Assembly: GCF_014873535.1 (NCBI RefSeq)
Contig: NZ_JADBEF010000001.1
Coordinates: 5,704,001 to 5,768,000, forward strand
Length of the DNA stretch: 64,000 nucleotides
Direction of reading: 5' to 3'
Source of the DNA: Nonomuraea africana
GTDB lineage: Bacteria; Actinomycetota; Actinomycetes; Streptosporangiales; Streptosporangiaceae
The position numbers and the translations under genes are program-made. Each line of letters opens with the position of its first letter. Within the stretch, counting starts at the first letter, position 1. Positions 1 through 64,000 of this stretch are shown piece by piece. The notes below the pieces were generated by a model that saw nothing but the letters and a program-made list of their open reading frames with translations, was not told the origin of the DNA and made no database searches.

Positions 1-1270
1 GGCAGGCCTGGACCAGCGTCGCCAGCGCCACGCCTGGATCGGCCTGCTTCCACGGCCGCTCGCGCTCGATGTAGCGGTTGGCCTCCTCCACGATCGACCA
101 CACCGCCGAGGCCGCCGTGCGGAAGTCGAACTCCTCCAGCGCCCGGTGGACCCGCTCCTCGACGTCGGGAACGAGCGGCTCGGTCGGCACGTCGGGCACC
201 TGGCCGTCGCGGAACCTGTGGACCATGGTGACGACCCGCTTCACCAGGTTGCCGACGCCGTTGGCCAGGTCCTCGTCGTACCTGGCCGCCAGCCGTACCT
301 CGGTGAAGTCGGCGTCGCCGACGCGCGGCACCTCGCGCAGCAGCCACCACCGCACCGCGTCGCCACCGTAGCGTCCGGCCAGCTCCACCGGATCGACGGC
401 GGAGCCCGAGGACTTGGAGATCTTGCGACCCTCGACGGTCAGGTAGTCGTGGACGTAGATCTCGGTGGGCAGCGGCTCACCCGCCGACAGCAGCATCGCC
501 GGCCAGTAGACGGCGTGGAAGCGGATCACGCCCTTGCCGACCAGGTGGATCTTCCGGCCCCGCGCCCACCAGCGCTCGTAGTCGTCCAGGGCGGTGACGT
601 AGTTGGCCAGCGCGTCCCACCAGACGTAGACGACCTGCGAGGGGTCGTCCGGCACGGGGATGCCCCAGCCCCTGGCCCGCTCCTGCGAGCGGGAGACGCT
701 GATGTCCTCGAGCCCCGCCTCGATGAAGGCCAGCACCTCGTTCCTGCGGGCGGCGGGCTCGATGCGCAGGCGACCGCCGGCGATGAGCTCCCTGAGCTGG
801 TCCTGGTAGCGGGAGAGGCGGAAGAACCAGTTCTTCTCCTCGACCACCTGGAGCGGGCCGCCGTGCTCGGGACAGCCGTCGCCGGTGGCGAACTGCTCGC
901 AGCCCACGCAGTACAGGCCCGCGTAGTGCCGCTGGTAGACGTCGTGGGCGGTGGCCCGCCACAGCCGCTCGACGCCCCGCCGGTGCGCCGGGTCGCGGCT
1001 GGTGCGGACGAAGGAGTCGAAGGAGAGCGCCAGCGGCCCGCGCAGGTCTTCGAAGGCCCTGGCATTGCGGTCGACGAACTCCTGGACCGGCACGCCGGCC
1101 GCCTGCGCGGCCAGCACGTTCTTCAGCGAGTTGTCGTCGGTGCCGGTCTGGAAGCGTACGGGCTCGCGCCTGCGGTAGTGCCTGGCCAGCACGTCGGCCT
1201 GGACGATCTCCAACGCGAACCCCAGGTGGGGACGGGCGTTGACGTAGGGGATGGTGGTCGTGATGTACAT
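1..1270 (-). CDS. metG: Methionyl-tRNA synthetase, C-terminus beyond window edge
   Basis: Class I synthetase that charges tRNA-Met with methionine in the cytoplasm. The start is the ATG at 1270, preceded by a GGAGG site; about 423 codons lie in the window and the gene runs off the left edge. Visible motifs are the HIGH-type signature as HLGF (residues 15-18), a Zn knuckle with CVGC followed by CPEH, and the KMSKS loop as KISKS (residues 283-287). The nucleotide-binding region reads TGTDDNSLKN instead of the common TGTDEHG, so this may be a divergent or second MetRS type rather than the standard actinobacterial enzyme; that is an inference from remembered family sequences. A Met-rich leader ORF and hairpins lie directly upstream. 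Confidence 0.93.
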   Translation of the reverse strand, partial: MYITTTIPYVNARPHLGFALEIVQADVLARHYRRREPVRFQTGTDDNSLKNVLAAQAAGVPVQEFVDRNARAFEDLRGPLALSFDSFVRTSRDPAHRRGVERLWRATAHDVYQRHYAGLYCVGCEQFATGDGCPEHGGPLQVVEEKNWFFRLSRYQDQLRELIAGGRLRIEPAARRNEVLAFIEAGLEDISVSRSQERARGWGIPVPDDPSQVVYVWWDALANYVTALDDYERWWARGRKIHLVGKGVIRFHAVYWPAMLLSAGEPLPTEIYVHDYLTVEGRKISKSSGSAVDPVELAGRYGGDAVRWWLLREVPRVGDADFTEVRLAARYDEDLANGVGNLVKRVVTMVHRFRDGQVPDVPTEPLVPDVEERVHRALEEFDFRTAASAVWSIVEEANRYIERERPWKQADPGVALATLVQAC

Positions 1271-1287
1271 CGGGAACCTCCGGAAAA

Positions 1288-1361
1288 GGGCCCCGGACAT
1301 GCGAAGAGGCCCCGGATGAGCAGGGCCTCGGCGAGAAGACGTCAGCGAGCCCCTAGGGGGC
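1288..1361 (-). promoter_or_regulatory. Putative metG attenuator hairpins
   Basis: Reading the minus strand after the leader peptide, three elements can pair. A GCCCC/GGGGC hairpin (1349-1361) covers the leader stop. A 7-bp GAGGCCC/GGGCCTC stem (1306-1329) has a 10-base loop. A GGGGCCC block lies at 1288-1294, near the metG ribosome site. The leader GGCCCC segment could pair alternatively with either downstream GGGGCC block, so the structures can exclude each other. No U-tract follows the 7-bp stem, so control could act on translation or Rho-dependent termination rather than intrinsic termination. Confidence 0.45.
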
Positions 1362-1394
1362 CATCATTCGCCGCGTCGTCATGCCGCTCATCAT
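1353..1394 (-). CDS. Methionine-rich leader peptide upstream of metG
   Basis: A 13-codon ORF reads MMSGMTTRRMMAP and then TAG. Five of its 13 residues are Met, including two Met-Met pairs. It ends about 80 bases before the metG start on the same strand. An in-frame GTG two codons upstream, with a GAGAAG eight bases before it, could also be the start. The arrangement matches ribosome-stalling attenuators, in which a run of codons for the cognate amino acid senses charged tRNA. The peptide is seen directly; the regulatory role is inferred. Confidence 0.6.
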   Translation of the reverse strand: MMSGMTTRRMMAP

Positions 1395-1445
1395 AGCCAC
1401 GATGTCAGCTTCTCGGCCGTAAACGACTGAGCTTGCAGCTCCTCG

Positions 1446-1464
1446 CCGTCGATGGCATCGACGG
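1446..1464. repeat. Hairpin at right end of the TnpB element
   Basis: A 9-bp perfect inverted repeat (CCGTCGATG / CATCGACGG, one-base centre) lies 12 bases beyond the tnpB stop. Subterminal hairpins of this kind mark ends of IS605-family elements and form part of the guide RNA scaffold. The exact element boundary cannot be set from this sequence alone. Confidence 0.5.
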
Positions 1465-1475
1465 TCTGGTCCGCG

Positions 1476-2615
1476 TCAGGCAGCGTGACTCACTGCCCAG
1501 CCCGCTACACCGCGCGCGGCGATGTTACGGGCTGCGTTGACGTCGGCATGCTCAGCGAAACCGCACGACGTACAGGAGAAGACGGCCTGGTCTGGCCGGT
1601 TGGCCCGATCGGTATGCCCGCAGGCCCAGCATTGCTGGCTGGTGTAGGCCGGATCGACATGGATAAGAGCGATCCCGGCCCGTCGGGCCTTGTAGGCGAT
1701 GAAGCCGCCCAGTTGGGCGAAGCTCCAAGAGTGCAGCGTGACCCGCTGGGGCTTGCGGAGCCGTACCCGCTCGCGGATGCCCTGGAGGTCTTCCAGAGCG
1801 ATCCCGCGTCCGGTGCGTTCTGCCTCGGTCACGATGCGTTTGGCGATCACATGGTTGGTGTTGGCGGCGAACCGGGCCTCGGCCCGGCGGCGTTTCTTCA
1901 GCAGGCGTTTGGCGGATTTGGTGCGCTTGGCCTGCAACCGGCGGCGCAGCTCCCGCTGTCGGCGGCGGACCGCATTCAGCCCCTTTCCCGAGTAGCGGTT
2001 CCCGTCGCTGGTGGTAGCGATATTGGCGATGCCCAGATCCACACCCAGGAACCCGTTCGGGATCACTACCGGCCTGTCCGGGATCTCACAGGTGGCGATC
2101 AGGAACCACATGCCGTCCCGCAACACCAAGTCCGACTCGCCTTTGCGGTGCGTGGCCAGCATCGCCAGCTGCCGCTCTGAGCAGGTGAACGCGATACCGC
2201 GCAGCCGCCCGGCGATCGTCCAGATCGACACCGTGCGGGCGTGGGGTTGCCAGGACAGGCAGCGATCGTCGTACGGCTGGGCCGCGTGCGGGCGGAAGGT
2301 GATCGGTTTGCTCTCGGCGCGGGTCCGCCGTCGCGATCCTGGCGGCCCGAGATTGCCGGCCCGCAGGTTGGCCTTGAGCGTGGTGCAGGCGTCGGCGACC
2401 TTCTTGATCACGTGCTGGGCGGCCTGAGCGCCCAGACCACGCGCCTTCAACACCGTATAGGTGTGCTTGCGCAGGTCATACTCGCGGGTGACCCCGGTGG
2501 TGAACGCGGTCCGCGCGACGAGATCGGCGGCCTGGTTGCAGCCGCGCAGGGTCGCCTCCAGCGCCGCCGCCTGCTCAGGCGTTGGCAGGAGCTTCACCTG
2601 CACCACCAGTTTCAC
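1476..2615 (-). CDS. tnpB: TnpB (IS200/IS605/IS607-type OrfB), RNA-guided nuclease family
   Basis: This 379-residue protein belongs to the TnpB family, the transposon-encoded RuvC nucleases ancestral to Cas12. The start is taken as the GTG at 2615, which opens the conserved VKLLPTPEQ segment; a longer in-frame extension lacks family character. RuvC residues are visible as D193 in GVDLGIA, E275 in ALEDLQGI and D358 in EHADVNAARN. The zinc ribbon cysteines are C329, C332, C348 and C351. All are present, so the protein looks intact. No TnpA transposase lies nearby, making it a solitary element that would need help in trans. An omega RNA is expected at its 3' side (positions 1400-1480) but is not proven. 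Confidence 0.92.
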   Translation of the reverse strand: MKLVVQVKLLPTPEQAAALEATLRGCNQAADLVARTAFTTGVTREYDLRKHTYTVLKARGLGAQAAQHVIKKVADACTTLKANLRAGNLGPPGSRRRTRAESKPITFRPHAAQPYDDRCLSWQPHARTVSIWTIAGRLRGIAFTCSERQLAMLATHRKGESDLVLRDGMWFLIATCEIPDRPVVIPNGFLGVDLGIANIATTSDGNRYSGKGLNAVRRRQRELRRRLQAKRTKSAKRLLKKRRRAEARFAANTNHVIAKRIVTEAERTGRGIALEDLQGIRERVRLRKPQRVTLHSWSFAQLGGFIAYKARRAGIALIHVDPAYTSQQCWACGHTDRANRPDQAVFSCTSCGFAEHADVNAARNIAARGVAGWAVSHAA

Positions 2616-2631
2616 AATCGAACACACTATC

Positions 2632-2665
2632 GTTCGGTTCGTGATCACCGCGATGGGAACCGAAC
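2632..2665. repeat. Inverted repeat at the left end of the TnpB element
   Basis: GTTCGGTTC (2632-2640) and GAACCGAAC (2657-2665) form a perfect 9-bp inverted repeat 17 bases upstream of the tnpB GTG. It may be the left-end subterminal hairpin or an operator for tnpB. Confidence 0.4.
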
Positions 2666-2771
2666 CTTCAACTGGCGTGATTGACGGTTGACAGGTATCC
2701 GGGGGTGCCGGTTTCGGGGAGGTTTCGTTGGATTCCTCTGCGCACGAGCACGCCCTGTGACCCCACTCCCC

Positions 2772-2802
2772 CGCGCCCCGGAGCACCCGCCTCCGGGGCG
2801 CG
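2772..2802 (-). terminator. Terminator-like hairpin after the APC permease
   Basis: A perfect 12-bp stem (2772-2783 with 2791-2802) with a 7-base loop stands three bases past the permease stop codon. There is no strong T-tract, which is common for actinobacterial terminators. Confidence 0.6.
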
Positions 2803-2805
2803 CCG

Positions 2806-4059
2806 TCACCTCGCCCGCGCCCTCCGGGAGCGCCCCCTCAGCACCCACACCAGCGCCCCGACCGTGAACACCACCAGGCCCGCCACCACGGAGGGCGCGG
2901 GCAGCGTGACCGCGAGCACGACGCAGAGCAGCACGCCCAGCACGGGTACCGCCTTCGGCGGCGCGCCCTCGTCGGCGGTCAGCGTGAGCGCGGAGGCGTT
3001 GGCGACCGCGTAGTAGGCCAGCACGCCGAACGACGAGAACCCGATCGCCTCCCGCAGATCGGCCACCAGCACCAGCGCGACGACCGCCACGCCGACGGCC
3101 AGCTCCGCCCGGTGCGGCACCTTCCTCGACGGATGCACCGCGTCGAGGAAGCCGGGCAGATCGCGCTCCCTCGCCATCGCGAACGTCGTCCTCGACACCC
3201 CGAGGATGAGCGCGAGCAGCGCGCCGAGCGCCGCCACGGCCGCACCCGCCTGCACGACAGGGGCGAGCCATGCCGCCCCCGCCCAGGTCACGGTGTCGAC
3301 CAGCGGCGCCTGCGACACGCCGAGGCGCGCGGGGCCCAGCACCCGCAGCGTGGCCAGGGCGACCAGGAAGTAGACGACGAGCGTGACACCGAGCGCGATG
3401 GGGATGGCCAGCGGGATCGTCCGCCGCGGATCGCGCACCTCCTCGCCGAGTGTGGCGATGCGCGCATAGCCCGCGAAGGCGAAGAACAGCAGGCCCGCCC
3501 CCTGCAGGACGTCCCATGGGGTGACCGGGTGGAGAGCGGGCGGCGTGGCGAACCCTGGCGCGCGATCGCCGAGCAGCCCGGCGGCCACCACCGCCGCCAG
3601 CACCGCGAGGACCAGCCCCACGATCACCCTGGCCGCCGTCGTCGACCGCTGCACGCCGAAGAGGTTGAGGACGGTCAGCGCCACCACCGCGCCCACCGCG
3701 AGCGGCCTGGCGAGGCCGGGGTCGACGTAGGCGCCGAACGTGAGGGCCATCGCCGCGCAGGAGGCCGTCTTGCCGACCACGAAGCCCCACCCCGCCAGGT
3801 ATCCCCAGAACGGGCCGAGCCGCCGCCTGCCGTACACGTAGGTGCCGCCCGACTCGGGGTAGCGGGCGGCCAGCCGGGCGGAGGAGGTGGCGTTGCAGTA
3901 GGCGACGACCGCGGCCAGCGCGAGGGCGGCCGGCAACCACCGCCCCGCCGCGGAGGCGGCGGGCGCGAAGGCGGCGAACACGCCGGCGCCGATCATCGCA
4001 CTCAGCCCCACGACGACCGCGTCTCCCGTGCCCAGCCGCCGCGCCAACCCGGACGCCAT
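2806..4059 (-). CDS. APC-family amino acid permease
   Basis: A 417-residue polytopic inner-membrane transporter. The N-terminus carries the APC signature region: VGLSAMIGAGVF in the first membrane helix, then a second helix and the PESGGTYVYG loop. About 12 hydrophobic segments can be counted, as in the family, and a basic tail ends the protein. It should import an amino acid or amine with a cation; the substrate cannot be read from sequence. The ATG at 4059 follows a GGAGGGG site by five bases. The gene is separated from the molybdate operon upstream by about 70 bases and appears monocistronic. Confidence 0.88.
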   Translation of the reverse strand: MASGLARRLGTGDAVVVGLSAMIGAGVFAAFAPAASAAGRWLPAALALAAVVAYCNATSSARLAARYPESGGTYVYGRRRLGPFWGYLAGWGFVVGKTASCAAMALTFGAYVDPGLARPLAVGAVVALTVLNLFGVQRSTTAARVIVGLVLAVLAAVVAAGLLGDRAPGFATPPALHPVTPWDVLQGAGLLFFAFAGYARIATLGEEVRDPRRTIPLAIPIALGVTLVVYFLVALATLRVLGPARLGVSQAPLVDTVTWAGAAWLAPVVQAGAAVAALGALLALILGVSRTTFAMARERDLPGFLDAVHPSRKVPHRAELAVGVAVVALVLVADLREAIGFSSFGVLAYYAVANASALTLTADEGAPPKAVPVLGVLLCVVLAVTLPAPSVVAGLVVFTVGALVWVLRGRSRRARAR

Positions 4060-4126
4060 CGCACCCCTCCCTTAGGCGGGCGCCGAACCCGCAGATGACC
4101 ACTGTGCCGTACGGAGGTGACGGAAC

Positions 4127-5116
4127 TCAGGCCGGGTACGCGTGCGTCTCCGTCGCCTTGACCGAGGCCCAGACGCGCTGCCCATGGGCGAGGCCGAGCT
4201 CGGCCAGCGCCGCGGCCGTGATGTCCGCCGAGACCGCCAGCGGACCTTCGAGGTGCACCCTGACGCTGTCGCCGTGCTGCTCGATCCCGTCGATCCCGCC
4301 CTCCCACAGGTTGCGCGGAGTGCCGTCGGGGCGGGTCCGGTAGAGCGCGACCGCCGAGGGCGGGAAGGCGACGAACACCTCGCCCGTGAGCGACTCGGCG
4401 ACGTGCAGCGACAGCGACCCGTTGAGAGAGACGACGTGTCCGTCGGCCCGGCCCCGGTAGAGGTTGAGCCCGACCAGCCGCGCGACGTAGGAGGTGCGCG
4501 GGCGCCTGGCGACCTCGGCGGGAGCGCCCTCCTGCACCATCCGGCCGTTCTCGATCACCACGAGCCGGTCGGCCAGCACCATCGCGTCCAGCGCGTCGTG
4601 CGTGACCAGCACGCACGCCCCGTCGAAGGCGGCCAGCACCTTGCGCAGCCCCGCCCGCACCTCCAGCCTGGTGTGCGCGTCGAGCGCCGCGAGCGGCTCG
4701 TCCATCAACAGCAGGCCAGGCCGTACGGCCAGCGCCCTGGCCAGCGCCACCCGCTGCGCCTGCCCGCCGGACAGCTCCTTCGGCCTGCGCCTGGCGAACT
4801 CCGCCAGCCCCATGCGCGCCAGCCACGCGGCGGCCGTACGGCGGGCCTCCGCCTTGGGCACTCCTTGGCAGCGCGGCCCGAACGCGACGTTCTCCAGCGC
4901 CGACAGGTGCGGGAACAGCAGGTAGTCCTGGAACACCACGCCGACGGGGCCCGTGCCGGGAGGCTCGAAGCCGGGTTCGAGGCCCGCGAGGGCGCGCAGG
5001 GCGGTGGTCTTGCCCGCGCCGTTCGGCCCGAGCAGCGCCACGACCTCGCCGTCGGCCACCTCCAGCGGCAGGTCGAGCGTGAAGCCAGGACGCTCGACGA
5101 CCAGGTGCGTCCTCAT
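4127..5116 (-). CDS. modC: Molybdate ABC transporter ATP-binding protein ModC
   Basis: ATPase of the molybdate importer, working under the ModB channel. The ABC core shows Walker A GPNGAGKTT (about residues 30-38), the Q-loop VVFQDYLLFPHL, the signature LSGGQAQR and Walker B LLLMDEPLAALD. A C-terminal TOBE/MOP-like region fills roughly the last 100 residues, as in ModC. The ATG at 5116 overlaps the modB stop as ATGA, implying translational coupling; an in-frame GTG nine bases upstream is an alternative start. It is the last gene of a regulator-modA-modB-modC operon. Confidence 0.92.
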   Translation of the reverse strand: MRTHLVVERPGFTLDLPLEVADGEVVALLGPNGAGKTTALRALAGLEPGFEPPGTGPVGVVFQDYLLFPHLSALENVAFGPRCQGVPKAEARRTAAAWLARMGLAEFARRRPKELSGGQAQRVALARALAVRPGLLLMDEPLAALDAHTRLEVRAGLRKVLAAFDGACVLVTHDALDAMVLADRLVVIENGRMVQEGAPAEVARRPRTSYVARLVGLNLYRGRADGHVVSLNGSLSLHVAESLTGEVFVAFPPSAVALYRTRPDGTPRNLWEGGIDGIEQHGDSVRVHLEGPLAVSADITAAALAELGLAHGQRVWASVKATETHAYPA

Positions 5117-5892
5117 GAGATCCACCGTTCGCGCAGGCTGGCCAGCACGGCCACCGACACCGCGAGCAGCACCAGGCTGAGCACGATCGCCGCCTCAGGG
5201 TCGGTCTCCAGCGCCAGGTAGACCGCCAGCGGCATCGTCTGCGTGCGGCCGGGGAAGTTGCCGGCGAACGTGATGGTCGCCCCGAACTCGCCGAGGGCCC
5301 TGGCCCAGCACAGCACCGCCCCCGCGACCACGCCGGGCGCGATCAGCGGCAGCGTCACCCTGCGGAAGACGGTCAGGCGCGAGGCCCCCAGCGTGCGCGC
5401 CGCCTCCTCGTAGCGCAGGTCGGCCGCCCGCAGCGCCCCCTCCACGCTGATCACCAGGAACGGCATGGCGACGAACGCCTCCGCCAGCACCACGCCCGCC
5501 GAGGTGAACGGCAGCGACACCCCGAACCACTGGTCGAGCCACTGCCCGACCAGGCCCCTGCGCCCGAACACCAGCAGCAGCGCCACCCCGCCCACGACCG
5601 GGGGCAGCACCAGCGGCACCGTGACCAGCGCCCGCACGACGGCCCTGCCCCTGAACTCGGCCCTGGCCAGCAGCCAGGCCAGCGGCACGCCCAGCACCAG
5701 GCACAGGGCGGTGGCGAGGGTCGCGGTGACCAGGGACAGCCGCAGCGCCTCGAGCACCTGGGGCCGCGCCAGCCTGGCGGGCAGCGTGGACCACGGCGCC
5801 TCGGCCAGCAGCCCCGCCAGCGGGAGCACCAGGAACGCCAGCCCCAGCAGCGCCGGCACCACCAGCACCCATGGCGGCCGCGCGGACCTCAC
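5113..5892 (-). CDS. modB: Molybdate ABC transporter permease ModB
   Basis: A 259-residue membrane permease that forms the molybdate channel. It shows five to six hydrophobic segments and the binding-protein-dependent transport EAA loop, EEAARTLGASRLTVFRRVTL, followed by the ModB-typical ALGEFGATITFAGN. The start is the GTG at 5892, which overlaps the modA stop as GTGA; a much longer upstream open frame is only a shadow of modA. The length is slightly above that of E. coli ModB. Confidence 0.93.
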   Translation of the reverse strand: MRSARPPWVLVVPALLGLAFLVLPLAGLLAEAPWSTLPARLARPQVLEALRLSLVTATLATALCLVLGVPLAWLLARAEFRGRAVVRALVTVPLVLPPVVGGVALLLVFGRRGLVGQWLDQWFGVSLPFTSAGVVLAEAFVAMPFLVISVEGALRAADLRYEEAARTLGASRLTVFRRVTLPLIAPGVVAGAVLCWARALGEFGATITFAGNFPGRTQTMPLAVYLALETDPEAAIVLSLVLLAVSVAVLASLRERWIS

Positions 5893-6602
5893 CCCGCGGC
5901 CCCCTCGAACCCGGCCGCGGTGAGCACCCCGCGCCCCTGCTCCGACAGCACCAGCGACACGAAGTCGTCGGCGAGCCCGCCGGTGAGCGCCACGATCGGG
6001 TAGTCGTTGACGGCCCTCGCCGACTCCGCGAACTCCACCCCCTCGACCTTCCCCGCCGCCGCCCGCACGTCGGTGCGGTAGACGAGCGCGGCGTCGACCT
6101 CGCCCAGCGTGACCTTGGTGAGCGTGGCCTTGACGTCCTGTTCGAGGGTGACGGGGGTGACCTTGAGCCCTTGGAGGACCTTCGCCGCCGCCGCCCCGCA
6201 CGGCACCTGCGGCGCGCACAGCGCCACCGTCACCTCGGGCCTGGCCAGGTCGGCGAGGCCGGCCACACGGGCGGGATTGCCCTTGGGCACCGCGATCTCC
6301 AGCCGGTTCCTGGCGAAGACCCGCGCCTTGTCGCTGACCTGCTTCATCGTCGCGGGGCTCGCCGCCGCGAAGACGTCGGCGGGCGCCCCCTTGCCGATCT
6401 GCTGGGCGAGCGTGGCGCTGGAGCCGAAGTTGAAGGTCACCTTCACCCCCGGACGCGCCGCCTCGAAGCGCGCACCCAGCGCGGTGAACGTCTCCGTCAG
6501 CGAGGCCGCGGCGAAGACCGTCAGCTCCTTCTTCTCCGCGCCGCCCGACCCGCACCCCGTGAGTACGGTGAGCAGCACCGCGATCGCGACCAACCCGCGC
6601 AT
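5889..6602 (-). CDS. modA: Molybdate-binding lipoprotein ModA
   Basis: Periplasmic-type solute-binding protein, here a lipoprotein: the N-terminus is a short signal with lipobox LTGC and lipidated Cys17. The mature part begins with LTVFAAASLTETF, the ModA hallmark, and continues through NFGSSATLAQQI and ADVFAAAS, which supply serine ligands for the oxyanion. It is 237 residues long, normal for ModA. The start ATG at 6602 lies eight bases from the stop of the HTH-TOBE regulator gene, and the stop overlaps modB. Confidence 0.94.
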   Translation of the reverse strand: MRGLVAIAVLLTVLTGCGSGGAEKKELTVFAAASLTETFTALGARFEAARPGVKVTFNFGSSATLAQQIGKGAPADVFAAASPATMKQVSDKARVFARNRLEIAVPKGNPARVAGLADLARPEVTVALCAPQVPCGAAAAKVLQGLKVTPVTLEQDVKATLTKVTLGEVDAALVYRTDVRAAAGKVEGVEFAESARAVNDYPIVALTGGLADDFVSLVLSEQGRGVLTAAGFEGAAG

Positions 6603-6610
6603 GGCGACTC

Positions 6611-6994
6611 CTAGGGGGCGAGCTCGACGACGACGTTCGTGGACTTGATGACGGCCACGGCGACCACGCCGGGCGCCAGGCCGAGCTCGTCGGCCGCCTG
6701 CCTGCTCATCAGCGAGACCACTCGGAACGGCCCCGCCGCGATCTCGACCTGGGCCATCACGGAGTCCTTGACCACGTCGGTGACGATGCCCCTGAACCTG
6801 TTGCGCGCGGAGGAGTGCCCCCAGCCGCTCTCCTCGCCGACCTGCGCGCGGGCGAAGGCCGCCAGGTCCGCTCCGGACACGACCCGGTGGCCGTGCTCGT
6901 CGCGGGTGGCGGCCAGCCTGCCGCCGTCGATCCACCGCCGAACGGTGTCAGGACTCACGCCGAGCAAGGAGGCGGCGTCGCCGATGCGAAACAC
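6611..6994 (-). CDS. MerR-type HTH plus TOBE (Mop) regulator of the mod operon
   Basis: A 127-residue protein. Residues 1-55 form an excisionase/MerR-like winged HTH (FRIGDAASLLGVSPDTVRRWI). Residues 60-127 form one TOBE/Mop domain (RNRFRGIVTDVVKDSVMAQVEI), which binds molybdate or tungstate. This layout is a common actinobacterial substitute for ModE. It starts at a GTG and is the first gene before modABC, so it probably senses molybdate and controls its own operon. A CCCTCGC/GCGAGGG palindrome lies 13-30 bases upstream of the start. Confidence 0.88.
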   Translation of the reverse strand: MFRIGDAASLLGVSPDTVRRWIDGGRLAATRDEHGHRVVSGADLAAFARAQVGEESGWGHSSARNRFRGIVTDVVKDSVMAQVEIAAGPFRVVSLMSRQAADELGLAPGVVAVAVIKSTNVVVELAP

Positions 6995-7006
6995 ATCCGC
7001 ACCTTA

Positions 7007-7024
7007 CCCTCGCAGATGCGAGGG
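7007..7024. promoter_or_regulatory. Palindrome upstream of the mod regulator
   Basis: CCCTCGC-AGAT-GCGAGGG is a perfect 7-bp inverted repeat in the 39-base gap between the universal stress gene and the HTH-TOBE gene. A TAAGGT hexamer next to it on the minus strand could be a -10 box. It is a candidate operator for the mod operon, or else the terminator of the upstream stress gene. Confidence 0.45.
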
Positions 7025-7033
7025 AAGAAACCC

Positions 7034-7498
7034 CTATTGTCCGGCTTCTGCGTCATCCCTGGACGGCACGATCAGCACCGGACGGCCCGCATGGTGCAGC
7101 ACCCTGTCCGAGGTGCTGCCCAGCAGCAGCGATCTGACCCCGCCCTGCCCTCTGGTGCCCGTCACGATCAGCGAGGCGTCGATCTCCTTCGCCACATCCA
7201 CGATCGTCGACCAGACGGCCATGGAGTCGGGCTCCGACCGGGCCGTGGCGTCCAGCCCGTGCTGCCGCGCCAGGCGCGCCCCCTGCTCGGCCAGCTCCTT
7301 CGTCGCCGCCTGTATCGCCTCGTCCTCAGCGGTGGTGTCGACCGGCGCGATCATCCCCGCCGAGCCCCTGATCGAGGCCAGCGCCAGCCGCTCCCACACG
7401 CTCAGCACCACCGCCCGCTGTCCCTTGAGCAGGTGACCGGCGTACGCGATCGCCGCCTTCGCATCGTCCGAACCGTCGTACGCCACCAGAATCGTCAT
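7034..7498 (-). CDS. Universal stress protein (UspA family)
   Basis: A 154-residue single-domain Usp. It opens with MTILVAYDGSDDAKAAI, the typical first strand and nucleotide loop, and ends with the ATP-binding signature G-T-R-G-Q-G-G followed by LLGSTSDRVLHHAGRPVLIV. The G-2x-G-9x-G(S/T) pattern points to an ATP-binding subtype. The ATG at 7498 is chosen because homology starts there; the open frame extends upstream without family features. It is a cytoplasmic stress-response protein of unknown partner. Confidence 0.92.
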   Translation of the reverse strand: MTILVAYDGSDDAKAAIAYAGHLLKGQRAVVLSVWERLALASIRGSAGMIAPVDTTAEDEAIQAATKELAEQGARLARQHGLDATARSEPDSMAVWSTIVDVAKEIDASLIVTGTRGQGGVRSLLLGSTSDRVLHHAGRPVLIVPSRDDAEAGQ

Positions 7499-7599
7499 TT
7501 CGGTCTCCCTCAAGTCGGCCTTGCCGGTACCTCTATCCGGGCCGGCGCGTTTCACGCCCTTGGCCGTTTCGTGGTGGGCCGGCGGGTAGGGCACCAGGC

Positions 7600-7965
7600 A
7601 TGACCGTGACACAGTTCCAGGACCTGCCTCTCGCCGACCGCGACAGGGAGTGGGACGCGGCCGAGGCAGACCGGCGCGTCCGCGCGTGGGCGAAGGCGGA
7701 GGACCGGCCCAACGCCGAGTACCGCAAGGCCCACCTCTGGTACGACGGCGACGAGGCCGACGAGTTCGGCGCCTACAAGCTGCCCATCGCCGACGTGATC
7801 GGCGGCACGCTCAAGGCCGTGCCCAGGGCGATCATGGCCGCGGGCGCCGTGCTGCAGGGCGCCAGAGGCGGGGTGAAGATACCGAAGGGCGAGGCGGACC
7901 GGGTCAAGGCCCACCTCGCCAAGTACTACGCCAAGCTGGGCGAGACACCTCCGTGGGAGCGGTGA
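7600..7965 (+). CDS. Phage-related small protein of unknown function
   Basis: A 121-residue soluble protein with no signal or membrane segment. The middle reads YKLPIADVIGG, and the C-terminal part contains AVLQGARGGVKIPKGEADRVKAHLAKYYAKLG. From memory, similar segments occur in actinophage proteins encoded near the head protease and in free-standing actinobacterial ORFs; the function is not known to me. It is isolated: divergent from the Usp gene and convergent with the DUF998 gene. No other phage genes are nearby, so it is either a domesticated fragment or a cargo gene. Confidence 0.7.
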   Translation: MTVTQFQDLPLADRDREWDAAEADRRVRAWAKAEDRPNAEYRKAHLWYDGDEADEFGAYKLPIADVIGGTLKAVPRAIMAAGAVLQGARGGVKIPKGEADRVKAHLAKYYAKLGETPPWER

Positions 7966-7971
7966 GACCAC

Positions 7972-8658
7972 CTACGCGGCCAGTGAGCGCGACGTCCCCG
8001 CGGCCACCGGCGCCGCGGGAGCGGCGTGCTGGACGGTCACCAGCCGGGGCGTGCGGTGGCCGCTCGCCTGCGGGAGCCGTACGAGGTGAAGGCCGAGCAG
8101 CAGGAGCAGGCCGACCTCCGACAGCACCACCAGACGCTGGGTGAGGCCCGCGGGGATGTCGGCGTTGTCGACGGGGATACCGGCCATCCGCACCAGGTAG
8201 GGGAGCACGACCAGCACGAGCGCGGCGATCGCGACGCCGCTGAGCGCCTTCATCGCCCGCGCGTAGTGCGCCTTCGCCCGGACCAGCAGCAGTCCTGCCA
8301 CGGGCATCACGAGAAAGGCGACGAATCCGGCGTAGCGGTGGATGGCACCCGACATCGACAGCTCGAACCCGGGAGGGTCGGTCGGGAAGAGGCCGAGCAG
8401 CAGCATGCACACCCCCCAGACCACCACCAGCGACGCCGCGCCGCGCCCCGCGCCGGATCGGCGCAGCCCTTCGGCGATGAACGCCGCGCCCACCGCGAAG
8501 AGGGTGAGCGAAGCGGGAAGCAGCCACCCGATCGGATGGAAGGCGTACTCACTGATCAACGTGTGCAGCGGGTCGAGGCCCGCCTGCGTCTGCAGCGTGA
8601 GCATGGCGCCCGTGCCGGTGCCGAGCGTCGTGAATCCTCCGATGAGCAAACCCTTCAT
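7972..8658 (-). CDS. DUF998-type membrane protein
   Basis: A 228-residue protein with about six transmembrane helices and the DUF998 layout: short N-terminus, HPIGWLLPASLTLFAVG, then SGAIHRYAGFVAFLVMPVAGL. Function is unknown for the family. The ATG at 8658 is chosen because the homologous first helix begins there, although the frame is open to 8898. The C-terminal 30 residues are Ala/Pro-rich and probably cytoplasmic. Confidence 0.78.
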   Translation of the reverse strand: MKGLLIGGFTTLGTGTGAMLTLQTQAGLDPLHTLISEYAFHPIGWLLPASLTLFAVGAAFIAEGLRRSGAGRGAASLVVVWGVCMLLLGLFPTDPPGFELSMSGAIHRYAGFVAFLVMPVAGLLLVRAKAHYARAMKALSGVAIAALVLVVLPYLVRMAGIPVDNADIPAGLTQRLVVLSEVGLLLLLGLHLVRLPQASGHRTPRLVTVQHAAPAAPVAAGTSRSLAA

Positions 8659-8835
8659 GGTTCCAAGCTCGCGGAACGCGGCTTTTCGGAGTATCGGAGA
8701 TCGGCCCCACGAAGCCCCTGAACCTACCCCTACGACCTTGGTAGGAATCTCCCTGGCCTGTCCCCGATGACCTGGGGAAAGACCGACCCTGGTAGGGCAG
8801 GCCCCCTCAGGGTTCGGGCAGCCAGGGGTAAGGAT

Positions 8836-8866
8836 TTGACTTCGAGCGCACTCCAGGGGCGAGGCT
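8836..8866 (+). promoter_or_regulatory. MerR-type promoter with 19-bp spacer
   Basis: TTGACT (8836-8841) and GAGGCT (8861-8866) are separated by exactly 19 bases. That over-long spacing is typical of promoters activated by MerR-family regulators. The spacer holds an imperfect dyad (CTTCGAG/CTCCAGG). It precedes the small ORF and aldo/keto reductase, but no MerR gene is adjacent. Confidence 0.5.
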
Positions 8867-8872
8867 GGGGGC

Positions 8873-8959
8873 ATGACGGTGGCCGCCAGGAGCGCCAAGC
8901 TCCCCCAGGACCTCGAGGTCCTGGACTACAAGATCAACCTTTACGAGGAGATGTCATGA
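8873..8959 (+). CDS. 28-residue ORF, possible MerR regulator remnant
   Basis: An ATG seven bases after the putative -10 box opens a 28-codon frame whose end includes [13 protein letters not shown]. That segment resembles the C-terminal helix of MerR-family proteins. Its stop overlaps the aldo/keto reductase start as ATGA, so the two are coupled. It may be a deletion remnant of a MerR gene or a functional leader ORF; neither is shown. Confidence 0.35.
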
Positions 8960-9891
8960 CCTCCAGGATCGGGCTCGGCTGCATGGGCATGTCCGAGTTC
9001 TACGGCACGGCCGACGAGAACGAGTCGATCGCCGTCATCCATCGCGCACTCGACCTTGACGTGAATTTTCTTGATACCGCCGACATGTACGGCATGGGGC
9101 ACAACGAGCAGCTGGTCGGCCGCGCCATCAAGGGCCGCCGTGACGAGGTGTTCCTCGGCACCAAGTTCGGCATCAGGCGCGACGGAGGCGGGCGCAGCGT
9201 CGACAACAGCCCCGCCTACATCCGCCAGGCCTGCGACGCCTCGCTCCAGCGCCTCGGCGTCGACCACATCGACCTCTACTACATGCACCGCCGCAACCCC
9301 GACGTGCCGGTCGAGGAGGCGGTCGGCGCCATGGCCGAACTGGTCGAGCAGGGCAAGGTGCGCCATCTCGGCCTGTCGGAGGTGACGGCCGACACCCTGC
9401 GCAGGGCGCACGCCACGCACCCGATCCACGCGCTGCAGAGTGAGTACTCCCTGTTCACCAGGGGCATCGAGGAGGAGATCCTGCCCGCCGCCCGCGAGCT
9501 CGGCGTCAAGCTGGTCGCCTACTCCCCGATCAGCCGCGGCCTGCTCAGCGGCGCGCTGCCGCCGGCCGACCAGCTGCCGGACGACGACTACCGCAAGCAC
9601 CTGCCGAGGACCTCGGGCGAGGCCGGCGAGCACAACGCGAAGCTGGTCGAGCGGGTCTCCGGCATCGCCGCCGAGGTCGGCTGCACGCCCGCCCAGCTCT
9701 CGCTTGCCTGGCTGCTGGCCCAGGGCGAGGACATCATCCCGATCCCCGGCACCAAGCGGCTGAAGTACCTGGAGGAGAACACCGCCGCCGCTGCCATCAG
9801 GCTCTCCGCCGACCAACTGGCCGCGCTCGCGACCGTGGCCGACTCGGTACAGGGCGCCCGCTATACCGACATGTCGTCGGTGGAGCGGTGA
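8956..9891 (+). CDS. Aldo/keto reductase
   Basis: A 311-residue NADPH-dependent oxidoreductase of the AKR superfamily. It shows [12 protein letters not shown], the catalytic Asp/Tyr segment FLDTADMYG, a catalytic Lys in GTKFGI, the His in YYMHRRNP and the C-terminal nucleotide-binding PIPGTKR. The start ATG at 8956 follows a GAGGAG site. It leaves the N-terminus about ten residues shorter than usual and overlaps the preceding small ORF. The substrate is unknown; the upstream MerR-like promoter suggests induction by an electrophile or metal, which is inference. Confidence 0.9.
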
Positions 9892-9946
9892 TGTCCATCT
9901 AGCGGGTGATTCGCCGCCGGCCGACGACGTTCTACAGTCGGGGTCC

Positions 9947-11062
9947 ATGAGGCTCGACTGGGCGATCGCCGCGATCGTGGCCCTGCTCTCACTGGCCGAG
10001 GAGATCGGCGGCCGCACCGGCGAGCCGGACCGGGCCAACCCCGCGCTGTGGATCGGGTTCGCGCTGGCCTGCGCGGTGCTGGTGGCGTTCAGGCGGCGCG
10101 TCCCTTTCACCGCGCTGGCCGTCTACACGCTCGTCGGCGGCCCGGCGATCCCGCTGTCCGGCGAGACGCTCGGCGCCTGGCAGTTCTACGTGGAGCTGCT
10201 GCTGCTGTTCACGCTGATGGCCGAGGTGCCGCCGCGCGACCGCCGGACCCCTGCGGGCCTGGCGCTCGCGCTCGGCTTCATCGGCCTGCTCCTCTTCACC
10301 GACACCGGCCCCGTCGGTCCCGGCGACATCGCGATCGCCCTGGTGATGGCCACCGTCGCGGGCGGCGCCGGCTTCGCCGTCCAGCGGTACCGGGTGGTCG
10401 CCGCCCAGGCGCAGGAGCGCGGCGCGCTGCTGGCCAGGGAGGCGGTCAACGACGAGCGCAACAGGATCGCCCGCGAACTGCACGACATCGTGGCGCACAG
10501 CGTCAGCGTCATGGTCATGCAGTCGGGAGCGGTCCGCCGCCGGCTGACCGAGGAGCAGGCGCGCGAGCGTGAAGCGCTCATGGTCGTGGAGGCGACGGGG
10601 CGCGCGGCCGTCCACGAGTTGAGCAGGATACTGGGCCTGCTGAGGTCGGGCTCCGAGGGCGCGGACACGACGCCGCAACCCAGCCTCGGCCGCCTGGAGG
10701 AGCTGGTCGAGCAGGTGCGCGTGGCCGGTCTCGACGTGAAGCTCGACGTGCGGGGCGAGCCCGCACAACTGTCGGCCGGCCTCGAGCTGTCGGCCTACCG
10801 GATCATCCAGGAGGCCCTGACCAACGCGCTCAAGCACGCGGGCCCGACCAGGGTGGTGGTCACGGTCGCGCACCGGCACAAGGAGCTGTTCCTGGAGATC
10901 GCCGACGAGGGGCCCACGCCGGGCCACGCGACGCCCGAGCCCCGCGGCCTCGGGCACGGGCTGATCGGCATGCGCGAGCGGGTGGCGCTGTTCGACGGGC
11001 GCCTCGACGCCCACCCCCGCTTCGGCGGCGGGTTCATCGTGCGGGCGACGCTTCCCGCCTGA
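9947..11062 (+). CDS. NarL/DesK-type sensor histidine kinase (orphan)
   Basis: A 371-residue membrane histidine kinase. The N-terminal 150 residues hold about five hydrophobic segments. A HisKA_3 dimerisation helix follows with ARELHDIVAHS (phospho-acceptor His179), then a HATPase_c domain with the N box YRIIQEALTNALKHA and the G box GHGLIGMRERV. Such kinases normally sit beside a NarL-type response regulator, but neither neighbour encodes one. The last 29 bases overlap the convergent LtrA gene. Confidence 0.9.
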   Translation: MRLDWAIAAIVALLSLAEEIGGRTGEPDRANPALWIGFALACAVLVAFRRRVPFTALAVYTLVGGPAIPLSGETLGAWQFYVELLLLFTLMAEVPPRDRRTPAGLALALGFIGLLLFTDTGPVGPGDIAIALVMATVAGGAGFAVQRYRVVAAQAQERGALLAREAVNDERNRIARELHDIVAHSVSVMVMQSGAVRRRLTEEQAREREALMVVEATGRAAVHELSRILGLLRSGSEGADTTPQPSLGRLEELVEQVRVAGLDVKLDVRGEPAQLSAGLELSAYRIIQEALTNALKHAGPTRVVVTVAHRHKELFLEIADEGPTPGHATPEPRGLGHGLIGMRERVALFDGRLDAHPRFGGGFIVRATLPA

Positions 11063-12185
11063 TCAGCGTCGTGGCCACCACCAGCGCGGCCACGATCACC
11101 GCGATCAGCGGGATCGCCGAGGGCGCCAGCGCGCTCAGCAGCACCAGGACCGCGGCGATCAGGAAGGCGGCGGTGTCGGCCGGGCCGTAGCGGTGGGGGC
11201 GGATGTGCAGCGCCCAGACGACCAGCAGGAAGAGCGCGACCGGGATCGCGATGGCCAGCCCCGCCTGTGACCTGGTCAGCACGCTGTCGCCGGTCACGAA
11301 GGCGAGCACGACCTCGAAGCCCGCGCTGAGGCCGCCCACCGCCGCGAAGATCAGGTAGTGGCCGTAGCCCCAGGGGATGGCATGCCTGTTGGAGCGCAGG
11401 ATCGCGGGGGTGTCGGGGGCAAAGTAGATCCACCACAACGCGAAGGCGATCACCAGCGCGCCGATGGACAACGCGACCAGGGTGGGCGTCGGCCCCTCAG
11501 CGGCGACCGCGTCGCGCAGCGAGAGGGTGGCCGCCAGGACGTTCTCGCCCATCATGATGATCGTGAACAGGCCGTAGCGCTCGGCGATGTGGTGCGGGTG
11601 CCAGTGGGTACGGGTGCCCCACTCCGCCCACACCGGCACGGCCAGCTCGATCGCCGCGCCCACGGCGTACGCGACGATCACCGTGGTGCCCGACGTCACG
11701 AACAGCACCAGCCAGTAGACCTGCGCCGCGCAGATCCCGATCGCGTAGCGCAGCGCCACGCGCCTGCCCTCGGGGTCGCTCGCGGCGGCGCGCAGCCACT
11801 GGGAGGCCATGGCCAACCGCATGATCAGATACCCGAGCCAGAAGATCCGGTAGTCGTGGTGCTCGAACGCCCTGGGGATCCCCGACGCCAGCACGAGGAC
11901 GCCCGACATCTGCACCAGCGTGATGGTGCGGTAGACCCAGTCGTCGGTGTCGTAGGCGGAGGCGAACCAGGTGAAGTTCATCCACGCCCACCAGATGGCG
12001 AAGAACGCGGTCAGGTAGCCGGTCAGCGCCTCGCCCAGGTGCCCCGCCGACAGCGCGTGAGCGAGTTGGGTGCCCGCGAAGGAGACGGCGACGACGAAGA
12101 ACAGGTCGAAGAACAGCTCCAGCGGCGTCGCGACGCGATGCGGCTCATCGGTCGCTCGGGCCCGCATCGTGCGCAACTGCGTCAT
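11034..12185 (-). CDS. Low temperature requirement protein A (LtrA)
   Basis: A 383-residue polytopic membrane protein. It opens with the LtrA hallmark TPLELFFDLFFVVAVS and contains the WWAWMNFTWFASAYDTDDW segment and the HHIAERYGLFTIIMMGE motif typical of the family. About ten membrane helices are visible. Function is poorly defined; Listeria ltrA mutants fail to grow in the cold. The start is the ATG at 12185, 17 bases after the stop of the sensor gene upstream, so the two may be co-transcribed. Confidence 0.92.
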   Translation of the reverse strand: MTQLRTMRARATDEPHRVATPLELFFDLFFVVAVSFAGTQLAHALSAGHLGEALTGYLTAFFAIWWAWMNFTWFASAYDTDDWVYRTITLVQMSGVLVLASGIPRAFEHHDYRIFWLGYLIMRLAMASQWLRAAASDPEGRRVALRYAIGICAAQVYWLVLFVTSGTTVIVAYAVGAAIELAVPVWAEWGTRTHWHPHHIAERYGLFTIIMMGENVLAATLSLRDAVAAEGPTPTLVALSIGALVIAFALWWIYFAPDTPAILRSNRHAIPWGYGHYLIFAAVGGLSAGFEVVLAFVTGDSVLTRSQAGLAIAIPVALFLLVVWALHIRPHRYGPADTAAFLIAAVLVLLSALAPSAIPLIAVIVAALVVATTLIRREASPAR

Positions 12186-12202
12186 GCGGAGGTGATACCA
12201 GG

Positions 12203-13117
12203 TCACCGGGGCGGGTCGAAGTAGGCGCGCACCACGGTCGAGCCTTCGCTGGTATGGATCCGCACCAGGTCGCTGAGCAGGTTGACGATCAGCAGCCCGC
12301 GCGAGCCCGCCGTACGGGGATCGACGGGGGAGCGGCCCACCAGCGGGTCGGTGATGTGCCCCGTGTCGCTGACCTCGCAGACCAGGCGCCCTTCCTCGTG
12401 CCAGAGCCGCAGCGTGCCGGCACCCCCGCCGTGGTCGAGGCTGTTGGCGCCCAGTTCGGAGACGGTCAGCTGGACGTCGTCGAGGCGGGTGCCGGTCAGG
12501 CCCGCGGCCAGCGCCCACTCGTTGGCCAGGTGGCGCACCTCGGCGAGGTTGCGGTGGTCGAACAGGAGCGAGACCGCGGTCCTCGGCTCCGCCAGCGGCT
12601 GGTTGTAGCCGTCGATGATCAGCGAGGGGGCGTAGACAGGGCTGCGGCGCTCCCCCGAGGAGTCCTGGATGATCGGGTGGGTGAGCGCCGCGTCGTCGAG
12701 CACGAAGGGTTCGAGACGTTTGACGTCGTAGGGACACAGGATCGTGACCCGCCGTCCGGTGAAGGCCAGGTTGATCAGCGCCTCGTGCTGGGCGCAGGCC
12801 GGGTACTCGGTCTCGCTGCGCCCCTCCCAGATGGGCTCGCCGATGATGCGCACGTGCTGGTCGGGGAAGCGGTCGGCGAAGTCGCGCAGCACGCCGGGGA
12901 TGATCCGGCCGGGGTTGCGGCCGACGACGGTCATGTCGAGCAATCGCACCCGCGCCGCATGGTCGCCCAGCTCACGCCTGATCAGGTCGAGATTGGGCGC
13001 GGGGACGGACACGGCCACCGGCTCCCCTGCCTCGAGTCCGCCACGGATGAAGGGAACGGTGCCCGACAGATACTCCGCGTCGTTCTCGTAGAAGAGCGCC
13101 GGATGCACGAACGCCAT
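12203..13117 (-). CDS. MEDS-domain sensor with anti-sigma-type HATPase domain
   Basis: A 304-residue soluble protein. The first roughly 180 residues form a MEDS (DcmR-like sensory) domain beginning FVHPALFYENDAEYLSG. The C-terminal 120 residues form an RsbW/SpoIIAB-like HATPase, with the N box LTVSELGANSLDHGGGAG and the G box GSRGLLIVNLL. No phospho-acceptor His domain is present, so it likely acts as a Ser kinase or anti-sigma switch rather than a classic two-component kinase. The ATG at 13117 lies 12 bases after a GGAGGT. Confidence 0.88.
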   Translation of the reverse strand: MAFVHPALFYENDAEYLSGTVPFIRGGLEAGEPVAVSVPAPNLDLIRRELGDHAARVRLLDMTVVGRNPGRIIPGVLRDFADRFPDQHVRIIGEPIWEGRSETEYPACAQHEALINLAFTGRRVTILCPYDVKRLEPFVLDDAALTHPIIQDSSGERRSPVYAPSLIIDGYNQPLAEPRTAVSLLFDHRNLAEVRHLANEWALAAGLTGTRLDDVQLTVSELGANSLDHGGGAGTLRLWHEEGRLVCEVSDTGHITDPLVGRSPVDPRTAGSRGLLIVNLLSDLVRIHTSEGSTVVRAYFDPPR

Positions 13118-13304
13118 AAAACTCAGGTTACCTCCACCTGGTGAGTTAGACCTGATCATCGGGTATTACATAGGTACGCCCCACTGGAAGGATTCCGCTA
13201 GGTGAAGAAGCTCCAGCTGGTCCCCCGCCCGCGGCTCCCCCGCCGCCCCCTCCCCCTCGACCTGCGCACTCCCTCAGGCAGGCCCCTCCCTTTCTGACTC
13301 CCCG

Positions 13305-13874
13305 ATGACCGACCCCCACATGCGCGTGTCCGACGCCGACCGTGAACGGGCCGCGCGACAACTGCAGAAGGCCTTCGCCGAGGGCCGGCTCGACGCCGAG
13401 GAACTGGACGAGCGCCTCGGGCTCGCCTTCGGCGCAAAGACCTACGGCGATCTCACCGCGCCGCTGTCCGACCTACCGGCCGCCGGCGCGTTCGTCCCGG
13501 CCGTCTTCTCCGCGCCGCACGCCGAGGCGGTGGTGCTGGAGTCGAAGACGGGCGACGTGACCCGCTCGGGCGACTGGCCGGTGCCCCAGCGACTCAAGGT
13601 CGTCTCCAAGTACGGCAACGCCACCCTCGACCTGTCGGCGGCCGGCGTGCTCCATCCCGTCGTGCACATCGACTTCGACCTGAAGTACGGCTCCGCCGGC
13701 GTCGTCCTGCCCGACGGCGCGACCGCCGACGTGGACGGCTACCAGGCGGGGTGGGGCGGCGCCCCCGAGGTGAGCGTCCCCGCGCGCCCTCGTCCTGGCC
13801 TGCTGCACGTGCGGATCACCGGCCAGATCAAGTACGGCGGGCTGGAGGTCCGCTACCCCCAGGCCATGAGGTAG
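13305..13874 (+). CDS. DUF1707 domain protein with LiaF-like C-terminus
   Basis: A 189-residue cytoplasmic protein. The N-terminal 50 residues are a DUF1707 (SHOCT-like) domain: MRVSDADRERAARQLQKAF followed by DAEELDERLGLA. The remainder is a beta-rich region (SKTGDVTRSGDW, KYGNATLDLSAAG, IKYGGLEVRYP) like the DUF2154/LiaF beta-helix-like C-terminus seen in similar proteins. No membrane helix separates the two. The role is unknown; relatives are implicated in envelope stress. The second ATG at 13320 is an equally good start. Confidence 0.85.
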   Translation: MTDPHMRVSDADRERAARQLQKAFAEGRLDAEELDERLGLAFGAKTYGDLTAPLSDLPAAGAFVPAVFSAPHAEAVVLESKTGDVTRSGDWPVPQRLKVVSKYGNATLDLSAAGVLHPVVHIDFDLKYGSAGVVLPDGATADVDGYQAGWGGAPEVSVPARPRPGLLHVRITGQIKYGGLEVRYPQAMR

Positions 13875-13901
13875 CCGCTCGACCGCCTGGGCACGAAGGG
13901 T

Positions 13902-15254
13902 TCACTCCGGTGGGTTGATCTTGGTGACGTCGATCTCGTCGATCTTCCCGACGATGATCCGGTTGATGAACCACAGCACGACACCGATGCCCACCAGCAC
14001 CGCCGCCCTCAGGTAGACGTCTCCCGTCCTGCCGGTGATCGGCAGCGCCAGGAACAGGCAGACCACCGCGCCCAGCGCCGGCATCCAGGTCGGCGCGACG
14101 AAGTGCTCGTGCCGGACGGGGTCTTTGCGCAGCAGCAGAACGCAGACGTTGACCAGCGCGAAGACCAGCAGCAGCAGGAGCACGGTCGTGTCGGCCAGCG
14201 GTCCCACGTCACCCGTCGACACCAGCACCGCGGCGATGGCCACCGTGAAAACGATCGCCACCCACGGCGTGGCCCTGGTGGGATGGACCGCGCCGAACAC
14301 CGAGGGGATGATGCGCTGGCGCGCCATGCCGTACACCAGCCTGGAGGCCATCAGCATGTTGATCAGGGCGGTGTTGCCGACGGCGAGCAGCGCGATCAGG
14401 GCGAACAGCTTGGGCGGGAAGGCGAACCCGGCCACCTTGACCACTTCGAGGAGCGGGCCCGTCGAGGCGACCAGCGTTCTGGTGTCGACCAGCATGGTGG
14501 CGGTGAAGGCGACCGCCATGTAGATCAGCGCCGCCGCCACCAGCCCGCCGAACAGGGCGGGCGGGAAGTCCTTCTGCGGCTCCCTCGCCTCCTCGGCCAG
14601 GTTGACCGAGTCCTCGAAGCCGAGCAGCGCGTAGAAGGCCAGCGCGGTGCCGCCGAGCACGCCGAGGAAGGCGCCGTGGGCCTGATGGAACTCCAGCGCC
14701 CGCCCCGGCTCGCCCTCGCCGGTGAACAGCGCGTAGACGCCGATCGCGACGATCACCAGGAGACCGAAGGCCTCGATGATCGTCAGGGTCACGTTGACCT
14801 TCACCGACTCGGAGATGCCGGCGAAGTTCACCAGCGTGACCAGGCCGAGGAAGGCGAACGCGCCCACGATCACCGGCACCGTGACGAACTCGGCCAGGTA
14901 TCTGCCGCCGAACGCCCTGGCGGCGGCACTGGCGGAGGTGATGCCGCTCATCATGACCGCGAAGGCCACGATGAAGGTCACGAACGGGATGTGGAAGGCC
15001 TTGTTGGCGTACAGGGCCGCGCCCGCCGCCTGCGGGTACTTGCCGACCAGCTCCGCGTAGGCGGTGGCGGTGAGGGCGGCGAGCACGAACGCGACGAGGA
15101 ACGGCACCCAGAGGGCCCCGCCCACGTTGCCGGCCACCTTCCCGACCAGCGCGTAGATGCCGGCGCCGAGGATGTCCCCAAGGACGAAGAGCAGGAGCAC
15201 CTTGCGGCCGATGACCCGCTTCAACGCGGGCTGATGCCCGTGACCCACAGTCAT
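13902..15254 (-). CDS. APC-family amino acid permease
   Basis: A 450-residue transporter with about 12 membrane helices. The first helix carries LLFVLGDILGAGIYALVGKVAG, the APC signature; helix 2 and its loop include AYAELVGKYPQAAGAALY. FYALLGFEDSVNLAEEAREPQKDFP is typical of the APC branch that includes cationic amino acid transporters. Substrate unknown. The start ATG at 15254 precedes the homologous region, and a longer open frame upstream is spurious. It is divergent from a small lipoprotein gene and unrelated to the first APC permease except by family. Confidence 0.88.
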   Translation of the reverse strand: MTVGHGHQPALKRVIGRKVLLLFVLGDILGAGIYALVGKVAGNVGGALWVPFLVAFVLAALTATAYAELVGKYPQAAGAALYANKAFHIPFVTFIVAFAVMMSGITSASAAARAFGGRYLAEFVTVPVIVGAFAFLGLVTLVNFAGISESVKVNVTLTIIEAFGLLVIVAIGVYALFTGEGEPGRALEFHQAHGAFLGVLGGTALAFYALLGFEDSVNLAEEAREPQKDFPPALFGGLVAAALIYMAVAFTATMLVDTRTLVASTGPLLEVVKVAGFAFPPKLFALIALLAVGNTALINMLMASRLVYGMARQRIIPSVFGAVHPTRATPWVAIVFTVAIAAVLVSTGDVGPLADTTVLLLLLVFALVNVCVLLLRKDPVRHEHFVAPTWMPALGAVVCLFLALPITGRTGDVYLRAAVLVGIGVVLWFINRIIVGKIDEIDVTKINPPE

Positions 15255-15365
15255 GGCCTGGCTCCTACCCGTGATTGTGGCCAGTGATGTAAGTGGGATG
15301 TAAGTGAACATCAAGGAGGCATCCATAATGTCCCTTCTGCTAGGCATCCAACGAAGGGCACCAGA

Positions 15366-15743
15366 ATGCGTTTCCTCAAGCGGGCCATCACGATCTCCGC
15401 GGCCGCGCTGACCCTCGCCGGCCTCACCGCGTGCGGCGCGGTCGGCAACGCCGCCAACTGCGTCGAGGCCAACACCGAGGCCACCAAGATCATGAGCGAC
15501 TACTCCAAGAGCATGACGAACCTCGGCACCAACCCCGACGAGATGCAGAAGGCCATGGAGAAGTCCGCCCAGGAGACCTCCGACAAGCTCAAGACGCTCG
15601 CCGGCAAGTACGACGGTGAGCTCGCCGAGGCGCTCAACGAGGCGGCGGGGCTGTTCGACACGCTCAAGTCCGACCCCACGAGCACGGACGCCATGGCGAA
15701 GGTGCAGAGCTTCTCGACCAAGATCCAGAGCGCCTGCTCCTAG
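15366..15743 (+). CDS. Small secreted lipoprotein of unknown function
   Basis: A 125-residue protein with a lipoprotein signal: positively charged MRFLKR, a hydrophobic stretch and the lipobox LTAC at about residues 20-23. The mature part is polar and helical, rich in Lys, Glu, Met and Ala, with predicted amphipathic helices but no recognised domain. A second Cys (in ANCVEANT) and a terminal Cys could form a disulfide. A strong hairpin follows the stop, so it is a single-gene unit. Confidence 0.8.
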   Translation: MRFLKRAITISAAALTLAGLTACGAVGNAANCVEANTEATKIMSDYSKSMTNLGTNPDEMQKAMEKSAQETSDKLKTLAGKYDGELAEALNEAAGLFDTLKSDPTSTDAMAKVQSFSTKIQSACS

Positions 15744-15750
15744 CAGACTT

Positions 15751-15798
15751 CCCGGCCGCCGCACCGCCTGCGGGGGGCAGCGCGGCGCGGCGGCCGGG
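15751..15798 (+). terminator. Terminator hairpin after the lipoprotein gene
   Basis: A perfect 12-bp inverted repeat (15751-15762 and 15787-15798) with a 24-base GC-rich loop lies eight bases after the lipoprotein stop and before the DUF2079 gene start. Confidence 0.65.
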
Positions 15799-15825
15799 TA
15801 TCCCCGATGTCTACTCTTGTCGCTC

Positions 15826-17262
15826 GTGCGCCCGACGACCCGTCTCTCGATCTACCTGCTGTCCCTGGCCGCCGCGTTCGCCTACGCCCTGCTCGGCCTG
15901 GTCAAGCTGGTCACCTTCCGCGCCACCACGTTCGACCTGGTCATCGTGGATCAGGCGGTTCGCGGCTATGCCCGGTTCGGCCCGCCGTACATTCCCTCCG
16001 TCGGCGTCTTCCACGGCCGCGGCATGGACTACCCGCAGCTGGCCGACCACTTCTCGCCGATCTACGCGCTGCTCGCGCCGCTCTACTGGATCCATGACGG
16101 CCCCGCGACGCTGATCGTCGCCCAGGCCGTCCTCTTCGCGGCCGCCATCCCGTTCCTGTGGCTGTTCACCCACCGCGTCCTCGGCACCGCGTCCGCCTAT
16201 CTCGTGGCCGTCGCGTACGCGCTCTCGTGGCCGATCGCCCAGGCGGCCGCGTTCGACGTGCACGAGGTGATGTTCGTCCCGCTGCTCACCGCCGTCATGA
16301 TCGAGCGGTATCAGGCGGGCCGCCCGCTGCCCGCGATCCTCGCCCTGTTCGCCCTCCTGCTCGTCAAGGAGGACATGGGCCTGATGGCGGTCGGGGCGGG
16401 GCTCTGTCTGGCCTTCCTCGGCGACAGGCTGCGCGGCCTGCTGTGCGTCGCCATCGGCGTGACCTGGACGATCCTGGTCCGCGGAGTCCTCATCCAGCTG
16501 GCGGGCGGCGACACGGGAGACTTCTGGGCCTACGGGCACCTCGGCCCCGACGTGCCCGCCGCGCTGCTCCACATGCTCGGCGACCCCCTCGGCACGCTGG
16601 CCCTGCCGTTCAGCGAGGAGGCCAAGGTCGACACGCTCTTCCTGCTGGTCTGGCCCACGCTGATGCTGTGCCTGCTCTCCCCCGTCTCGCTCGTCGCGCT
16701 GCCGCACGTGCTGGAGCGCATGCTGTCCGACCGCTCCTCGTGGTGGCAGGCCGACTTCCAGTACAGCGCCTTCACCGTCGTGATCCTCTTCTGCGCCGGC
16801 GTGGACGGCCTGGCCCGCCTCCTGCGCTGGGTCAAACGGCCGGAGTCCGCCACGCTGAAGACGGCGTGGGCGGTCGCCGTGTGCGCCGTCGCCCTCACCC
16901 TGCTCCCCCGCTTCGCCCTCGACCAGCTCACGCACCCCGGCTTCTACCGCGCTGACCCCGCGCGCACCTCCGCGGCGGCCGCCGCCGTCGCCCAGGTGCC
17001 CTCGGGGACGGTCGTCGAGGTCACCAACTCCCTCGGCCCCGCGCTGACCTCCCGCGCCACGGTCCTGCTGCTGGACGGCACGCCCCGCCACGCGCCCTGG
17101 GTCGTGGCCGACGTGGCCAGGTGGGAGTACCCCTTCGGCTCCGCCGCCGGCCAGGCCGAACGCGTCGCGCTGCTGCTGTCGTCCGGCTACGTCCAGGTCT
17201 TCCAACGCAACGGCTACGTCGTCCTGCACAAGCCGGACTCCGGCTCGGCCAATCCCCGGTGA
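15826..17262 (+). CDS. DUF2079 polytopic membrane protein
   Basis: A 478-residue membrane protein of the DUF2079 family, whose fold resembles GT-C glycosyltransferases. It shows FRATTFDLVIVDQAVRGYA in the first loop, PQLADHFSPIYALLAPLYWI, an AFDVHEVMFVPLL motif and a KEDMGL loop, all typical. About ten helices are followed by a short extracytoplasmic C-terminal domain. The start is the GTG at 15826; upstream frame is a shadow of the lipoprotein gene. With the neighbouring GT4, deacetylase and UPF0104 genes it suggests envelope glycan assembly. Confidence 0.85.
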   Translation: MRPTTRLSIYLLSLAAAFAYALLGLVKLVTFRATTFDLVIVDQAVRGYARFGPPYIPSVGVFHGRGMDYPQLADHFSPIYALLAPLYWIHDGPATLIVAQAVLFAAAIPFLWLFTHRVLGTASAYLVAVAYALSWPIAQAAAFDVHEVMFVPLLTAVMIERYQAGRPLPAILALFALLLVKEDMGLMAVGAGLCLAFLGDRLRGLLCVAIGVTWTILVRGVLIQLAGGDTGDFWAYGHLGPDVPAALLHMLGDPLGTLALPFSEEAKVDTLFLLVWPTLMLCLLSPVSLVALPHVLERMLSDRSSWWQADFQYSAFTVVILFCAGVDGLARLLRWVKRPESATLKTAWAVAVCAVALTLLPRFALDQLTHPGFYRADPARTSAAAAAVAQVPSGTVVEVTNSLGPALTSRATVLLLDGTPRHAPWVVADVARWEYPFGSAAGQAERVALLLSSGYVQVFQRNGYVVLHKPDSGSANPR

Positions 17263-17278
17263 GGCGCCCGCCAGCCGC

Positions 17279-18418
17279 TCAGCGCGCGGCCGTCCACCGG
17301 CGCGCGGCCAGCTCACGGGCCTCGGCGTAGCAACGGTCGAAGCCTTCGAGGATCAGCGGCCACGAGCCCGCGGCCGGCGGGGTGGAGCGGTTGTGCTCGG
17401 TGATGGACTCCCGCAGCGAGGTGTCGGTCGACAGCCGGACGACGGCCGCGACCAGGTCGTCGAAGGAGCGTCCGAGCAGGCCCTCCTTGCCGTGCCTGAC
17501 GAAGTCGGCGACGCCGCTCTGGCTGCGGGCGACGACCGGCAGTCCGGCGGCGCGGGCCTCCAGCGCGGCGATGCCGAAGGACTCCCTCGGCGCGGGGGCG
17601 ATGAAGACGTCGCCGGACGAGAGAACCTTGGCGATCTCCTCGCGGGTACGGCGGCCGGGCAGGGAGACCCACGAGGTCATGCCGTTGGCGGCAAGGAAGC
17701 GTTCCATGGAGCCCCGGGCGGGGCCGTCCCCGATGATCGTGGCGCGCAGGGGCACCGCGGAGGGCACCCGCGCGCGCACTGCGTGGAGCAGGCGGAGCAG
17801 GCGGACGGGCTGCTTGCGGGGGGCCAGGCGGCCGACGGCGACGAGGTGCACCTCGTCGCCGTACGCCGCCCCTGACATGGCGGACTCGCCGGGAGACGGC
17901 CGCCAGGCCGAGATGTCGAGGCCGTTGGAGACCACGTGCACAGGCGTGCCCCGCCCCGCCACGGCGCGGATGGGAACGGCCGCGGCGCTGCTGACGGCGG
18001 TGGCGACCAGCCCCCACGTGTGCCACTCGAAGCCCAGGCGCAGCGCGGTGTAGAGCGCCCTGGTGAACGGATCCCACATGCTGTGCACGGTCACGACCAC
18101 GGGCAGCCCCGCCCGTACGGCCGCGCGCACCCCCATCCACGCGAACGGCGAGACGGCCCCGGCATGCACGTGCACGACGTCGGGCCGGCCCGAGGTCATG
18201 AGCCTGGTGAGCCGTCCCACACCGCGGGGGTGGACGGGCAGGTCGAAAGGCATCCTGGCGACGATCCTGTGGACGAGGGGCAGCTCGTCGCCCCTGGTCG
18301 CCGTCGCCACCTCGACGGTGTGGCCGGCCTCGCGCTGCATGCTGACGAGGTCCGCGACCTGCACCTCGATGCCTCCGAGCCGCGGAAGGTAACAGTCGCT
18401 GACGTGAAGGATCCGCAC
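17279..18418 (-). CDS. GT4-family glycosyltransferase
   Basis: A 379-residue GT-B fold retaining glycosyltransferase. N-terminal GT4 features are RILHVSDCYLPRLGGIEVQV and DVVHVHAGAVSPFAWMG. The C-terminal half has GRLAPRKQPVRLL, the EX7E-type segment PRESFGIAALEA and GLPVVA. It should transfer a sugar from a nucleotide donor to a lipid or glycan acceptor on the cytoplasmic side. The start is the GTG at 18418, and the gene is divergent from the PIG-L deacetylase. The GT4 plus PIG-L pairing resembles MshA/MshB logic, but overall similarity is to envelope GT4 enzymes. Confidence 0.9.
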   Translation of the reverse strand: MRILHVSDCYLPRLGGIEVQVADLVSMQREAGHTVEVATATRGDELPLVHRIVARMPFDLPVHPRGVGRLTRLMTSGRPDVVHVHAGAVSPFAWMGVRAAVRAGLPVVVTVHSMWDPFTRALYTALRLGFEWHTWGLVATAVSSAAAVPIRAVAGRGTPVHVVSNGLDISAWRPSPGESAMSGAAYGDEVHLVAVGRLAPRKQPVRLLRLLHAVRARVPSAVPLRATIIGDGPARGSMERFLAANGMTSWVSLPGRRTREEIAKVLSSGDVFIAPAPRESFGIAALEARAAGLPVVARSQSGVADFVRHGKEGLLGRSFDDLVAAVVRLSTDTSLRESITEHNRSTPPAAGSWPLILEGFDRCYAEARELAARRWTAAR

Positions 18419-18493
18419 CCGTCCCAGACTACTCACGGCCCGTGCGCGTGATCGCGGTCCAAGGCGGCCGCGCGCCGTTAGTAATCTGAGCCT

Positions 18494-19306
18494 GTGCCAC
18501 GTACCGCTGTGTTCTTCCACGCCCACCCAGACGACGAGGCCCTGCTGACGGCGGGCACGATGGCCATGCTCGCGGCCGAGGGCCACCGGGTGGTGCTGGT
18601 CGTGGCCACCGCGGGCGAGCGCGGCCTGGCCGAGATGGAGAAGGGCGAGGCGCTCGGCGAGGCCAGGATGAGAGAGCTGTACGAGTCCGCGGCGGCGCTC
18701 GGCTGCGCCCGGGTGGTGTGCCTCGGCTACGGCGACTCGGGGCTGAGCCCGTCCGGCGGGCTGGCGGAGGAACGGCCCGACAACGCCTTCATCGACGCCG
18801 ACTCCGAGGAGGCGGCCAAGGCGCTGGCCGCGGTGCTGGACGAGGAGGGGGCCGACCTGCTGTCGATCTACGACCCGGCGGGCGGCTACGGCCATCCCGA
18901 CCACGTGCAGGTGCACAGGGTGGGCAGGCGGGCCGCGCAGATCGCCGGCACGCCGATCGTGCTGGAGGCGACGGTCAACAGGGACCCTCTGATCAGGGCG
19001 TTGCGGACGGCGGGCAGGTTCTACCGGTTCCCTCCCGAGTTCGACCTCAGGACGTTCGAGAGCGCCTACACCGCGGGCGACCAGATCACGCACCGGGTGA
19101 ACGTCAGGAAATACGCCAGGCAGAAGCGAGCCAGCATGTCCGCCCACGTCTCGCAGGCCAGCGGGGGCGACGGCGACAGGACACTGGCCGTCCTGCTGAA
19201 GATCCCCCGCCCGCTCTACCGCCTGGTCTTCGGCACCGAGTGGTACGTCCGCCGCGACCTGCCCCCCGGCACCCGCCTCAGACACCCCTTCGACGAGGCG
19301 CCGTGA
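18494..19306 (+). CDS. PIG-L family (LmbE-like) zinc deacetylase
   Basis: A 270-residue metal-dependent N-deacetylase of the PIG-L/MshB/LmbE family. The Zn motif HAHPDDE lies at residues 9-15, and the distal metal ligand motif is GHPDHVQVH. Substrates in this family are N-acetylglucosaminyl groups, mycothiol conjugates or related amides. The GTG start at 18494 is 75 bases from the divergent GT4 start, so a shared promoter region controls both. A UPF0104 gene follows 58 bases downstream. Confidence 0.9.
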   Translation: MPRTAVFFHAHPDDEALLTAGTMAMLAAEGHRVVLVVATAGERGLAEMEKGEALGEARMRELYESAAALGCARVVCLGYGDSGLSPSGGLAEERPDNAFIDADSEEAAKALAAVLDEEGADLLSIYDPAGGYGHPDHVQVHRVGRRAAQIAGTPIVLEATVNRDPLIRALRTAGRFYRFPPEFDLRTFESAYTAGDQITHRVNVRKYARQKRASMSAHVSQASGGDGDRTLAVLLKIPRPLYRLVFGTEWYVRRDLPPGTRLRHPFDEAP

Positions 19307-19364
19307 TGACGCGCGTTCTCCTCCCTCAGAACGACGCCGAACACGCGCCGGCCGGGGCAGGCTG

Positions 19365-20414
19365 GTGGCGATGAAGAACAAATGGCTCCAGATCACACTG
19401 TCGGCCGTCTCGCTCGGGCTGGCGGTGACGCTGGTCGTCTACCTGCCGCAGATCGTCCAGGCGCTCACCGGCAAGAAGGTCTCGTGGACGGAGATCGGCG
19501 CGGAGTTCGCCGCGATGAGCCCGGGGATGGTCGCGCTGATGTCCGCGGTGTGGCTGGGCAGCCTGCTCGCCTACACCTTCGTGCTGACCAACGCGCTGCC
19601 CGGCCTGAACAACCTGCAGGCGCTCACGCTCAACGCCGCCGGCAGCGCGGTCAGCAACCTCCTGCCGTTCGGCGGCGCGGCGGGCGTGGCGCTGACGTTC
19701 GCGATGACCAGGAGCTGGGGTTTCGCCAACCGCCCCATCGTGGTGATGACGCTGGTCAGCGGGGTGTGGAACACGCTGTTCAGGTTCGTCCTGCCCGCCG
19801 TCGGCATCATCGCGCTGCTGATGGCCGGCCAGGTGCCCGACCCCACGGTGGCCGGCGCGGGCTGGGCGGGTGCGCTGTCGATCCTCGTGCTGGTCGCCGT
19901 CCTCGCGGCCGCCCTCTACTGGGACCGGGCCGCGGCGCTGCTCGGGCGCGGCCTCGACGCCCTGGCCAGGCTGGTCCGCCTGAAGTTCTCCGTCTCCGGC
20001 GCGCTGGAGAGGCTCCGCAGGGACACCGCCGAGATCGTCAGGGCCAGGTGGGCGGGCCTGTCGGCCGGCATGGTCGGGTTCCTCGGGCTGCAGTGGCTGA
20101 TCATGTTCTGCTGCATGCAGGCCACCGGCGCCTATCCGGGGCTCGCCCAGTCGATCGCCGTCTTCGCGCTGTCGAGGGTGCTCACCGCGGTAGTAGTGAC
20201 CCCAAGCGGGGCAGGACTGATGGAGGGCGGCGTCGTGCTGCTGCTGACGTCGGCGTTCGGGGTCGACACGGCGGCGGCGACGGCAACGGCCCTGCTGTTC
20301 GGCTTCTGGACCTACACTGTAGAGATCCCCTTCGGGGGATTGGCGCTCGGCGCATGGGCGCTGCTGCGCAGGAACCGCAGAACGCGACGTGAGAGCTTGG
20401 AAACGCAGCCGTGA
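19365..20414 (+). CDS. UPF0104/LPG synthase-type membrane protein
   Basis: A 349-residue polytopic protein with about eight hydrophobic helices and the lysylphosphatidylglycerol synthase transmembrane/AglD fold. Typical segments are LNAAGSAVSNLLPFGGAAGVALTFAM and VTPSGAGLMEGGVVLLL. It has no soluble aminoacyl-transferase domain, so it is more like a lipid flippase or partner of a glycosyltransferase. The GTG at 19365 and an ATG two codons later are alternative starts. It follows the PIG-L deacetylase gene and probably shares its transcript. Confidence 0.85.
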   Translation: MAMKNKWLQITLSAVSLGLAVTLVVYLPQIVQALTGKKVSWTEIGAEFAAMSPGMVALMSAVWLGSLLAYTFVLTNALPGLNNLQALTLNAAGSAVSNLLPFGGAAGVALTFAMTRSWGFANRPIVVMTLVSGVWNTLFRFVLPAVGIIALLMAGQVPDPTVAGAGWAGALSILVLVAVLAAALYWDRAAALLGRGLDALARLVRLKFSVSGALERLRRDTAEIVRARWAGLSAGMVGFLGLQWLIMFCCMQATGAYPGLAQSIAVFALSRVLTAVVVTPSGAGLMEGGVVLLLTSAFGVDTAAATATALLFGFWTYTVEIPFGGLALGAWALLRRNRRTRRESLETQP

Positions 20415-20465
20415 CCATCGCGAACCCAACAAAGACCTTGTGCGTGCTTCGGAAGCGCGCATAGC

Positions 20466-23400
20466 GTGGCGGCTGACATGGTGGCGTTCCGGGTACTGGG
20501 GCCGGTCGAGGCGTACGAAAGCGACAGCGACGACGAACTCGACCTTGGCGGGTTGCGGCAACGGGCCGTCCTCGCCCGGCTTCTCGTGGCCAGAGGGCAG
20601 GTGGTTCCCGTTGACAGCCTGCTCTACGACCTGTGGGAGGACGACGCGGCCAAGGGCGCGCAGTCCGGTCTGCAGGTCTACATCTCCCGCCTGCGCAGGG
20701 TCCTCGAGCCCGGCAGGCCGCGCGGCGGCCCCAACAGGCTGCTGGTGACCGTTGCCTCGGGCTACGCCCTGCGCGTGGCCCCCGAGCAGGTCGACGCGCT
20801 CCGCTTCGAACAGCTGGTCAGGGCGGCGGGCGAGCATCTCGAGAGCGACGACCCGCAGTCGGCGCGCGCGCGGCTGGCCAAGGCGCTCGGCCTGTGGCGC
20901 GGCACGCCGTACTCCGACTTCGCCGACCAGCCGTGGGCGGAGGCCGAGGTCAACCGGCTCACCGAGCTGCGCCTCGTGGCGCGCGAGCGCTACGCCGACA
21001 CCGGGCTGCTCCTGGGGATGCACGCCGAGACGGTGCCCGACCTCGAGGCGCTGACCGCCGAGCATCCGCTGCGCGAGGAGGGCTGGCGGCTGCTCGCCCT
21101 CGGCCTCTACCGGTGCGGACGGCAGGGCGACGCCCTCGCCGCGCTGCGCAGGGCCAGGGGCATCCTGTCCGACGAGCTGGGCATCGATCCCGGTCCGGCC
21201 CTGCGCAAGCTGGAGTCCGACATCCTGGCCCAGTCGTCGGAGCTGGACCTCGCCCCCCTGCCGCGCCAGGCCAGGGCGCCGCAGCCGGTCGCCGACACCT
21301 GGCCGCCGAGGGCGACCACGCCGGTGGAGCCGCCGCCGCTCGAGCCCGAGCCCTTCATCGGCCGCGACGCGGAGCTGGCCAGGCTGACCGCGGCCGCGGC
21401 CAGGACCGCGCGGTTCGAGGTGGCGATCGTCACCGGCGACGCGGGCGCAGGCAAGACCACGCTGCTGCGCCAGCTGGAGGGCAAACTGACGGGCGACGGC
21501 TGGATCGCCGCCTCGGGCGCCTGCCCCGACTCCAGCGCGACCCCGCCCGGCTGGGCCTGGGTGGAGATCCTGCGCACGCTGGTCGGCGTCACGGGAGCCG
21601 GCGAGTACAGCCAGCTGCTCGCCCCGCTGCTCGAGGACGCCGATCCCGATCCCGACGACGACGAGGTGTCGGGCGGCTTCCGCCTGCACCGCGCGGTCGG
21701 CGGATACATCGCGGGGGTGGCCCGCCGCTCCCCCGTGCTGCTCACGCTCGAAGACCTCCACTGGGCCGACGACCAGACACTCGCCCTGCTGAGGGCGCTG
21801 CCCAGCCTGCTGGCCACCAGCAGGGTGCTGCTGGTGGTGACCTGCCGCGACAGCGAGCTCGACGACCGGCAGTCCGACGTGCTGGCCGCGCTGGCGAGGC
21901 TCGGCCCCGTGCGGGTGAGCCTGTCCGGTCTCGACCCGAAGGCGGTCGCCGAGCTGGTCCGGGCCACCTGCGTGCGCGAGGTGGACGAGGACGCGGTCGA
22001 GTCGATCGTGGAGCGCACCAGGGGCAACCCGTTCTTCGTCCGCGAGACCGTGCGGCTGCTCGACGCCGAGGCGGTCGGCGGCGACCGCGCCACGGCCGCC
22101 GAGGTGGCCTCGCAGGTCCCCTCGGGAGTGCGCGACGTGCTGCGCCGGCGCATCTCCCGGCTGCCCGAGCGGGCCCAGCAGATCCTGCTGCAGGCCGCGG
22201 TCATCGGCCGTGACGTCGACGTCGACGTGCTGGTCGAGGTGGCGGGCAGTGAAGACGAGGTGGTCGACGCCGTCGAGGCGGCGCTGCTGGCCGGGCTCGT
22301 GACCGAGCCGGGGCCGGGGATGCTCCGCTTCGACCACGACCTCGTGCGCGACACGATCTACTCCGACGCCTCCAGGCTGCGCCGTACGCGGCTGCACGCG
22401 GCGGTGGCGGCGGTCATCGAGCAGCGGCGGCCGGCCGAGGTGGCGGCGCTCGCGCACCACTTCTTCGTCGCCGACGCCGCGGAGAAGGCCGTGCACTACG
22501 CGGGGCTCGCGGCGGAGCAGGCCGAGCGGCGGTTCGCGCACCGCGAGGCGGCGACGCTGTGGGAGCAGGCCCTCGCCGCCTTCGACCGCACCGGCGGCGA
22601 CAGCGCCGAGCGGCTCAAGCTGATGCTGGCCCAGATCAAGGCGCTGGCGCTGTGCGGCGATATGAAGGCGGCCAGGTTGAAGCGGCGCGAGGCGATGGAC
22701 CTGGCGCTCCCGCTGAAGGACCCGGTGCTGACCGCGAGGGTGGCGGCGGCGCTGGCCGTCCCGCACAAGGGCATAGCCCGTGACTTCACCCACACCGCGT
22801 GGGAGATCGTCGACGTGACCGAGCGGGCGCTGATCGAGCTACCCGAGGGCGAGCAGACGCTGCGCGCGAGCCTGCTGACCACGCTGGCGCTCGAACTCGA
22901 GGGTTCCTCCTCGCCCGAGCGCGGACGGCAGGCGTCGCTGGAGGCGCTCGAGCTGGCCAGGCAGAGCGGCGACCCGGCGCTGCTGGCGGTGGCGCTGAGC
23001 GGCAGGCTGCGCCAGTCCTACGACATCCCCGCCGTCGACACCCGAGAGAGCATCGGGCGCGAGCTGCTCGAGGTGGCCCAGCGCTCGGGCCAGGTGGCGG
23101 TCCAGGCGCTGGCGCACCTGGTGCTGCTGGAGTGCGCGGCGGCGCGCGGCGAGTTCGCCGTCTCCGACGAGCACGCCAGAGAGGCCCAGCGGCTCGCCAA
23201 GCAGTACGACCTGTCGGCCCCATTGGCGGTCTGCGCCTGGTACGAGGGGCAGCGGCTGATGATCGCGGGCGACTACGCGGGAGCCGAGCGCACCTACCGC
23301 GAGGCGGCCAGGAGGACCGCCAGGGTTGGCATGCTCGAGGGTCGCCAGGACCTGCCGATGATCACGACGTTCTGCCTGCACCTGGTCGACGGCAGGGCGG

Positions 23401-23855
23401 CGCAGATGGTGGACGTGCTGGCCGAGGCGCACCAGCGCGGCGCGAAGTGGACCCTCGACGCCTACGCCCTGGCGCTGGCCTCCGCGGGGCACGTCAAGGA
23501 CGCCAAGGCGGTGGCCGCCACCAGGCCGCCGGTGCGGCCCGACTTCCTCTACGAGCTGGCGATGACGTGGCGGGCGCTGGCGGGCATGCTGCTCGACGAC
23601 CGCGAGCGGATGGTCGACTGCTACGACAAGCTCAAGCCCTTCTCCGACCGCATCGCGGGCGCCGGCACCGGCGTGGTCGCGCTGTGGCCGGTGGCGCTGA
23701 CCCTCGGCGATCTGGCGACCAGGCTCGACCAGCCCGAGGCCGCCCGTGACCACTACCACAAGGCCCTCGAGGTGGCCAGGAGGGTGGGCGTGCCCCGCTG
23801 GGTCGAGGCGGCGCAGCGCGCGGTCAGCAACTCACCAGGAGCCGATCAGACCTGA
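20466..23855 (+). CDS. BTAD-domain transcriptional regulator with AAA ATPase and TPR-like tail
   Basis: An 1129-residue regulator of the SARP/AfsR-like class. The order is an OmpR-type winged HTH (about residues 1-100), a bacterial transcriptional activation domain rich in LRFEQLVRAAGE and LTEHPLREE-type helices (100-260), and a P-loop ATPase with Walker A TGDAGAGKTTL near residue 324 and LLTLEDLHWADDQ as Walker B. A long alpha-helical TPR-like region runs to the C-terminus. Such proteins commonly activate secondary metabolism or developmental genes, but no biosynthetic cluster adjoins it. Its last 32 bases overlap the convergent secreted-protein gene. Confidence 0.9.
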   Translation: MAADMVAFRVLGPVEAYESDSDDELDLGGLRQRAVLARLLVARGQVVPVDSLLYDLWEDDAAKGAQSGLQVYISRLRRVLEPGRPRGGPNRLLVTVASGYALRVAPEQVDALRFEQLVRAAGEHLESDDPQSARARLAKALGLWRGTPYSDFADQPWAEAEVNRLTELRLVARERYADTGLLLGMHAETVPDLEALTAEHPLREEGWRLLALGLYRCGRQGDALAALRRARGILSDELGIDPGPALRKLESDILAQSSELDLAPLPRQARAPQPVADTWPPRATTPVEPPPLEPEPFIGRDAELARLTAAAARTARFEVAIVTGDAGAGKTTLLRQLEGKLTGDGWIAASGACPDSSATPPGWAWVEILRTLVGVTGAGEYSQLLAPLLEDADPDPDDDEVSGGFRLHRAVGGYIAGVARRSPVLLTLEDLHWADDQTLALLRALPSLLATSRVLLVVTCRDSELDDRQSDVLAALARLGPVRVSLSGLDPKAVAELVRATCVREVDEDAVESIVERTRGNPFFVRETVRLLDAEAVGGDRATAAEVASQVPSGVRDVLRRRISRLPERAQQILLQAAVIGRDVDVDVLVEVAGSEDEVVDAVEAALLAGLVTEPGPGMLRFDHDLVRDTIYSDASRLRRTRLHAAVAAVIEQRRPAEVAALAHHFFVADAAEKAVHYAGLAAEQAERRFAHREAATLWEQALAAFDRTGGDSAERLKLMLAQIKALALCGDMKAARLKRREAMDLALPLKDPVLTARVAAALAVPHKGIARDFTHTAWEIVDVTERALIELPEGEQTLRASLLTTLALELEGSSSPERGRQASLEALELARQSGDPALLAVALSGRLRQSYDIPAVDTRESIGRELLEVAQRSGQVAVQALAHLVLLECAAARGEFAVSDEHAREAQRLAKQYDLSAPLAVCAWYEGQRLMIAGDYAGAERTYREAARRTARVGMLEGRQDLPMITTFCLHLVDGRAAQMVDVLAEAHQRGAKWTLDAYALALASAGHVKDAKAVAATRPPVRPDFLYELAMTWRALAGMLLDDRERMVDCYDKLKPFSDRIAGAGTGVVALWPVALTLGDLATRLDQPEAARDHYHKALEVARRVGVPRWVEAAQRAVSNSPGADQT

Positions 23856-24360
23856 TCGGCTTCTTGGCGCCGCCGACGGTCAGCTCGATGCGGTACCAAC
23901 CGGGGTTGTCGCGCACGCTGAACTCCCACTTGACGTTCCTGCGCGCGCCCATGAAGCCGGAGTACTCGGTCTGGTAGGTCTTCCACGACCTGCTGACCGA
24001 GCTCCACCTGGCCAGGCGCCAGTTGTAGAGCAGGGTCCGGCCGGCGTCGGGGTTGAGCACCACGGTGCGGGCGGTGAACACCTGGTCGCAGCCGCCCTTG
24101 CCGGGCAGCGTGGTCACGGCGATCGTGCCGGCCTCGGGCTCGGTCTCCTCGGTGACGGGGAGGGCGGCCACCGACAGCGTCACGGTCTGCTCGCGCGGGT
24201 GCCCCGCGGCCTGCTCCCCCGCGGCTGACGAAGGGGCGGAGTTGGCGGTGCCGTAGGCCGAGGCGCCCACGTAGGCGGCGGTGAAGGCGAGGGCCCCCAC
24301 CAGCAGCTTGGCGGCTGTGGCCGACCCTGTTCCCAGGACCGCTGTGCTTCTCGTCCCCAT
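23824..24360 (-). CDS. Secreted or membrane-anchored protein of unknown function
   Basis: A 178-residue protein with one N-terminal hydrophobic segment (about residues 15-40) followed by a Ser/Ala/Glu-rich linker. The extracytoplasmic domain is beta-rich and ends in a Cys that could pair with the Cys in GKGGCDQVF. Phrases such as TLLYNWRLARW and NPGWYRIELTVGG suggest an Ig-like fold. No family recognised. The ATG at 24360 is preceded by GAGGGG. A palindromic region and an iron box lie upstream. Confidence 0.75.
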   Translation of the reverse strand: MGTRSTAVLGTGSATAAKLLVGALAFTAAYVGASAYGTANSAPSSAAGEQAAGHPREQTVTLSVAALPVTEETEPEAGTIAVTTLPGKGGCDQVFTARTVVLNPDAGRTLLYNWRLARWSSVSRSWKTYQTEYSGFMGARRNVKWEFSVRDNPGWYRIELTVGGAKKPIRSDRLLVSC

Positions 24361-24420
24361 GATCACTACCCCTCTTCTTTTCACCCCATTTGTAGGAGGA
24401 AGGGGTTGAGGTCCACTTGA

Positions 24421-24454
24421 TGCAAACTTGCAGTCCCGGCGATATCGCCGGGAC
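24421..24454. promoter_or_regulatory. Two abutting palindromes between divergent genes
   Basis: TGCAAACTTGCA (24421-24432) is a perfect 5+2+5 palindrome. It is followed immediately by a perfect 22-bp palindrome (24433-24454, arms GTCCCGGCGAT/ATCGCCGGGAC). They lie about 60 bases upstream of the minus-strand secreted-protein gene and could be operators or form a 5' mRNA hairpin. Confidence 0.45.
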
Positions 24455-24550
24455 CTTCGCCCCACTACCCGGAACGCCGTCTCGCACACGCCGCCGTTTG
24501 CGCTCCGGCGGTAGCGTGAGTGTCGGGTGGCGCCGCAGGGGCCGATGAAA

Positions 24551-24569
24551 TAAGGTTAGGCTGGCCTAA
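24551..24569 (+). promoter_or_regulatory. Iron box (IdeR/DmdR/DtxR-type operator)
   Basis: TAAGGTTAGGCTGGCCTAA matches the 19-bp actinobacterial iron-box consensus TTAGGTTAGGCTAACCTAA at 16 of 19 positions; the pos-2 change is tolerated in known sites. It ends 28 bases before the ATG of the DedA-like gene, where it would overlap the promoter and repress under iron-replete conditions. The role is inferred from the established DtxR/IdeR consensus. Confidence 0.65.
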
Positions 24570-24597
24570 TGTTCCTTTCGGGTGGTGATGTCTGGTT

Positions 24598-25116
24598 ATG
24601 CAGCACATTGCGATCGCCATCCCCGACCCGACGCGCGCGTCGCTGTTCGGCCTGCCGTACTGGCTGATCGTGGCCGTCGGGGCGGTCGCTCTGTTCGGCG
24701 CCTTTCAGGCCTACTACTGGATCGGTCACAAACTCGGCGACACCCTCTACGAGTCGAGGTTCGGCAGGAAGCTCCCGCGTGAACGCATCCGCGCGGTCGA
24801 GCGGGTCGTGGAGAAGTGGGGCGCGCTGGCCGTCTACGCCTGCTTCTGGGTGCCCGTCCTGCGCCACACCCTGCCGTGGGTGGCCGGAGCGCTGCGGATC
24901 TCCTACCCCTGGTACGTCGTCGCCAGCGCGCTCGGCTGCCTGACCTGGGTGCCGGTGACCTCGTTCGCGCTCTACTCGGTGATCTGGGGCTGGTTGGAGC
25001 TGGCCGCGCACTCGCCGCTCGCCGCGGCCGTCACCGCCGTGATCCTCATCACCGCCGTCACGGCCTTCGTCGTCTGGCGCAGGCGCAGGAAGGGCGAGAA
25101 GGCCCTCGCCGCCTGA
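24598..25116 (+). CDS. DedA/SNARE-associated-like small membrane protein
   Basis: A 172-residue membrane protein with about four hydrophobic helices. The central part, ERVVEKWGALAVYACFWVPVLRHTLPWVAGALRISYPWY, matches the DedA core, where a re-entrant loop contains F-x-R and G-type motifs; here the Arg lies in PVLRHTLP. DedA proteins move or flip lipid carriers and affect envelope homeostasis. The ATG at 24598 lacks a clear ribosome site, so the mRNA may have a short leader. An iron box sits directly upstream, suggesting iron-dependent control. A hairpin spans the stop codon. Confidence 0.8.
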   Translation: MQHIAIAIPDPTRASLFGLPYWLIVAVGAVALFGAFQAYYWIGHKLGDTLYESRFGRKLPRERIRAVERVVEKWGALAVYACFWVPVLRHTLPWVAGALRISYPWYVVASALGCLTWVPVTSFALYSVIWGWLELAAHSPLAAAVTAVILITAVTAFVVWRRRRKGEKALAA

Positions 25117-25124
25117 CGAGGGCC
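25101..25124. terminator. Hairpin between convergent DedA-like and DUF1508 genes
   Basis: GGCCCTCG (25101-25108) and CGAGGGCC (25117-25124) form a perfect 8-bp stem around the DedA-like stop codon and just before the end of the convergent DUF1508 gene. It probably terminates both. Confidence 0.55.
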
Positions 25125-25131
25125 CGGCGGC

Positions 25132-25323
25132 TCAGACTGCTGTGAGCGTGTCGTCCTCCACCCCCGCCTCCGGCGCGTTCCTGCGCACCGAGTCGATTCC
25201 GTTCACGCAGGCGGCCTTGGTCGTGTAGCCCTCGCTGATCGCGATGGTCTGACCGTTGCCCGCGACCAGCTTGAAGCGGAACTCCCCGCGCCTGTCCTTG
25301 GTGATGATGAATGTGGCTGCCAT
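25132..25323 (-). CDS. DUF1508 (YegP-like) small protein
   Basis: A 63-residue protein of the DUF1508 family. It shows the single repeat unit: FIITKDRRGEFRFKLVAGNGQTIAISEGY then KAACVNGIDSVRRNAP. YegP in E. coli has two such units; actinobacterial versions often have one. Cellular role unknown. The start is the ATG at 25323 because GGAGAA stands just before it, although the frame extends upstream. Confidence 0.9.
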   Translation of the reverse strand: MAATFIITKDRRGEFRFKLVAGNGQTIAISEGYTTKAACVNGIDSVRRNAPEAGVEDDTLTAV

Positions 25324-25442
25324 GGCGTTCTCCCCCGATATGGCGGTTGCAGTGATCATTTACCCGGTGCAAGAGGACGTTTTCCCCGCCATAGGGTCAA
25401 GTTCCGCATATCCCCGGTTGATCGCCTGCCACGATGGCTGAC

Positions 25443-26300
25443 ATGCGTACTGGGGGTATTCGACTTCTCACCGGCATCGCGGCGCTCGCCCTGACCGTGG
25501 GGTTCTCGCCCGCCGTCCAGGCCGAGAGAGTGCGGACGCCCGAGGTCGGCGCGCGCGCGGCGTACGTCGTCGACTCGGAGGGAACGATCCACTTCGGCAA
25601 GCGGGAGACCCGCAGGGTCCCGGTGGCGAGCCTGGTCAAGGTCATGACCGCCTACGTCGTCCTGCGCGAGGGCCGTCTCGGCGACGTCGTCACCATCACC
25701 AAGGCCGACGTACGGCACGCCGCCGACAACGGCGCCGCCAGCGCGGCCCTGCGCGCCGGTGAGAAGCTCACGACCAGGGACCTGCTCTACGGGCTGATGC
25801 TGCCCTCCGGCGCCGACGCGGCCAACGCGCTGGCCCGCACCTACGGCCCCGGCAAGAGCGCCTTCGTCGCCAAGATGAACGCCGCCGCGCGCTCGCTCGG
25901 CCTGCGCGACACCGTCTACACCAACGCCGACGGCCTGCCCACCCCCGGGAACGGCGGTTACTCGACCGCCGTCGACCAGGCCAAACTCGTGGGAGCCGCG
26001 CTCAAGGACAGGACGTTCGGCGCCGTGGTGTCCAAGCGGGCGCACCGGGTCGCGAAGAGCGCGGTCCACCGGGCGCACACCTGGGCCAACACCAACAGGC
26101 TGCTCGGCAAGGCGGACGGCGTGCTCGGGGTGAAGACCGGGTTCACCACCAGGGCGGGCTTCTGCCTGGCGTTCGCGGCGGAGCGAAACGGCCGGCGCGT
26201 CGTCGGAATCCTCCTCGGCGACCAGGACGCCCGCCGATTCACCACCGCGGCCAAACTGCTCGACTTCGCCGGTGAGCAGATCACCACGACCACGCCCTGA
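25443..26300 (+). CDS. D-alanyl-D-alanine carboxypeptidase (PBP5/S11 family)
   Basis: A secreted serine peptidase that trims peptidoglycan stem peptides. The N-terminus (MRTGGIRLLTGIAALAL) is a signal peptide, with cleavage likely after VQA. The catalytic SxxK is S63-L-V-K66, and the KTG motif is K231-T-G233 in LGVKTGFTT. The second motif reads SGAD instead of the usual SGN, a variant seen in actinobacterial members. Length is about 285 residues without the PBP5 C-terminal domain or membrane anchor. An in-frame ATG nine bases upstream (25434) is an alternative start. Confidence 0.9.
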   Translation: MRTGGIRLLTGIAALALTVGFSPAVQAERVRTPEVGARAAYVVDSEGTIHFGKRETRRVPVASLVKVMTAYVVLREGRLGDVVTITKADVRHAADNGAASAALRAGEKLTTRDLLYGLMLPSGADAANALARTYGPGKSAFVAKMNAAARSLGLRDTVYTNADGLPTPGNGGYSTAVDQAKLVGAALKDRTFGAVVSKRAHRVAKSAVHRAHTWANTNRLLGKADGVLGVKTGFTTRAGFCLAFAAERNGRRVVGILLGDQDARRFTTAAKLLDFAGEQITTTTP

Positions 26301-26324
26301 CCGGCCCGGCCGACCAGTGCGCAG

Positions 26325-27140
26325 TCATGGAGAGGAGGCGCCGCGCATCAGGCCGTGGCAGGCGATGGCGGCGGCGGCCACCACGTTGAGCGAGTCGACG
26401 CCCGCCTCCATCGCGGTGGGGCTCATCGGGATGCACACCTGTTCGTCGGCCTCCCGCAACCACCGCGAGGACAGCCCATCCCCTTCGGACCCGAGCAGCA
26501 ACGCCACCCGGTCACGCATCTCGACCCTGTCCATCGGGGTGGCGCCCTGGTCGGGAGTCAGCGCCAGCGTCTGGAATCCCGCCGCCCTGATCTCCTCCAG
26601 CCCGTCGTACCAGTTGTCCATCCGGGCATAGGGGATCGCGAAGACCGCGCCCATCGACACCTTGACCGATCTTCTGTACAGCGGGTCGGCGCAGCGCGGC
26701 GAGAGGACGATCCCGTCCACCCCGAGAGCGGCGGCGCACCGGAAGATCGCCCCGACGTTCCCGTGGTCGACCAAATCCTCCAGGACGACGATCCGCGACA
26801 CGTCCTCGAGCACCTTCGACACCGGTGGCACGGGCAGGCGTTCCATCGATGCCAGCGCTCCCCTGTGCACCTGGAATCCGGCCACGCCTCGCATGACCTC
26901 CTCGGGGACCACGTAGACGGTCGCGTCGCCCAGCACGTCGGCGAGCGAGGCCAGCCAGCGTTCGGTCGTGAGCACCGAGCGGACCGGGTACCCGGCGCCG
27001 ATGGCCCTTCTGATCACCTTCTCGCCCTCGGCGACGAACAGGCCGCGTTCGCTCTCCAGGCTCTTGCGCAGCTCCACGTCGCGCAGTCCGGCGAAGTCGG
27101 CGAGGCGGGGATCGTTGGCGTCGGTCACGTACTCAGGCAC
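26325..27140 (-). CDS. TrmH/SpoU-family RNA 2'-O-methyltransferase
   Basis: A 271-residue SPOUT methyltransferase that uses SAM to methylate rRNA or tRNA ribose. The N-terminal substrate-binding region runs to about residue 100. SpoU motifs follow: EDLVDHGNVGAIFRCAAALG, LLLGSEGDGLS and CIPMSPTAMEAGVDSLNVVAAAAI. In motif 3 the commoner IPM..G.V.SLNV order is retained. The GTG start at 27140 overlaps the DUF4184 gene by eight bases, so the two are co-transcribed. The target site is not deducible. Confidence 0.9.
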   Translation of the reverse strand: MPEYVTDANDPRLADFAGLRDVELRKSLESERGLFVAEGEKVIRRAIGAGYPVRSVLTTERWLASLADVLGDATVYVVPEEVMRGVAGFQVHRGALASMERLPVPPVSKVLEDVSRIVVLEDLVDHGNVGAIFRCAAALGVDGIVLSPRCADPLYRRSVKVSMGAVFAIPYARMDNWYDGLEEIRAAGFQTLALTPDQGATPMDRVEMRDRVALLLGSEGDGLSSRWLREADEQVCIPMSPTAMEAGVDSLNVVAAAAIACHGLMRGASSP

Positions 27141-27885
27141 GCTCGAATCCTGCCACGATCCGCCTGAACTGCCAGATCGCGGCGTAGAGCGCGAGCACCA
27201 CGACCGGTCCGACGAGGGTGCCGGCCCCGATTCTGGTGACCAGGCCCGCGATGCCGGGCACCGGCGGGTCGAGCACCGGCCAGAGCGCCGCGCCCGCCAC
27301 CGCGCCAAGGGCCGCCGCGCACAGGACCGCCCGCCGTACCCCGCTGCTGAGCGACAGCCCCTCGGGCGGGGGCGCGTCCGCCATCCGCGTCAGCGCGCGC
27401 CACGCCCACCAGATCACGAACGCCAGCCCCAGCGCCGACGAGGTGTACTGCAGCACCCTGAAGACCGGGATCACGCCGAGCACCTCGTGGTCCAGCCACG
27501 CCCAACCCCACACCCCGCTGGCGTAGGAGTGGGTGAAGGAGTCCCAGAACACGTGGGTGGCGGCGCCGACGGCGGCGCCCGCGACCACGGGGAGGATCTT
27601 CGGCGACGGCGTCAGCGTCGCCGCCCTGCCCGCCAGGCGGTCGGGTAGCAGGGCGATCAGCGGCAGCCGGAGGAAGGCGTGGAAGGCGGCCAGCAGCACC
27701 AGCGCCGCGAGCAGGTCGATGGTGACCACTCCCCTGACCGAGTGCCAGTGGTCGTAGTCGGGCAGGAACGGCATGAAGATCGGCAGGTCGGGCACCATCG
27801 CCCCGACCGCGAGCGCCCATGGGTCCAGCCAGGTGAGTCTGCGAAGCGGCACGACGGCGGCGACGTGGCTCAACGTGAAAGGCAT
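27133..27885 (-). CDS. DUF4184 membrane protein
   Basis: A 250-residue polytopic protein of the DUF4184 family (MPFTLSHVAAVVPLRR at the N-terminus, GAMVPDLPIFMPFLP, then GAATHVFWDSFTHSYASGVWGWAWLDHEV). The conserved His and Asp residues in these motifs suggest a metal or hydrolase site related to YdjM-like phosphatase folds, but no activity is established. About six helices. Eight-base overlap with the downstream SpoU methyltransferase gene. Confidence 0.9.
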   Translation of the reverse strand: MPFTLSHVAAVVPLRRLTWLDPWALAVGAMVPDLPIFMPFLPDYDHWHSVRGVVTIDLLAALVLLAAFHAFLRLPLIALLPDRLAGRAATLTPSPKILPVVAGAAVGAATHVFWDSFTHSYASGVWGWAWLDHEVLGVIPVFRVLQYTSSALGLAFVIWWAWRALTRMADAPPPEGLSLSSGVRRAVLCAAALGAVAGAALWPVLDPPVPGIAGLVTRIGAGTLVGPVVVLALYAAIWQFRRIVAGFERA

Positions 27886-27998
27886 GGACCCTCCCTCGGT
27901 CTTGTTTGGCAGAGCTTTGCACAGAAACGGGCCGATAACGATCAGTAGTGATTAGGATACGGAACGCTGTCGTCGATCGGAGGGTGGGAGTCGGGGTC

Positions 27999-28637
27999 AT
28001 GGTGTTTGACCAGCGGGTTCACTCACATCCGGCCGCGTCGGTCACCTGGCTCAAGGACGCCGCCCGAGCCCGCGTGCTGTCGCTGGTCACGCTGGTGTGG
28101 CTCGGGCTGGAGAGCACGCTCGGCCTCGCGGCGGGCTTCGCGGCACACTCGGTCGCGCTGATCGGCTGGGGCCTGTCCGCCCTCGTCGAGGCGCTGGCCA
28201 GCCTGATCGTGGTCTGGCGGTTCACCGGCGCGCGCACGCTCTCGCCCCACGCCGAGGAACGGGCGCAGCGCGCGGTGGCGGTGAGCTTCTGGCTGCTGGC
28301 CCCCTACCTCGTCATCCACGTGCTGTACGACCTCGACGCGGGGCATCGCGCGCAGCCGAGCGTCCTCGGCATCGTGGTCACGGCGATCAGCCTCGTGAGC
28401 ATGCCCGCGCTGGGTGTGGCCAAGCGGCGCGTCGGCGCCCGGCTCGGCTCGGCGGCCACCAGAGGCGAGGGCGCGCAGAACCTCATCTGCGCCGCCATGG
28501 CGGGCGGCGTGCTGGCCGGGCTGTGGCTCAACACGCTCGGCTGGTGGTGGGTCGATCCGGCGGTGGCGGTGGTGCTCGCTGCGGTCGCCGTACGGGAGGG
28601 AATGCGGGCGTGGCGCGGTCACGGCTGCTGCCATTGA
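27999..28637 (+). CDS. Cation-efflux-like (CDF superfamily) membrane protein
   Basis: A 212-residue protein with six helices in the cation diffusion facilitator layout. It contains GFAAHSVALIGWGLSALVEA, where CDF proteins carry HSLADA-type metal residues; here the acidic residues are partly replaced (GWGLSALVE). The soluble C-terminal domain is absent and the protein ends WRGHGCCH, a potential metal-binding tail. Metal transport is plausible but not assured. The ATG at 27999 follows a GGAGGGTGGGAG stretch. Confidence 0.75.
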   Translation: MVFDQRVHSHPAASVTWLKDAARARVLSLVTLVWLGLESTLGLAAGFAAHSVALIGWGLSALVEALASLIVVWRFTGARTLSPHAEERAQRAVAVSFWLLAPYLVIHVLYDLDAGHRAQPSVLGIVVTAISLVSMPALGVAKRRVGARLGSAATRGEGAQNLICAAMAGGVLAGLWLNTLGWWWVDPAVAVVLAAVAVREGMRAWRGHGCCH

Positions 28638-28769
28638 CAGCCACTCTGGGTAATCACTGCACCAAATCAGTGCTTTTGCCACACCAAGCCCACCCAGTAT
28701 CGTTCCGTGAGCACCGCGGAGTATCTCCCGGTATGGTGACCCGAACGTATCTACACCAAAGAGGACAAC

Positions 28770-30527
28770 GTGGGGCGACACCGTACAGACGAGCTAGATG
28801 ACGGCTACCGCGCCCCCCGCCGACGCAGCAGCAGCGGCCGCGGCAGGGTGCTGGTCCCGCTCGCCGGCGCGCTCGCCCTTGCCATCCTGCTCGGTGTCGC
28901 CGCCTTCGTCATCTTCAACAGGGAACGCGGCTGCACGGGCGATCCGCTCGCGCTGCGCGTGGTCGCCACTCCAGACCTCTCGCCCGCGCTGAACAAGGTC
29001 GCGGGATCGTTCAACAAGACCGGCAAGGCCGTGGACGGGCGCTGCCTCGCGGTGACGGTCGTCAGGGAGTCGGCCGCCAAGTCGGCCAACAGCCTGGTGA
29101 ACGGCAAGCTCGACGCCGACATGTGGATCGCCGACTCCAGCCTCATGGTCGAGAGGCTGCGCGCGGGCGAGGCGGGGGCCGGGCTGCCGGCGCCGTCCGG
29201 GTCGGTCGCCAGCTCCCCCATCGTCCTGGTCGCCGCCAAGAGCGCGGCCGCCAACCTCGCCAAGAGCCTGCAGCCCAGCTGGCAGGGCCTGATCAGCGTG
29301 GCCAACGTGGCCAACGCCGACGGCCCGGGCAAGAAGATCCGCGTGCTGGCGCTCGACCCCGCCAAGAACTCCGCGGGTCTCGGCGCGCTGGTGGCCGCGG
29401 CGGGCGCCGCCAAGGAGGCCGGCCTCGGCGACGAGCAGCTGGTCGGCGCGCTGAAGAAGCTTTCGGAGCAGATCGCCACCGACCCCTCGGCGCTGCTGGC
29501 CAGCCTGACCGTCAAGTCGGGCAGCAAGGTGCCCGTCGGCGTCTCCTCCGAGCAGAGCATCTGGGCGCACAACGCCAAGAAGTCCGCCTCGCCGGTCGTG
29601 CCGCTCTACCCCGAGGACGGCACGCTGAGCCTCGACTACCCCGTCGTGATCACCTCGAAGGACCCGCTCAAGCGGAAGGCGGCCACCGCCTTCCAGCAGG
29701 AGCTGGCCACGGAGGCGGCCCAGAGGACGCTGCGCGACCACGGCTTCCGCAGCCCTGACGGCAAGGGCGGCAGCGCACTGGCCGAGGACAAGGGCTTCGC
29801 CGCCGCGGCGCCCCAGGCCCTGCCCGCCCCGGACGCCAAGAACGTCGCCAGCATGGCGCAGATGTGGTCGAGGCTGAACCTCGGCACCAGGATGCTCGCG
29901 CTGCTCGACGTCTCGGGCACGATGGCCTACCCGGTGCCCGGCACCGGCATGACCCGCATGCAGGCGATCACCAAGATCGCGGGCGAGGGGCTCGGGCTGT
30001 TCCCCGCCGACAGCGAGATCGGCGTCTGGAGCTTCTCCACGCTGCTCGACGGCCAGAAGGACTACAAGGAGCTGGTCTCGGTCGGCCCGCTGAGCGAGAT
30101 GGTCAACGGCGTCCCGCGCAAGCAGATCCTCGGCCAGCAGCTGGCCACCGTCCAGCCCAAGGCCACCGGCGACACCGGTCTCAACGACACGCTGATGGCC
30201 GCCTATCAGGAGATGAAGTCCACCTACGAGCGCGACAAGATCAACACGATCCTGATCCTGACCGACGGCGCCGGCAACGACGACCCGACGGGCAAGGTCA
30301 CCAACGCGCAGATGGTGGAGTTCCTGAAGCAGGAGTACGACCCCAAGCGCCCGGTCAACCTCCTGATCATCGCCTTCGGCCCCGACGCGCCCAAGGGCAA
30401 GAAGCAGATGGACGCGATGGCCGAGGCCAGCGGAGGCGAGGCCTACATCGCGGCGAACATCCTCGACGTGCGCAAGTTCTTCGTCCAGGGCATGAAGCGG
30501 CGCCTGTGCGCGCCCGACTGCCGCTGA
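28770..30527 (+). CDS. Membrane-anchored substrate-binding/VWA domain protein
   Basis: A 585-residue protein. One transmembrane anchor lies at about residues 26-50. An extracytoplasmic type-2 solute-binding domain (roughly 60-350) follows, and a von Willebrand A domain fills the rest. The MIDAS region reads LLDVSGTM (D380, S382, T384), then GDTGLNDTL and LTDGAGNDD. This SBP-VWA pairing is recurrent in actinobacteria. Function is unknown, possibly sensing or adhesion. It starts at a GTG after GAGGA. A hairpin follows, then the membrane sigma factor gene on the same strand. Confidence 0.85.
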   Translation: MGRHRTDELDDGYRAPRRRSSSGRGRVLVPLAGALALAILLGVAAFVIFNRERGCTGDPLALRVVATPDLSPALNKVAGSFNKTGKAVDGRCLAVTVVRESAAKSANSLVNGKLDADMWIADSSLMVERLRAGEAGAGLPAPSGSVASSPIVLVAAKSAAANLAKSLQPSWQGLISVANVANADGPGKKIRVLALDPAKNSAGLGALVAAAGAAKEAGLGDEQLVGALKKLSEQIATDPSALLASLTVKSGSKVPVGVSSEQSIWAHNAKKSASPVVPLYPEDGTLSLDYPVVITSKDPLKRKAATAFQQELATEAAQRTLRDHGFRSPDGKGGSALAEDKGFAAAAPQALPAPDAKNVASMAQMWSRLNLGTRMLALLDVSGTMAYPVPGTGMTRMQAITKIAGEGLGLFPADSEIGVWSFSTLLDGQKDYKELVSVGPLSEMVNGVPRKQILGQQLATVQPKATGDTGLNDTLMAAYQEMKSTYERDKINTILILTDGAGNDDPTGKVTNAQMVEFLKQEYDPKRPVNLLIIAFGPDAPKGKKQMDAMAEASGGEAYIAANILDVRKFFVQGMKRRLCAPDCR

Positions 30528-30569
30528 CGGCGGGCGCCTGAGCGATACCCGGTCGTTATGCCGGGACAA

Positions 30570-30586
30570 CCCCTCTTCGGGAGGGG
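30570..30586 (+). terminator. Short hairpin between the VWA gene and the sigma factor gene
   Basis: CCCCTC and GAGGGG form a 6-bp stem with a TTCGG loop, about 43 bases after the VWA gene stop. It is a plausible weak terminator or attenuator ahead of the sigma factor gene. Confidence 0.4.
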
Positions 30587-30643
30587 GCGTCCTACCCGCG
30601 TGGGGCTGTGAGAACACGAGCTCACCTGCGGGGAGGAAGATCC

Positions 30644-32242
30644 GTGCCCGGATGGCCTACTGTCGACCGCGCCGACGATCAGCAACTGGTGGAGGCGCTG
30701 CGCCACGCCGACACCGACGCCCCCGCCAGGCTCTATGACGCCTACGCCGAACGGCTGCACGACTACGCCTGCTCGCTGACCGGCGACCGCGACAGCGCGG
30801 CGGACGCCGTGCACGACGCGCTGGTGACCGCGCAGGGCCGTACCGACCAGCTCAAGGAGAGCGCCAGGCTGCGCGCGTGGCTGTACGCGCTGACCAGGTT
30901 CCAGAGCGTCGCCAAGACCCCCAGGACGCCCGGCACCCCGCCTCCCGTCCTGGACGACCCCGAGGACCCCGAGCTGGCCGAGCTGGTGCACGAGGCGCTC
31001 GGCGAGCTGAGCAAGGGCGAGCGCGAAGTGCTCGAACTGTCGCTGCGGCACGGGCTGACCCCCTCGGAGGTCGGCGCCGTGCTCGGGCTCACCTCCCGCC
31101 AGGCGGCCACCAGGCTCGGCAGGGCGCGCGACCATCTGGAGAACGCCGCCGCCGCCGTGGTCCTGGCCAGGACGGGGCGCGCGCACTGCCCCGACCTGTC
31201 GGCCATGGTCGACTCGTGGGAGGGCCCGCTCACCCCGATCCTGCGCAGGCGCCTGTCGGGGCACATCGGCGGCTGCGAGGTCTGCACCGAGGGCCGGCAC
31301 CGGCACGTCTCGGCGAGCAGGCTGCTCGATCTGGTGCCCGTCGCCTTCCCGCCGATCTCGCTGCGCCGCCGGGTGGTCGAGACCTGCACCAGCCCCGAGC
31401 GGGACCAGACCCGCACGCTGATCACCGAGCGTGGCGACAGCTTCGACAGGACCGGCTTCCCGGTGATCGTCGAGCGCCGCTCGCGCAGGCGTCCCCGCAG
31501 GCTGGCGCCGGTCTTCACCGTCGGCGCCTGCGTGCTCGCCGCCACCGGTGCGATGATCGTGATGAACGGCGAGTCCGAGCCGGCCGCGCTGCGGATCGTG
31601 CCCCCCGCCTCGGCCCGCGCCTCCGAGCCCGCCCTCACGCTCACCGACCCTTCGGCCGATCCCCTGACCGACCCTCTGGCCGACCCCTCGGCCGAGCCCG
31701 AGCTGCAGAACGACGCCGAGGAGGGTCCCGAGCCGACGGAGCAGCCGAGCCGTACGGCACAGCCGCCGCAGTCGCGGCCCGCGGCCAGGCCGGCGCAGAC
31801 CCCCGTCGCGCGGCCCTCGACCACCAGGCCGACACCCACCCCTACCCGCACCCGGGCCGCCGCGCCGGCGGCGCGGCTGTCGGTCACCTGTCCCGGCAGC
31901 GTCGCGGGCGCGGGCACGGTACGGCTGGCCGCCCGCAACGCGACGATCACCTGGAGCGCGGGCGCCTCCGACGGCCTCGACGTGTTCCCCTCGGGCGGTT
32001 CGATCAAGGCAGGCCAGTCGGCGTCGGTCTGGGTGACGGTCAACGACCCCGGCTCCCCCGGCGCGGGAACCGTGACGATCAGCTCCAACGGCGGCGGCGG
32101 CTCCTGCGCGCTGTCATGGAACGGCCAGGGCGGTCACGACCCCGAGCCCACCGATGATCCGCCCGCCTCTCCCGACTCGACGGAGACGCCGGCGCCCGGT
32201 GTGGCGAGCAGCACGACCACGCACGAGGCGCAAGATGATTAA
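30644..32242 (+). CDS. Membrane-tethered ECF sigma factor fused to ZAS-like and extracellular domains
   Basis: A 532-residue fusion. Residues 8-90 resemble sigma region 2 (ARLYDAYAERLHDYACSLTG), and residues 105-170 carry region 4 with an HTH (ELSKGEREVLELSLRHGL, LGLTSRQAATRLGRARDHL). An H207-x3-C211-x2-C214 motif like a zinc-binding anti-sigma (ZAS) domain follows, then a transmembrane helix (about 287-308), a Pro/Thr linker and an Ig-like extracellular domain ending in a Cys-containing segment. The GTG at 30644 follows a GGAGG. Sigma and anti-sigma parts on one chain imply control by release or conformational signal, which is inference. Confidence 0.85.
   Translation: MPGWPTVDRADDQQLVEALRHADTDAPARLYDAYAERLHDYACSLTGDRDSAADAVHDALVTAQGRTDQLKESARLRAWLYALTRFQSVAKTPRTPGTPPPVLDDPEDPELAELVHEALGELSKGEREVLELSLRHGLTPSEVGAVLGLTSRQAATRLGRARDHLENAAAAVVLARTGRAHCPDLSAMVDSWEGPLTPILRRRLSGHIGGCEVCTEGRHRHVSASRLLDLVPVAFPPISLRRRVVETCTSPERDQTRTLITERGDSFDRTGFPVIVERRSRRRPRRLAPVFTVGACVLAATGAMIVMNGESEPAALRIVPPASARASEPALTLTDPSADPLTDPLADPSAEPELQNDAEEGPEPTEQPSRTAQPPQSRPAARPAQTPVARPSTTRPTPTPTRTRAAAPAARLSVTCPGSVAGAGTVRLAARNATITWSAGASDGLDVFPSGGSIKAGQSASVWVTVNDPGSPGAGTVTISSNGGGGSCALSWNGQGGHDPEPTDDPPASPDSTETPAPGVASSTTTHEAQDD
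31640..31700 (+). repeat. Asp-Pro-rich tandem repeat in the sigma factor linker
   Basis: Degenerate repeats of about 12 bases encode DPSADPLTDPLADPSAEP in the extracellular linker of the membrane sigma factor. Such repeats vary in length between strains. Confidence 0.6.
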
Positions 32243-32502
32243 GAACTCATTTCAGTGACAAAGGGGGACAAGTCGGACTTTAGGCGTCGCTGACCCGCCG
32301 CCATAGGGCAAGCTAGATGGCTTGGGACCGCTCCCCGTGGCATGCTCTTGACTATGTGTTGAATAACACACGGGAATCTTGGCATGCACGGTAAACCTTG
32401 AGCGGTCGCCAGACGTCGGCATTGACGGGCCCGTGGCGTGGTTGATCCCATGAATAATGCGATCAACCGGGCCTTTGCCAGCGAGTAGCCAGGAGTCAGG
32501 AG
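32243..32502. promoter_or_regulatory. Intergenic region before the exopolysaccharide operon
   Basis: This 260-base gap is more A/T-rich than the neighbourhood. It holds a TGTGTT-GAAT-AACACA hairpin or operator (32355-32370), flanked by two GGCATGC copies. No ORF is convincing. It probably contains the promoter for the operon starting at 32503. Confidence 0.5.
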
Positions 32503-32871
32503 ATGGGCAGCAAATGGAGGGCACTCACCTGGGTGCTCGCGGCAGCGTGCATCGCGGGGGCGGTGATCGCGCTCGCCGACATCCAGACGCCGCTGCGCCC
32601 GCTTCTGATCTCTCTGTTCCTCTTCGTCGTTCCCGGGGCCGCCGTAGTCGGACTGTTGCGGGATCGTGATCCTCTTGCCGCACTATCAGTAGGAGCTGCG
32701 GCAAGTCTCGTTCTTAACGTTCTCCTTGCCCAAGCCATGCTTCTGTTCGACGCATGGTCCCCAAGGGCCGGCGTTGCGACAGTCGCTGTGCTCGCTGGGT
32801 TCATGTACGTACTGCGCGTGTTGTATCGGGGGAAGAACATGCAGAGCGAACAGGGGGCGGGACCAAGGTGA
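32503..32871 (+). CDS. Small membrane protein at the head of the exopolysaccharide operon
   Basis: A 122-residue protein with three to four hydrophobic helices and a short basic C-terminus. No domain recognised. Codon use is unusual for the region, with many TTG, CTT, TCT, GTT and TCG codons, so the gene is lower in GC than its neighbours and may have been acquired recently. The ATG at 32503 follows AGGAG. Its stop overlaps the GNAT_6 gene start as GTGA. Confidence 0.75.
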   Translation: MGSKWRALTWVLAAACIAGAVIALADIQTPLRPLLISLFLFVVPGAAVVGLLRDRDPLAALSVGAAASLVLNVLLAQAMLLFDAWSPRAGVATVAVLAGFMYVLRVLYRGKNMQSEQGAGPR

Positions 32872-33998
32872 ACATCTCGATCGTTCGCCCCGGCGAGCTG
32901 GGTGAGTCCGAGCGGTCTCGATGGCGGGCGTTGCAGAAGGCGGATCCCTCGCTGGACAACCCCTTTCTCTCCGTCGAGTTCGCGCTGGCCATGGACCGCC
33001 TGCGCGACTACGTGCGGGTGGCTGTCATCCACGACGGCGGCTCGATCGCCGGTTTCTTCCCCTACGAGCGCCACAGCTTCGGCATCGGCAAGCCGCTCGG
33101 CGGCTTTCTCACCACGTGTCATGGCCTGATCTCGGCTCCCGAGCTGAAGATCGACACGAGGGCCCTGCTCAGGGCCGCGAAGCTGAGCGTCTTCGACTTC
33201 GACCACATGGTCGCGGGTCAGCCGACGTTCGCGGCGTTCGAGACCGATGTCCGGCCCGCTCCCATCATGGACCTCACCGCGGGGTTCGACTCCTGGATCG
33301 AGCAGGTGAAGTCGAACTCGCCCAAGAACCTGAAGACCGTGCGCTACAAGGAGCGCAAGCTCGGCAGGGAACAGGGCGACTTGCGCTTCGAGTACGCCTC
33401 CCCCGATCCCGCCGTGCTGCGCACCCTGCTGAACTGGAAGTCCGACCAGTACCGCAGGACCGGCAGGGTCGACAGGTTCGCCCAGCCGTGGATCGTCGAG
33501 CTGATCGACCTGATGCACGCCGGGCGCTCCGACGACTTCGCGGGCGTCCTCACCATGCTCTATGCCGGTGACGTTCCGGTGGCGGGCCACTTCGGTCTGC
33601 GCACGGCGACGACGCTGGTCGGCTGGTTCCCGGCCTACGACACCGAGTTCGCGCGCTACTCGCCGGGCATCGTGCACCACCTGCAGATGGCCGAGCACGC
33701 GGCGAAGGCCGGGCTGCACGCCGTCGACATGGGCAAGGGCGGCAAGGAGTACAAGGACTGGCTGAAGAGCGGGGTCCTCTACGTCGCCGAAGGACGCGTC
33801 TCCCGGCCGTCCGCGACAGCCGCCGTCCACTGGATCGGCAGGACTCCTGTCAACAAGGCGCGAACAATCGTCCTGGATCGACCGTCTCTCTATAGGGTGG
33901 CCGACCGCGTGCTGAAGGGATTCGGGCGGGTGCGCACGACCTTGCAGTCCGATTCGCCACCCGACACCGTCGTCAAGGAACCCTCAGGGGCGCGGTAA
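32868..33998 (+). CDS. GNAT_6 (CelD/BcsL-like) acyltransferase
   Basis: A 376-residue protein of the GNAT_6 superfamily, used in polysaccharide modification. Conserved parts are NPFLSVEFALAM, the middle region with KSDQYRRTGRVDRFAQPWIVELI, then GHFGLRTATTLVGWFPAYDTEFARYSPGI and the DMGKGGKEYKDWLKSG motif. It should acylate a sugar or amino sugar during exopolysaccharide synthesis. The GTG start at 32868 overlaps the preceding gene stop. A close paralogue is encoded at 43728-44810. Confidence 0.88.
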   Translation: MNISIVRPGELGESERSRWRALQKADPSLDNPFLSVEFALAMDRLRDYVRVAVIHDGGSIAGFFPYERHSFGIGKPLGGFLTTCHGLISAPELKIDTRALLRAAKLSVFDFDHMVAGQPTFAAFETDVRPAPIMDLTAGFDSWIEQVKSNSPKNLKTVRYKERKLGREQGDLRFEYASPDPAVLRTLLNWKSDQYRRTGRVDRFAQPWIVELIDLMHAGRSDDFAGVLTMLYAGDVPVAGHFGLRTATTLVGWFPAYDTEFARYSPGIVHHLQMAEHAAKAGLHAVDMGKGGKEYKDWLKSGVLYVAEGRVSRPSATAAVHWIGRTPVNKARTIVLDRPSLYRVADRVLKGFGRVRTTLQSDSPPDTVVKEPSGAR

Positions 33999-34184
33999 CG
34001 CTCCCCACCCTCGCACCAGAAGTAGTAGCAGCAGCACCACCCCAGCACCATCCATTGGCACCCTCACCCCCATTGGACCCTTCATGCACCGTTCGTCACT
34101 TCTGCCATTCCCGATGATCCATGGGATCGCGGATGGCCCCGGGTCCGCACGGCAGCAACAGGTCCCGGAAGGATTTTGCGCACC

Positions 34185-35020
34185 ATGAGTCCCGAGATCA
34201 CCAAGTCCAACGGGAACAAGATCAACGGCTCCGGCCTGCGATCGATGCCGCCGATCGAGCGGTTCACCCACTCACCCCCCATCTGGCCATCTCACCGACG
34301 GTGAGCGTGGTGGTCCCGGCGATGAACGAGGCGGAGAACCTGCCCCACGTGTTCGCCACCATTCCCCAGTGGATCGACGAGATCGTGCTGGTCGACGGCA
34401 ACTCCGTGGACGACACCGTCGCCGTGGCGCGCCGGCTCAGGCCCAACATCAAGATCGTAACGCAGACCGGCAGGGGCAAGGGCGACGCGCTGGCCGCCGG
34501 TTTCGCCGCCTGCACGAGCGACATCATCGTCATGATCGACGCTGACGGCTCCACCGACGGCCACGAGATCATCTCCTTCGTGGGCGCGCTCGTCACCGGC
34601 GCCGACTTCGTCAAGGGATCGCGCTACATCTCCGGCGGCGGCAGCGACGACCTGACCTTCAGCCGCTACTTCGGCAACAAGGTCCTCACGACTCTGGTGA
34701 ACATCTTCTACCAGACCAAGTACACCGACCTGTGCTACGGCTACAACGCCTTCTGGGCCAGGCACCTGCCCGTGCTCGACCTCGACTGCGACGGCTTCGA
34801 GGTGGAGACGCTGATGAACGTCCGCGCCGCCAAGGCCGGGCTGCGGGTGCAGGAGGTGCCCAGCCACGAGCGCTGCCGCATCCACGGTGAGAGCAACCTG
34901 CACGCCGTCCGCGACGGCATCCGCGTGCTCAAGACGATCCTGCGCGAGCGGCGCCGCCGTCCCGCGCGGCCCGTTCCCGAGCCCGCCAGCCGCCCCGCGG
35001 CCGACCGGGGCGTGGCGTAA
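34185..35020 (+). pseudogene. GT2 glycosyltransferase with one-base frameshift in a C-run
   Basis: Inverting-type GT-A glycosyltransferase. The natural start is the ATG at 34185 behind a GGAAGGA, giving MSPEITKSNGNK and about 30 codons before it leaves frame. Restoring one C to the six-C run at 34275-34280 would join this to the GT2 core (VSVVVPAMNEAENLP, IDEIVLVDGNSVDDT, IVMIDADGSTDG, with DxD-like Asp residues). Without it, translation of the core would need an internal GTG start. This may be a sequencing error, a true mutation or slippage. The gene sits in the operon between GNAT_6 and a second GT2. Confidence 0.8.
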
Positions 35021-35029
35021 AGGTCGGTC

Positions 35030-36043
35030 ATGAAGAGTTCGGTCGTCATCTGCGTCTACACCGAGGACCGCTGGGAGGACATCAGGCAGGCCGTCGAGTC
35101 AGTCGAGCTCCAGCGCCGCCCCGCGCACGAGATCATCCTGGTCGTCGACTACAACCAGGACCTGATGCTCAGGCTCAAGCAGGCCTACCCGCGGGTCGTA
35201 AGCGCAGGAGCTCGCCGGGAGAGAGCGACGGAGGAGCCAACGAGCGGCGAAGCGGGCGCGACCACGATACGCGTGGTCGAGAACACCCATGAGAAGGGCT
35301 TGTCGGGGGGCAAGAACACCGGCGCCGACGTGGCGACGGGCGACATCGTCGCCTACCTCGACGACGACGCCGTGGCCGATCCCGGGTGGTTGGAGGCTTT
35401 GGAGGAGGGCTTCCAGGACCCCGCGGTGGTCGGCGTCGGCGGCAGAACCGAGCCGTTGTGGCAGACGGGACGCCGGCCCCGATGGTTCCCCTACGAGTTC
35501 GACTGGACCGTGGGGTGCAGCTACCGCGGCATGCCGGCCGTACGGTCGCCGATCCGCAACGTCATGGGCGGCAATGCCGCCTTCAGGCGTACGGCGGTGG
35601 GCGAGGTCGGCGGTTTCCACAGCGGCATCGGACGCAGCGTCCAGGGACGCAAGAGCCGTCCGCTCGGCTGCGAGGAGACCGAGTTCTGCATCAGGCTCTC
35701 CCAGCGCAAGCCGGGGGCGGTCATGCTGTTCGAGCCCGCCGCGCTGATCGGGCACAAGGTGCCTGCCCAGCGGGCCACCTTCGGCTACTTCCGCTCCCGC
35801 TGCTACGCGGAGGGCCTGTCCAAGGCACTGGTCACACAGAGTGTGGGCACCCAGGACGGGCTGAAGAGCGAGCGGGCGCACGCGCTGAAGGCGCTGCCGC
35901 TCGGCGCGCTGCGCGGGCTCGGCGAGGCGGTGCGCGGCGACGTGTCGGGGCTCGGCAGGGCCTTCGCGATCGTCGTCGGGCTGGCCTGGACGACCTGGGG
36001 CTACGTGGTGGGTTCCGTACGGCTGAAGCTGGTGCGTTCATGA
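35030..36043 (+). CDS. GT2 glycosyltransferase with internal insert
   Basis: A 337-residue GT-A glycosyltransferase. It opens with SSVVICVYTEDRWEDI and contains the donor-binding EIILVVDYN, GLSGGKNTGADVATGDIVAYLDDDA with a DDD metal motif, and the acceptor region GCEETEFCIRLSQR. Residues about 59-81 (SAGARRERATEEPTSGEAG) are unlike family members and look like a short inserted repeat between strand and loop. The ATG at 35030 is nine bases after the preceding stop; the stop overlaps the deacetylase start. Confidence 0.88.
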   Translation: MKSSVVICVYTEDRWEDIRQAVESVELQRRPAHEIILVVDYNQDLMLRLKQAYPRVVSAGARRERATEEPTSGEAGATTIRVVENTHEKGLSGGKNTGADVATGDIVAYLDDDAVADPGWLEALEEGFQDPAVVGVGGRTEPLWQTGRRPRWFPYEFDWTVGCSYRGMPAVRSPIRNVMGGNAAFRRTAVGEVGGFHSGIGRSVQGRKSRPLGCEETEFCIRLSQRKPGAVMLFEPAALIGHKVPAQRATFGYFRSRCYAEGLSKALVTQSVGTQDGLKSERAHALKALPLGALRGLGEAVRGDVSGLGRAFAIVVGLAWTTWGYVVGSVRLKLVRS

Positions 36044-36843
36044 TCCGTGTGCCGATTCTCATGTACCACTCGATCACCGACCGGCCCAACCAGGACACCA
36101 AGCCGCACGCGGTGCGCACGGGTGACTTCACCGAGCAGATCGACTACCTCTCGACGCACGGCTTCACCCCGCTCACGGTGGCCGACCTCGTCGCCTCGGT
36201 GCACAAGAACAACGGCAGGTCGCTGCCGGAGAAGCCGGTCGTGGTGACCTTCGACGACGGCTACGCCGACTTCCACACCCACGCGCTGCCGGTGCTCGAG
36301 CAGTACGCGTTTCCCGCCACGGTCTTCCTGACCAGCGGATGGGTCTCCGACGCGGGCAAGGACGCCGCGGGCAGGCCGCTGGACGACATGCTCAGCTGGA
36401 GCCAGGCCCGCGAGATCGCGGGGGCCGGCATCGAGATCGGTGGCCACAGCCACAGCCACCCCCAGCTCGACCAGCTACCCGACGCCGAGCTCCGCCAGGA
36501 GCTGCGCAGGAACAAGGGCCTGCTGGAGGACAAGATCGGCGCGCCGGTGGCCACCATGGCCTACCCTTACGGCTACTCCAGCGCGCGGGTGCGCCGCGAG
36601 GTGCGCAAGGCCGGCTACTGGGCGGCGTGCGCGGTGAACAACGCCATCGCCGCCGACCGCCACGACCTGCTGGCCATCCCCCGCCTCACCGTCGGTCAGC
36701 ACACCACCATGAGCATGTTCAGACGCGCGGTCGAGGGCAGCGCGATCCCGCTGATCTACCTGCGGGAGCGCGTGCTCACCAAGGGCTACGCGGTCGTCAG
36801 AAGGACGAGGTACGGATTGCAGCGGGTACGCGGGAATGTCTGA
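36040..36843 (+). CDS. Polysaccharide deacetylase (NodB homology, CE4)
   Basis: A 267-residue metal-dependent deacetylase that removes N- or O-acetyl groups from a glycan. The NodB motifs are VVVTFDDGYADF (D72, D73), the metal ligand motif GGHSHSHPQL (H136, H140) and AYPYGYSS. No signal peptide is present, so it may act in the cytoplasm or on a precursor during assembly. It is coupled to the GT2 gene upstream by ATGA and to the flippase downstream by an 8-base overlap. Confidence 0.9.
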   Translation: MIRVPILMYHSITDRPNQDTKPHAVRTGDFTEQIDYLSTHGFTPLTVADLVASVHKNNGRSLPEKPVVVTFDDGYADFHTHALPVLEQYAFPATVFLTSGWVSDAGKDAAGRPLDDMLSWSQAREIAGAGIEIGGHSHSHPQLDQLPDAELRQELRRNKGLLEDKIGAPVATMAYPYGYSSARVRREVRKAGYWAACAVNNAIAADRHDLLAIPRLTVGQHTTMSMFRRAVEGSAIPLIYLRERVLTKGYAVVRRTRYGLQRVRGNV

Positions 36844-38158
36844 CCGATCGGTCCTGCAGAAGATCCTGCGAGACCTGCGCAACCCCCTGTTCCGCAACGG
36901 CTACGCGCTCATGGCGAACACGGCGATCACCGCCACGCTCGGCATGGGCTACTGGCTGCTGGCCACCCGCTTCTACACGCCCGAGGAGTTCGGCAGCGGC
37001 CAGGCGCTCATCACCGCGATGCGCCTGTTCGCCTCGCTGACCGCACTCGGCTTCGTGGGGGCGCTGGCCAGGTTCATCCCGATCTCCGGTCGCCGCACCG
37101 CGGAGGTCATCCTGCGGGGGTACGGCCTGGCCGCCGCCACCGGTGGCGCCGCCGCGATCGGCTTCCTGCTGACGCTGCCGATGTGGGGCGAGATCTACGC
37201 CGTGCTCGGCGGGCTCGGCCACGGCCTGTTCTTCCTCGGCGCCGTACTGGTCTGGTCGGTGTTCACGCTGCAGGACGTGGCGCTCACCGGGCTGCGCAAG
37301 GCCACCTGGGTGCCGGTGAACAACCTGGTGTTCGGCCTGGCCAAGATGGGCCTGCTGGTGGCGCTGGCGGGTTCGCTCCCCGAGGGGGGCATCTTCGTCT
37401 CCTGGATGATCCCGACGGCGATCGCGCTGATCCCCGTCAACTTCCTGATCTTCGGCATCCAGGTGCCCAAGCACGTCCGCGAGACCGAGAGCACCGCCCA
37501 GCCGCCCAGGCTGCGCGAGATGGGCAGGTTCCTGGCCGGCGACTTCCCCGGCACGCTGTCGATGCTGGCGATCGTCTACCTGGTGCCCGTGCTGATCGCC
37601 GCCAGGGTGGGCGAGGCCACCTTCGGACGCTTCTCCATGGCCCACACGCTGGGCTGCATGATCGAGCTGCTCGCCATGAACATGGCGGTCTCGCTGACCG
37701 TGGAGGGCTCCTTCGACCGGTCGCGGCTGGCCGCCAACGCCAGGAGGGCGCTGAAACGGGCGCTGATGATCATCACGCCGATCATCGGCGTGGCCTTCCT
37801 CGCCGCGCCGCTCATCCTGACCGTCTTCGGCTCCGACTTCGCCACCGAGGGCACGACGCTGCTGCGGCTGATGGCGCTGGCCGTCCTGCCGAGGGTGCTG
37901 ATCGAGGTCTACCTGAGCTCGCTGCGCGCGCTGGGGAAGGCACGGAAGCTGGCGGTGGTGCAGATCGGGCTCGCGGTGCTGGTGTTGGTGTCGATCATGG
38001 CGCTCTTCCCCTTCGTGGGTGTGAACGCCGTGGGGTACGGCCTCCTGCTCAGCGAACTTTTGGTCGCACTGTTGATCTTCAGAAGTCTCCGTAAAATACT
38101 CAAGTTCGGCGAAACCGGGCGGCACCGTGTCACCCAGCGGTCGTCTGAGGCCGCATGA
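36836..38158 (+). CDS. Polysaccharide flippase (Wzx/MATE-like)
   Basis: A 440-residue membrane protein with 12-14 helices in the oligosaccharide flippase fold. It begins NGYALMANTAITATLGMGYWLLATRFYTPEEFGSGQ, typical of Wzx/PST family members, where the first helix pair precedes the T-x-E-x-G-x-G region. It should translocate a lipid-linked oligosaccharide to the outer face of the membrane. It is overlapped by its neighbours on both sides within the operon. Confidence 0.88.
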   Translation: MSDRSVLQKILRDLRNPLFRNGYALMANTAITATLGMGYWLLATRFYTPEEFGSGQALITAMRLFASLTALGFVGALARFIPISGRRTAEVILRGYGLAAATGGAAAIGFLLTLPMWGEIYAVLGGLGHGLFFLGAVLVWSVFTLQDVALTGLRKATWVPVNNLVFGLAKMGLLVALAGSLPEGGIFVSWMIPTAIALIPVNFLIFGIQVPKHVRETESTAQPPRLREMGRFLAGDFPGTLSMLAIVYLVPVLIAARVGEATFGRFSMAHTLGCMIELLAMNMAVSLTVEGSFDRSRLAANARRALKRALMIITPIIGVAFLAAPLILTVFGSDFATEGTTLLRLMALAVLPRVLIEVYLSSLRALGKARKLAVVQIGLAVLVLVSIMALFPFVGVNAVGYGLLLSELLVALLIFRSLRKILKFGETGRHRVTQRSSEAA

Positions 38159-41100
38159 TGGTCAACGTGAGGCAACCGGCGGGCGATGAGATGACGACGG
38201 AGACGACCGGCACGTCCGAGGCATCCGGCGCTTCGGAGGTGGAGGAGGTCAAGGAGTCCGTGGATCCCGAGTTCGATCCCGAGGCCACCGGAGTGATCCC
38301 GAAGATCACCCTGCCCGAGAACCCCGAGCCCGATCCCGGGACCGACTCCAAGGCCGAGAAGACCGAAGAGACCGACTCCGACGGCACCGGCTCCGAGCAC
38401 CCCGGCGATCCCGAGGACTCCGGCCCGACCGAGCCTGAGGCGGCCGACTCTGAGGCGGCCGAGCCTGAGACGGCCGACTCTGAGGCGGCCGAGGTGACCG
38501 AGCCCCAAGCGGTCCAGGCCGCGCCCGAGGCGGAGGTCGACTCGCCCGACGAGGCGGGCACGGACGAGGCCGAGGGCACCGTCGAGGGCCCCGAGAGCGC
38601 CGCCTCCGGCGAGGAGAGCTCAGCGTCCGACGAGGATCCCGAGAGTCCCGGCGAGAGCACGGCTCCCGTCGAGAATCCGGAGAGCCAGGCGTCCGGCGAG
38701 AGTCCGGAGAGCGCGGCGTCCGAACAGAACGACGCGAGCGCTGAGGCACCGGCGGCCGGGGTGTCGGATGACGTGGATGTCGAGGACACCAACCCGGCGC
38801 TGCGCCTGCCCGACTTCACTGCCGCCAAGTCCCCGGGCGAAGTCGCCACGGAGATCACCGCCGCCGTACGCCTCCCGACGCCCCCCAAGAGCTCCCCGGG
38901 GGCGGCGCCCAGGACACAGCCGCCCACGGAGACGTCGCAGGGGGCCGCGGAGTCGACTGTGGCGCTCCGGCTGCCCGCCTCCGGCTCCGTCAAGATCGGT
39001 CACGCCCCCGAGCCGCCCGCCGTACCCGCCGGAAGGCCCCAGGCCCCGCCCCGAGGGAGAGAGACGCGCCTGGCGTCGCTGGTGCGGGGGGCGCCGCGCT
39101 GGCTGCCCGTCGTGCTGGTCCTCGAGGGCCTGCTCATGTACGTGCTGGCGCTGCGGGTCTCCCCCGGCCCGCTGCGCGGCGTGGACCCCGCCGACATCGG
39201 CGGCCTGGGCCTGATCTCCGCGATGCCGCTGAGCGCGTTCTTCGCGATCGTCATCATGATCGTCTCGTTCTTCGTCACGGTCACCCAGAGCACCGACCGC
39301 AAGTTCCTGCTGCTGTTCCAGATCGCCGCGATCACCTTCGCCCTGCACGGCGCGGGAGCGATCGTGGCCGACGAGCCACGCTTCCCCACCGCGTACGTGC
39401 ACGCGGGATTCGTCGACTTCATCTCCAGGACCGGCGAGACCTCGCCCCAGCTCGACGCCCGTATGGCGTGGCCCGGCTTCTTCGCGCTGTTCGCCTTCGT
39501 GGGCAAGGCGGCGGGCATCACCGACTTCACGACGATCCTCAACTGGACGCCGCTGCTGTCGAACCTGCTCTACCTGCTGCCGTTCGTGCTGATCCTGCGC
39601 CAGGTGGTGGCCACCACGCGGGCCAGGTGGTTCGCCGCGCTGCTGTTCATCCTGGTGCAGTGGATCCAACAGGACTACTTCTCGCCCCAGGGCTTCACCT
39701 TCGCCCTCTACCTGGCGTTCGTGGCGATCCTGCTGCGCTGGTTCGGCGAGGTCGAGCCGCGTACCAAACCGATGCCGCCTAAGGGCCCGGTCCGCAGGCT
39801 GCTGGCCAGGCTCGACGCGATGCTGCCCGGCGAGCTGGCCAACACCGGCACCTTCAGGGCCGACAAGCTGCTGATGCTGCTGATGCTGGTCGCGCTGTTC
39901 TTCGCCGCGACGGCCTCGCACCAGATCACGCCCTTCATGATGCTGGGCACGCTGACCGCCTTCCTGATCGTCAAGCGCACCTCGCTGACGTGGGCCCTGC
40001 CGTTCTTCTTCGGGCTGGTGCTACTGGCCTGGATCAGCTACCAGACCGTGGGGTTCTGGCAGGGCAACATGGAGTCCATCTTCGGCGGCATCGGCAGGCT
40101 GCTGGAGAACTTCACCCGCGGCACCGGCGACCGCATCGACGGCAGCGACCCCGTCCACGCCCTGGTGCTGCAGACGCGGCTCGGCATCTGCGCGACGGTC
40201 CTGCTGCTGGCCGCGGTGGGGCTGTTCAGGCGACTGCGGCGCGGCGTGTTCGACAGGGCCGCGCTGGTGCTGCTGTGCGTCCCCGTGCTGGCCATGGCCC
40301 TGCAGAGCTACGGCGGCGAGATGGGCCTGCGGGTCTACATGTTCATGCTGCCGGGCGCCTGCCTGCTGGCCGCCTACGCCTTCTTCCCCAACCTGCCCGC
40401 CGACAGCGAGGACGCCACCGAGGAGACGGTGCCCTTCCGCCAGCGCAACGTCAGGTTCGACCCGCGGACCACCAGGATGATCTCGATCGTCCTGGCCGCC
40501 TGCGTCGCGCTCACGCTGTCGATGGCCTTCCTCATCGCCCGCTACGGCAACGAGAAGTTCGAGCGGGTGACCACGGGCGAGGTCGCCGCGATGCGCTACG
40601 TCTACGAGCACGACAAGCCGAGCGCGAGAGTGCTGTACCTGGTGCCCAAGATCGGCCCCGAGACGACGCCGATCCTGCCCTGGGGCGAGAAGGACTTCGA
40701 GAAGGTCGACTTCACGCAGCAGGCGCTGGTCCACAAGGATCCGGCCGACATCACCGACGCGGTCGCGACGCTCAGGGCCAGTGAGCGCAACACCTTCCTC
40801 GCCGTCACCAGGGGGCAGGCCGCCTACCTCCAGCTGAACGAGGGCTTCCCCGCCGACTGGTACGACAGGTTCGTCGCCGCCCTCGACAAGTCCAAGGAGA
40901 TCAGGAAGGTCTACGCCAACGACGACGCGGCGCTCTACACGTGGAAGAAGTTCGTCAAGGGCACCGAGATCCCCGATCCGCGCTACACGAGCGGGGGGCC
41001 GGGCGATCCCAGTTCGCCGTGGGACCTGATAGGCGTGATCGCGCTCGGCGTCACCTGGCTGGCGCTCTTCGCCTACGAGGTGATCCGCCTGCACGGCAGG

Positions 41101-41217
41101 GACAAGGCGCCCAGGGCCCGCAGGCGGCTGCTCTGGGTGGGCGTGCCCGCCTTCGCGGTGGCCATCGCCGTGGTGGTGGAGCGATTCCTGTACATCGGTC
41201 TGAACATGTTCCAGTAA
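38155..41217 (+). CDS. Large polytopic membrane protein with acidic N-terminal domain
   Basis: A 1020-residue protein. The first roughly 290 residues are a disordered, acidic Glu/Ser/Ala/Pro region with short repeats. About ten membrane helices follow from residue 315 on, a layout like polysaccharide polymerases or GT-C-type enzymes. A C-terminal soluble segment (ADWYDRFVAALDKSKEIRKVY) and a last helix complete it. No family recognised with certainty. It may be a chain-length or polymerase component. It is coupled to the flippase gene by ATGA. Confidence 0.75.
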   Translation: MMVNVRQPAGDEMTTETTGTSEASGASEVEEVKESVDPEFDPEATGVIPKITLPENPEPDPGTDSKAEKTEETDSDGTGSEHPGDPEDSGPTEPEAADSEAAEPETADSEAAEVTEPQAVQAAPEAEVDSPDEAGTDEAEGTVEGPESAASGEESSASDEDPESPGESTAPVENPESQASGESPESAASEQNDASAEAPAAGVSDDVDVEDTNPALRLPDFTAAKSPGEVATEITAAVRLPTPPKSSPGAAPRTQPPTETSQGAAESTVALRLPASGSVKIGHAPEPPAVPAGRPQAPPRGRETRLASLVRGAPRWLPVVLVLEGLLMYVLALRVSPGPLRGVDPADIGGLGLISAMPLSAFFAIVIMIVSFFVTVTQSTDRKFLLLFQIAAITFALHGAGAIVADEPRFPTAYVHAGFVDFISRTGETSPQLDARMAWPGFFALFAFVGKAAGITDFTTILNWTPLLSNLLYLLPFVLILRQVVATTRARWFAALLFILVQWIQQDYFSPQGFTFALYLAFVAILLRWFGEVEPRTKPMPPKGPVRRLLARLDAMLPGELANTGTFRADKLLMLLMLVALFFAATASHQITPFMMLGTLTAFLIVKRTSLTWALPFFFGLVLLAWISYQTVGFWQGNMESIFGGIGRLLENFTRGTGDRIDGSDPVHALVLQTRLGICATVLLLAAVGLFRRLRRGVFDRAALVLLCVPVLAMALQSYGGEMGLRVYMFMLPGACLLAAYAFFPNLPADSEDATEETVPFRQRNVRFDPRTTRMISIVLAACVALTLSMAFLIARYGNEKFERVTTGEVAAMRYVYEHDKPSARVLYLVPKIGPETTPILPWGEKDFEKVDFTQQALVHKDPADITDAVATLRASERNTFLAVTRGQAAYLQLNEGFPADWYDRFVAALDKSKEIRKVYANDDAALYTWKKFVKGTEIPDPRYTSGGPGDPSSPWDLIGVIALGVTWLALFAYEVIRLHGRDKAPRARRRLLWVGVPAFAVAIAVVVERFLYIGLNMFQ
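38433..38492 (+). repeat. Imperfect tandem repeat encoding Glu-Ala-rich segment
   Basis: Units such as GAGGCGGCCGACTCT and GAGGCGGCCGAGCCT recur three to four times and encode EAADSEAAEPETADSEAAE in the acidic domain of the large membrane protein. Confidence 0.6.
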
Positions 41218-41257
41218 GTCACAGGAAATTCTCAGGTTGCGGGATGATGTCTCCTTG

Positions 41258-41748
41258 ATGTGGAGACCATCTCGCACCTCAGAGGACCGGATCGCCGCGG
41301 TGGACGCGCTGCGGGGGTTCGCGCTCCTCGGCATCCTGGTCGTCAACATCGCCTTCATGGCCTCGGGCTACCGCATGAGCGGGCTGCCCGAGCCCGGCTT
41401 CGACAGCGGCCTCGACTGGGGCGTGCGACATCCTGCTGCGCGGCGACCCACCAAGATCGTCGCCGCGCACCTGCACGAGCTGTCGCTGATCGTCGTGCTG
41501 CGGGTGCTGTTCCAGGCGCCCGCCGTCCTGGCCGCCTGCCTGGTGGGGCTGGCGCTCGGCAAGCGGGCGGCGGCCCTCGTCGACAAGGTGAGCCCTCCGC
41601 TGGAAGTGCTCGTCGCCCTCGCCCTCTTCGCCGCGCAGGCCGCCTTCAGCCGCTTGTGGCTGCGCGGCCATACGACGGCCCCGTCGAGTGGTTCCTGAGG
41701 GCGCTCACGTATGGGCGGCTCCCGCCGAAACAGGTGCAACCGATCTGA
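41258..41748 (+). pseudogene. Degenerate DUF418 (YeiB-like) membrane protein
   Basis: The first 40 residues keep the DUF418 start (RIAAVDALRGFALLGILVVNI), then the middle of the protein is missing. A segment with three hydrophobic runs remains up to RLWLRGH. The conserved C-terminal end (GPVEWFLRALTYGR) is present but one frame away, at about 41675-41720. The original family length is 350-400 residues. Deletion plus frameshift make function unlikely. Confidence 0.7.
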
Positions 41749-41798
41749 GGTGAGCGGTGTTTCAGGAGTGCACACAGCACGCACTGAGAGGATTCATC

Positions 41799-42605
41799 AT
41801 GGATCTGCAGCTTTCCGGCCGCGTCGCGCTCGTCACCGGCGCCTCCAAGGGAATCGGCCTGGCCACCGTCGCCACCCTGCTGGAGGAGGGGGCCAGCGTC
41901 GTGGCCGTCTCGCGCAAGAGCAGCCCTGAGCTCGACGCGCTGGCCGGGCCGAGGCTCACGCACGCCGCCGTCGACCTGATGGACCCCGAGGGGCCCGCGA
42001 CGGCGGTGGAGCGCGCCGTGGAGGTCTACGGCGGACTCGACATCCTGGTGAACAACGCCGGCGGCCCTCCGCCCGGCGTGAAGCTGCCCCGTTTCAGCTT
42101 CCTCGCCCCGACCGATGCCGACTGGCGGACGATGTTCGAGTTCAACCTGTTCGCGGTCGTGCGTGCCGTACGGGCGGCCATTCCGCACCTGCTGGCGCGC
42201 GGCGGCGGGTCGATCGTCAACGTCACCACCGGCGCCGTCCGTCAGCCCGGCCCGATGAACGTGGACTACCAGGCGGCCAAGGCGGGCCTGCTGAACGTGT
42301 CGAAGGCGCTGTCGGAGGAGTACGCGCCGCAGGGCATCAGGGTCAACACCGTGAGCCCCGGCCCGGTCAGGACGGCGTGGTGGACGGAGGAGGGCGGCGC
42401 GGCCGACATCCTCGCGGGGGTCACGGGCTCCGACCGCGACAGCGTGATGGACTCGGTGGCGCCCCAGATGATGAACCTGTCCACCGGGCGGCTCGTGGAG
42501 CCGCAGGAGGTCGCCGACGTGATCGCCCTGCTGGCCTCGCCGCGCTCGGCGAGCACGACGGGCGCCGAGTTCGCGGTCGACGGCGGGTTCCTCAAGGGCA
42601 TCTGA
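41799..42605 (+). CDS. Short-chain dehydrogenase/reductase (SDR)
   Basis: A 268-residue classical SDR with a Rossmann fold. It contains TGASKGIGLA (cofactor loop), NNAGG, the active-site Ser in VNVTTGAV, and the catalytic YxxxK as YQAAK; PGPV follows. The end reads SAEFAVDGGFLKGI-like, with GAEFAVDGGFL. It reduces or oxidises an alcohol with NAD(P)H; substrate unknown. The start ATG at 41799 follows GAGAGGA, and the frame extends slightly upstream. Confidence 0.9.
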   Translation: MDLQLSGRVALVTGASKGIGLATVATLLEEGASVVAVSRKSSPELDALAGPRLTHAAVDLMDPEGPATAVERAVEVYGGLDILVNNAGGPPPGVKLPRFSFLAPTDADWRTMFEFNLFAVVRAVRAAIPHLLARGGGSIVNVTTGAVRQPGPMNVDYQAAKAGLLNVSKALSEEYAPQGIRVNTVSPGPVRTAWWTEEGGAADILAGVTGSDRDSVMDSVAPQMMNLSTGRLVEPQEVADVIALLASPRSASTTGAEFAVDGGFLKGI

Positions 42606-42615
42606 GCCCTGCCGG

Positions 42616-43731
42616 TCAGGCGGGGACGAGATCCCGGAGGACGGGCAGCGCCCGGTGGGCGTAGAGCGGGTCGACGGGCAGCACGTGCGCGGCCCACCAC
42701 CTGGCCGCGGCCGGCGCGGGCGAGGGCTCGGTGAAGGAGGGCGCGTAGTCGTCGTACGGCGGATCGTAGAGGTAGCCGGTGGCGACGCCGCGCCGTTCGA
42801 GCGCGGCGATGGCCCGGTCGCGCTCCTTCACCAGCAGCGGCACCCTGAACAGCGGCTGGTCGAGCTGGTCGAGGACGCCGGCCGCCACGCCCGGCAGCGC
42901 GGCGAGGCTCCGCACGCCCGCCAGCCGCCTGGAGCGCTCGCCCTCGACTTTGGCCAGCCTGCGCGACTGGTACCAGCGGGCGAGCGGTCCCCTGCTGGTG
43001 CGGTAGGTGTGCAGGTCGGCGCGGACCCATGGGTCGAAGGCGGGCAGCGAGGGCGCCTGGGCCAGGGCGCCGGCCAGCTCGGGGGCGCGCAGGGCGATGC
43101 GGTAGCCCTCGCGCTCCTCCTCCATGCCGAGCAGGCGCATCAGCGCCAGCGCGGGGCGGACGAGGTCGAGCCGCAGCGCGACCTGCCTGGCCATCGAGCT
43201 GGCCACGCTCACCAGCTCGGCGCGCAGCGCCCCGGGCCGCAGGAGCCTGTCGCGGGCCTGCTCCAGCGCCTTGGCGGTGGCGGCGTCCTGGACGGCCAGC
43301 ACCCCGCCCGAGCCGGCGCCGGGATGCTTGGAGAGGCTGAACACCCCCGCCTCACCGAACGTGCCCAGCGGACGGCCCGCCACCGTGGTCTCCATCGCGT
43401 GGGCGACGTCCTCGATGAGGGTCTTGCCGGCGAACGCCTCGACGTCGTCGGGCAGGCCGTACAGGTTGGTGGTCAGGACCGCGTCGACGGCGGTGAGATC
43501 GACCAGCGACGGGTCGATGTTGCCGGTACGGCGGGACAGCGGCGCGATCACCGGGCGCAGGCCGGCCGCGAGCACCAGGAAGAGGATCTCGTCGGCGGAG
43601 ATCGGCGACATGAGCAGCCGCTGCCCGGGGGAGCAGAAGTGGCGCAGCGTGAGGTAGAGGCCGAGCCGGTTGGACGGCAGCAGCAGGCAGTGGCGACCGG
43701 TGCGGGCGGCGAGCGCCCGCTCGGGGCTCAC
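42616..43731 (-). CDS. DegT/DnrJ/EryC1-type aminotransferase-like protein
   Basis: A 371-residue PLP-fold protein. It shows RHCLLLPSNRLGLYLTLRHF at the N-terminus, DAVLTTNLYGLPDDVE, LIEDVAHAME and FSLSKHPGAGSGG, the position of the PLP lysine. Related enzymes install amino groups on nucleotide sugars for surface glycans. It starts with a GTG overlapping the stop of the GNAT_6 gene as GTGA, so the two form an aminotransferase-acyltransferase pair likely to make an N-acylated amino sugar. Confidence 0.8.
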   Translation of the reverse strand: MSPERALAARTGRHCLLLPSNRLGLYLTLRHFCSPGQRLLMSPISADEILFLVLAAGLRPVIAPLSRRTGNIDPSLVDLTAVDAVLTTNLYGLPDDVEAFAGKTLIEDVAHAMETTVAGRPLGTFGEAGVFSLSKHPGAGSGGVLAVQDAATAKALEQARDRLLRPGALRAELVSVASSMARQVALRLDLVRPALALMRLLGMEEEREGYRIALRAPELAGALAQAPSLPAFDPWVRADLHTYRTSRGPLARWYQSRRLAKVEGERSRRLAGVRSLAALPGVAAGVLDQLDQPLFRVPLLVKERDRAIAALERRGVATGYLYDPPYDDYAPSFTEPSPAPAAARWWAAHVLPVDPLYAHRALPVLRDLVPA

Positions 43732-44810
43732 GCCGAGAGGGCCGTGCGCAGCCGGCCGTAGGTCTTCAGCGCCCGGTCGGCCGTCTTGAGCAGCAGCGGG
43801 TTGGCCATGACCGCGCCCCGCGCCTTGCGCACGGGGACCCTGAGCATCCAGTGGACGCCGGCGCCCGCGCTGGCCCGCGCCACGCGGCCCTCGGCCACCT
43901 GGAGCTCGCCGGTCTTGAGCTTCTCCTTGTACTCCTTCTCTCCCCTGCCCATGTCGATCACTTTGATGCCCGCCGCCGACGCGGCCTCGGCCATGGCGAG
44001 GTGGTGGATCAGGCCGGGAGAGAACTTCGCGTAGGCGGTGTCGTAGGCGGGGAACCAGCCGACCAGCGTGGTGCGGGTGCGCAGGCCGAAGTGCCCGGCC
44101 ATCGGGGCGCCGTCGACGTGGACCATGTCGAGCACGCCGGCGAAGGAGTCGGTCTGGGTGGCCAGCAGGCGCTCGACCAGCTCGACGATCCACCTGATGG
44201 CGAACCTGTCGGTGCGGCCCGTGCGGCGGTACTGGTCGGTCTTCCAGCTCAGCAGCGTGCGCAGCGGCTCGGGGTCGGTGGTGGCGTAGTCGTGGCGCAG
44301 CGGACCCACGTCACGCTGCAGCTTGCGCGACTTGGCCAGCGTGCTCTTGTAGGTCTTGCCGGAGTTGGATTTGAGGAAGTCGGTGTAGGCCGGCCAGCCG
44401 TCGCCGAGGTCGATGATCGGCGAGGGATGCAGGGTGTGCCGCTCGGCCAGCAGGGGCTGCCCCGCCACCAGGTGGTCGAACTCGAAGACGCCGAGGCCGC
44501 AGGCCCTGATCAGCGTCTGCGCGTCGATCTCCGCGTCCTTCGCGTGGACCAGGCCCTGGGCGTCGGTGAGACCGGCGGCGACCGGCCTGCCGATGCCGAG
44601 CGGGTGCCGTTCGAAGGGGAAGAAGCCGACCACTTCGCCGCCGTCCTCGACGACGGCCACGCGGGTCTGTTCACGCAACTCGCCCACCGTGATCGTGAAC
44701 TCGGGCGAGAGGAAGGGATTGTCGAAAGCGGCGTCTGCCTCCTGCAAGGCCCGCCAACGGGTCACTTCCGGTCGCCCCAGGTCTCGGGGATGAACAAGCG
44801 TGATGCGCAT
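43728..44810 (-). CDS. GNAT_6 (CelD/BcsL-like) acyltransferase, second copy
   Basis: A 360-residue paralogue of the enzyme at 32868, sharing NPFLSPEFTITV, KTDQYRRTGRTDRFAIRWIVELV, GHFGLRTRTTLVGWFPAYDTAYAKFSPG and DMGRGEKEYKEKLKTGELQV. Both likely acylate amino sugars. It forms an operon with the DegT-like gene (4-base overlap). It lies on the opposite strand to the first copy, so the pair may have arisen by duplication of an exopolysaccharide locus. Confidence 0.88.
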   Translation of the reverse strand: MRITLVHPRDLGRPEVTRWRALQEADAAFDNPFLSPEFTITVGELREQTRVAVVEDGGEVVGFFPFERHPLGIGRPVAAGLTDAQGLVHAKDAEIDAQTLIRACGLGVFEFDHLVAGQPLLAERHTLHPSPIIDLGDGWPAYTDFLKSNSGKTYKSTLAKSRKLQRDVGPLRHDYATTDPEPLRTLLSWKTDQYRRTGRTDRFAIRWIVELVERLLATQTDSFAGVLDMVHVDGAPMAGHFGLRTRTTLVGWFPAYDTAYAKFSPGLIHHLAMAEAASAAGIKVIDMGRGEKEYKEKLKTGELQVAEGRVARASAGAGVHWMLRVPVRKARGAVMANPLLLKTADRALKTYGRLRTALSA

Positions 44811-44975
44811 GAGCTCCTACTGGGGTGTGCGGTTCCCCCATCGCCGGGCCGACATGTGCACGGCGACGTACAGCCACGTTAAAGGATGCGGGGAGGTGGG
44901 GGATCACGATGCGGCGCAAATTTAGGGAACTCTAATTTTGGCAGGGCGAACCGAATCGAGTTCTAATGGGGTCCC

Positions 44976-46019
44976 ATGACGGTACCTGGCATTGACTGGC
45001 CGCGGCTGGTCGCGTGGATGGGCGCGCACGTCCCCTCGGAGGGCGAGCCCGTCTCCGTGTCGCTGATCTCCGGCGGCAGATCCAACCTGACATATCTGGT
45101 GGAGACGACCGGGCGACGCGTGGTCCTGCGCCGTCCTCCGCTCGGCCACGTGCTGCCCACCGCCCACGACATGCGCCGCGAGTGGCGGGTGATCTCCGCC
45201 CTGCACGGCACCCCGGTACCGGTCCCCGAGCCGGTGGCCTTCTGCGCCGACGAGGAGGTGATCGGCGCGCCGTTCTACCTCATGGGGTACGTCGAGGGCG
45301 CCGCCGTCCGCAACAGGCAGGAACTCGCCACGCCCGGGCCGGAGGAGACGCGGCGGCTGTCGCAGCGACTGGCCGAGGTGCTCGCCGAGATCCACGCCGT
45401 CGACTACCGCGCGGCCGGGCTGTCCGACTTCGGCCGTCCCGACGGGTACATGGCGCGGCAGCTCGAGCGCTGGTGCCAGCAGTGGGAGCGGTCGGCCGAC
45501 CGGCAGGAGCCCGCCTACGACCGGCTCGTCGCCAGGCTGCGCGCCCGTCTGCCCGCCACCCCGGCCGCCGCACCGGCCGCCACGCTGGTGCACGGCGACT
45601 ACCGGCTCGACAACACGCTCGTCAGGGCCGATCCGCCCGAGATCCTCGCGGTCGTCGACTGGGAGATGTCCACGCTGGGCGACCCGCTGGCCGATCTCGG
45701 CCTCACGCTGACCTACTGGCACGATCGCGGCGACGACGAGCGCGCGTCGATCCCGGTGGCCGGCGACGTCACGCTCGCCCCCGGCTTCCTGTCCGCCGCC
45801 GAGTTCTCCGCCCACTACGCCAAGGTCTCCGGCAGGGACCTCGCCGACCTGGATTTCTACGTGGCCTTCGGCAACTTCAAGCTCGCGGTGATCGTGGAGG
45901 GTATCCACGCCCGGTTCCGGCAGGGTAAGACCGTGGGTGAGGGGTTCGAGCGTATCGGCGGCGCCGTGCCCACCCTGATCGCCCGCGCCCACCGCACGCT
46001 CGACGACGGCACCGCCTGA
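44976..46019 (+). CDS. APH-family phosphotransferase (ACAD10/11-like)
   Basis: A 347-residue kinase-fold protein. It has SGGRSNLTYLVETTGRRVVLRRPP, the catalytic LVHGDYRLDNTLV (Brenner-type HGD-x4-N) and VVDWEMSTLGDPLADLG as the metal DxD region. The family phosphorylates small hydroxylated substrates, including hydroxyacyl-CoA chains in mammals, and many bacterial members are uncharacterised. An SDR follows 41 bases downstream, so a two-step oxidation or CoA pathway is possible. Confidence 0.88.
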   Translation: MTVPGIDWPRLVAWMGAHVPSEGEPVSVSLISGGRSNLTYLVETTGRRVVLRRPPLGHVLPTAHDMRREWRVISALHGTPVPVPEPVAFCADEEVIGAPFYLMGYVEGAAVRNRQELATPGPEETRRLSQRLAEVLAEIHAVDYRAAGLSDFGRPDGYMARQLERWCQQWERSADRQEPAYDRLVARLRARLPATPAAAPAATLVHGDYRLDNTLVRADPPEILAVVDWEMSTLGDPLADLGLTLTYWHDRGDDERASIPVAGDVTLAPGFLSAAEFSAHYAKVSGRDLADLDFYVAFGNFKLAVIVEGIHARFRQGKTVGEGFERIGGAVPTLIARAHRTLDDGTA

Positions 46020-46060
46020 CCCCTCCCCGCGGAAGCGGACGACCCACAAGGAGAGACCCG

Positions 46061-46813
46061 ATGAGCAGTGTGGTTCTCATCACCGGAGCGGCCAGCGGCA
46101 TCGGCGCCGCCGTCGCTCGAAGGATGGCGACGGGCGGGGCGCGCTGCGTGCTCCTCGACCGCGACGAGGCGGGCGTCGAGCGCATGGCCAAGGAGGTCGG
46201 CGGCGTCTGGCTGGCCGGCGACGTCAGCGAGCGCGATACCTCGCTCCGCGCGGCCGAACTGGCCAGGGAGAGCTACGGCAGGCTCGACCTGGTCCACCTC
46301 AACGCGGGCATCTCCAGCGGCGTCGACCTGGCCGACTTCGACCTCGACCAGTACCGCACCGCCATGGGCGTCAACGTGGACGGCGTCGTCTTCGGCGTCG
46401 AGGCCACCGTGCCGCTGCTGCGGAGCTCGGGCGGCGGCGCGATCGTCGTCACGGCCTCCCTCGCCGGGCTCGTCGGCTTCGACGGCGACCCGATCTACAC
46501 GATGACCAAGCACGCGGTCGTCGGTCTGGTCAGGGCGCTGGCCGTGCCGCTGGCCCGCGACGGCATCAGGATCGGCGCCGTCTGTCCCGGCTTCACCGAC
46601 ACCCCGCTGGTCGCCTCGCAGCGCGAGCTGTTCCTCGGCGCGGGCTTCCCGTTGCTCACCGCCGAAGACGTCGCGAGCGCCGTGGAGTCCGCCTTCTACG
46701 CCGAGGAGCCGGGCACGCTGCTGGTCGTTCAGCCTGGCCGGGCACCTGTTCCCTACCGTTATGCTGGCGTGCCCGGCCCGGCCGGGGGACAAAGGCCGCC
46801 GAATCCCAGCTAA
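46061..46813 (+). CDS. Short-chain dehydrogenase/reductase (SDR)
   Basis: A 250-residue classical SDR. The cofactor loop is TGAASGIGAAVA, followed by LNAG, active-site VTASLAG, the catalytic YTMTK as YxxxK and CPGFTDT. The substrate is unknown. It lies downstream of the APH-type phosphotransferase and probably shares its transcript; a GGAGAG ribosome site precedes the ATG. Confidence 0.88.
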   Translation: MSSVVLITGAASGIGAAVARRMATGGARCVLLDRDEAGVERMAKEVGGVWLAGDVSERDTSLRAAELARESYGRLDLVHLNAGISSGVDLADFDLDQYRTAMGVNVDGVVFGVEATVPLLRSSGGGAIVVTASLAGLVGFDGDPIYTMTKHAVVGLVRALAVPLARDGIRIGAVCPGFTDTPLVASQRELFLGAGFPLLTAEDVASAVESAFYAEEPGTLLVVQPGRAPVPYRYAGVPGPAGGQRPPNPS

Positions 46814-46920
46814 CCCCTAGTGCAAGATTCAAGTGTTCTGCAAACCTTGCGGTTACCTTGGAGATGCGCCGGGCTTCAAAGACCCGGCTTCGTCATGTGG
46901 AACGCTACAGGAGGATTCCG

Positions 46921-48300
46921 GTGATACCGACGAACGGCCGTCACGCGCAGAGGCGTTCCCCGTGGCCGATCGCTCTGGCAGCCGGAATCGTCGCGGTGGC
47001 GCTAGTCGCCGGCATCATGATCTACGCGGGCAACCGGAACAGCGCCTCCGGCGAGCCCGCCACGATCCCGCCCACGCAGGCCGCCCCCACGCTTAACGCG
47101 CCGCCCCCCACGCAGGACTGGCCGCGCTGGGGCGTGACCCACACGCAGTACAGCGCCGACCAGGACACGCCCGAGGTCCGTGAGGCCGCCGTCGGCATCC
47201 TCGCCCGCGAGCCGATGCTGCAGAACCAGCACATCATGGGCTGGGGCGCGGGCAACCCCGAGCCGAGCCCCGGCAAGTACGACTTCCGCGACCTCGACCG
47301 CCGCATGAAGATGATGTCGGACTCCCGGTCGATCCCCGTCATCACGCTGTGCTGCGCCCCCGACTGGATGAAGGGCGGCACGGCGGGCCGTACCGACTGG
47401 GCGAAGAACCACACCACCGCGCCCAGGCGCGAGCACTTCGACGACTACGCCAAGCTGGCCGCGACCGTCGCGAAGCGCTACCCGACCGTGAAGCACTTCA
47501 TGGTGTGGAACGAGTTCAAGGGCTTCTGGAATCAGGCCACCAACAGGTGGGACGCCGAGGCGTACACCGAGCTGTACAACAAGGTCTACGACGCGCTCAA
47601 GAAGGTGAACCCCGAGATCAAGGTCGGCGGGCCTTACGTGCCGATCGACCACCACGATCCCACGATCGGCACCTCGGAGGTCAGCGGGCCGTGGGGCGTG
47701 GTCGACCAGCGGGTGCTCGACGCGATCGAGTACTGGCTCGAGAACAAGAAGGGCGCCGAGTTCGTCGTCATCGACGGCGCCACGATGACCAAGGAGCAGC
47801 AGCAGCCCCTGCCGGACGAGTTCGCCGCGACGGCGAAGTTCTCGGCGATCACGACGTGGCTGCGCCAGAAGAGCGGCGACCTGCCGGTGTGGTGGGCCGA
47901 GTACTACGTCGAGCCGGAGAACACCGGCTGGAGCGAGGAGAAGGTGGCCGCGGTCCAGGCCACCGCGATGATGGAGTTCGCCAAGAGCGGCGTCACCACC
48001 GCCCTGTACTGGAACCCGCAGAAGAAGCCGGCCGGTGAGTGCCACGGCTGCCTCTGGGTGCCCGGGCGCGGCGCCGAGATGCCGATGGCGGGGCTGCTCA
48101 GCGGGTTCGTCAAGTGGTTCCCGACCAACGCGAGGCTGGAGCAGGTGGTCACGAGCGACCCGAAGGTGCGCGTGCTGGCCCAGCCGAACCAGATGGTGAT
48201 GGTCAACACCACCGACGCCGACCTGACCGCGACCGTCGACGGCAAGGCGTTCACGTTCAAGCCTTACGAGATCAAGTGGAGCCAGCGGGCCCGCGCCTAG
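46921..48300 (+). CDS. Membrane-anchored glycoside hydrolase (GH39/GH5-like barrel)
   Basis: A 459-residue protein with an N-terminal anchor (about residues 14-35, WPIALAAGIVAVALVAGIMIYAG) and a (beta/alpha)8-like domain. Catalytic-type features are VWNEFKGFWNQ (acid/base Glu of clan GH-A) and WWAEYYVEPE for a likely nucleophile. The C-terminal end has a small beta domain. The GTG at 46921 is chosen because AGGAGG (46909-46914) stands six bases before it; the frame is open upstream. It may degrade or remodel the exopolysaccharide made nearby. Confidence 0.8.
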   Translation: MIPTNGRHAQRRSPWPIALAAGIVAVALVAGIMIYAGNRNSASGEPATIPPTQAAPTLNAPPPTQDWPRWGVTHTQYSADQDTPEVREAAVGILAREPMLQNQHIMGWGAGNPEPSPGKYDFRDLDRRMKMMSDSRSIPVITLCCAPDWMKGGTAGRTDWAKNHTTAPRREHFDDYAKLAATVAKRYPTVKHFMVWNEFKGFWNQATNRWDAEAYTELYNKVYDALKKVNPEIKVGGPYVPIDHHDPTIGTSEVSGPWGVVDQRVLDAIEYWLENKKGAEFVVIDGATMTKEQQQPLPDEFAATAKFSAITTWLRQKSGDLPVWWAEYYVEPENTGWSEEKVAAVQATAMMEFAKSGVTTALYWNPQKKPAGECHGCLWVPGRGAEMPMAGLLSGFVKWFPTNARLEQVVTSDPKVRVLAQPNQMVMVNTTDADLTATVDGKAFTFKPYEIKWSQRARA

Positions 48301-49718
48301 GACGCGGCGGCGATCAGCTCGGCGAGGATCTGGCAGCCGCGCCGCACGTCGGGCAGTGCGGCCGAGCCGTACCCGATGACCAGACCGTGCACCTGCGACT
48401 CGGCGTGGTGATGACGGACCGTGGTGTCCAGCAGGACGCCGCGGGAGGCGGCCGCGCTCACGATCCCCCGCACCTCGGACGGCGGTAGCTCGGCCAGGAC
48501 GTGCAGCCCCGCGGTGTCGCCGCGCAGGCGGCAGACCGGGCCGAGGATCTCGACCACGGCGGCGCGGCGGCGGGCATACTCCAGCCGCATCCGGCGCAGG
48601 TGCCGGTCGAGGTCCCCGCGCTCCAGCAGGGTCGCGACCGCCTGCTGGACAGGACCGCTGGTGCGGTCGGACAGGTCCTGGCGAATCTCGGCGATCCTGC
48701 TCAGCAGCGCGGGCTCGCCCACGAGCCAGCCCACGCCCACGTCCGGGGCCAGCGACTTCGACAGCGTGCCGAGCAGCACCACCCGCGACGGGTCGAGGCC
48801 GTAGAGGGCGGGCAGCGGGGCCACGTCGTAGCGGAACTCGGCGTCGTAGTCGTCCTCGACCACCATCGCCCCGGTACGCCGCGCCCAGGCCAGCAGCCGT
48901 TCCCTGCGCGGGATGGGCAGGCGGCCGCCCATCGGGTACTGGTGGGCGGGGGTGGTGTAGAGGACCCGCAGGTCCGAGGGGAGCCCGGAGACGATGACGC
49001 CGTCCTCGTCCACGGGGCAGGGCACGATCGTGGCGCCCCTGGCCGCGAAGACGTTGCGGGCCACGCGGTAGCCGGGGTCCTCCACCCCCGCCCTCGCGCC
49101 GGGCCCGAGGAGAGCGAGGGCGACCAGGTCGAGGCCGTTGCCGGTGCCCCTGGTGACCAGGATGTTCTCCGGGCCGACCGCGATCGCCCTGGACCTGCGC
49201 AGGTGCCCGGCGAGCAGCTCGCGCAGGCGGGGCAGGCCGTAGGGGTCGGGATCGTCGCCGGGCGGCAGGTCGGCGGCCTTGCGCCAGGCCCGCTTCCACG
49301 CGGCCGCGTCGTAGTCCTTGACCCACGGCTCGCCCGGCGTGAGGTCGATCAGCGGCGCGGCCCGCCGTACCGGCTCGGCCACGGGCGGGGCGGGCGTCTG
49401 ACGGGCGGGTGGCGCGGCGTCGGTGGACAGGTCGGCCACGAAGGTGCCTGAGCCGTGCCTGCCATCCAGCCACCCCTCCGCGTAGAGCTGCTGGTAGGCC
49501 TCGGTGACCACGGTACGGCTGACGCCGAGCTGCGCGGCCAGCCCCCGCGAGGACGGCAGGCGGGTCCCCGCGGTGAGCGCGCCCGCCCGCATGGCCTCGC
49601 GCAGCCAGTCGCCCAGCTGGACGGAGAGGGGCAGCGCCGAGTCCCTGGACAGGGAGACGGGAAGGTCGATGAGCGTGCGCAAGGAAGTGGTCCCCGAGAA
49701 GCGGTTATTAGTGGACAT
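48297..49718 (-). CDS. MocR/PdxR-type regulator (GntR HTH plus aminotransferase fold)
   Basis: A 473-residue transcription factor. The N-terminal GntR winged HTH is LRTLIDLPVSLSRDSALPLSV to about residue 85, with LPSSRGLAAQLGVSRTVV. A fold-type I aminotransferase domain follows, including VEDDYDAEFRYD and the PLP lysine in LGTLSKSLAPDV. Such proteins bind PLP as ligand and control vitamin B6 or amino-acid pathways. The start ATG at 49718 lies inside a palindromic operator shared with the divergent FMN-binding gene. Confidence 0.9.
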   Translation of the reverse strand: MSTNNRFSGTTSLRTLIDLPVSLSRDSALPLSVQLGDWLREAMRAGALTAGTRLPSSRGLAAQLGVSRTVVTEAYQQLYAEGWLDGRHGSGTFVADLSTDAAPPARQTPAPPVAEPVRRAAPLIDLTPGEPWVKDYDAAAWKRAWRKAADLPPGDDPDPYGLPRLRELLAGHLRRSRAIAVGPENILVTRGTGNGLDLVALALLGPGARAGVEDPGYRVARNVFAARGATIVPCPVDEDGVIVSGLPSDLRVLYTTPAHQYPMGGRLPIPRRERLLAWARRTGAMVVEDDYDAEFRYDVAPLPALYGLDPSRVVLLGTLSKSLAPDVGVGWLVGEPALLSRIAEIRQDLSDRTSGPVQQAVATLLERGDLDRHLRRMRLEYARRRAAVVEILGPVCRLRGDTAGLHVLAELPPSEVRGIVSAAASRGVLLDTTVRHHHAESQVHGLVIGYGSAALPDVRRGCQILAELIAAAS

Positions 49719-49735
49719 TAACGACAGGTCCACTA
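49709..49735. promoter_or_regulatory. Palindromic operator between MocR regulator and FMN-binding gene
   Basis: TAGTGGAC (49709-49716) and GTCCACTA (49728-49735) are perfect 8-bp inverted halves separated by 11 bases. They cover the MocR start and lie 19 bases from the divergent ATG. The position is ideal for autoregulation and control of the neighbour. Confidence 0.6.
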
Positions 49736-49753
49736 TCTCAATACCGTGACAGC

Positions 49754-50389
49754 ATGCTCTCCACCACACCCCGCACGACGCTCGGCCGCGAGAAGCACCG
49801 CGGCAGCACCGACAGGAACGATCTCTACGAGGTGCTCGACACCGGGCTCATCTGCCATCTGGGCGTGGTGGTGAACGGTCACCCGATGGTCGTGCCCACG
49901 GGCTACGGCCGCATCGGCGACACCCTCTACCTGCACGGCTCCACCGGCGCCCGGTCGCTGCGCGCCGGACAGGGCAGCCAGGTCTGCGTGACCGTCACCC
50001 ATCTCGACGGTCTCGTGCTGGCGCGCTCGGTCTTCAACCACTCCGTCAACTTCCGCTCGGCCATCATCTACGGCGAGGCCAGGCTGGTGACCGACGAGCA
50101 GGAGCGCCTGGACGGGCTGCGCGCGCTGACCGAACAGCTGGCCCCCGGTCAGTGGGACTACGCGAGGCGGCCCACCCGCAAGGAACTGGCGGCCACAGCG
50201 GTTCTGGCCCTGTCGCTGGAGGAGGCGTCGGTGAAGCTGCGCGCGGGCGCCCCCGAGGACGAGAAGGAGGACTACGCGCTGCCCATCTGGGCCGGGGTGC
50301 TGCCGATGGTCTCGTCGTGGGGCGCCCCGGTGCCCGATCCGGCCCTTCCACCGGGCATCGCGACACCTGCCCATATTCGGGACCGTTGA
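49754..50389 (+). CDS. Pyridoxamine 5'-phosphate oxidase-related FMN-binding protein
   Basis: A 211-residue split-barrel flavoprotein. GLICHLGVVVNGHPMVVPTGYGRIGDTLYLHGSTGAR is the typical FMN-binding start, followed by VCVTVTHLDGLVLARSVFNHSVNFRSAIIYG. It is divergent from the MocR regulator, which is the usual control arrangement for pyridoxine or flavin split-barrel genes. Substrate unknown. Confidence 0.9.
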   Translation: MLSTTPRTTLGREKHRGSTDRNDLYEVLDTGLICHLGVVVNGHPMVVPTGYGRIGDTLYLHGSTGARSLRAGQGSQVCVTVTHLDGLVLARSVFNHSVNFRSAIIYGEARLVTDEQERLDGLRALTEQLAPGQWDYARRPTRKELAATAVLALSLEEASVKLRAGAPEDEKEDYALPIWAGVLPMVSSWGAPVPDPALPPGIATPAHIRDR

Positions 50390-50454
50390 CAGCAAACCAG
50401 GGCGCCCGTTCAGTCGTCTCATCAGGTGGGCCACACTCCTGATGGGAGAGCGCC

Positions 50455-52749
50455 ATGGCATGGAGCGTCCCCGGCTACACCGAGGTGCGCCAGCTCGGCT
50501 CGGGCGGCAGCGGCAGGGTCGTCCTCGCCGTGCACGACGACACGGGCGCCGACGTCGCGATCAAGTACCTCTCCGAGCGCGTACGGCACGAGCCGGGGGC
50601 GCTGGCCGCCTTCCGGGCGGAGGCGGAGCTCCTGACCACGCTGGTGGACCCGCATATCGCCAGGATGTGGGAGTACGTCCAGGAGCCCGAGGGCGCCGCG
50701 ATCGTCATGGAGCTGGTCAACGGCGTCTCCCTGCGGGCGCTGCTGCGCGAGAACGGCACGACGGGCCCCGAGGCGGCGCTCGTCGTGCTCAAGGGGTCGC
50801 TGCTCGGCCTGGAGCGGGCGCACATCGCGCATCTGGTGCACCGCGACTACAAGCCGGAGAACGTGATCGTCAGGGACGACGGGATCAGCAAGCTCGTCGA
50901 CTTCGGCATCGCCGTCCGGCACGGCACGGCCACGCGGGCCACGGGCACCCCGCCCTACATGGCGCCCGAGCTGTGGTCGGGCCGGCCCGCCTCCCCCGCG
51001 ACCGACGTCTACGCGGCCACGGTCGTCTTCTTCGAGTGCCTGACGGGACACCGGCCCTACCGCTCGACCGAGTCGCACGTGCTCGGCTACCAGCACCTGT
51101 ACGCGCCCGTCCCGATCCATGACGCCCCGGAGGAGATGCGGGAGCTGATCGGGCGCGGGCTGGCCAAGGATCCCGCCGAGCGTCCGCCGAGCGCGGCGGC
51201 GTTCGTGGCCGAGGTGGAGGCGGCCGCGGTGGCGGCCTACGGGGAGGAGTGGGAGGAGCGGGGCAGGCGGCGGCTGGCCGCGCTCGTCGGCCTGCTGGCG
51301 TTCCTGCTGCCGCTGCCCGAGCCGCCGCCGCCCGCCGCGGGCTCCACGTTCTTCCGCACGGTCTTCGACGCCGCGCGGCGCAACGGCAGGCGGCTGCTGA
51401 TGGGCACCACGGCGACGGTCGCCGCGGCGGGGGCCGCGGTGTACGTGCTGGCCAGTGCCGAGCCGCCGCCCGCGACGACGGTCGACGCGGTGGCGGCGGC
51501 GCCGTCCCTCACGCCCGAGCTGCCCAGCCCCGCCTCGGTGCCCTCCGAGAGCGCCGAGGCTGGCGGCCGAGGCGGCACGGAACCCGGCGGAGAGCCCGGC
51601 GGGGCGACGACCTTACCGCCAGGGCCCGCGACCACCCCGACCGTCCCGCCCCCTACCGCGAAGCCGCCCACCACCGCGCCTCCCACAACCGCGCCTCCCA
51701 CCACGAAGCCTCCCACCACGAAGCCTCCGACGGTCACGCCGACGCCGTCGCCCAGGCCGCCGACCGCGGTGTCGGCGCTGGACGTCGGCGGGCTCACCGT
51801 CGGCGCCGACGCCGTGGCCGCCGCGACCGTCTCCCTCCGCACCACCGGCACGGACGCCGTCACGGTGACGGCCCGCTTCGCGGTCGACGGCGAGGTCGTG
51901 CGCACCGCCACCAGCCGGGTGCGCGGCGCCGTGTCCTACACCCGCTCCTTCAGCCACGGCCTCGGCGAGCGGGCGTGCGGCAGGACCGTCACGCTCACGG
52001 TGTCCACCTCGCCGGCCGCCCCCGGCGGCGCGAAGAGCGTCAGCGCGGCCGTCCCCGCGTGCCCCACGCGGGTGACGGGCCTGCGCGTCTCGCTCGACCT
52101 GGCCAAGGCGCCAGGCAGGGCCGTGACGGCACGGGTCTTCGTGGCGACCAGCGGCACGGGCCAGGTCGGGATGCGGGCCTTCGTCGCGCTCGACGGGGAG
52201 CGGGTGGCCACCACGTCCGCCTCGCTGTCCGGCCGTGACAGCTACACCAGGGACGTCACCCACACCTTCGCCCAGCGTCCGTGCGGGAGGACGGTGACGG
52301 TGACCGTCAGGGCCGGCGGCAGGCAGGCCACCGCCAGGACCGGGGTGCCGTGCGAGGCCGCGGTGCGGCGGGTCTCCATCGCCCGCGCCTCGCTCGACGC
52401 CCGCGGTCGGGCGACCGCCATCGTGACCGTCGCGACCACGACCACCCAGCCGGTACGGCTCAGCGTGACCTACACCCTCGCCGGACGCGTCCAGCACACC
52501 GAGTCGCTCGACCTGTCGGGACAGACCGCCTACACCAGGACGGTCGCCTTCACGTTCGCCAAGGCGCCGTGCGGATCGGCCTGGGGCGTGACGGTCGCGA
52601 CCGCCCCCTCGGCGGCCAACGGGAGCGACTCCGGCGGCGGCACGACCCCCGCCTGCCGGCCGCAGGTCGAGACCGAGAGTCCAAAACCGGACGATTCACA
52701 GCAAGATACCGAAAATATCAACCCTGATCTTGGTCTGGACCGTTACTAA
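50455..52749 (+). CDS. Membrane Ser/Thr protein kinase with triple repeat extracellular domain
   Basis: A 764-residue Hanks-type kinase. The kinase domain (about residues 8-270) has the glycine loop LGSGGSGRVV, ATP lysine K37, catalytic HRDYKPEN (D131) and DFG (D149). A membrane helix lies at about 310-332. The outside part begins with a Pro/Thr linker of tandem repeats, then three units of about 95 residues, each with a Cys-Gly and a later Cys (CGRTVT, then VPAC or VPC). These look like disulfide-linked Ig-like domains and probably sense a wall or secreted ligand. Confidence 0.9.
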   Translation: MAWSVPGYTEVRQLGSGGSGRVVLAVHDDTGADVAIKYLSERVRHEPGALAAFRAEAELLTTLVDPHIARMWEYVQEPEGAAIVMELVNGVSLRALLRENGTTGPEAALVVLKGSLLGLERAHIAHLVHRDYKPENVIVRDDGISKLVDFGIAVRHGTATRATGTPPYMAPELWSGRPASPATDVYAATVVFFECLTGHRPYRSTESHVLGYQHLYAPVPIHDAPEEMRELIGRGLAKDPAERPPSAAAFVAEVEAAAVAAYGEEWEERGRRRLAALVGLLAFLLPLPEPPPPAAGSTFFRTVFDAARRNGRRLLMGTTATVAAAGAAVYVLASAEPPPATTVDAVAAAPSLTPELPSPASVPSESAEAGGRGGTEPGGEPGGATTLPPGPATTPTVPPPTAKPPTTAPPTTAPPTTKPPTTKPPTVTPTPSPRPPTAVSALDVGGLTVGADAVAAATVSLRTTGTDAVTVTARFAVDGEVVRTATSRVRGAVSYTRSFSHGLGERACGRTVTLTVSTSPAAPGGAKSVSAAVPACPTRVTGLRVSLDLAKAPGRAVTARVFVATSGTGQVGMRAFVALDGERVATTSASLSGRDSYTRDVTHTFAQRPCGRTVTVTVRAGGRQATARTGVPCEAAVRRVSIARASLDARGRATAIVTVATTTTQPVRLSVTYTLAGRVQHTESLDLSGQTAYTRTVAFTFAKAPCGSAWGVTVATAPSAANGSDSGGGTTPACRPQVETESPKPDDSQQDTENINPDLGLDRY
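51652..51735 (+). repeat. Pro-Thr tandem repeat in kinase linker
   Basis: A roughly 15-base unit (CCTCCCACCACGAAG and variants) repeats about five times and encodes PPTTA/PPTTK blocks linking the kinase membrane helix to its extracellular domains. Confidence 0.65.
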
Positions 52750-52838
52750 TGAGAAACGTGCGTAATGGACCGCATCCGAACATATGACCTTGTCCCACCG
52801 CCTTTCGGCGGTTCCCACCGCACGTTTCTCATTAGTAA
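52743..52838. repeat. 96-bp element with perfect 20-bp inverted ends between two kinase genes
   Basis: Left arm 52743-52762 and right arm 52819-52838 are perfect 20-bp inverted copies (TTACTAATGAGAAACGTGCG). They enclose 56 bases with an inner CCGCC/GGCGG hairpin. The arms are A/T-rich in a GC-rich region. The left arm includes the kinase TAA stop. It may be a MITE, a strong RNA hairpin or a terminator. Confidence 0.7.
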
Positions 52839-52890
52839 GCTACGCTCCGTCTGATGTGGGTGGGGGCCCAGATAGATCCGAGGTGGTCTG

Positions 52891-54552
52891 ATGGACCGGT
52901 GGGGGGTCCCCGGTTATACCGAGATACGTGAGCTGGGCACCGGAGCCTCAGGGCGGGTGGTCCTGGCTCGACGCGATCACGACGGCGTCGAGGTCGCGAT
53001 CAAGTACCTGTCCGACCGGCTGCGCGACGACGTCGGCTTCGTGGCCAGGTTCCGGCACGAGGCGCGGCTGCTGGGCAGCATGCGCAGCCCGCACAACGTC
53101 CGCCTGATCGGGTACGTCGAGGACGGCCAGGGCACGGCGATCATCATGGAGCTGATCAGCGGCGTCACGCTGCGCGCCCTGATCGACTCCGAGGGGCCGA
53201 CGGGTCCCGAGGCCGCGCTGGCCGTGCTCAAGGGCTCCCTGCAGGGGCTGGCGGCGGCGCACGCGATCGGCGTGGTCCACCGCGACTTCAAGCCCGAGAA
53301 CGTGATGGTCCAGGGCGACGGCAGCAGCAAGCTGGTCGACTTCGGCATCGCGGTGCGGCAGGGCGAGGGCGTCAACGCCGCGGGCACTCCCGCCTACATG
53401 GCCCCTGAGCAGTGGTCGGGCGGCCCCGCCTCGCCCGCGGGCGACGTCTACGCCGCGACGATCGTGTTCTTCGAGTGCCTCACCGGCATGCGGCCCTTCC
53501 GCGCCACCACGGTCCCCGCGCTGGCCAGGCAGCACCACGCCACGCCGCCGCCGATCGAGGAGGTGCCGGAGGCGTTGCAGCCGCTCGTCGAGCGGGGCCT
53601 GTCCAAGCATCCGGTGGAGCGACCGCCCTCGGCCGAGGCCTTCCTCTCCGAGCTGGAGAGCGTGGCGGCGCGGGCCTATGGTCTCGACTGGGAGGAGCGG
53701 GGCAGGCGGCGCCTGGCGCGGCTGGCCGGGCTGCTGCTCGTGCTCTTCCCCGGGGCGCCGGAGGAGCCGGCCGACACCGGCACGTCGCTGGCCGAGACGG
53801 AGTTCGCCGAGCCGCGGAGCCTGCTGGCCAGGCTGGGCATGAAGACGCTGGTCGGCATCGGGCTGGTGGCGGTGATCGGCACGGTCACCACCGTGCTGCT
53901 CACCTCGGGCGACGACGATCCCGCGCTGCGGGCGCAGACCTCGCCCTTGACCCCGAGCGCCCCGACGTCGCTGATCGAGGCGCCCTCCCCGTCGGAGTCC
54001 GTCTCGGCGGAGCCGACGCAGGAGGAGCCGTCCGCCGAGACGACGCCCACGGCCACCACCACGGCCACCACCACGGCGCCGACACCGTCGGTGGCCGCCG
54101 TGTCGCCGACCACCGCCACGCCCACTCCCAGCCCGTCGAAGCGGCCGATCAAGGCATCGCCCCGGCCGCCGCGTCCGAAGGCGACCAGGACGCCGTCGCC
54201 GACGCCCACGCCTGACGAGTCGTTGCGCGGCAGGGCGGACAACGATCCGCCGGCCTCGCCGTCCCGCACGCCGTCGGAGCCCGCGACGACCTCGGCCGCG
54301 CCCCCTCCTCCCCCGCCGTCGACGGCGTCGAGCAGCGCCAGCGCGAGTCCGACCTCCGACACCGAGAGTCCCGACACCGAGACGCCACGGGAGACCGACA
54401 CCGAAGGAGCGAGGGTCACCGAGAGCCCGGCTGACGTGCTCGCGCAGGCGCCCGCCGCGCTGCTCGCGCTCGGGCTCGTGACGTCGGGCGCGGTTCCGGT
54501 CACACTGGCGGTGAAACGCCGCGTCGCGGGGCGGCACAGGAGAAAGAGCTGA
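52891..54552 (+). CDS. Membrane Ser/Thr protein kinase with Ser/Thr/Pro-rich extracellular tail
   Basis: A 553-residue Hanks-type kinase paralogous to the preceding one. It has the glycine loop LGTGASGRVV, VAIKYLSD, catalytic HRDFKPEN (D132) and DFG, then YMAPEQW, which is the APE motif. A membrane helix lies at about residues 310-335. The extracellular part is low-complexity Ser/Thr/Pro and ends with a second hydrophobic segment followed by a basic tail (RRVAGRHRRK). It starts at an ATG behind a GAGGTGG site. Confidence 0.9.
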   Translation: MDRWGVPGYTEIRELGTGASGRVVLARRDHDGVEVAIKYLSDRLRDDVGFVARFRHEARLLGSMRSPHNVRLIGYVEDGQGTAIIMELISGVTLRALIDSEGPTGPEAALAVLKGSLQGLAAAHAIGVVHRDFKPENVMVQGDGSSKLVDFGIAVRQGEGVNAAGTPAYMAPEQWSGGPASPAGDVYAATIVFFECLTGMRPFRATTVPALARQHHATPPPIEEVPEALQPLVERGLSKHPVERPPSAEAFLSELESVAARAYGLDWEERGRRRLARLAGLLLVLFPGAPEEPADTGTSLAETEFAEPRSLLARLGMKTLVGIGLVAVIGTVTTVLLTSGDDDPALRAQTSPLTPSAPTSLIEAPSPSESVSAEPTQEEPSAETTPTATTTATTTAPTPSVAAVSPTTATPTPSPSKRPIKASPRPPRPKATRTPSPTPTPDESLRGRADNDPPASPSRTPSEPATTSAAPPPPPPSTASSSASASPTSDTESPDTETPRETDTEGARVTESPADVLAQAPAALLALGLVTSGAVPVTLAVKRRVAGRHRRKS

Positions 54553-54576
54553 CGGGGGCGAGCGACCGGGGGACGC

Positions 54577-55914
54577 ATGAGCATGATCGCCGGTTTCCTG
54601 CTCTCCGAGCGGGCCAGGGCGAGCGAGCTGGGCACGTGGGTGGAGGCGACGGGCCCAGACGGCCGTGGGGCGGGCGCCCTGCGGTTCGATCCCGACCTGC
54701 TGCTCACGCCGGGCGCGCGCGACCGCCTCGTGCAGGCCGTGGTCGTCGACCGCAGGCTGGCCGAAGGCGGCATGGCGGGGTTGGTGCCGATCGCCGACCT
54801 GGTGATGGCGGGGGAAGAGGTGTGGCTGCTGGCCGCCCACGCGGTCTCGCCCACGCTGTCGGAGCTGCTGAGCGCGCCCGCGATGGATCCGGCCAGCGCG
54901 GCGGCGGTGCTGGTGGAGAGCGCCCAGACGCTCGCCGCCCTGCACGCGGCGGGCGTGGCGCACGGCTCCTTCCACCCCGGCACCGTGCTGATCGCCGGGG
55001 ACGGGGCCACGCTGCTGGGCGAGCGCGGGCTGGCTGACGCGATCAGGGGATTACCCCCGGCGCCTGAACGCGACGTCGCCGCCTGGGCCGCGCTGGCCAG
55101 GGGGCTGGCCGCCACCTGGGCCTCGGGCGCGCAGGGCGCGGCCGAGCTGTTCGAGCGCGCGGCGGCCACCGCCACCACCCACGGCCTTCCCGCGGCCAGG
55201 GACGGACTGCTGGCGGGGCGTGACGCGCTGCCGGGCGGGCTCATCAGCCGCGATCTGCTCGCCGAGAGCGCCCGCCGGTGGTCGTCGCCCGCCTCTCCCG
55301 GGAGCGCCGGCCCGCCGGACAGGGACGAGGGCGACATCGTCACGATGCTGAGAGCCCCCGAACCCACGCGGGAGCCCGTGCACGTCGGTCCCGGCGTCAC
55401 CCCGGCCGCCACCCGCGGCCAGACCACCGCGGAGAAGATCTGGCGGGAGGGCGCCGGGCCCGCGGCCCCCTCCGCGTACGGCATGCGCGCGAAGCGGGCC
55501 GCCAGGGCCAGGCGCCGCAGGACCATCGTCTCCGCCGCGGTGTTCGCGCTGGTCGTCGCGGGCGCGGTGCTGGCGTGGTTCTCGGTGCGCTCCACGACCG
55601 GCCTGGTGGTGCGGGAGGCAACGGTGAGCGCGCCCAAGACGCTGGGCTGCCGCAAGACGGCGACGATCACCGGCAGCCTGGTCACGAACGGCGAGGCGGG
55701 CAGGGTCACCTTCCAATGGCTGCGCAGTGACAGGAAGGAGCCCATCGAGCAGACCGAGACCGTGCCGTCGGGCACGACCACCCACACCGTGCAGCTGAGA
55801 TGGACGGTGAAGGGGGAGGCGACGGCCAAGCTCACGGCGCGCCTGCGGATCGTGTCGCCCGTCCCCGAGGGGGAGAAGATCGAGGATAAAGCGACATTCA
55901 CCTATAAGTGCTGA
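54577..55914 (+). CDS. Pseudokinase-like membrane protein
   Basis: A 445-residue protein. Residues about 10-230 resemble a degenerate protein-kinase fold: HGSFHPGTVLI stands where HRD-x4-N should be, LLGERGLAD stands where DFG should be, and the lysine and glycine loop are not identifiable. A membrane helix (about residues 312-335) follows a basic stretch, then an extracellular beta domain with two Cys residues (LGCRKTATI and FTYKC). It probably binds ligand or partner kinases rather than phosphorylating. It follows the kinase gene by 24 bases. Confidence 0.8.
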   Translation: MSMIAGFLLSERARASELGTWVEATGPDGRGAGALRFDPDLLLTPGARDRLVQAVVVDRRLAEGGMAGLVPIADLVMAGEEVWLLAAHAVSPTLSELLSAPAMDPASAAAVLVESAQTLAALHAAGVAHGSFHPGTVLIAGDGATLLGERGLADAIRGLPPAPERDVAAWAALARGLAATWASGAQGAAELFERAAATATTHGLPAARDGLLAGRDALPGGLISRDLLAESARRWSSPASPGSAGPPDRDEGDIVTMLRAPEPTREPVHVGPGVTPAATRGQTTAEKIWREGAGPAAPSAYGMRAKRAARARRRRTIVSAAVFALVVAGAVLAWFSVRSTTGLVVREATVSAPKTLGCRKTATITGSLVTNGEAGRVTFQWLRSDRKEPIEQTETVPSGTTTHTVQLRWTVKGEATAKLTARLRIVSPVPEGEKIEDKATFTYKC

Positions 55915-55953
55915 TCTACCCACAACAAAGCGGTTGTTATTAGTCTGACGGCC

Positions 55954-57198
55954 ATGACCACGCAGACCCCCGCAGGCTGGTACCCCGACCCCTACGGCTC
56001 GCCGCAGCTGCGGTGGTGGGACGGGGGCCAGTGGACCGACGCCACACACCCGATGGAGCAGCAGCAGTCAGGCGCCCAGCAGGCCGCCGCACCGCGGCAG
56101 GGACCTCCATCGGCAGCGTCTCCCCAGGCGGCGTCTCCGCAGGCGGCGTCTCCCCAGGCGGGGCCTCCACCGGCGGGGTCCCCGCACCAGCCGCACGGGC
56201 CCGTGGTGGGGAGCACGCCGTACCACGGGGCGAACGCCGCTCCCGCGCGGCCGTCCCACGAACAGGGACAGCCGCACTCCACGCAGGGCGGCGGGTGGGC
56301 GCAGGGCCAGGCCCCGCAGAGCGGCGGGTGGCAGCAGCCGGCTCCCACCCAGCAGTACGGCGGGCAGCCGTGGGGCGGCGGAACCGCGCAGATGCCCAGG
56401 CCCGACTTCGGGCCGCCGCCCAAGTCAGGCGGCGGCGCGCTGCCGTGGGTGCTCGGCGGGATCGGCTCGGTCCTCGTGCTCGCGCTGGTCGTGGCCGCGG
56501 CCGTCTTCATGATCAACAGGTCTGGCGGGACGACGGCCCAGCCGACTCCCGAGCCGGTTCCGAGCACCAGTCCGAGCGAGCCCACCCCCTCGCCGAGCGA
56601 GTCCCCGAGCGAGTCGGCCACGCCGACGCCGCAGGACCCCGGCGCCGAGCTGCCCGCGGTCTCGGGTGGGCGCATCACCGACCCCAAGACCGGCCTGTCC
56701 TACGCGGCCCCCGGCGACCCGTGGAAGGTGCCCCCGTCTGCCGAGATCAACGCCCCCGACCCCAACGTCCAGCAGTGGTCGGCGGGGATGCAGGCCGTCT
56801 CGCACGAGAAGTACGACGGCGAGAGCGACTGGAACGGCAGCATCTACTCGGGCGAGCTCAACCCGATCTACCCCTACGAGGGCACGCAGGGCCTGCGCGG
56901 CACCGTCGGCACCGTCTTCATCGACTTCGCCCGCTTCTACCCCATCAAGCACGAGCGGAAGATCCTCCAGGACAAGGCCATCACGGTGGACGGGCACAAG
57001 GGCTGGCTGCTGGAGTACGAGATGGACTTCACCGCCGAGTCGGAGAAGAACGGCTACCAGTGGAAGAAGGAGCGGGGCGCGATCGTGGTCGTCGACAGGG
57101 GCGAGGGCAAGCGGCCCGCGCTGCTGTACGCTTCGGTCCCCGACAACCTGGATACCGGTCTCGTCACTCAGGTGGTGAAGTCTCTCAAGCTGTCCTGA
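55954..57198 (+). CDS. DUF2510 membrane protein with Pro/Gln-rich linker
   Basis: A 414-residue protein. It starts with a DUF2510 domain (GWYPDPYGSPQLRWWDGGQWTDATH), a short beta unit found in many actinobacterial membrane proteins. A repetitive Pro/Gln/Ala/Gly linker with about four SPQAA repeats follows, then one membrane helix (about residues 170-190), a Ser/Thr/Pro stalk and a beta-rich extracellular domain ending KSLKLS. Function unknown. It is the last gene of the kinase group. Confidence 0.82.
   Translation: MTTQTPAGWYPDPYGSPQLRWWDGGQWTDATHPMEQQQSGAQQAAAPRQGPPSAASPQAASPQAASPQAGPPPAGSPHQPHGPVVGSTPYHGANAAPARPSHEQGQPHSTQGGGWAQGQAPQSGGWQQPAPTQQYGGQPWGGGTAQMPRPDFGPPPKSGGGALPWVLGGIGSVLVLALVVAAAVFMINRSGGTTAQPTPEPVPSTSPSEPTPSPSESPSESATPTPQDPGAELPAVSGGRITDPKTGLSYAAPGDPWKVPPSAEINAPDPNVQQWSAGMQAVSHEKYDGESDWNGSIYSGELNPIYPYEGTQGLRGTVGTVFIDFARFYPIKHERKILQDKAITVDGHKGWLLEYEMDFTAESEKNGYQWKKERGAIVVVDRGEGKRPALLYASVPDNLDTGLVTQVVKSLKLS
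56107..56165 (+). repeat. 15-bp tandem repeat in DUF2510 gene
   Basis: Repeats of about 15 bases (GCGTCTCCCCAGGCG and variants) encode successive SPQAA units in the linker of the DUF2510 protein. Confidence 0.65.
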
Positions 57199-57270
57199 CC
57201 AGGGCACTAGGCTGGGGCTAATGAGCGAGCGGCGGGTAGCTCCGAGCCGCTGGGCGAGGAGATTGATCGT

Positions 57271-57867
57271 ATGAGTGACTTGCTGGTCTGGATCGACTGC
57301 GAGATGACCGGGCTCGACCTGGGGCGCGACGCGCTCATCGAGGTCGCCTGTGTCGTCACCGACAGCGAGCTGCGGCAGCTGGACGAGGGCGTCGACGTGG
57401 TCATCAAGCCCCCGTCCGAGGCGTTGGAGCAGATGTCGGAGGTGGTGCGCGAGATGCACACGGCTTCGGGGCTGCTGCCCGAGCTGGGCGAGGGGGTGAC
57501 GCTCGCGGAGGCCGAGTCGCTCGTGCTCGACTACATCCGCGGCCACATCCCCGAGCCGAAGCGGGCGCCGCTGTGCGGCAACTCCATCGGCACCGACCGC
57601 ACGTTCATCTCCCGCGACATGCCGGCCGTGGACGCCTACCTGCACTACCGGATGATCGACGTCTCCTCTATCAAGGAACTCGTGCGCCGCTGGTACCCGC
57701 GCGTCTACTTCGCCGCGCCCGAGAAGCAGGGCGGGCACCGGGCTCTGGCGGACATCACCGAGAGCGTCCGCGAGCTGCGTTACTACCGCGCCACCGTGTT
57801 CGTGCCGCAGCCGGGACCCGACTCGGCCACCGCCAGGACACTCGCGGACGGTGTGTCGTATATCTGA
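57271..57867 (+). CDS. orn: Oligoribonuclease (3'-5' exoribonuclease)
   Basis: A 198-residue DEDDh exonuclease that degrades oligoribonucleotides and pGpG. Catalytic residues are D9 and E11 (WIDCEMTG), D109 (GTDRTF), H156 and D161 (HRALADI), matching E. coli Orn. It is the normal partner of tRNA-His in actinobacteria. The ATG at 57271 follows GAGGAG. Confidence 0.96.
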
Positions 57868-57930
57868 GTGGCGCAAAAGGTCTCGAAGACCGCTACACTT
57901 TTCCATGTGCTGCTGCGGCGGCACGAGCAT

Positions 57931-58007
57931 GGTGGGTGTAGCTCAGTTGGCAGAGCGCCAGGTTGTGGTCCTGGATGTCGGGGGTTCAAGTCCCCTCACT
58001 CACCCCA
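57931..58007 (+). tRNA. tRNA-His (anticodon GTG)
   Basis: A full cloverleaf. The acceptor stem is GTGGGTG paired with CACTCAC, the extra G at -1 (57931) pairs with the discriminator C at 58004 as in tRNA-His, and the CCA end (58005-58007) is encoded. The anticodon stem is CCAGG/CCTGG with the loop holding GTG at 57965-57967. The T-arm is GGGGGTTCAAGTCCCCT. Its 3' end is the left boundary of the island. Confidence 0.97.
57993..58007 (+). repeat. attL-like end of the tRNA-His-linked island
   Basis: The 15-base CCCTCACTCACCCCA is the 3' end of tRNA-His. An identical copy lies at 61513-61527. Integrative elements commonly insert here and duplicate this end. The repeat is seen directly; its role as an attachment site is inferred. 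Confidence 0.6.
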
Positions 58008-58023
58008 GGTGAGATGTCAGACC

Positions 58024-58057
58024 AGAAGGCCCGATCACTCCGGTGATCGGGCCTTCT
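58024..58057 (+). terminator. Strong terminator after tRNA-His
   Basis: A perfect 15-bp stem (58024-58038 and 58043-58057, AGAAGGCCCGATCAC/GTGATCGGGCCTTCT) with a TCCG loop lies 16 bases after the tRNA CCA. Confidence 0.85.
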
Positions 58058-58689
58058 GCGTGACCGGGTGTCCTGAGGTGGAAGCGGGCCGACCTCGACA
58101 ACCTCGCCGGACGGCTCTCGCGGCCGCCTCGCCTCACTCGTCGAGCAGGACTCAAGATCTTCGACTTCGACGTGCCGGCCACGCCGCGGCGGGCCCGCCG
58201 CACGAGCTGACAACGGGAGCGCTGCTCAAGGCGGCGATGGTGACCTCGGCGCCAACAGGATCTCCCGTCGACGAGCCGGCCGGGCCGCCTGCACGTCTTC
58301 GAGTCCGTGGGCGACACCCCGCTCGACTGACACGAGACCCGCGTCGGCTGTCGCGTCCTCCGGAGAGGCGGTGACGGGACAGGAGCCTTGCCCGTTGAGT
58401 TCAAACGGGCAAGGCTGCCGTCCCTTCGGTGGACAAGGAAAAAAATAACGTATCCGCCTGCTCGATTGCATGGTCATTCGTTACGAGCCTCGAGTATCTC
58501 TGGAAACGTCAACCAGTAGCTTTCCAGCGGCCAGGAACGCGTCGCCGCGGTCTCCCGTGAACGCCAAACCGATACTGAAACGCGCATTCACTTGACAATT
58601 ATCCGCCTGCTGGCGACAAACGCCCCGCGTGTCGCATGTGAGGGTTGCGGGGTAAAATTTTTTCCGGCGAAGGATCGCGTGGCGAACCG
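58058..58689. other. Non-coding decayed DNA of the island
   Basis: This 632-base stretch has no supportable gene. It contains several stop codons in all frames and short pieces that could be remnants. It holds a clear terminator hairpin at 58384-58416 and a TTGACA hexamer near 58595, a possible -35 for the broken NlpC gene. G+C falls toward the right end. Confidence 0.55.
58384..58416. terminator. Terminator-like hairpin inside the island
   Basis: AGCCTTGCCCGTT (58384-58396) and AACGGGCAAGGCT (58404-58416) form a perfect 13-bp stem with a 7-base loop. The gene it served is no longer recognisable. Confidence 0.65.
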
Positions 58690-59201
58690 ATGACCAGGAA
58701 AAGACTGGCGCTGGCCGCCGTCTTGCTTTTCGGCTCCATGGGAAGGGGGGTACGGGAGCGAGAACGCCGGCAACCGGGCGGTGAATGCCGCGCTGGAAAC
58801 GCTCGGAACACCTTGTTCATGGTGCGGCGGCGGAGCGAACGGCCCGAGTTTCGGAATAGGGCGCGGCGCCATGACAGTCGGCTTCGACTGCTCGGGACTC
58901 ATACAATACGCGTGGGCACAGGCCGGGGTGCGCATCGAACGCACAGCGCGCGATCAGTGGCGAAAGAGATGGCCGGTCCCTGAGGGGCAGGTGCAACCGG
59001 GAGATCTCGTCTTCTATGACAGCAATTTCGTGTCACCGGGACCCGAGCACGTGGCATCGCCGCGTCGACGGGGAGCGGATCGTGCACGCGCCGTCCACGG
59101 GGGGGTTCGTGACCTAGGCGCCGCTGGACAGGCGCGGATACATGGGAGCGGTCCGCCCCGCTGGGATGGCTCCGACGACGTCCGAGGACGCTACCGGATA
59201 A
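58690..59201 (+). pseudogene. NlpC/P60 hydrolase, broken
   Basis: Remains of a secreted peptidoglycan hydrolase. A signal start (MTRKRLALAAVLLFGSMG at 58690) loses frame at a G-run near 58750. The NlpC core follows in another frame (FDCSGLIQYAWAQAGV with the catalytic Cys, then QPGDLVFYDS). A second frameshift near 59053 leads to HAPSTGGFVT, where TAC-to-TAG gives a stop (59117) before APLDRRGYMGAV. Two frameshifts and one stop make it non-functional unless these are sequencing errors. Confidence 0.8.
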
Positions 59202-59357
59202 CCGGAGATCCCGAGCGGGACGGACACGCCGACATACCGTTTCAGGTGACGGTGAATCACTCCAGCGATGATCGTCATCTCCTGAAACGCCTGGGTCCGG
59301 CCCAGGCGCGTGCCGTTCTGAACGGCGCATCCAGCCTCGTGCCATGCTGAGCGCGAT

Positions 59358-59388
59358 GGGCGGCCCGCTCTGGAGAAGCGGACCGCCC
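59358..59388. terminator. Hairpin between NlpC remnant and small secreted protein
   Basis: A 12-bp stem with one mismatch (59358-59369 with 59377-59388) lies between the broken NlpC gene and the minus-strand secreted-protein gene. It could terminate either transcript. Confidence 0.5.
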
Positions 59389-59487
59389 AACTGACACCCG
59401 AAAGAACTGCGCCAGGAGGGGGATTGCAATTCATTTCATTGGGACGGATAAGTGTCAGAACAATTTCGCGTCCAACGAGCAGCGAGA

Positions 59488-59718
59488 CTAGTCGTTGGTG
59501 CAGTGGTTGATCTCGTTGCCCAGCGCGAGGATGTTGATCTGGTTGTCGTTCAGGATGGGAAGCAGGATGCCACCGAGGATACCGGCCGCGGCGGTGTTGG
59601 TCCTGTCGCACCGGCGGTGGTCGTCCTTCTCCGGCTTGGTGTAGTCCGCGAAAGCGGCGCTCGAGCCGGCGAAGACGGTGCTGGCGATCGCTGCACCGAT
59701 GAAAATGCGACGAAGCAT
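59488..59718 (-). CDS. Small secreted protein with two cysteines
   Basis: A 76-residue protein with a clear signal peptide (MLRRIFIGAAIASTVFAGSSAAFA, cleavage likely after FA). The mature about 52 residues are first polar (DYTKPEKDDHRRCDRTN), then hydrophobic and short (GILGGILLPILNDNQINILALGNEINHC). The two Cys may pair. It is chaplin-like only in size and hydrophobic pattern; no family is assigned. The ATG at 59718 follows a strong GGAGGAC. Confidence 0.75.
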   Translation of the reverse strand: MLRRIFIGAAIASTVFAGSSAAFADYTKPEKDDHRRCDRTNTAAAGILGGILLPILNDNQINILALGNEINHCTND

Positions 59719-60472
59719 GATTGTGTCCTCCGTTGAGATGGCCTGCGGATTACCGCTGCCGTCAGTTGTTTCTGGCAGAGCACCAAAGCGCTCGGCAATC
59801 ATAATGTGCTATTCGTCGCCGGCTTTCAAGCAGAGTCCCGTCCTCCCCGAACCAAAGGTCAGTATTCTTTCGGTAGTCCCACGGCCCCTTCCCCAAAACC
59901 CAGAACCAGAGAATTTGTGTATGACGAAACATTCCTTACCTGCACTCGATAAGGGACCGCTGTTTGTTTGGCCGCTCTTGGGCTGCGGGAAACGCGGACG
60001 CAAGAGAGCGTCGGCGGGACGCTGACCCCATACTGGTGCCGAATTGACTAATTGGAGCATCCCCGGCATCGCGCGGAAGCCCCGCGAGATGGAAATAGGC
60101 GGAATTATCATCAGAAATCGGGCGATAATCTGACGACGGGCCGGCGAATTTCGCCGCATCGCTCCACTAATGCGCCGCCACTGCCCGATGTGGAGCAGCC
60201 GCCCGCTCAGGTGCCGAGCCCTGAGGATGTGCACACCACGGGCAGACCTGGCCGCCGCGCCGAACGCGCAGCGCCGACCGCTCCTACCCCTGACTGAACG
60301 AGGCGACCGGCAACAAGCCGCTGCCGCGCTCGACACTGTCGGACATATTCACCAACGGCTGGCCGAGCCGCGAGACGCTGGAGACGCTCCTGAGAGGTCC
60401 CCCGAGCGATGGGCGGCCCGGCAACACGCCCGCGAGCGCGCCTCGACCGAGGTACCCCCGAGCCTTGCTGGA
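59719..60472. other. Lower-GC intergenic and decayed DNA of the island
   Basis: About 750 bases without a supportable intact gene. The left part (59720-60140) is visibly lower in G+C than the genome average and contains the upstream region of the small secreted protein. The right part carries an XRE-like fragment near 60300-60420. The IS982 element begins at 60473. Confidence 0.55.
60294..60420 (+). pseudogene. Fragment resembling an XRE-type HTH regulator
   Basis: After a stop at 60291, one frame reads LNEATGNKPLPRSTLSDIFT, then NGWPSRETLETLL. Its S-T-L-S-D and R-E-T-L pattern resembles the HTH of large actinobacterial XRE/TPR regulators. No start or remainder is present, and the IS lies just downstream. 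Low confidence. Confidence 0.35.
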
Positions 60473-61455
60473 CTAGACGAGTAAGTCCTAAGTCGTTTCG
60501 GCTGCGGGAACGACGAAGGGTGTTGATGATCCGTTTGTGACGACAGACCTCAACACCCTTCTCACCGCACTGTACGTGAAGATCGACGACTGGCTCGGCA
60601 AAGCGCCCCGCCTCGGCCGCCCACCCAAGCTGACCGACGCCGAACTGCTGACCTTAGCGGTCGCCCAAGTCCTGCTCGGGATCGGCTCCGAGGCCCGCTG
60701 GCTGCGGTTCGTCCCCCGGCACCTGCCCGGCGCCTTCCCCTACCTGCCCGGCCAATCCGGCTACAACAAACGGCTCCGCGCGGCCCTGCCCCTGCTCCAG
60801 CGCGCCATCCGGGCCCTGGCCCTCGACACCGATCTGTGGGCCGACCCGGTCTGGGTGGTCGACTCCACCCCGGTCGAATGCGGCCGCTCCCGCCCCACCA
60901 CGCAGCGCTCGGACCTGGCCGGCTGGGCCGGCTACGGCTACTGCCGCTCCCACTCCCGCTGGTTTTGGGGTCTGCGGCTGCACCTGGTCTGCACCCCGGC
61001 CGGACTGCCGATCAGCTGGGCCCTGGCCACCCCGAAGATCGACGAACGGCAGGTGCTGATGGCCGTCTTGGACCACGACCCGCATCTGCTCGCCACCCGA
61101 CCCGGGCTGCTGATCATCGCCGACAAGGGCTACGTCTCGGCCGAACTGGACCACTACCTGGCCGAACGGGGCGTGCGGCTGCTGCGGCCGTCCTACCGCA
61201 ACCGCACACCCCGCCCGGGCGAGCAGCTCCTCAAACCCATCCGCCAGCTCATCGAATCGGTCAACGACACCCTCAAAGGCCAACTCGACCTGGAACTCCA
61301 CGGCGGACGCAGCCCTGAGGGGGTCGGCGCGCGCATCGCCCAGCGCATCTTGGCGTTGACCGCCGCTATCTGGCACAACCGCGCTACCGGCCAGCCCGTC
61401 ACCCGGTCACTGATCGCCTATGACCACTAACCCGACTTAGGACTTACTCGTCTAG
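60473..61455. mobile_element. IS982-family insertion sequence
   Basis: A complete 983-bp element. Perfect 23-bp terminal inverted repeats lie at 60473-60495 and 61433-61455 (CTAGACGAGTAAGTCCTAAGTCG). It encodes one intact transposase (60537-61430). No obvious target duplication was seen in the flanks. The intact ends suggest recent activity within an otherwise decayed island. Confidence 0.88.
60537..61430 (+). CDS. IS982-family transposase
   Basis: A 297-residue DDE transposase. It begins DLNTLLTALYVKIDDWLG and has DDE residues near D109 (VVDSTPVECG), D196 (IIADKGYVS) and E240 (LIESVNDTLKGQL). IS982 enzymes move by cut-and-paste or copy-out routes. It lies within perfect terminal repeats. 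Confidence 0.93.
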   Translation: MTTDLNTLLTALYVKIDDWLGKAPRLGRPPKLTDAELLTLAVAQVLLGIGSEARWLRFVPRHLPGAFPYLPGQSGYNKRLRAALPLLQRAIRALALDTDLWADPVWVVDSTPVECGRSRPTTQRSDLAGWAGYGYCRSHSRWFWGLRLHLVCTPAGLPISWALATPKIDERQVLMAVLDHDPHLLATRPGLLIIADKGYVSAELDHYLAERGVRLLRPSYRNRTPRPGEQLLKPIRQLIESVNDTLKGQLDLELHGGRSPEGVGARIAQRILALTAAIWHNRATGQPVTRSLIAYDH

Positions 61456-61512
61456 CGCGCCGACCTGCCTCCAGGATCGATGACTCGTTCGAATAAGCGC
61501 CGGCGTCACATG

Positions 61513-61527
61513 CCCTCACTCACCCCA
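61513..61527 (+). repeat. attR-like copy of the tRNA-His 3' end
   Basis: CCCTCACTCACCCCA is repeated exactly as at 57993-58007, at the right end of the decayed region. It is followed by a terminator hairpin, like the tRNA copy. It marks the likely right end of an integrated element. No integrase gene remains. Confidence 0.65.
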
Positions 61528-61537
61528 TGACTAAGGG

Positions 61538-61554
61538 CCGGTCCTCAGGACCGG
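61538..61554 (+). terminator. Terminator after the right tRNA-end repeat
   Basis: CCGGTCC (61538-61544) and GGACCGG (61548-61554) form a 7-bp stem with a TCA loop, followed by TCTTTCGCTTTTC. It resembles a native tRNA terminator and may be the original one displaced by the insertion. Confidence 0.6.
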
Positions 61555-61684
61555 TCTTTCGCTTTTCTCTGGTGACTTTGGCCCCAAATCCGGACAATGC
61601 GAGTTATGCTCGCTGTCAACCGCTTACGCCGGAAGCACGGGGGCCAATCGGCGATCTGACCGACTTCGCTGTCCCGGAGGCCGG

Positions 61685-61891
61685 ATGAGAGTCGACGACG
61701 CCGCACGCCTGAGCAAGCGTGAGGCCGAGGTGATGGACCTGATCGCGACCGGTCAGTCCAACGGCGAGATAGCACAACGGCTGTTTCTCAGCGAGAAGAC
61801 AGTCAAGAACCACGTCAACCGGATCTACGCCAAGCTGGGCGCCGACTGTCGCATGACCGCGATCGGCCTCTGGCTCAACCGCGACTCCTGA
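61685..61891 (+). CDS. Stand-alone LuxR/GerE-type HTH protein
   Basis: A 68-residue protein comprising only the LuxR C-terminal [28 protein letters not shown], then [17 protein letters not shown]. It lacks a receiver or sensor domain. It may work like small GerE-type regulators, or be the separated remnant of a larger one. It lies just beyond the island boundary, with GGAGG before the ATG. Confidence 0.88.
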
Positions 61892-61906
61892 TCGTCAATT
61901 CGTCCT

Positions 61907-61949
61907 GCGCCCGCCTGCCGTACGGACCGAAGGGGCGGCAGGCGGGCGC
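61907..61949. terminator. Bidirectional terminator between luxR-type gene and lat
   Basis: A perfect 14-bp stem (61907-61920 with 61936-61949) with a 15-base loop lies between two convergent gene ends, and could serve both. Confidence 0.75.
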
Positions 61950-61954
61950 GCGCC

Positions 61955-63226
61955 TCACAGCGGGCGCGAGAGGGCGCGTGACAGCGCCGCCAGGCCGAGC
62001 TCTAGGTCGGCGTCCTCGATGTTGAGCGCGGGACGCAGGCGGACCGAGCGCTGGCCGCACGGCAGCACGAGCACGTCCTCCTCCTCCCGCAGCCTGGTGA
62101 TCAGCGCGGTCCGCCGCACGCCGTCGGGCAGGTCGAAGGCGCACATGAAGCCCCGGCCCCGCACGTTGGAGACCAGTTCGGGCCGTTCGGCCTGGATCTT
62201 GGCCAGGCCCTCGAGCAGCCGGACGCCCGCCCTGGCGACGCGCGGGATGAGCGCGTCGCGTTCGATGATCTCCATCAGGCCGGTCGAGCGGACCATGTCG
62301 ACCAGCCCGCCACCCCACGTGGAGTTGATGCGGCCGCTGACCTCGAAGACGTTGTCGGGGACGAGATCGACGCGGCGCCCCGCCATGATGCCGCCGACCT
62401 GCACCTTCTTGGCGAAGGCCACGATGTCGGGGGCGAGGCCGAGCTGCTGGTAGGCCCATGGCGTGCCGGTGGTGCCGCCGCCCGTCTGCACCTCGTCCAG
62501 CACGAACAGCGCGTCGTGCTCGTGGCACAGGTCCTGCATCGCCCGCAGGAACTCGGCACGCATGTGGTTGTCGCCGCCCTCGCCCTGGATCGGCTCGGCG
62601 ATGAAGCAGGCGATGTCGTGCGGATGCCGTTCGAACGCGGCCCTGGCCTGGGCGAGCGCGCGTTCCTCCGCGGCCTCCACGTCGCCGAAGTGGATCGCGG
62701 GCACCTCGATGCGCGGCCAGTCGAAGGCGGGGAAGCGCTCGGTCTTGAGCGGCTCGGTGTTGGTCAGCGAGAGCGTGTAACCGGAGCGGCCGTGGAAGGC
62801 CCTGGTGAGGTGCATGACACGGGTGCCGAGCGCGCCGGAGCGGCCCGCGGCCTCGTTGCGGCGGCTCTTCCAGTCGAAGGCCGTCTTGAGCGCGTTCTCC
62901 ACCGCGAGCGCGCCGCCCTCGACGAAGAACAGGTGCGGCAGGGCGGGATCACCGAGGACGCGGGTGAAGGTCTCGACGAAGTCGGCCAGCTGCTCGGTGT
63001 ACATGTCGGGGTTGGCGGGCTTGTTCAGCGCGACCCTGCCGAGCGGCTCCGGGTCGAGTGGCGGGTTCACGCCCAGCGGGGCGGAGGCGAAGAAGGTGTA
63101 GAAGTCCAGGTAGCGGCGGCCGGTGCGGGCGTCGACCAGCCAGGAGCCCTGGCTGCGGTCGAGATCGAGCACCAGCCGGTAGCCATCGACGAGCAGGTGG
63201 CGGGCGAGCCTTTCGAGTACGTCCAT
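61955..63226 (-). CDS. lat: L-lysine 6-aminotransferase (LAT)
   Basis: A 423-residue PLP enzyme that moves the epsilon-amino group of lysine to 2-oxoglutarate, giving alpha-aminoadipate semialdehyde. Class III features are RAFHGRSGYTLSLTNT, the cofactor EDEVQTGGG-type site as LDEVQTGGGTTG and the PLP lysine in AFAKKVQVGG (K273 or K274). Length and sequence match actinobacterial LAT. The ATG at 63226 is preceded by GAGAGGA. The usual Lrp/AsnC partner is not adjacent, and no beta-lactam cluster is seen. Confidence 0.93.
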   Translation of the reverse strand: MDVLERLARHLLVDGYRLVLDLDRSQGSWLVDARTGRRYLDFYTFFASAPLGVNPPLDPEPLGRVALNKPANPDMYTEQLADFVETFTRVLGDPALPHLFFVEGGALAVENALKTAFDWKSRRNEAAGRSGALGTRVMHLTRAFHGRSGYTLSLTNTEPLKTERFPAFDWPRIEVPAIHFGDVEAAEERALAQARAAFERHPHDIACFIAEPIQGEGGDNHMRAEFLRAMQDLCHEHDALFVLDEVQTGGGTTGTPWAYQQLGLAPDIVAFAKKVQVGGIMAGRRVDLVPDNVFEVSGRINSTWGGGLVDMVRSTGLMEIIERDALIPRVARAGVRLLEGLAKIQAERPELVSNVRGRGFMCAFDLPDGVRRTALITRLREEEDVLVLPCGQRSVRLRPALNIEDADLELGLAALSRALSRPL

Positions 63227-63310
63227 ATCCTCTCCCCCTCGAGCCGGATCACGACATACGTTCCCCCGAACTCGGCGCATATGTAAATACTTTTCGCCAG
63301 AATCGCTGAT

Positions 63311-63835
63311 TCACGCGAGCTTCTTCATCTCGACCGACAGCACGATGATCGCGATGCCGTAGATGACGGCGAAGACCCCGATCAGCCAGGTCAGGGCGAG
63401 GGCGCCGGGGGCGGGCCAGATGAGCAGCAGGATGCCGAAGACCACCGAGAGGAGACCGCCGATGATCAGCATCCACTCGTTGTCGATGACCTTGCGCAGC
63501 CGGATCCCCGCGAAGATCTCAGCGACCCCCGTGAAGATCGCCCAGAAGGCGATGACGTAGAGCAGGGCGAGCGTCGTGATGCCCGGCCAGACGAAGGCCA
63601 CGATTCCCGCCAGGATGCCGAGCACGCCGGAGATGATGAGCCACGCCTTGGAGCCGGTGTCATGGCGGAAGGCGGCGCCCAGGGAGAAGATGCCGCTGAC
63701 GATGGCGTAGGCACCGAAGAAGATGACGAGGACCCACAGGGTGATGCCGGGCCACACGATCGCGAGGATGCCGAAGATGACCGCGCAGATTCCCCGGATG
63801 AGGATGAGCCACCAGGTGCTCGCCAATTGCTCCAT
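63311..63835 (-). CDS. HdeD-family membrane protein
   Basis: A 174-residue membrane protein with about six helices in three pairs, matching the HdeD family: LILIRGICAVIFGILAIVWPGITL, then ISGVLGILAGIVAFVWPGITTLALLYVIAFWAI and GLLSVVFGILLLIWPAPGALALTWLIGVFAVIYG. The G-I-L-A-x-x-W-P-G repeat in each pair is diagnostic. It is linked to acid resistance in enterics; its role here is unknown. Confidence 0.9.
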   Translation of the reverse strand: MEQLASTWWLILIRGICAVIFGILAIVWPGITLWVLVIFFGAYAIVSGIFSLGAAFRHDTGSKAWLIISGVLGILAGIVAFVWPGITTLALLYVIAFWAIFTGVAEIFAGIRLRKVIDNEWMLIIGGLLSVVFGILLLIWPAPGALALTWLIGVFAVIYGIAIIVLSVEMKKLA

Positions 63836-63881
63836 AACGGTCTGCTATCCGCAATCATGGCGCGGGCAGCCCTGTCCAGGG

Positions 63882-64000
63882 TCAAATGTCGGTGATCCGC
63901 ACGCCGACCGTCCCGGTCGCTCCCCTGCGCAGGCGGCTGCCGAGCAGCACCAGCCTGCCCTGCAGGCCGTACTTCCGGCGCAGCAGCGCACGGACCTTCG
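63882..64000 (-). CDS. C-terminal end of a PPOX-type F420/FMN-dependent protein, N-terminus beyond window edge
   Basis: About 39 codons before a TGA at 63882 read KVRALLRRKYGLQGRLVLL and end GTVGVRITDI. This is the usual tail of PPOX-class F420-dependent oxidoreductases, where RALLRxKYG precedes a final R-I-T/P. The body of the protein lies beyond the right edge, so the call is provisional. Confidence 0.6.
   Translation of the reverse strand, partial: KVRALLRRKYGLQGRLVLLGSRLRRGATGTVGVRITDI

Follow-up and report, generated by a model that had tools for sequence, protein, structure and literature searches.

In the actinomycete Nonomuraea africana, the region upstream of an accessory gene for methionyl-tRNA synthetase (MetRS), metG, is likely to act as a ribosome-mediated attenuator, gauging charged elongator tRNA-Met and controlling this synthetase, a reading for which there are no expression data. 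The parts on which it rests are shown: a leader ORF, the spacing between promoter and start codon, conservation, the link to the gene, and compensatory change in the RNA. We consider exposure of the metG Shine-Dalgarno sequence (SD) a more probable output than a terminator, an inference from predicted folds, co-variation and the lack of terminator-like U-tracts in the genus. An initial annotation, made from the sequence alone, had proposed that a Met leader senses charged tRNA on behalf of metG, and conservation, geometry and folding support this proposal.

The leader ORF, its promoter and its conservation

The window, the whole 64,000-nucleotide stretch of DNA that was analysed, carries on its minus strand a Met-rich ORF of 13 codons with five ATG (ATGATGAGCGGCATGACGACGCGGCGAATGATGGCCCCCTAG, 1394-1353), and 82 nt separate its stop codon from the metG start codon (1270-1268). 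The initial annotation had described a 13-codon ORF with five Met codons ending about 80 bases before metG, and both statements hold as read. The start at 1394 failed, as comparative data move it to 1382. The first ATG (1394-1392) sits inside the hexamer TATGAT, and the third, at 1382, lies seven nucleotides behind that hexamer; a leader beginning there has 9 codons, with a start Met and a Met-Met pair. Comparative spacing makes 1382 very likely to be the true start, though no ribosome-profiling data exist. Among 159 distinct cores collected from relatives (see below), promoter and start are 6 or 7 nt apart in 158, and therefore the transcript should be leaderless; none of the 159 has an SD ahead of the leader start. 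From this spacing we infer that transcription probably begins at or next to A1382, for which there are no TSS data, and that the leader is probably translated from a leaderless transcript.

Table 1. Features of the metG upstream region in the window
Feature	Position	Strand	Basis
tnpB of IS605/IS1341-type element, upstream of metG, same direction	1404-2700	-	right end 1404, between -35 and -10 of leader promoter
-10 promoter hexamer TATGAT of leader transcript	1390-1395	-	direct reading; TANNNT 6-7 nt ahead of start codon in 158/159 relatives
Leader ORF MTTRRMMAP-stop, leaderless (inferred); Met-Met codons 1367-1362; stop TAG 1355-1353	1353-1382	-	in-frame conservation in relatives
Protector hairpin, outer part: codons 1372-1368 pair with 1348-1344; Met codons in internal loop	1344-1372	-	MFE fold; compensatory changes
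Inner protector helix: segment A 1361-1357 (GCCCC) with segment B 1353-1349 (GGGGC)	1349-1361	-	MFE fold
Central hairpin C:D, GAGGCCCTG-ctcatc-CGGGGCCTC, near invariant	1306-1329	-	99.6% of cells paired in 35 sequences
Antisequestor (stalled-ribosome state): 1352-1347 with 1293-1288, enclosing C:D	1288-1352	-	predicted fold
Sequestor E:F: 1295-1285 with 1281-1271, hides metG SD GGAGG (1281-1277)	1271-1295	-	MFE fold; E/F co-variation
metG, accessory methionyl-tRNA synthetase, 461 aa in all; runs past left edge of window	1-1270	-	TIGR00398; full length from L001

Next to the window copy, comparison with further copies of the element in the genome places one end of a TnpB transposon (IS605/IS1341 type) at exactly 1404. 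This end lies eight bases upstream of the -10, and the -35 region is therefore now IS sequence. The IS thus splits the -10 from the original -35 region, a point against the model. The stretch read from the closest relative (G035, 94% identical protein) lacks an IS at this junction. By inference, the expected omegaRNA guide, formed by the first bases past the right end, would correspond to the metG promoter and leader start; the three RuvC acidic residues of TnpB look intact by eye. The only tRNA of the window is a tRNA-His (GTG) at 57932-58007 (+).

This type of metG is found in 38 of the 55 genomes of the genus Nonomuraea, and a covariance model matches the element in exactly the same 38 and in none of the other 17, its lone extra match being a weak second one (E = 0.006) in one of the 38. 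As the model was built from 35 of the 38 genus sequences, its absence elsewhere is the informative part. Searching the genus for an exact pattern of the leader core recovered only 4 of 55, being too strict on spacer length; the covariance model was used instead. The upstream regions of the genus share TANNNT, 6-7 nt, ATG-AC... and then an ORF of 9-14 codons of the type MT[T/I]xxVMMAP-stop, followed by a hairpin GAGGCCC...GGGGCCTC and then CGGGGCCCC ahead of the SD.

For wider sampling, we searched the order and the class and added genomes of named species. Leader regions were obtained from Actinomadura, Streptomyces, Streptacidiphilus, Kitasatospora, Micromonospora, Actinoplanes and Phytohabitans, as well as from Frankia, Nocardia, Nocardiopsis, Saccharothrix, Catenulispora and others. 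Alignment of actinomycete metG upstream regions, the check proposed with the initial annotation, thus finds leader and hairpins conserved in many genera. Outside Nonomuraea the peptides differ yet centre on Met codons, as in ..QVMMPRSRGR, ..QHRMMPRRRGC, MTQCTQPMMRPVRGPLRVR, MSTTRVTADAASRRMMMRMPSGLFRAS and MTRVYSTMMNRMMMSSGLSRVF, each followed directly by a stop. A leaderless ORF behind TANNNT with at least one internal Met is present in 172 of 187 regions upstream of this MetRS type, compared with 0.96% of dinucleotide shuffles, and Met-Met occurs in the leader in 136 of 187, compared with 0.03%. The 187 regions include near-duplicates, and 159 distinct cores remain. No Met leader was found in 15 regions upstream of the housekeeping metG (0/15).

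Within the 159 distinct cores, GTG serves as leader start codon in 21, and the stop codons are TGA (100), TAG (57) and TAA (2). Leader length ranges from 9 to 28 codons across clades, with only the Met codons shared, and the leader stop lies ~70-165 nt from metG. Depending on the clade, the C-run after Met-Met encodes Ala-Pro, Pro-Arg or Arg-Pro; since the same run is read in different frames, it is the RNA and not the peptide that is conserved there. At one locus (L020, G005:C196), unrelated sequence replaces the leader ORF up to the stop region, with the downstream hairpins and metG kept, possibly through an insertion or an assembly join.

Alternative RNA structures and ribosome position

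The claim that hairpins before metG can pair alternatively also held, with pairing that extends further than the initial annotation had placed it, from 1372 to 1271 (Table 1). Compensatory changes occur in 3 of 6 pairs of the protector hairpin, with GCGA/TCGC in the window compared with GGTGA/TCACC and GGAG/CTCC in relatives, and for the OFF structure as a whole, none of 500 shuffles was paired to as high a percentage as observed. In a second clade (Actinomadura/Streptomyces), too, C:D hardly varies. For the sequestor, we compared cognate strands with strands swapped between species: in 95 of 123 cases, binding was stronger for the cognate E:F pair than for the swapped one (Wilcoxon p = 3.7e-12, relatedness uncorrected). 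The same test found no co-variation for B:E (p = 0.68), a helix built from runs of G and of C that hardly vary. These covariation tests ignore relatedness among the sequences. RNAalifold consensus folds recover mainly the central hairpin, because the alternative structures compete. A TTTT at 1287-1284 was considered as a terminator tail and dropped, as most of it pairs with the SD, forming the anti-SD strand of E:F.

To model the ribosome, RNA up to 12 nt from the A-site codon was deleted and the remainder folded at equilibrium. In the window copy, opening the stretch from SD to start codon is predicted to cost 11.2 kcal/mol with no ribosome, 3.6 kcal/mol with the last Met of Met-Met in the A site, and 10.9 kcal/mol at the stop codon; with the ribosome edge at 1352, the antisequestor has a predicted pairing probability of 0.97. 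Across the Nonomuraea set, the predicted cost has its minimum, 4.6-4.9 kcal/mol, when either Met of Met-Met is in the A site, and reaches 9.5 with the ribosome five codons before that point and 8.6 with it two to three codons past it. When segment B was shuffled, the cost was 6.9 instead of 4.9, so part of the relief is lost. The second clade gives a curve of the same shape, with 8.7 kcal/mol at the Met codons versus 11.4 and 11.6; an SD that still costs 8.7 kcal/mol to open when the ribosome is stalled counts against the model in that clade. An SD hidden by default and freed on stalling is predicted, without experiment, for 28 of 36 Nonomuraea sequences (1 reversed), 53 of 77 in clade P (2 reversed) and 10 of 18 in clade R (none reversed). 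That ribosome position at the Met codons chooses between the alternative structures is a prediction of this equilibrium folding.

The mechanism that we favour would operate as follows. The transcript would begin at the AUG at 1382 or directly beside it; without a Shine-Dalgarno sequence, a ribosome would then read M-T-T-R-R-M-M-A-P. When Met-tRNA is ample, the ribosome would get to the stop codon and cover segment B, so that the E:F helix forms and conceals the metG SD. If the leader is not translated, B would be kept in the protector hairpin that holds the Met codons, and E:F would form again. When Met-tRNA is short, the ribosome would pause on Met-Met with its leading edge at about 1352, the protector hairpin would melt, and the freed B would pair with E across the constitutive C:D, thereby opening the SD and allowing metG to be translated. 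Stalling on uncharged tRNA, leader translation, translation as the main output and induction of MetRS are all inferred, although we regard them as probable. A further point stands against the model: Met shortage also lowers initiator fMet-tRNA, and leader translation would then drop.

The regulated synthetase and rival explanations

The metG product is a methionyl-tRNA synthetase by NCBIfam TIGR00398 (352.8 bits, cutoff 336). MetRS genes were collected per genome with Pfam PF09334, and a second, housekeeping MetRS is present in 20 of 23 genomes checked, which suggests that the regulated gene is mostly a spare. In two Frankia genomes among the 23, the leader-controlled MetRS is the sole MetRS, and in one further genome the sole MetRS is a related type without a leader. 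In the window's own genome, the housekeeping metG has no leader ahead of it. A related MetRS clade with 55-57% identity (L085, L087, L089) has no leader at all, and genome G161 hints that control might be lost when such a leader-free MetRS is the only enzyme. In Frankia (L116-L119, L121, L127-L129, L217, L219, L223, L224), leaders run to 25-28 codons, of which two to four are internal Met codons. In the genomes checked (G345, G392), these long leaders probably control the only MetRS, an inference made without expression data.

Within the metG type of the window (L001, L131-L142 and L145-L224; 103 distinct sequences), the HIGH motif is HxGF or HxGY in 57 of 103, and KMSKS reads KISKS in 87 of the 92 sequences where the motif was located. 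These changes could perhaps mark an inhibitor-tolerant active site, an inference from sequence alone. A bolder reading, which we put forward only as a possibility, is that the element is a widespread, undescribed Met-charging switch of actinomycetes, which would use a leaderless leader to govern translation initiation and would reserve a MetRS with altered motifs (KISKS, and HxGF/HxGY in about half) as an inducible standby against natural MetRS inhibitors.

Four other explanations could be considered. First, the region could be a classical transcription attenuator, in which the leader senses Met, C:D (or E:F) is an intrinsic terminator and B:C the antiterminator. This remains possible. Several points favour it: the GC hairpin C:D is strong (about -16 kcal/mol), T is about twice as frequent in the next 8 nt as in the background, five or more T follow C:D in 14 of 80 clade-P sequences (e.g. 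GGGGCCTCTTTTCTTTT), and the Streptomyces trpS and leuS attenuators are of terminator type (PMC1262725). Against it, only 1 of 38 sequences in the window's genus has five or more T behind C:D, the SD-hiding helix co-varies, and C:D is predicted in all ribosome states, with a probability of 0.01 for B:C in this set, though choices made during transcription are beyond the reach of equilibrium folding. The order-wide data were first read as a classical terminator attenuator (A:B, B:C antiterminator, C:D terminator), a reading demoted to a rival because C:D is never lost in folding and U-runs are absent in the window's genus. U-rich tails are present in some copies from the Actinomadura/Streptomyces clade, for which termination at C:D may still apply.

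Second, a protein or small molecule could bind a conserved, riboswitch-like RNA element, with the ORF incidental. The near-invariant C:D could be a binding site, but we consider this unlikely, as there is no Rfam match, and the promoter-to-start distance is fixed and Met codons stay in frame despite differing peptides and stops. Third, the nascent chain (..MMAP-stop, ..MMPR..) could act as an arrest peptide that stalls on free methionine, SAM or slow Pro-stop termination and not on uncharged tRNA. Several leaders do end Met-Met-X-Pro-stop, and such ends recall C-terminal Pro stalls. Yet the residues after Met-Met vary by clade (AP, PR, RP, from one C-run in different frames), and leaders of 9 to 28 codons share the Met codons alone, which leaves this sensor very improbable. 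Finally, that the leader merely boosts metG translation by ribosome re-initiation, without sensing, is hardly credible: such a role has been proposed generally for bacterial leader genes (PMC4833913), but the leader stop lies ~70-165 nt from metG, and the selection for Met codons and the hiding of the SD in a co-varying helix would go unexplained.

Relation to known systems

Ribosome-mediated attenuation at the Met codons, our preferred reading, can be set against known regulators. No T-box, SAM riboswitch or other Rfam family matched at the leader in the window or at 15 related loci. A T-box likewise senses charging of the cognate tRNA upstream of an aminoacyl-tRNA synthetase gene, but it does so by binding the uncharged tRNA itself, with no need for a leader ORF. 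A Met leader ahead of a MetRS, and with it a Met version of ribosome-mediated attenuation at MetRS, was not found described in the open-access literature searched (subscription papers lay outside the search). The initial annotation's statement that such regulation was not known is thus supported within that literature.

Two criteria for attenuation are met to different degrees. An upstream ORF with cognate codons, conserved in relatives, is present (172/187; Met-Met in 136), and mutually exclusive structures set by ribosome position are met by prediction only, together with compensatory changes. The classical trp/his-type criterion, a GC hairpin with a U-run ahead of the gene, is not met (1/38 in the genus, 14/80 in clade P).

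Several leader peptides at synthetase genes resemble the one described here. In the pheST attenuator of gamma-proteobacteria (named in PMC1262725), a synthetase operon is under cognate leader codons; that attenuator uses Phe codons and an intrinsic terminator. The predicted trpS and leuS attenuators of Streptomyces (Seliverstov et al., 2005, PMC1262725) resemble the metG element in having many cognate codons in a leader ORF, hairpins that compete and a synthetase as target, but have terminators with poly-U; the same study reported no conserved RNA structures upstream of methionine operons. RNA-seq of S. lividans TK24 identified the leaderless leader peptides leuL, trpL, alaL and thrL (for leuS, trpS, alaS and thrS) and metL upstream of metNIQ (PMC8079986). 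These are alike in their leaderless start behind a promoter, and one is Met-dependent, but metL has 29 aa, precedes a transporter operon and is unrelated in sequence; that list includes no Met leader ahead of a MetRS. Nearest in logic is a case of ribosome-mediated attenuation in Streptomyces, at the auxiliary tryptophanyl-tRNA synthetase gene (Vecchione and Sello, 2010, doi 10.1128/JB.00290-10; cited in PMC4787780): this too is a spare synthetase with a cognate-codon leader peptide in an actinomycete, but it senses Trp and not Met, and its attenuation is described as transcriptional, whereas SD exposure is favoured here.

If our reading is correct, methionine would become another amino acid that a leader peptide senses ahead of a synthetase gene, in an element that spans several orders of actinomycetes. 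The message would sense charging of the very amino acid that starts its own leader, fMet-tRNA starting it and Met-tRNA being measured inside. With a second MetRS as the usual target, the switch may show when a standby synthetase is needed, for example under inhibitors made by neighbours, an idea that parallels the Trp enzyme of Streptomyces.

What the first reader, a model, noticed from the sequence alone, without database searches (positions are those of the whole stretch)
50455..57198. Kinase-kinase-pseudokinase-DUF2510 membrane signalling locus
Four consecutive same-strand genes encode two active-type membrane kinases, a kinase-like protein lacking catalytic residues, and a DUF2510 anchor protein. 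All have extracytoplasmic C-terminal regions. The set looks like a multi-component receptor system that may integrate wall signals and pass them by kinase-pseudokinase pairing. I know no named system with this order.
Basis: partly seen in the sequence, partly recalled or inferred. Interest (0 to 1): 0.7.

Follow-up and report, generated by a model that had tools for sequence, protein, structure and literature searches.

The report
Kinase paired with dead-kinase membrane partner
A soil actinobacterium carries a conserved pair of neighbouring genes for an active membrane kinase and a membrane partner whose own kinase domain is dead; in related bacteria the same partner has a live kinase domain or none at all, which makes this a natural test case for what dead kinases do in bacteria.

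Summary
The four genes are real and correctly placed. KinA and KinB carry intact kinase motifs. The third protein (PsK) is a true pseudokinase: kinase fold and no catalytic Asp in any of 120 aligned rows. The locus is conserved: in 80 named Streptosporangiaceae loci the order kinase-PsK-DUF2510-orn holds wherever the contig reaches. Two points change the reading. First, the unit is a kinase-partner pair, not four genes: PsK's tail-TM-outside part (GPGV motif) lies behind a KinA/KinB-family kinase in 130 of 139 matches. Its N-terminus is a pseudokinase (here), a live kinase or absent, as on three Streptomycetaceae plasmids. Second, DUF2510-orn occurs without the kinases, KinA is often missing, and one genome keeps KinA-KinB-DUF2510-orn without PsK. 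KinB mostly has a second TM, so not all C-termini are outside. Best reading: PsK is a non-catalytic co-receptor and probable substrate of KinB, working like MviN with PknB but not shown to belong to that family. Ligand and output are unknown.

The parts
50455..52749 (+). KinA: active-type Ser/Thr kinase (HRDYKPENV), TM near residue 318, long Pro/Thr stalk, outside repeats with paired Cys (three by my reading); optional member
   Evidence: same clade as KinB on the tree; absent from 22 of 71 named loci with enough upstream sequence (counted)
52891..54552 (+). KinB: active-type Ser/Thr kinase (HRDFKPENV); two hydrophobic stretches with a Pro/Ser/Thr-rich outside loop between them; constant neighbour of PsK
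53845..53901 (+). KinB first TM, about residues 319-337
   Evidence: hydropathy on orthologues; window position read from the sequence
54451..54513 (+). KinB second TM, about residues 521-541, followed by a basic tail
   Evidence: 65 of 76 orthologues have two or more TM; window position read from the sequence
54577..55914 (+). PsK: pseudokinase - tail - TM - outside beta-sandwich; the partner protein
54577..55287 (+). PsK pseudokinase domain, residues 1-237 (HGSFHPGTV for HRDxKPxNV, ERG for DFG, short activation segment)
   Evidence: AlphaFold2 pLDDT mostly above 90 here; kinase fold Z 20.4; residue counts
55342..55344 (+). PsK Thr256 in the I-V-T-L-L tail motif (IVTML in the window), candidate phosphorylation site
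   Evidence: Thr in 112 of 120 rows in an otherwise disordered, variable tail; that it is phosphorylated is inference
55384..55398 (+). PsK FGPGV juxtamembrane motif (VGPGV in the window), residues 270-274
   Evidence: F109, G116, P111, G119, V106 of 120 rows; also in partners without a kinase domain
55525..55587 (+). PsK TM helix, residues 317-337
   Evidence: AlphaFold2 helix 317-337
55609..55908 (+). PsK outside domain, residues 345-444, seven-strand beta-sandwich between Cys358 and Cys445 ('Ig-like' is my label)
   Evidence: Cys358 and Cys445 invariant in 31 sequences
55954..57198 (+). DUF2510 - Pro-rich linker - TM (169-188) - Mog1/PsbP-fold outside domain (238-414); co-located, membership uncertain
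   Evidence: linked to orn without kinases elsewhere
57271..57867 (+). oligoribonuclease-type gene (orn, name from gene order and family, recalled), next gene downstream, not part of the module
   Evidence: RNase_T domain, 93.8 bits; conserved neighbour
49754..50389 (+). Pyridox_ox_2 protein, upstream neighbour, not part of the module
   Evidence: syntenic

Best explanation
The working unit is a two-gene membrane signalling pair. KinB (with its paralogue KinA where present) is the catalytic receptor kinase. PsK is its constant partner: outside it carries a beta-sandwich with two conserved Cys; inside, a disordered tail with a conserved Thr (IVTLL) and a GPGV motif; at its N-terminus, a kinase fold that lacks the residues for catalysis. 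I propose that the outside domains bring KinA/KinB and PsK together when a ligand binds, that PsK's dead kinase domain docks on KinB's kinase domain and sets its activity, and that KinB phosphorylates the PsK tail so that it recruits a downstream protein. Shown: catalytic-residue loss, fold, gene order, pairing, exchange of the N-terminal domain, conserved tail motifs. Inferred: physical contact, direction of control, phosphorylation at Thr256, ligand, output. The DUF2510 protein and orn are neighbours whose linkage does not depend on the kinases; their part in the system is open.
For: Catalytic loss: 0 of 120 aligned rows keep Asp at the HRD position (A77, S39, E2, T1, P1), 4 of 120 keep Asn at position 136, 2 of 120 have Lys at position 36 (named and unnamed rows overlap, about 5-7 rows are misaligned in places). 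Fold. Pairing: 130 of 139 outside-domain matches in 138 loci have a KinA/KinB-family kinase (50% identity or more) upstream on the same strand within 4.5 kb; 7 of the 9 exceptions have under 1.5 kb of sequence upstream; the other two are L053's second copy, whose own upstream kinase is 45% identical, and L321, where the partner is fused to a kinase and a KinB-family kinase lies downstream. Pairing kinases tested lie in one clade of 34 of 66 rows, support 100/100, branch 1.06. KinB stop to extrapolated PsK codon 1 is 50 nt or less in 66 of 76 named loci. Bare pairs with unrelated flanks on three Streptomycetaceae plasmids, genes overlapping in two. Exchange of the N-terminal domain: live kinase in L058, L316, L317, L319; none in L054-L057 and L060, L320 and L322-L327; pseudokinase here and in L202 of another family, the six sampled forming one clade 100/100. 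Co-duplication in L053.
Against: No contact, phosphorylation or ligand has been measured. G012 (L162) keeps KinA-KinB-DUF2510-orn with no PsK there and no match elsewhere at the cut-offs, so the kinases can persist without it. Partners without any kinase domain are common, so the dead domain is not needed for the basic function of the pair. Two other own-genome kinases of the same clade (L221, L238) show no GPGV partner among their neighbours. The whole block, GntR, PNPOx and orn included, is syntenic, so gene order within the family says little by itself; the weight rests on the pairs outside this locus. The tail Thr was not tested against any kinase or FHA motif.
Confidence: 0.55

Rival explanations
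1. PsK works as a phosphorylated scaffold only: KinB phosphorylates the tail, which recruits a phospho-binding (for example FHA) protein, as with PknB, MviN and FhaA; the dead kinase domain is a docking surface and has no effect on KinB activity.
For: Same layout as the C-terminal part of MviN: pseudokinase, tail, TM, outside domain (read from L281-L283; PknB-tail-FhaA account in PMC12599244 section 8). Conserved Thr256 in a disordered tail.
Against: No FHA family search was run, so a partner is neither found nor excluded. PsK does not group with MviN pseudokinases (long branches).
Confidence: 0.25
2. The four genes form one envelope-signalling system in which the DUF2510 protein is a substrate or sensor and the kinases act on it.
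For: Tight same-strand spacing of 39 and 72 nt and constant order in 80 named loci as far as contigs reach; G012 keeps KinA-KinB-DUF2510-orn without PsK.
Against: DUF2510-orn with no kinase gene directly upstream in 7 of 12 family genomes examined; kinase-partner pairs without DUF2510 beside them in L054-L057 and L060 and on three named plasmids.
Confidence: 0.12
3. PsK's kinase-like domain is a relic without function, kept because the protein's tail and outside domain are needed.
For: Partners without the domain exist in several genera and in Streptomycetaceae.
Against: 60 of 150 family genomes keep the domain (71 less 11 whose match misses it), with invariant H129, G130, E149, G151, D166 and W170 in 31 sequences of 41-59% identity to the window protein; an unused domain should decay.
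Confidence: 0.08

Closest known systems
MviN (MurJ) pseudokinase of Mycobacterium tuberculosis with PknB and FhaA (ActPs3 family; PMC12599244)
   Same: Dead kinase domain with all three motifs lost and a short activation segment, then a tail, a TM and an outside domain; an active receptor-type kinase as the likely partner
   Different: PsK is not fused to MurJ; it sits directly behind a kinase gene; it does not group with MviN pseudokinases; no FhaA-type partner identified
PknB/Stk1-type PASTA kinases
   Same: KinA and KinB match NF033483 best in NCBIfam (175 and 192.6 bits); cytoplasmic kinase, TM, outside part
   Different: Below the family cut-off of 450 bits; no PASTA match in Pfam
ActPs1 and ActPs2 pseudokinase families (PMC12599244)
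   Same: Mainly actinobacterial, motifs lost; TM after the domain in ActPs2
   Different: ActPs2 has Asn at the HRD Asp and, in about 90%, a 250-residue activation-loop insertion; PsK has Ala/Ser and a short loop. ActPs1 often carries a PQQ domain, not matched here
Mog1/PsbP-fold mycobacterial proteins Apa, LpqN, MTC28 (for the DUF2510 protein)
   Same: Fold of the outside domain: Apa Z 12.9 (rmsd 3.0, 142-146 aligned), LpqN Z 10.1 (rmsd 3.5, 139 aligned)
   Different: Sequence identity 9-17% in these rows; a DUF2510 head and TM are not part of those proteins (recalled)

Membership tests
Catalytic Hanks-type Ser/Thr kinase (KinA, KinB) | Kinase domain with beta3 Lys, HRD Asp and DFG Asp | tested here: met
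   K38, H130, R131, D132, D150, F151, G152 invariant in the nine sequences of A5. Activity itself not tested
Pseudokinase (PsK) | Kinase fold with catalytic residues missing, conserved as missing | tested here: met
   Fold. Residues: (0 of 120 rows with the HRD Asp)
Pseudokinase (PsK) | No phosphotransfer or ATP binding in vitro | not testable with these tools
   Needs purified protein
ActPs3 (MviN-type) pseudokinases | Actinobacterial, all three motifs lost, activation loop shortened, TM after the domain | tested here: met
   definition from PMC12599244 section 8. Short activation segment read from the A1 consensus
ActPs3 (MviN-type) pseudokinases | Common ancestry with MviN pseudokinases, closer than to live kinases | tested here: inconclusive
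   hhalign PsK-MviN 92.8%, E 3.9e-7 over 149 columns; PsK-KinA/B 95.7%, E 9.1e-9 over 62 columns; the tree puts MviN apart from PsK but on long branches
ActPs3 (MviN-type) pseudokinases | Phosphorylation of the tail by a PknB-type kinase and FHA recruitment | not testable with these tools
   Only a conserved Thr256 in the tail seen
PASTA kinase (PknB/Stk1) | PASTA repeats outside; NF033483 score of 450 bits or more | tested here: not met
   175 and 192.6 bits; no PASTA match
Four-gene signalling system as proposed | All four genes kept together | tested here: not met
   KinA absent from 22 of 71 named loci with enough upstream sequence (counted); DUF2510-orn with no kinase directly upstream in 7 of 12
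Anti-phage kinase PD-T4-6 (PADLOC) | Kinase of a defence system | tested here: inconclusive
   KinA and KinB match many PD-T4-6 models, as Hanks kinases in general may; no defence genes were looked for nearby

The most novel reading that the evidence does not exclude
A bacterial two-protein receptor kinase in which the co-receptor slot has been filled in evolution by a live kinase domain, a dead kinase domain or none, so that a pseudokinase acts as an allosteric co-receptor in the manner of HER3 beside HER2, with a shared outside domain and GPGV tail in all three states.
Probability: 0.3. Interest if true: 0.75.

Novelty: new variant of a known kind. Interest (0 to 1): 0.55.

Why it matters
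Bacterial pseudokinases are described as largely unexplored experimentally (abstract of PMC12599244). Here one sits beside its presumed kinase in the same gene string across a family, and relatives offer natural versions of the same partner with a live kinase, a dead kinase or no kinase domain. That makes the question 'what does the dead domain add?' directly testable by swapping natural variants, in a genome with 65 Pkinase matches where partners are otherwise hard to assign.

Tried and rejected
Defence role: PADLOC matches are to generic kinase models; not pursued. PsK as a MurJ offshoot: the three MurJ-family matches of the genome were looked at; the L208 and L210 ORFs called are 535 and 553 aa and the L209 frame ends in membrane segments, so I saw no pseudokinase on them. 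PsK as a degenerate copy of KinA/KinB: the tree gives PsK its own clade at the end of a 3.96 branch, so its parent kinase is not resolved. The live kinase domains in the slot belong to another kinase group (with own-genome L220) than PsK, so I dropped the simple story that PsK decayed from that kinase. SCO2400-family match of PsK (21.6 bits, cut-off 55) rejected as tail/TM similarity; GltJ match of the DUF2510 protein (16.9 bits, cut-off 450) rejected as low-complexity. Literature: searches showed no paper on this locus or pair in the held library (DUF2510: 0 papers); only PMC12599244 was opened (outline with abstract, passages, sections 6, 7, 8, 12); other papers were seen as search listings only.

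My ORF caller (a GC-position heuristic) misses genes: it missed the kinases of L200-L203 and L207, which tblastn then found. Absences at orn loci may also be misses. In one search one row (PsK_L053b) was cut wrongly by my pattern and entered 436 aa long; the tree is used only for its weak deep forks. In one search four rows of the earlier tree were left out (L059_3385, two own_L212 rows, L053_10347).
Full report
WHAT IS THERE. The window lies in a 9.69 Mb genome. The nearest named relative by PsK is Nonomuraea dietziae, 87% identity, so the host is very probably a Nonomuraea. Four + strand ORFs stand at the stated place: KinA 50455-52749, KinB 52891-54552, PsK 54577-55914, DUF2510 protein 55954-57198, with gaps of 141, 24 and 39 nt, then orn 72 nt further on. 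KinA and KinB are ordinary live-type kinases by motif and by Pfam. PsK has no Pfam kinase match and no row in the genome-wide Pkinase list of 65 places, yet single-sequence and profile searches find kinases for residues 63-170, and its AlphaFold2 model (mean pLDDT 84.4) is a kinase fold over residues 1-237 (Z 20.4, rmsd 3.3, 220 aligned to 5j5t).

PsK IS DEAD, AND THIS IS CONSERVED. In an alignment of 120 rows (window, 80 named and 39 unnamed sequences; named and unnamed can be the same strain; about 5-7 rows are misaligned in places) no row has Asp at the HRD position (A77, S39, E2, T1, P1), Thr replaces Asn in 104, and the DFG place reads E-R-G (112, 116, 116). His129 and Gly130 are invariant in the 31-sequence alignment A1, as are Glu149, Gly151, Asp166 and Trp170: the domain is kept, its catalytic residues are not.

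CONSERVATION. Among 150 genomes of the GTDB family, 71 match PsK at E 1e-10 or better; in 11 of these the match covers only the tail and outside domain, leaving 60 with the pseudokinase domain (my count). A scan of named genomes found 136 relatives and kept 80; the titles are of Nonomuraea, Streptosporangium and other genera that I know as Streptosporangiaceae. In these 80, kinase-PsK-DUF2510-orn holds wherever the contig reaches: the 4 loci without a KinA/KinB-family kinase found have under 1.3 kb upstream (L086, L090, L111, L142) and L098 ends within the DUF2510 gene. KinA is missing from 22 of the 71 named loci with enough upstream sequence (counted). The flanking GntR, PNPOx and orn genes are largely syntenic too, so within the family gene order alone is weak evidence.

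THE REAL UNIT IS A PAIR. The outside half of PsK (tail with GPGV, TM, beta-sandwich ending in Cys) occurs without the pseudokinase domain in small proteins behind a KinA/KinB-like kinase: L054-L057 and L060 in the same GTDB family and nine loci of another family of the class, f18; a tenth f18 locus, L202, has it with a pseudokinase. Over 138 loci, 130 of 139 outside-domain matches have a KinA/KinB-family kinase upstream on the same strand within 4.5 kb; seven of the nine exceptions run out of sequence within 1.5 kb upstream, L053's second copy has a 45% kinase upstream, and L321 is a fusion with a KinB-family kinase downstream. Named records show the bare pair with unrelated flanks on plasmids of Streptomyces sp. 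NBC_00316, Streptomyces clavuligerus and Kitasatospora sp. NBC_00039, annotated 'serine/threonine-protein kinase' and 'hypothetical protein'; the two genes overlap in the first two (three of the six plasmid records with a match were opened for this, and a fourth, Nonomuraea gerenzanensis, holds the whole locus). Their kinases are 59-65% identical to KinA/KinB and carry an outside part with Cys like KinA's repeats. On a tree of 66 kinases, 34 rows including KinA, KinB and all pairing kinases placed form one clade (100/100, branch 1.06); of the own-genome kinases placed (loci of the 30 best of 65 matches), only KinA, KinB and two more fall in it, and those two have no GPGV partner among their neighbours.

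THREE STATES OF THE PARTNER. In L058, L316, L317 and L319 the partner's N-terminus is a live-type kinase (HRDLKP, DFG) behind a KinA/KinB-family kinase. In the window and its relatives, and in L202 of f18, it is the pseudokinase; all six sampled pseudokinases form one clade (100/100). Elsewhere it is absent. The live domains belong to a different kinase group, so this looks like exchange or repeated fusion of kinase-fold domains on one membrane partner, not simple decay. L053 holds kinase-PsK twice in a row before one DUF2510 gene: the pair was doubled as a pair. Which state is ancestral is not resolved: the outside-domain tree has weak deep forks.

WHAT DOES NOT BELONG FOR CERTAIN. At the orn locus of 12 family genomes chosen because they lack full PsK, 1 (L162) has KinA-KinB-DUF2510-orn and no PsK, 7 have a DUF2510 gene upstream of orn with no kinase gene directly upstream (L163, L164, L166, L167, L168, L171, L172), and 4 show neither with my gene caller (L165, L169, L170, L173). 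So DUF2510-orn stands without the kinases, and the kinase module probably entered beside it (inference). The DUF2510 outside domain has the Mog1/PsbP fold (Apa Z 12.9, LpqN Z 10.1). KinB has a second hydrophobic stretch in 65 of 76 orthologues, so its outside part is mostly a loop.

MECHANISM. Most likely: ligand-driven assembly of KinB/KinA with PsK, docking of the dead domain on KinB, phosphorylation of the PsK tail. The tail is predicted disordered, yet Thr256 is kept in 112 of 120 rows and GPGV nearly throughout; many f18 partners have a Thr in a similar setting before GPGV (S-A-T-V-L). The nearest worked-out parallel is MviN-PknB-FhaA (PMC12599244 section 8). PsK meets the descriptive features of that family (ActPs3) but common ancestry was not shown: profile comparison gives E 9.1e-9 to live KinA/KinB and E 3.9e-7 to MviN, and the tree keeps them apart on long branches. 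It may work like MviN; it is not filed as an MviN-type pseudokinase. Contact, phosphorylation, ligand and output are inference.

NOVELTY. Actinobacterial pseudokinases are known as classes; I found no description of this locus or of the kinase-partner pair in the held library. I rate it a new variant of a known kind.

Noticed in passing
L162 (G012), 5233-10807: KinA-KinB-DUF2510-orn locus lacking PsK, with no PsK match elsewhere in that genome at the cut-offs used: a natural absence to exploit.
   Followed up: partly
L053 (G025), 6103-14432: Kinase-PsK-kinase-PsK-DUF2510: tandem doubling of the pair; orn not found beside it.
   Followed up: partly
L335, 3215-4261 (Kitasatospora sp. NBC_00039 plasmid): Partner protein with a long N-terminal run of repeated T-V-R-L-like motifs, perhaps an array of phosphorylation or phospho-binding sites.
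   Followed up: no
window 60537-61430 (+): 297-aa ORF that reads like an insertion-sequence transposase downstream of the locus (my reading, no family search run).
   Followed up: no
window 46858-48300 (+): Glyco_hydro_39-like protein with an N-terminal hydrophobic stretch near the locus (37.3 bits, cut-off 26).
   Followed up: no
L332, record NZ_LT559118.1: 11.85 Mb 'plasmid I' of Nonomuraea gerenzanensis in PLSDB holds the whole locus with orn and only 10 annotated features; it looks like a chromosome labelled as a plasmid.
   Followed up: no
L284 (5434-7071) and L285 (5634-7478), own genome: Two further KinA/KinB-clade kinases in the same genome without a GPGV partner gene beside them.
   Followed up: partly
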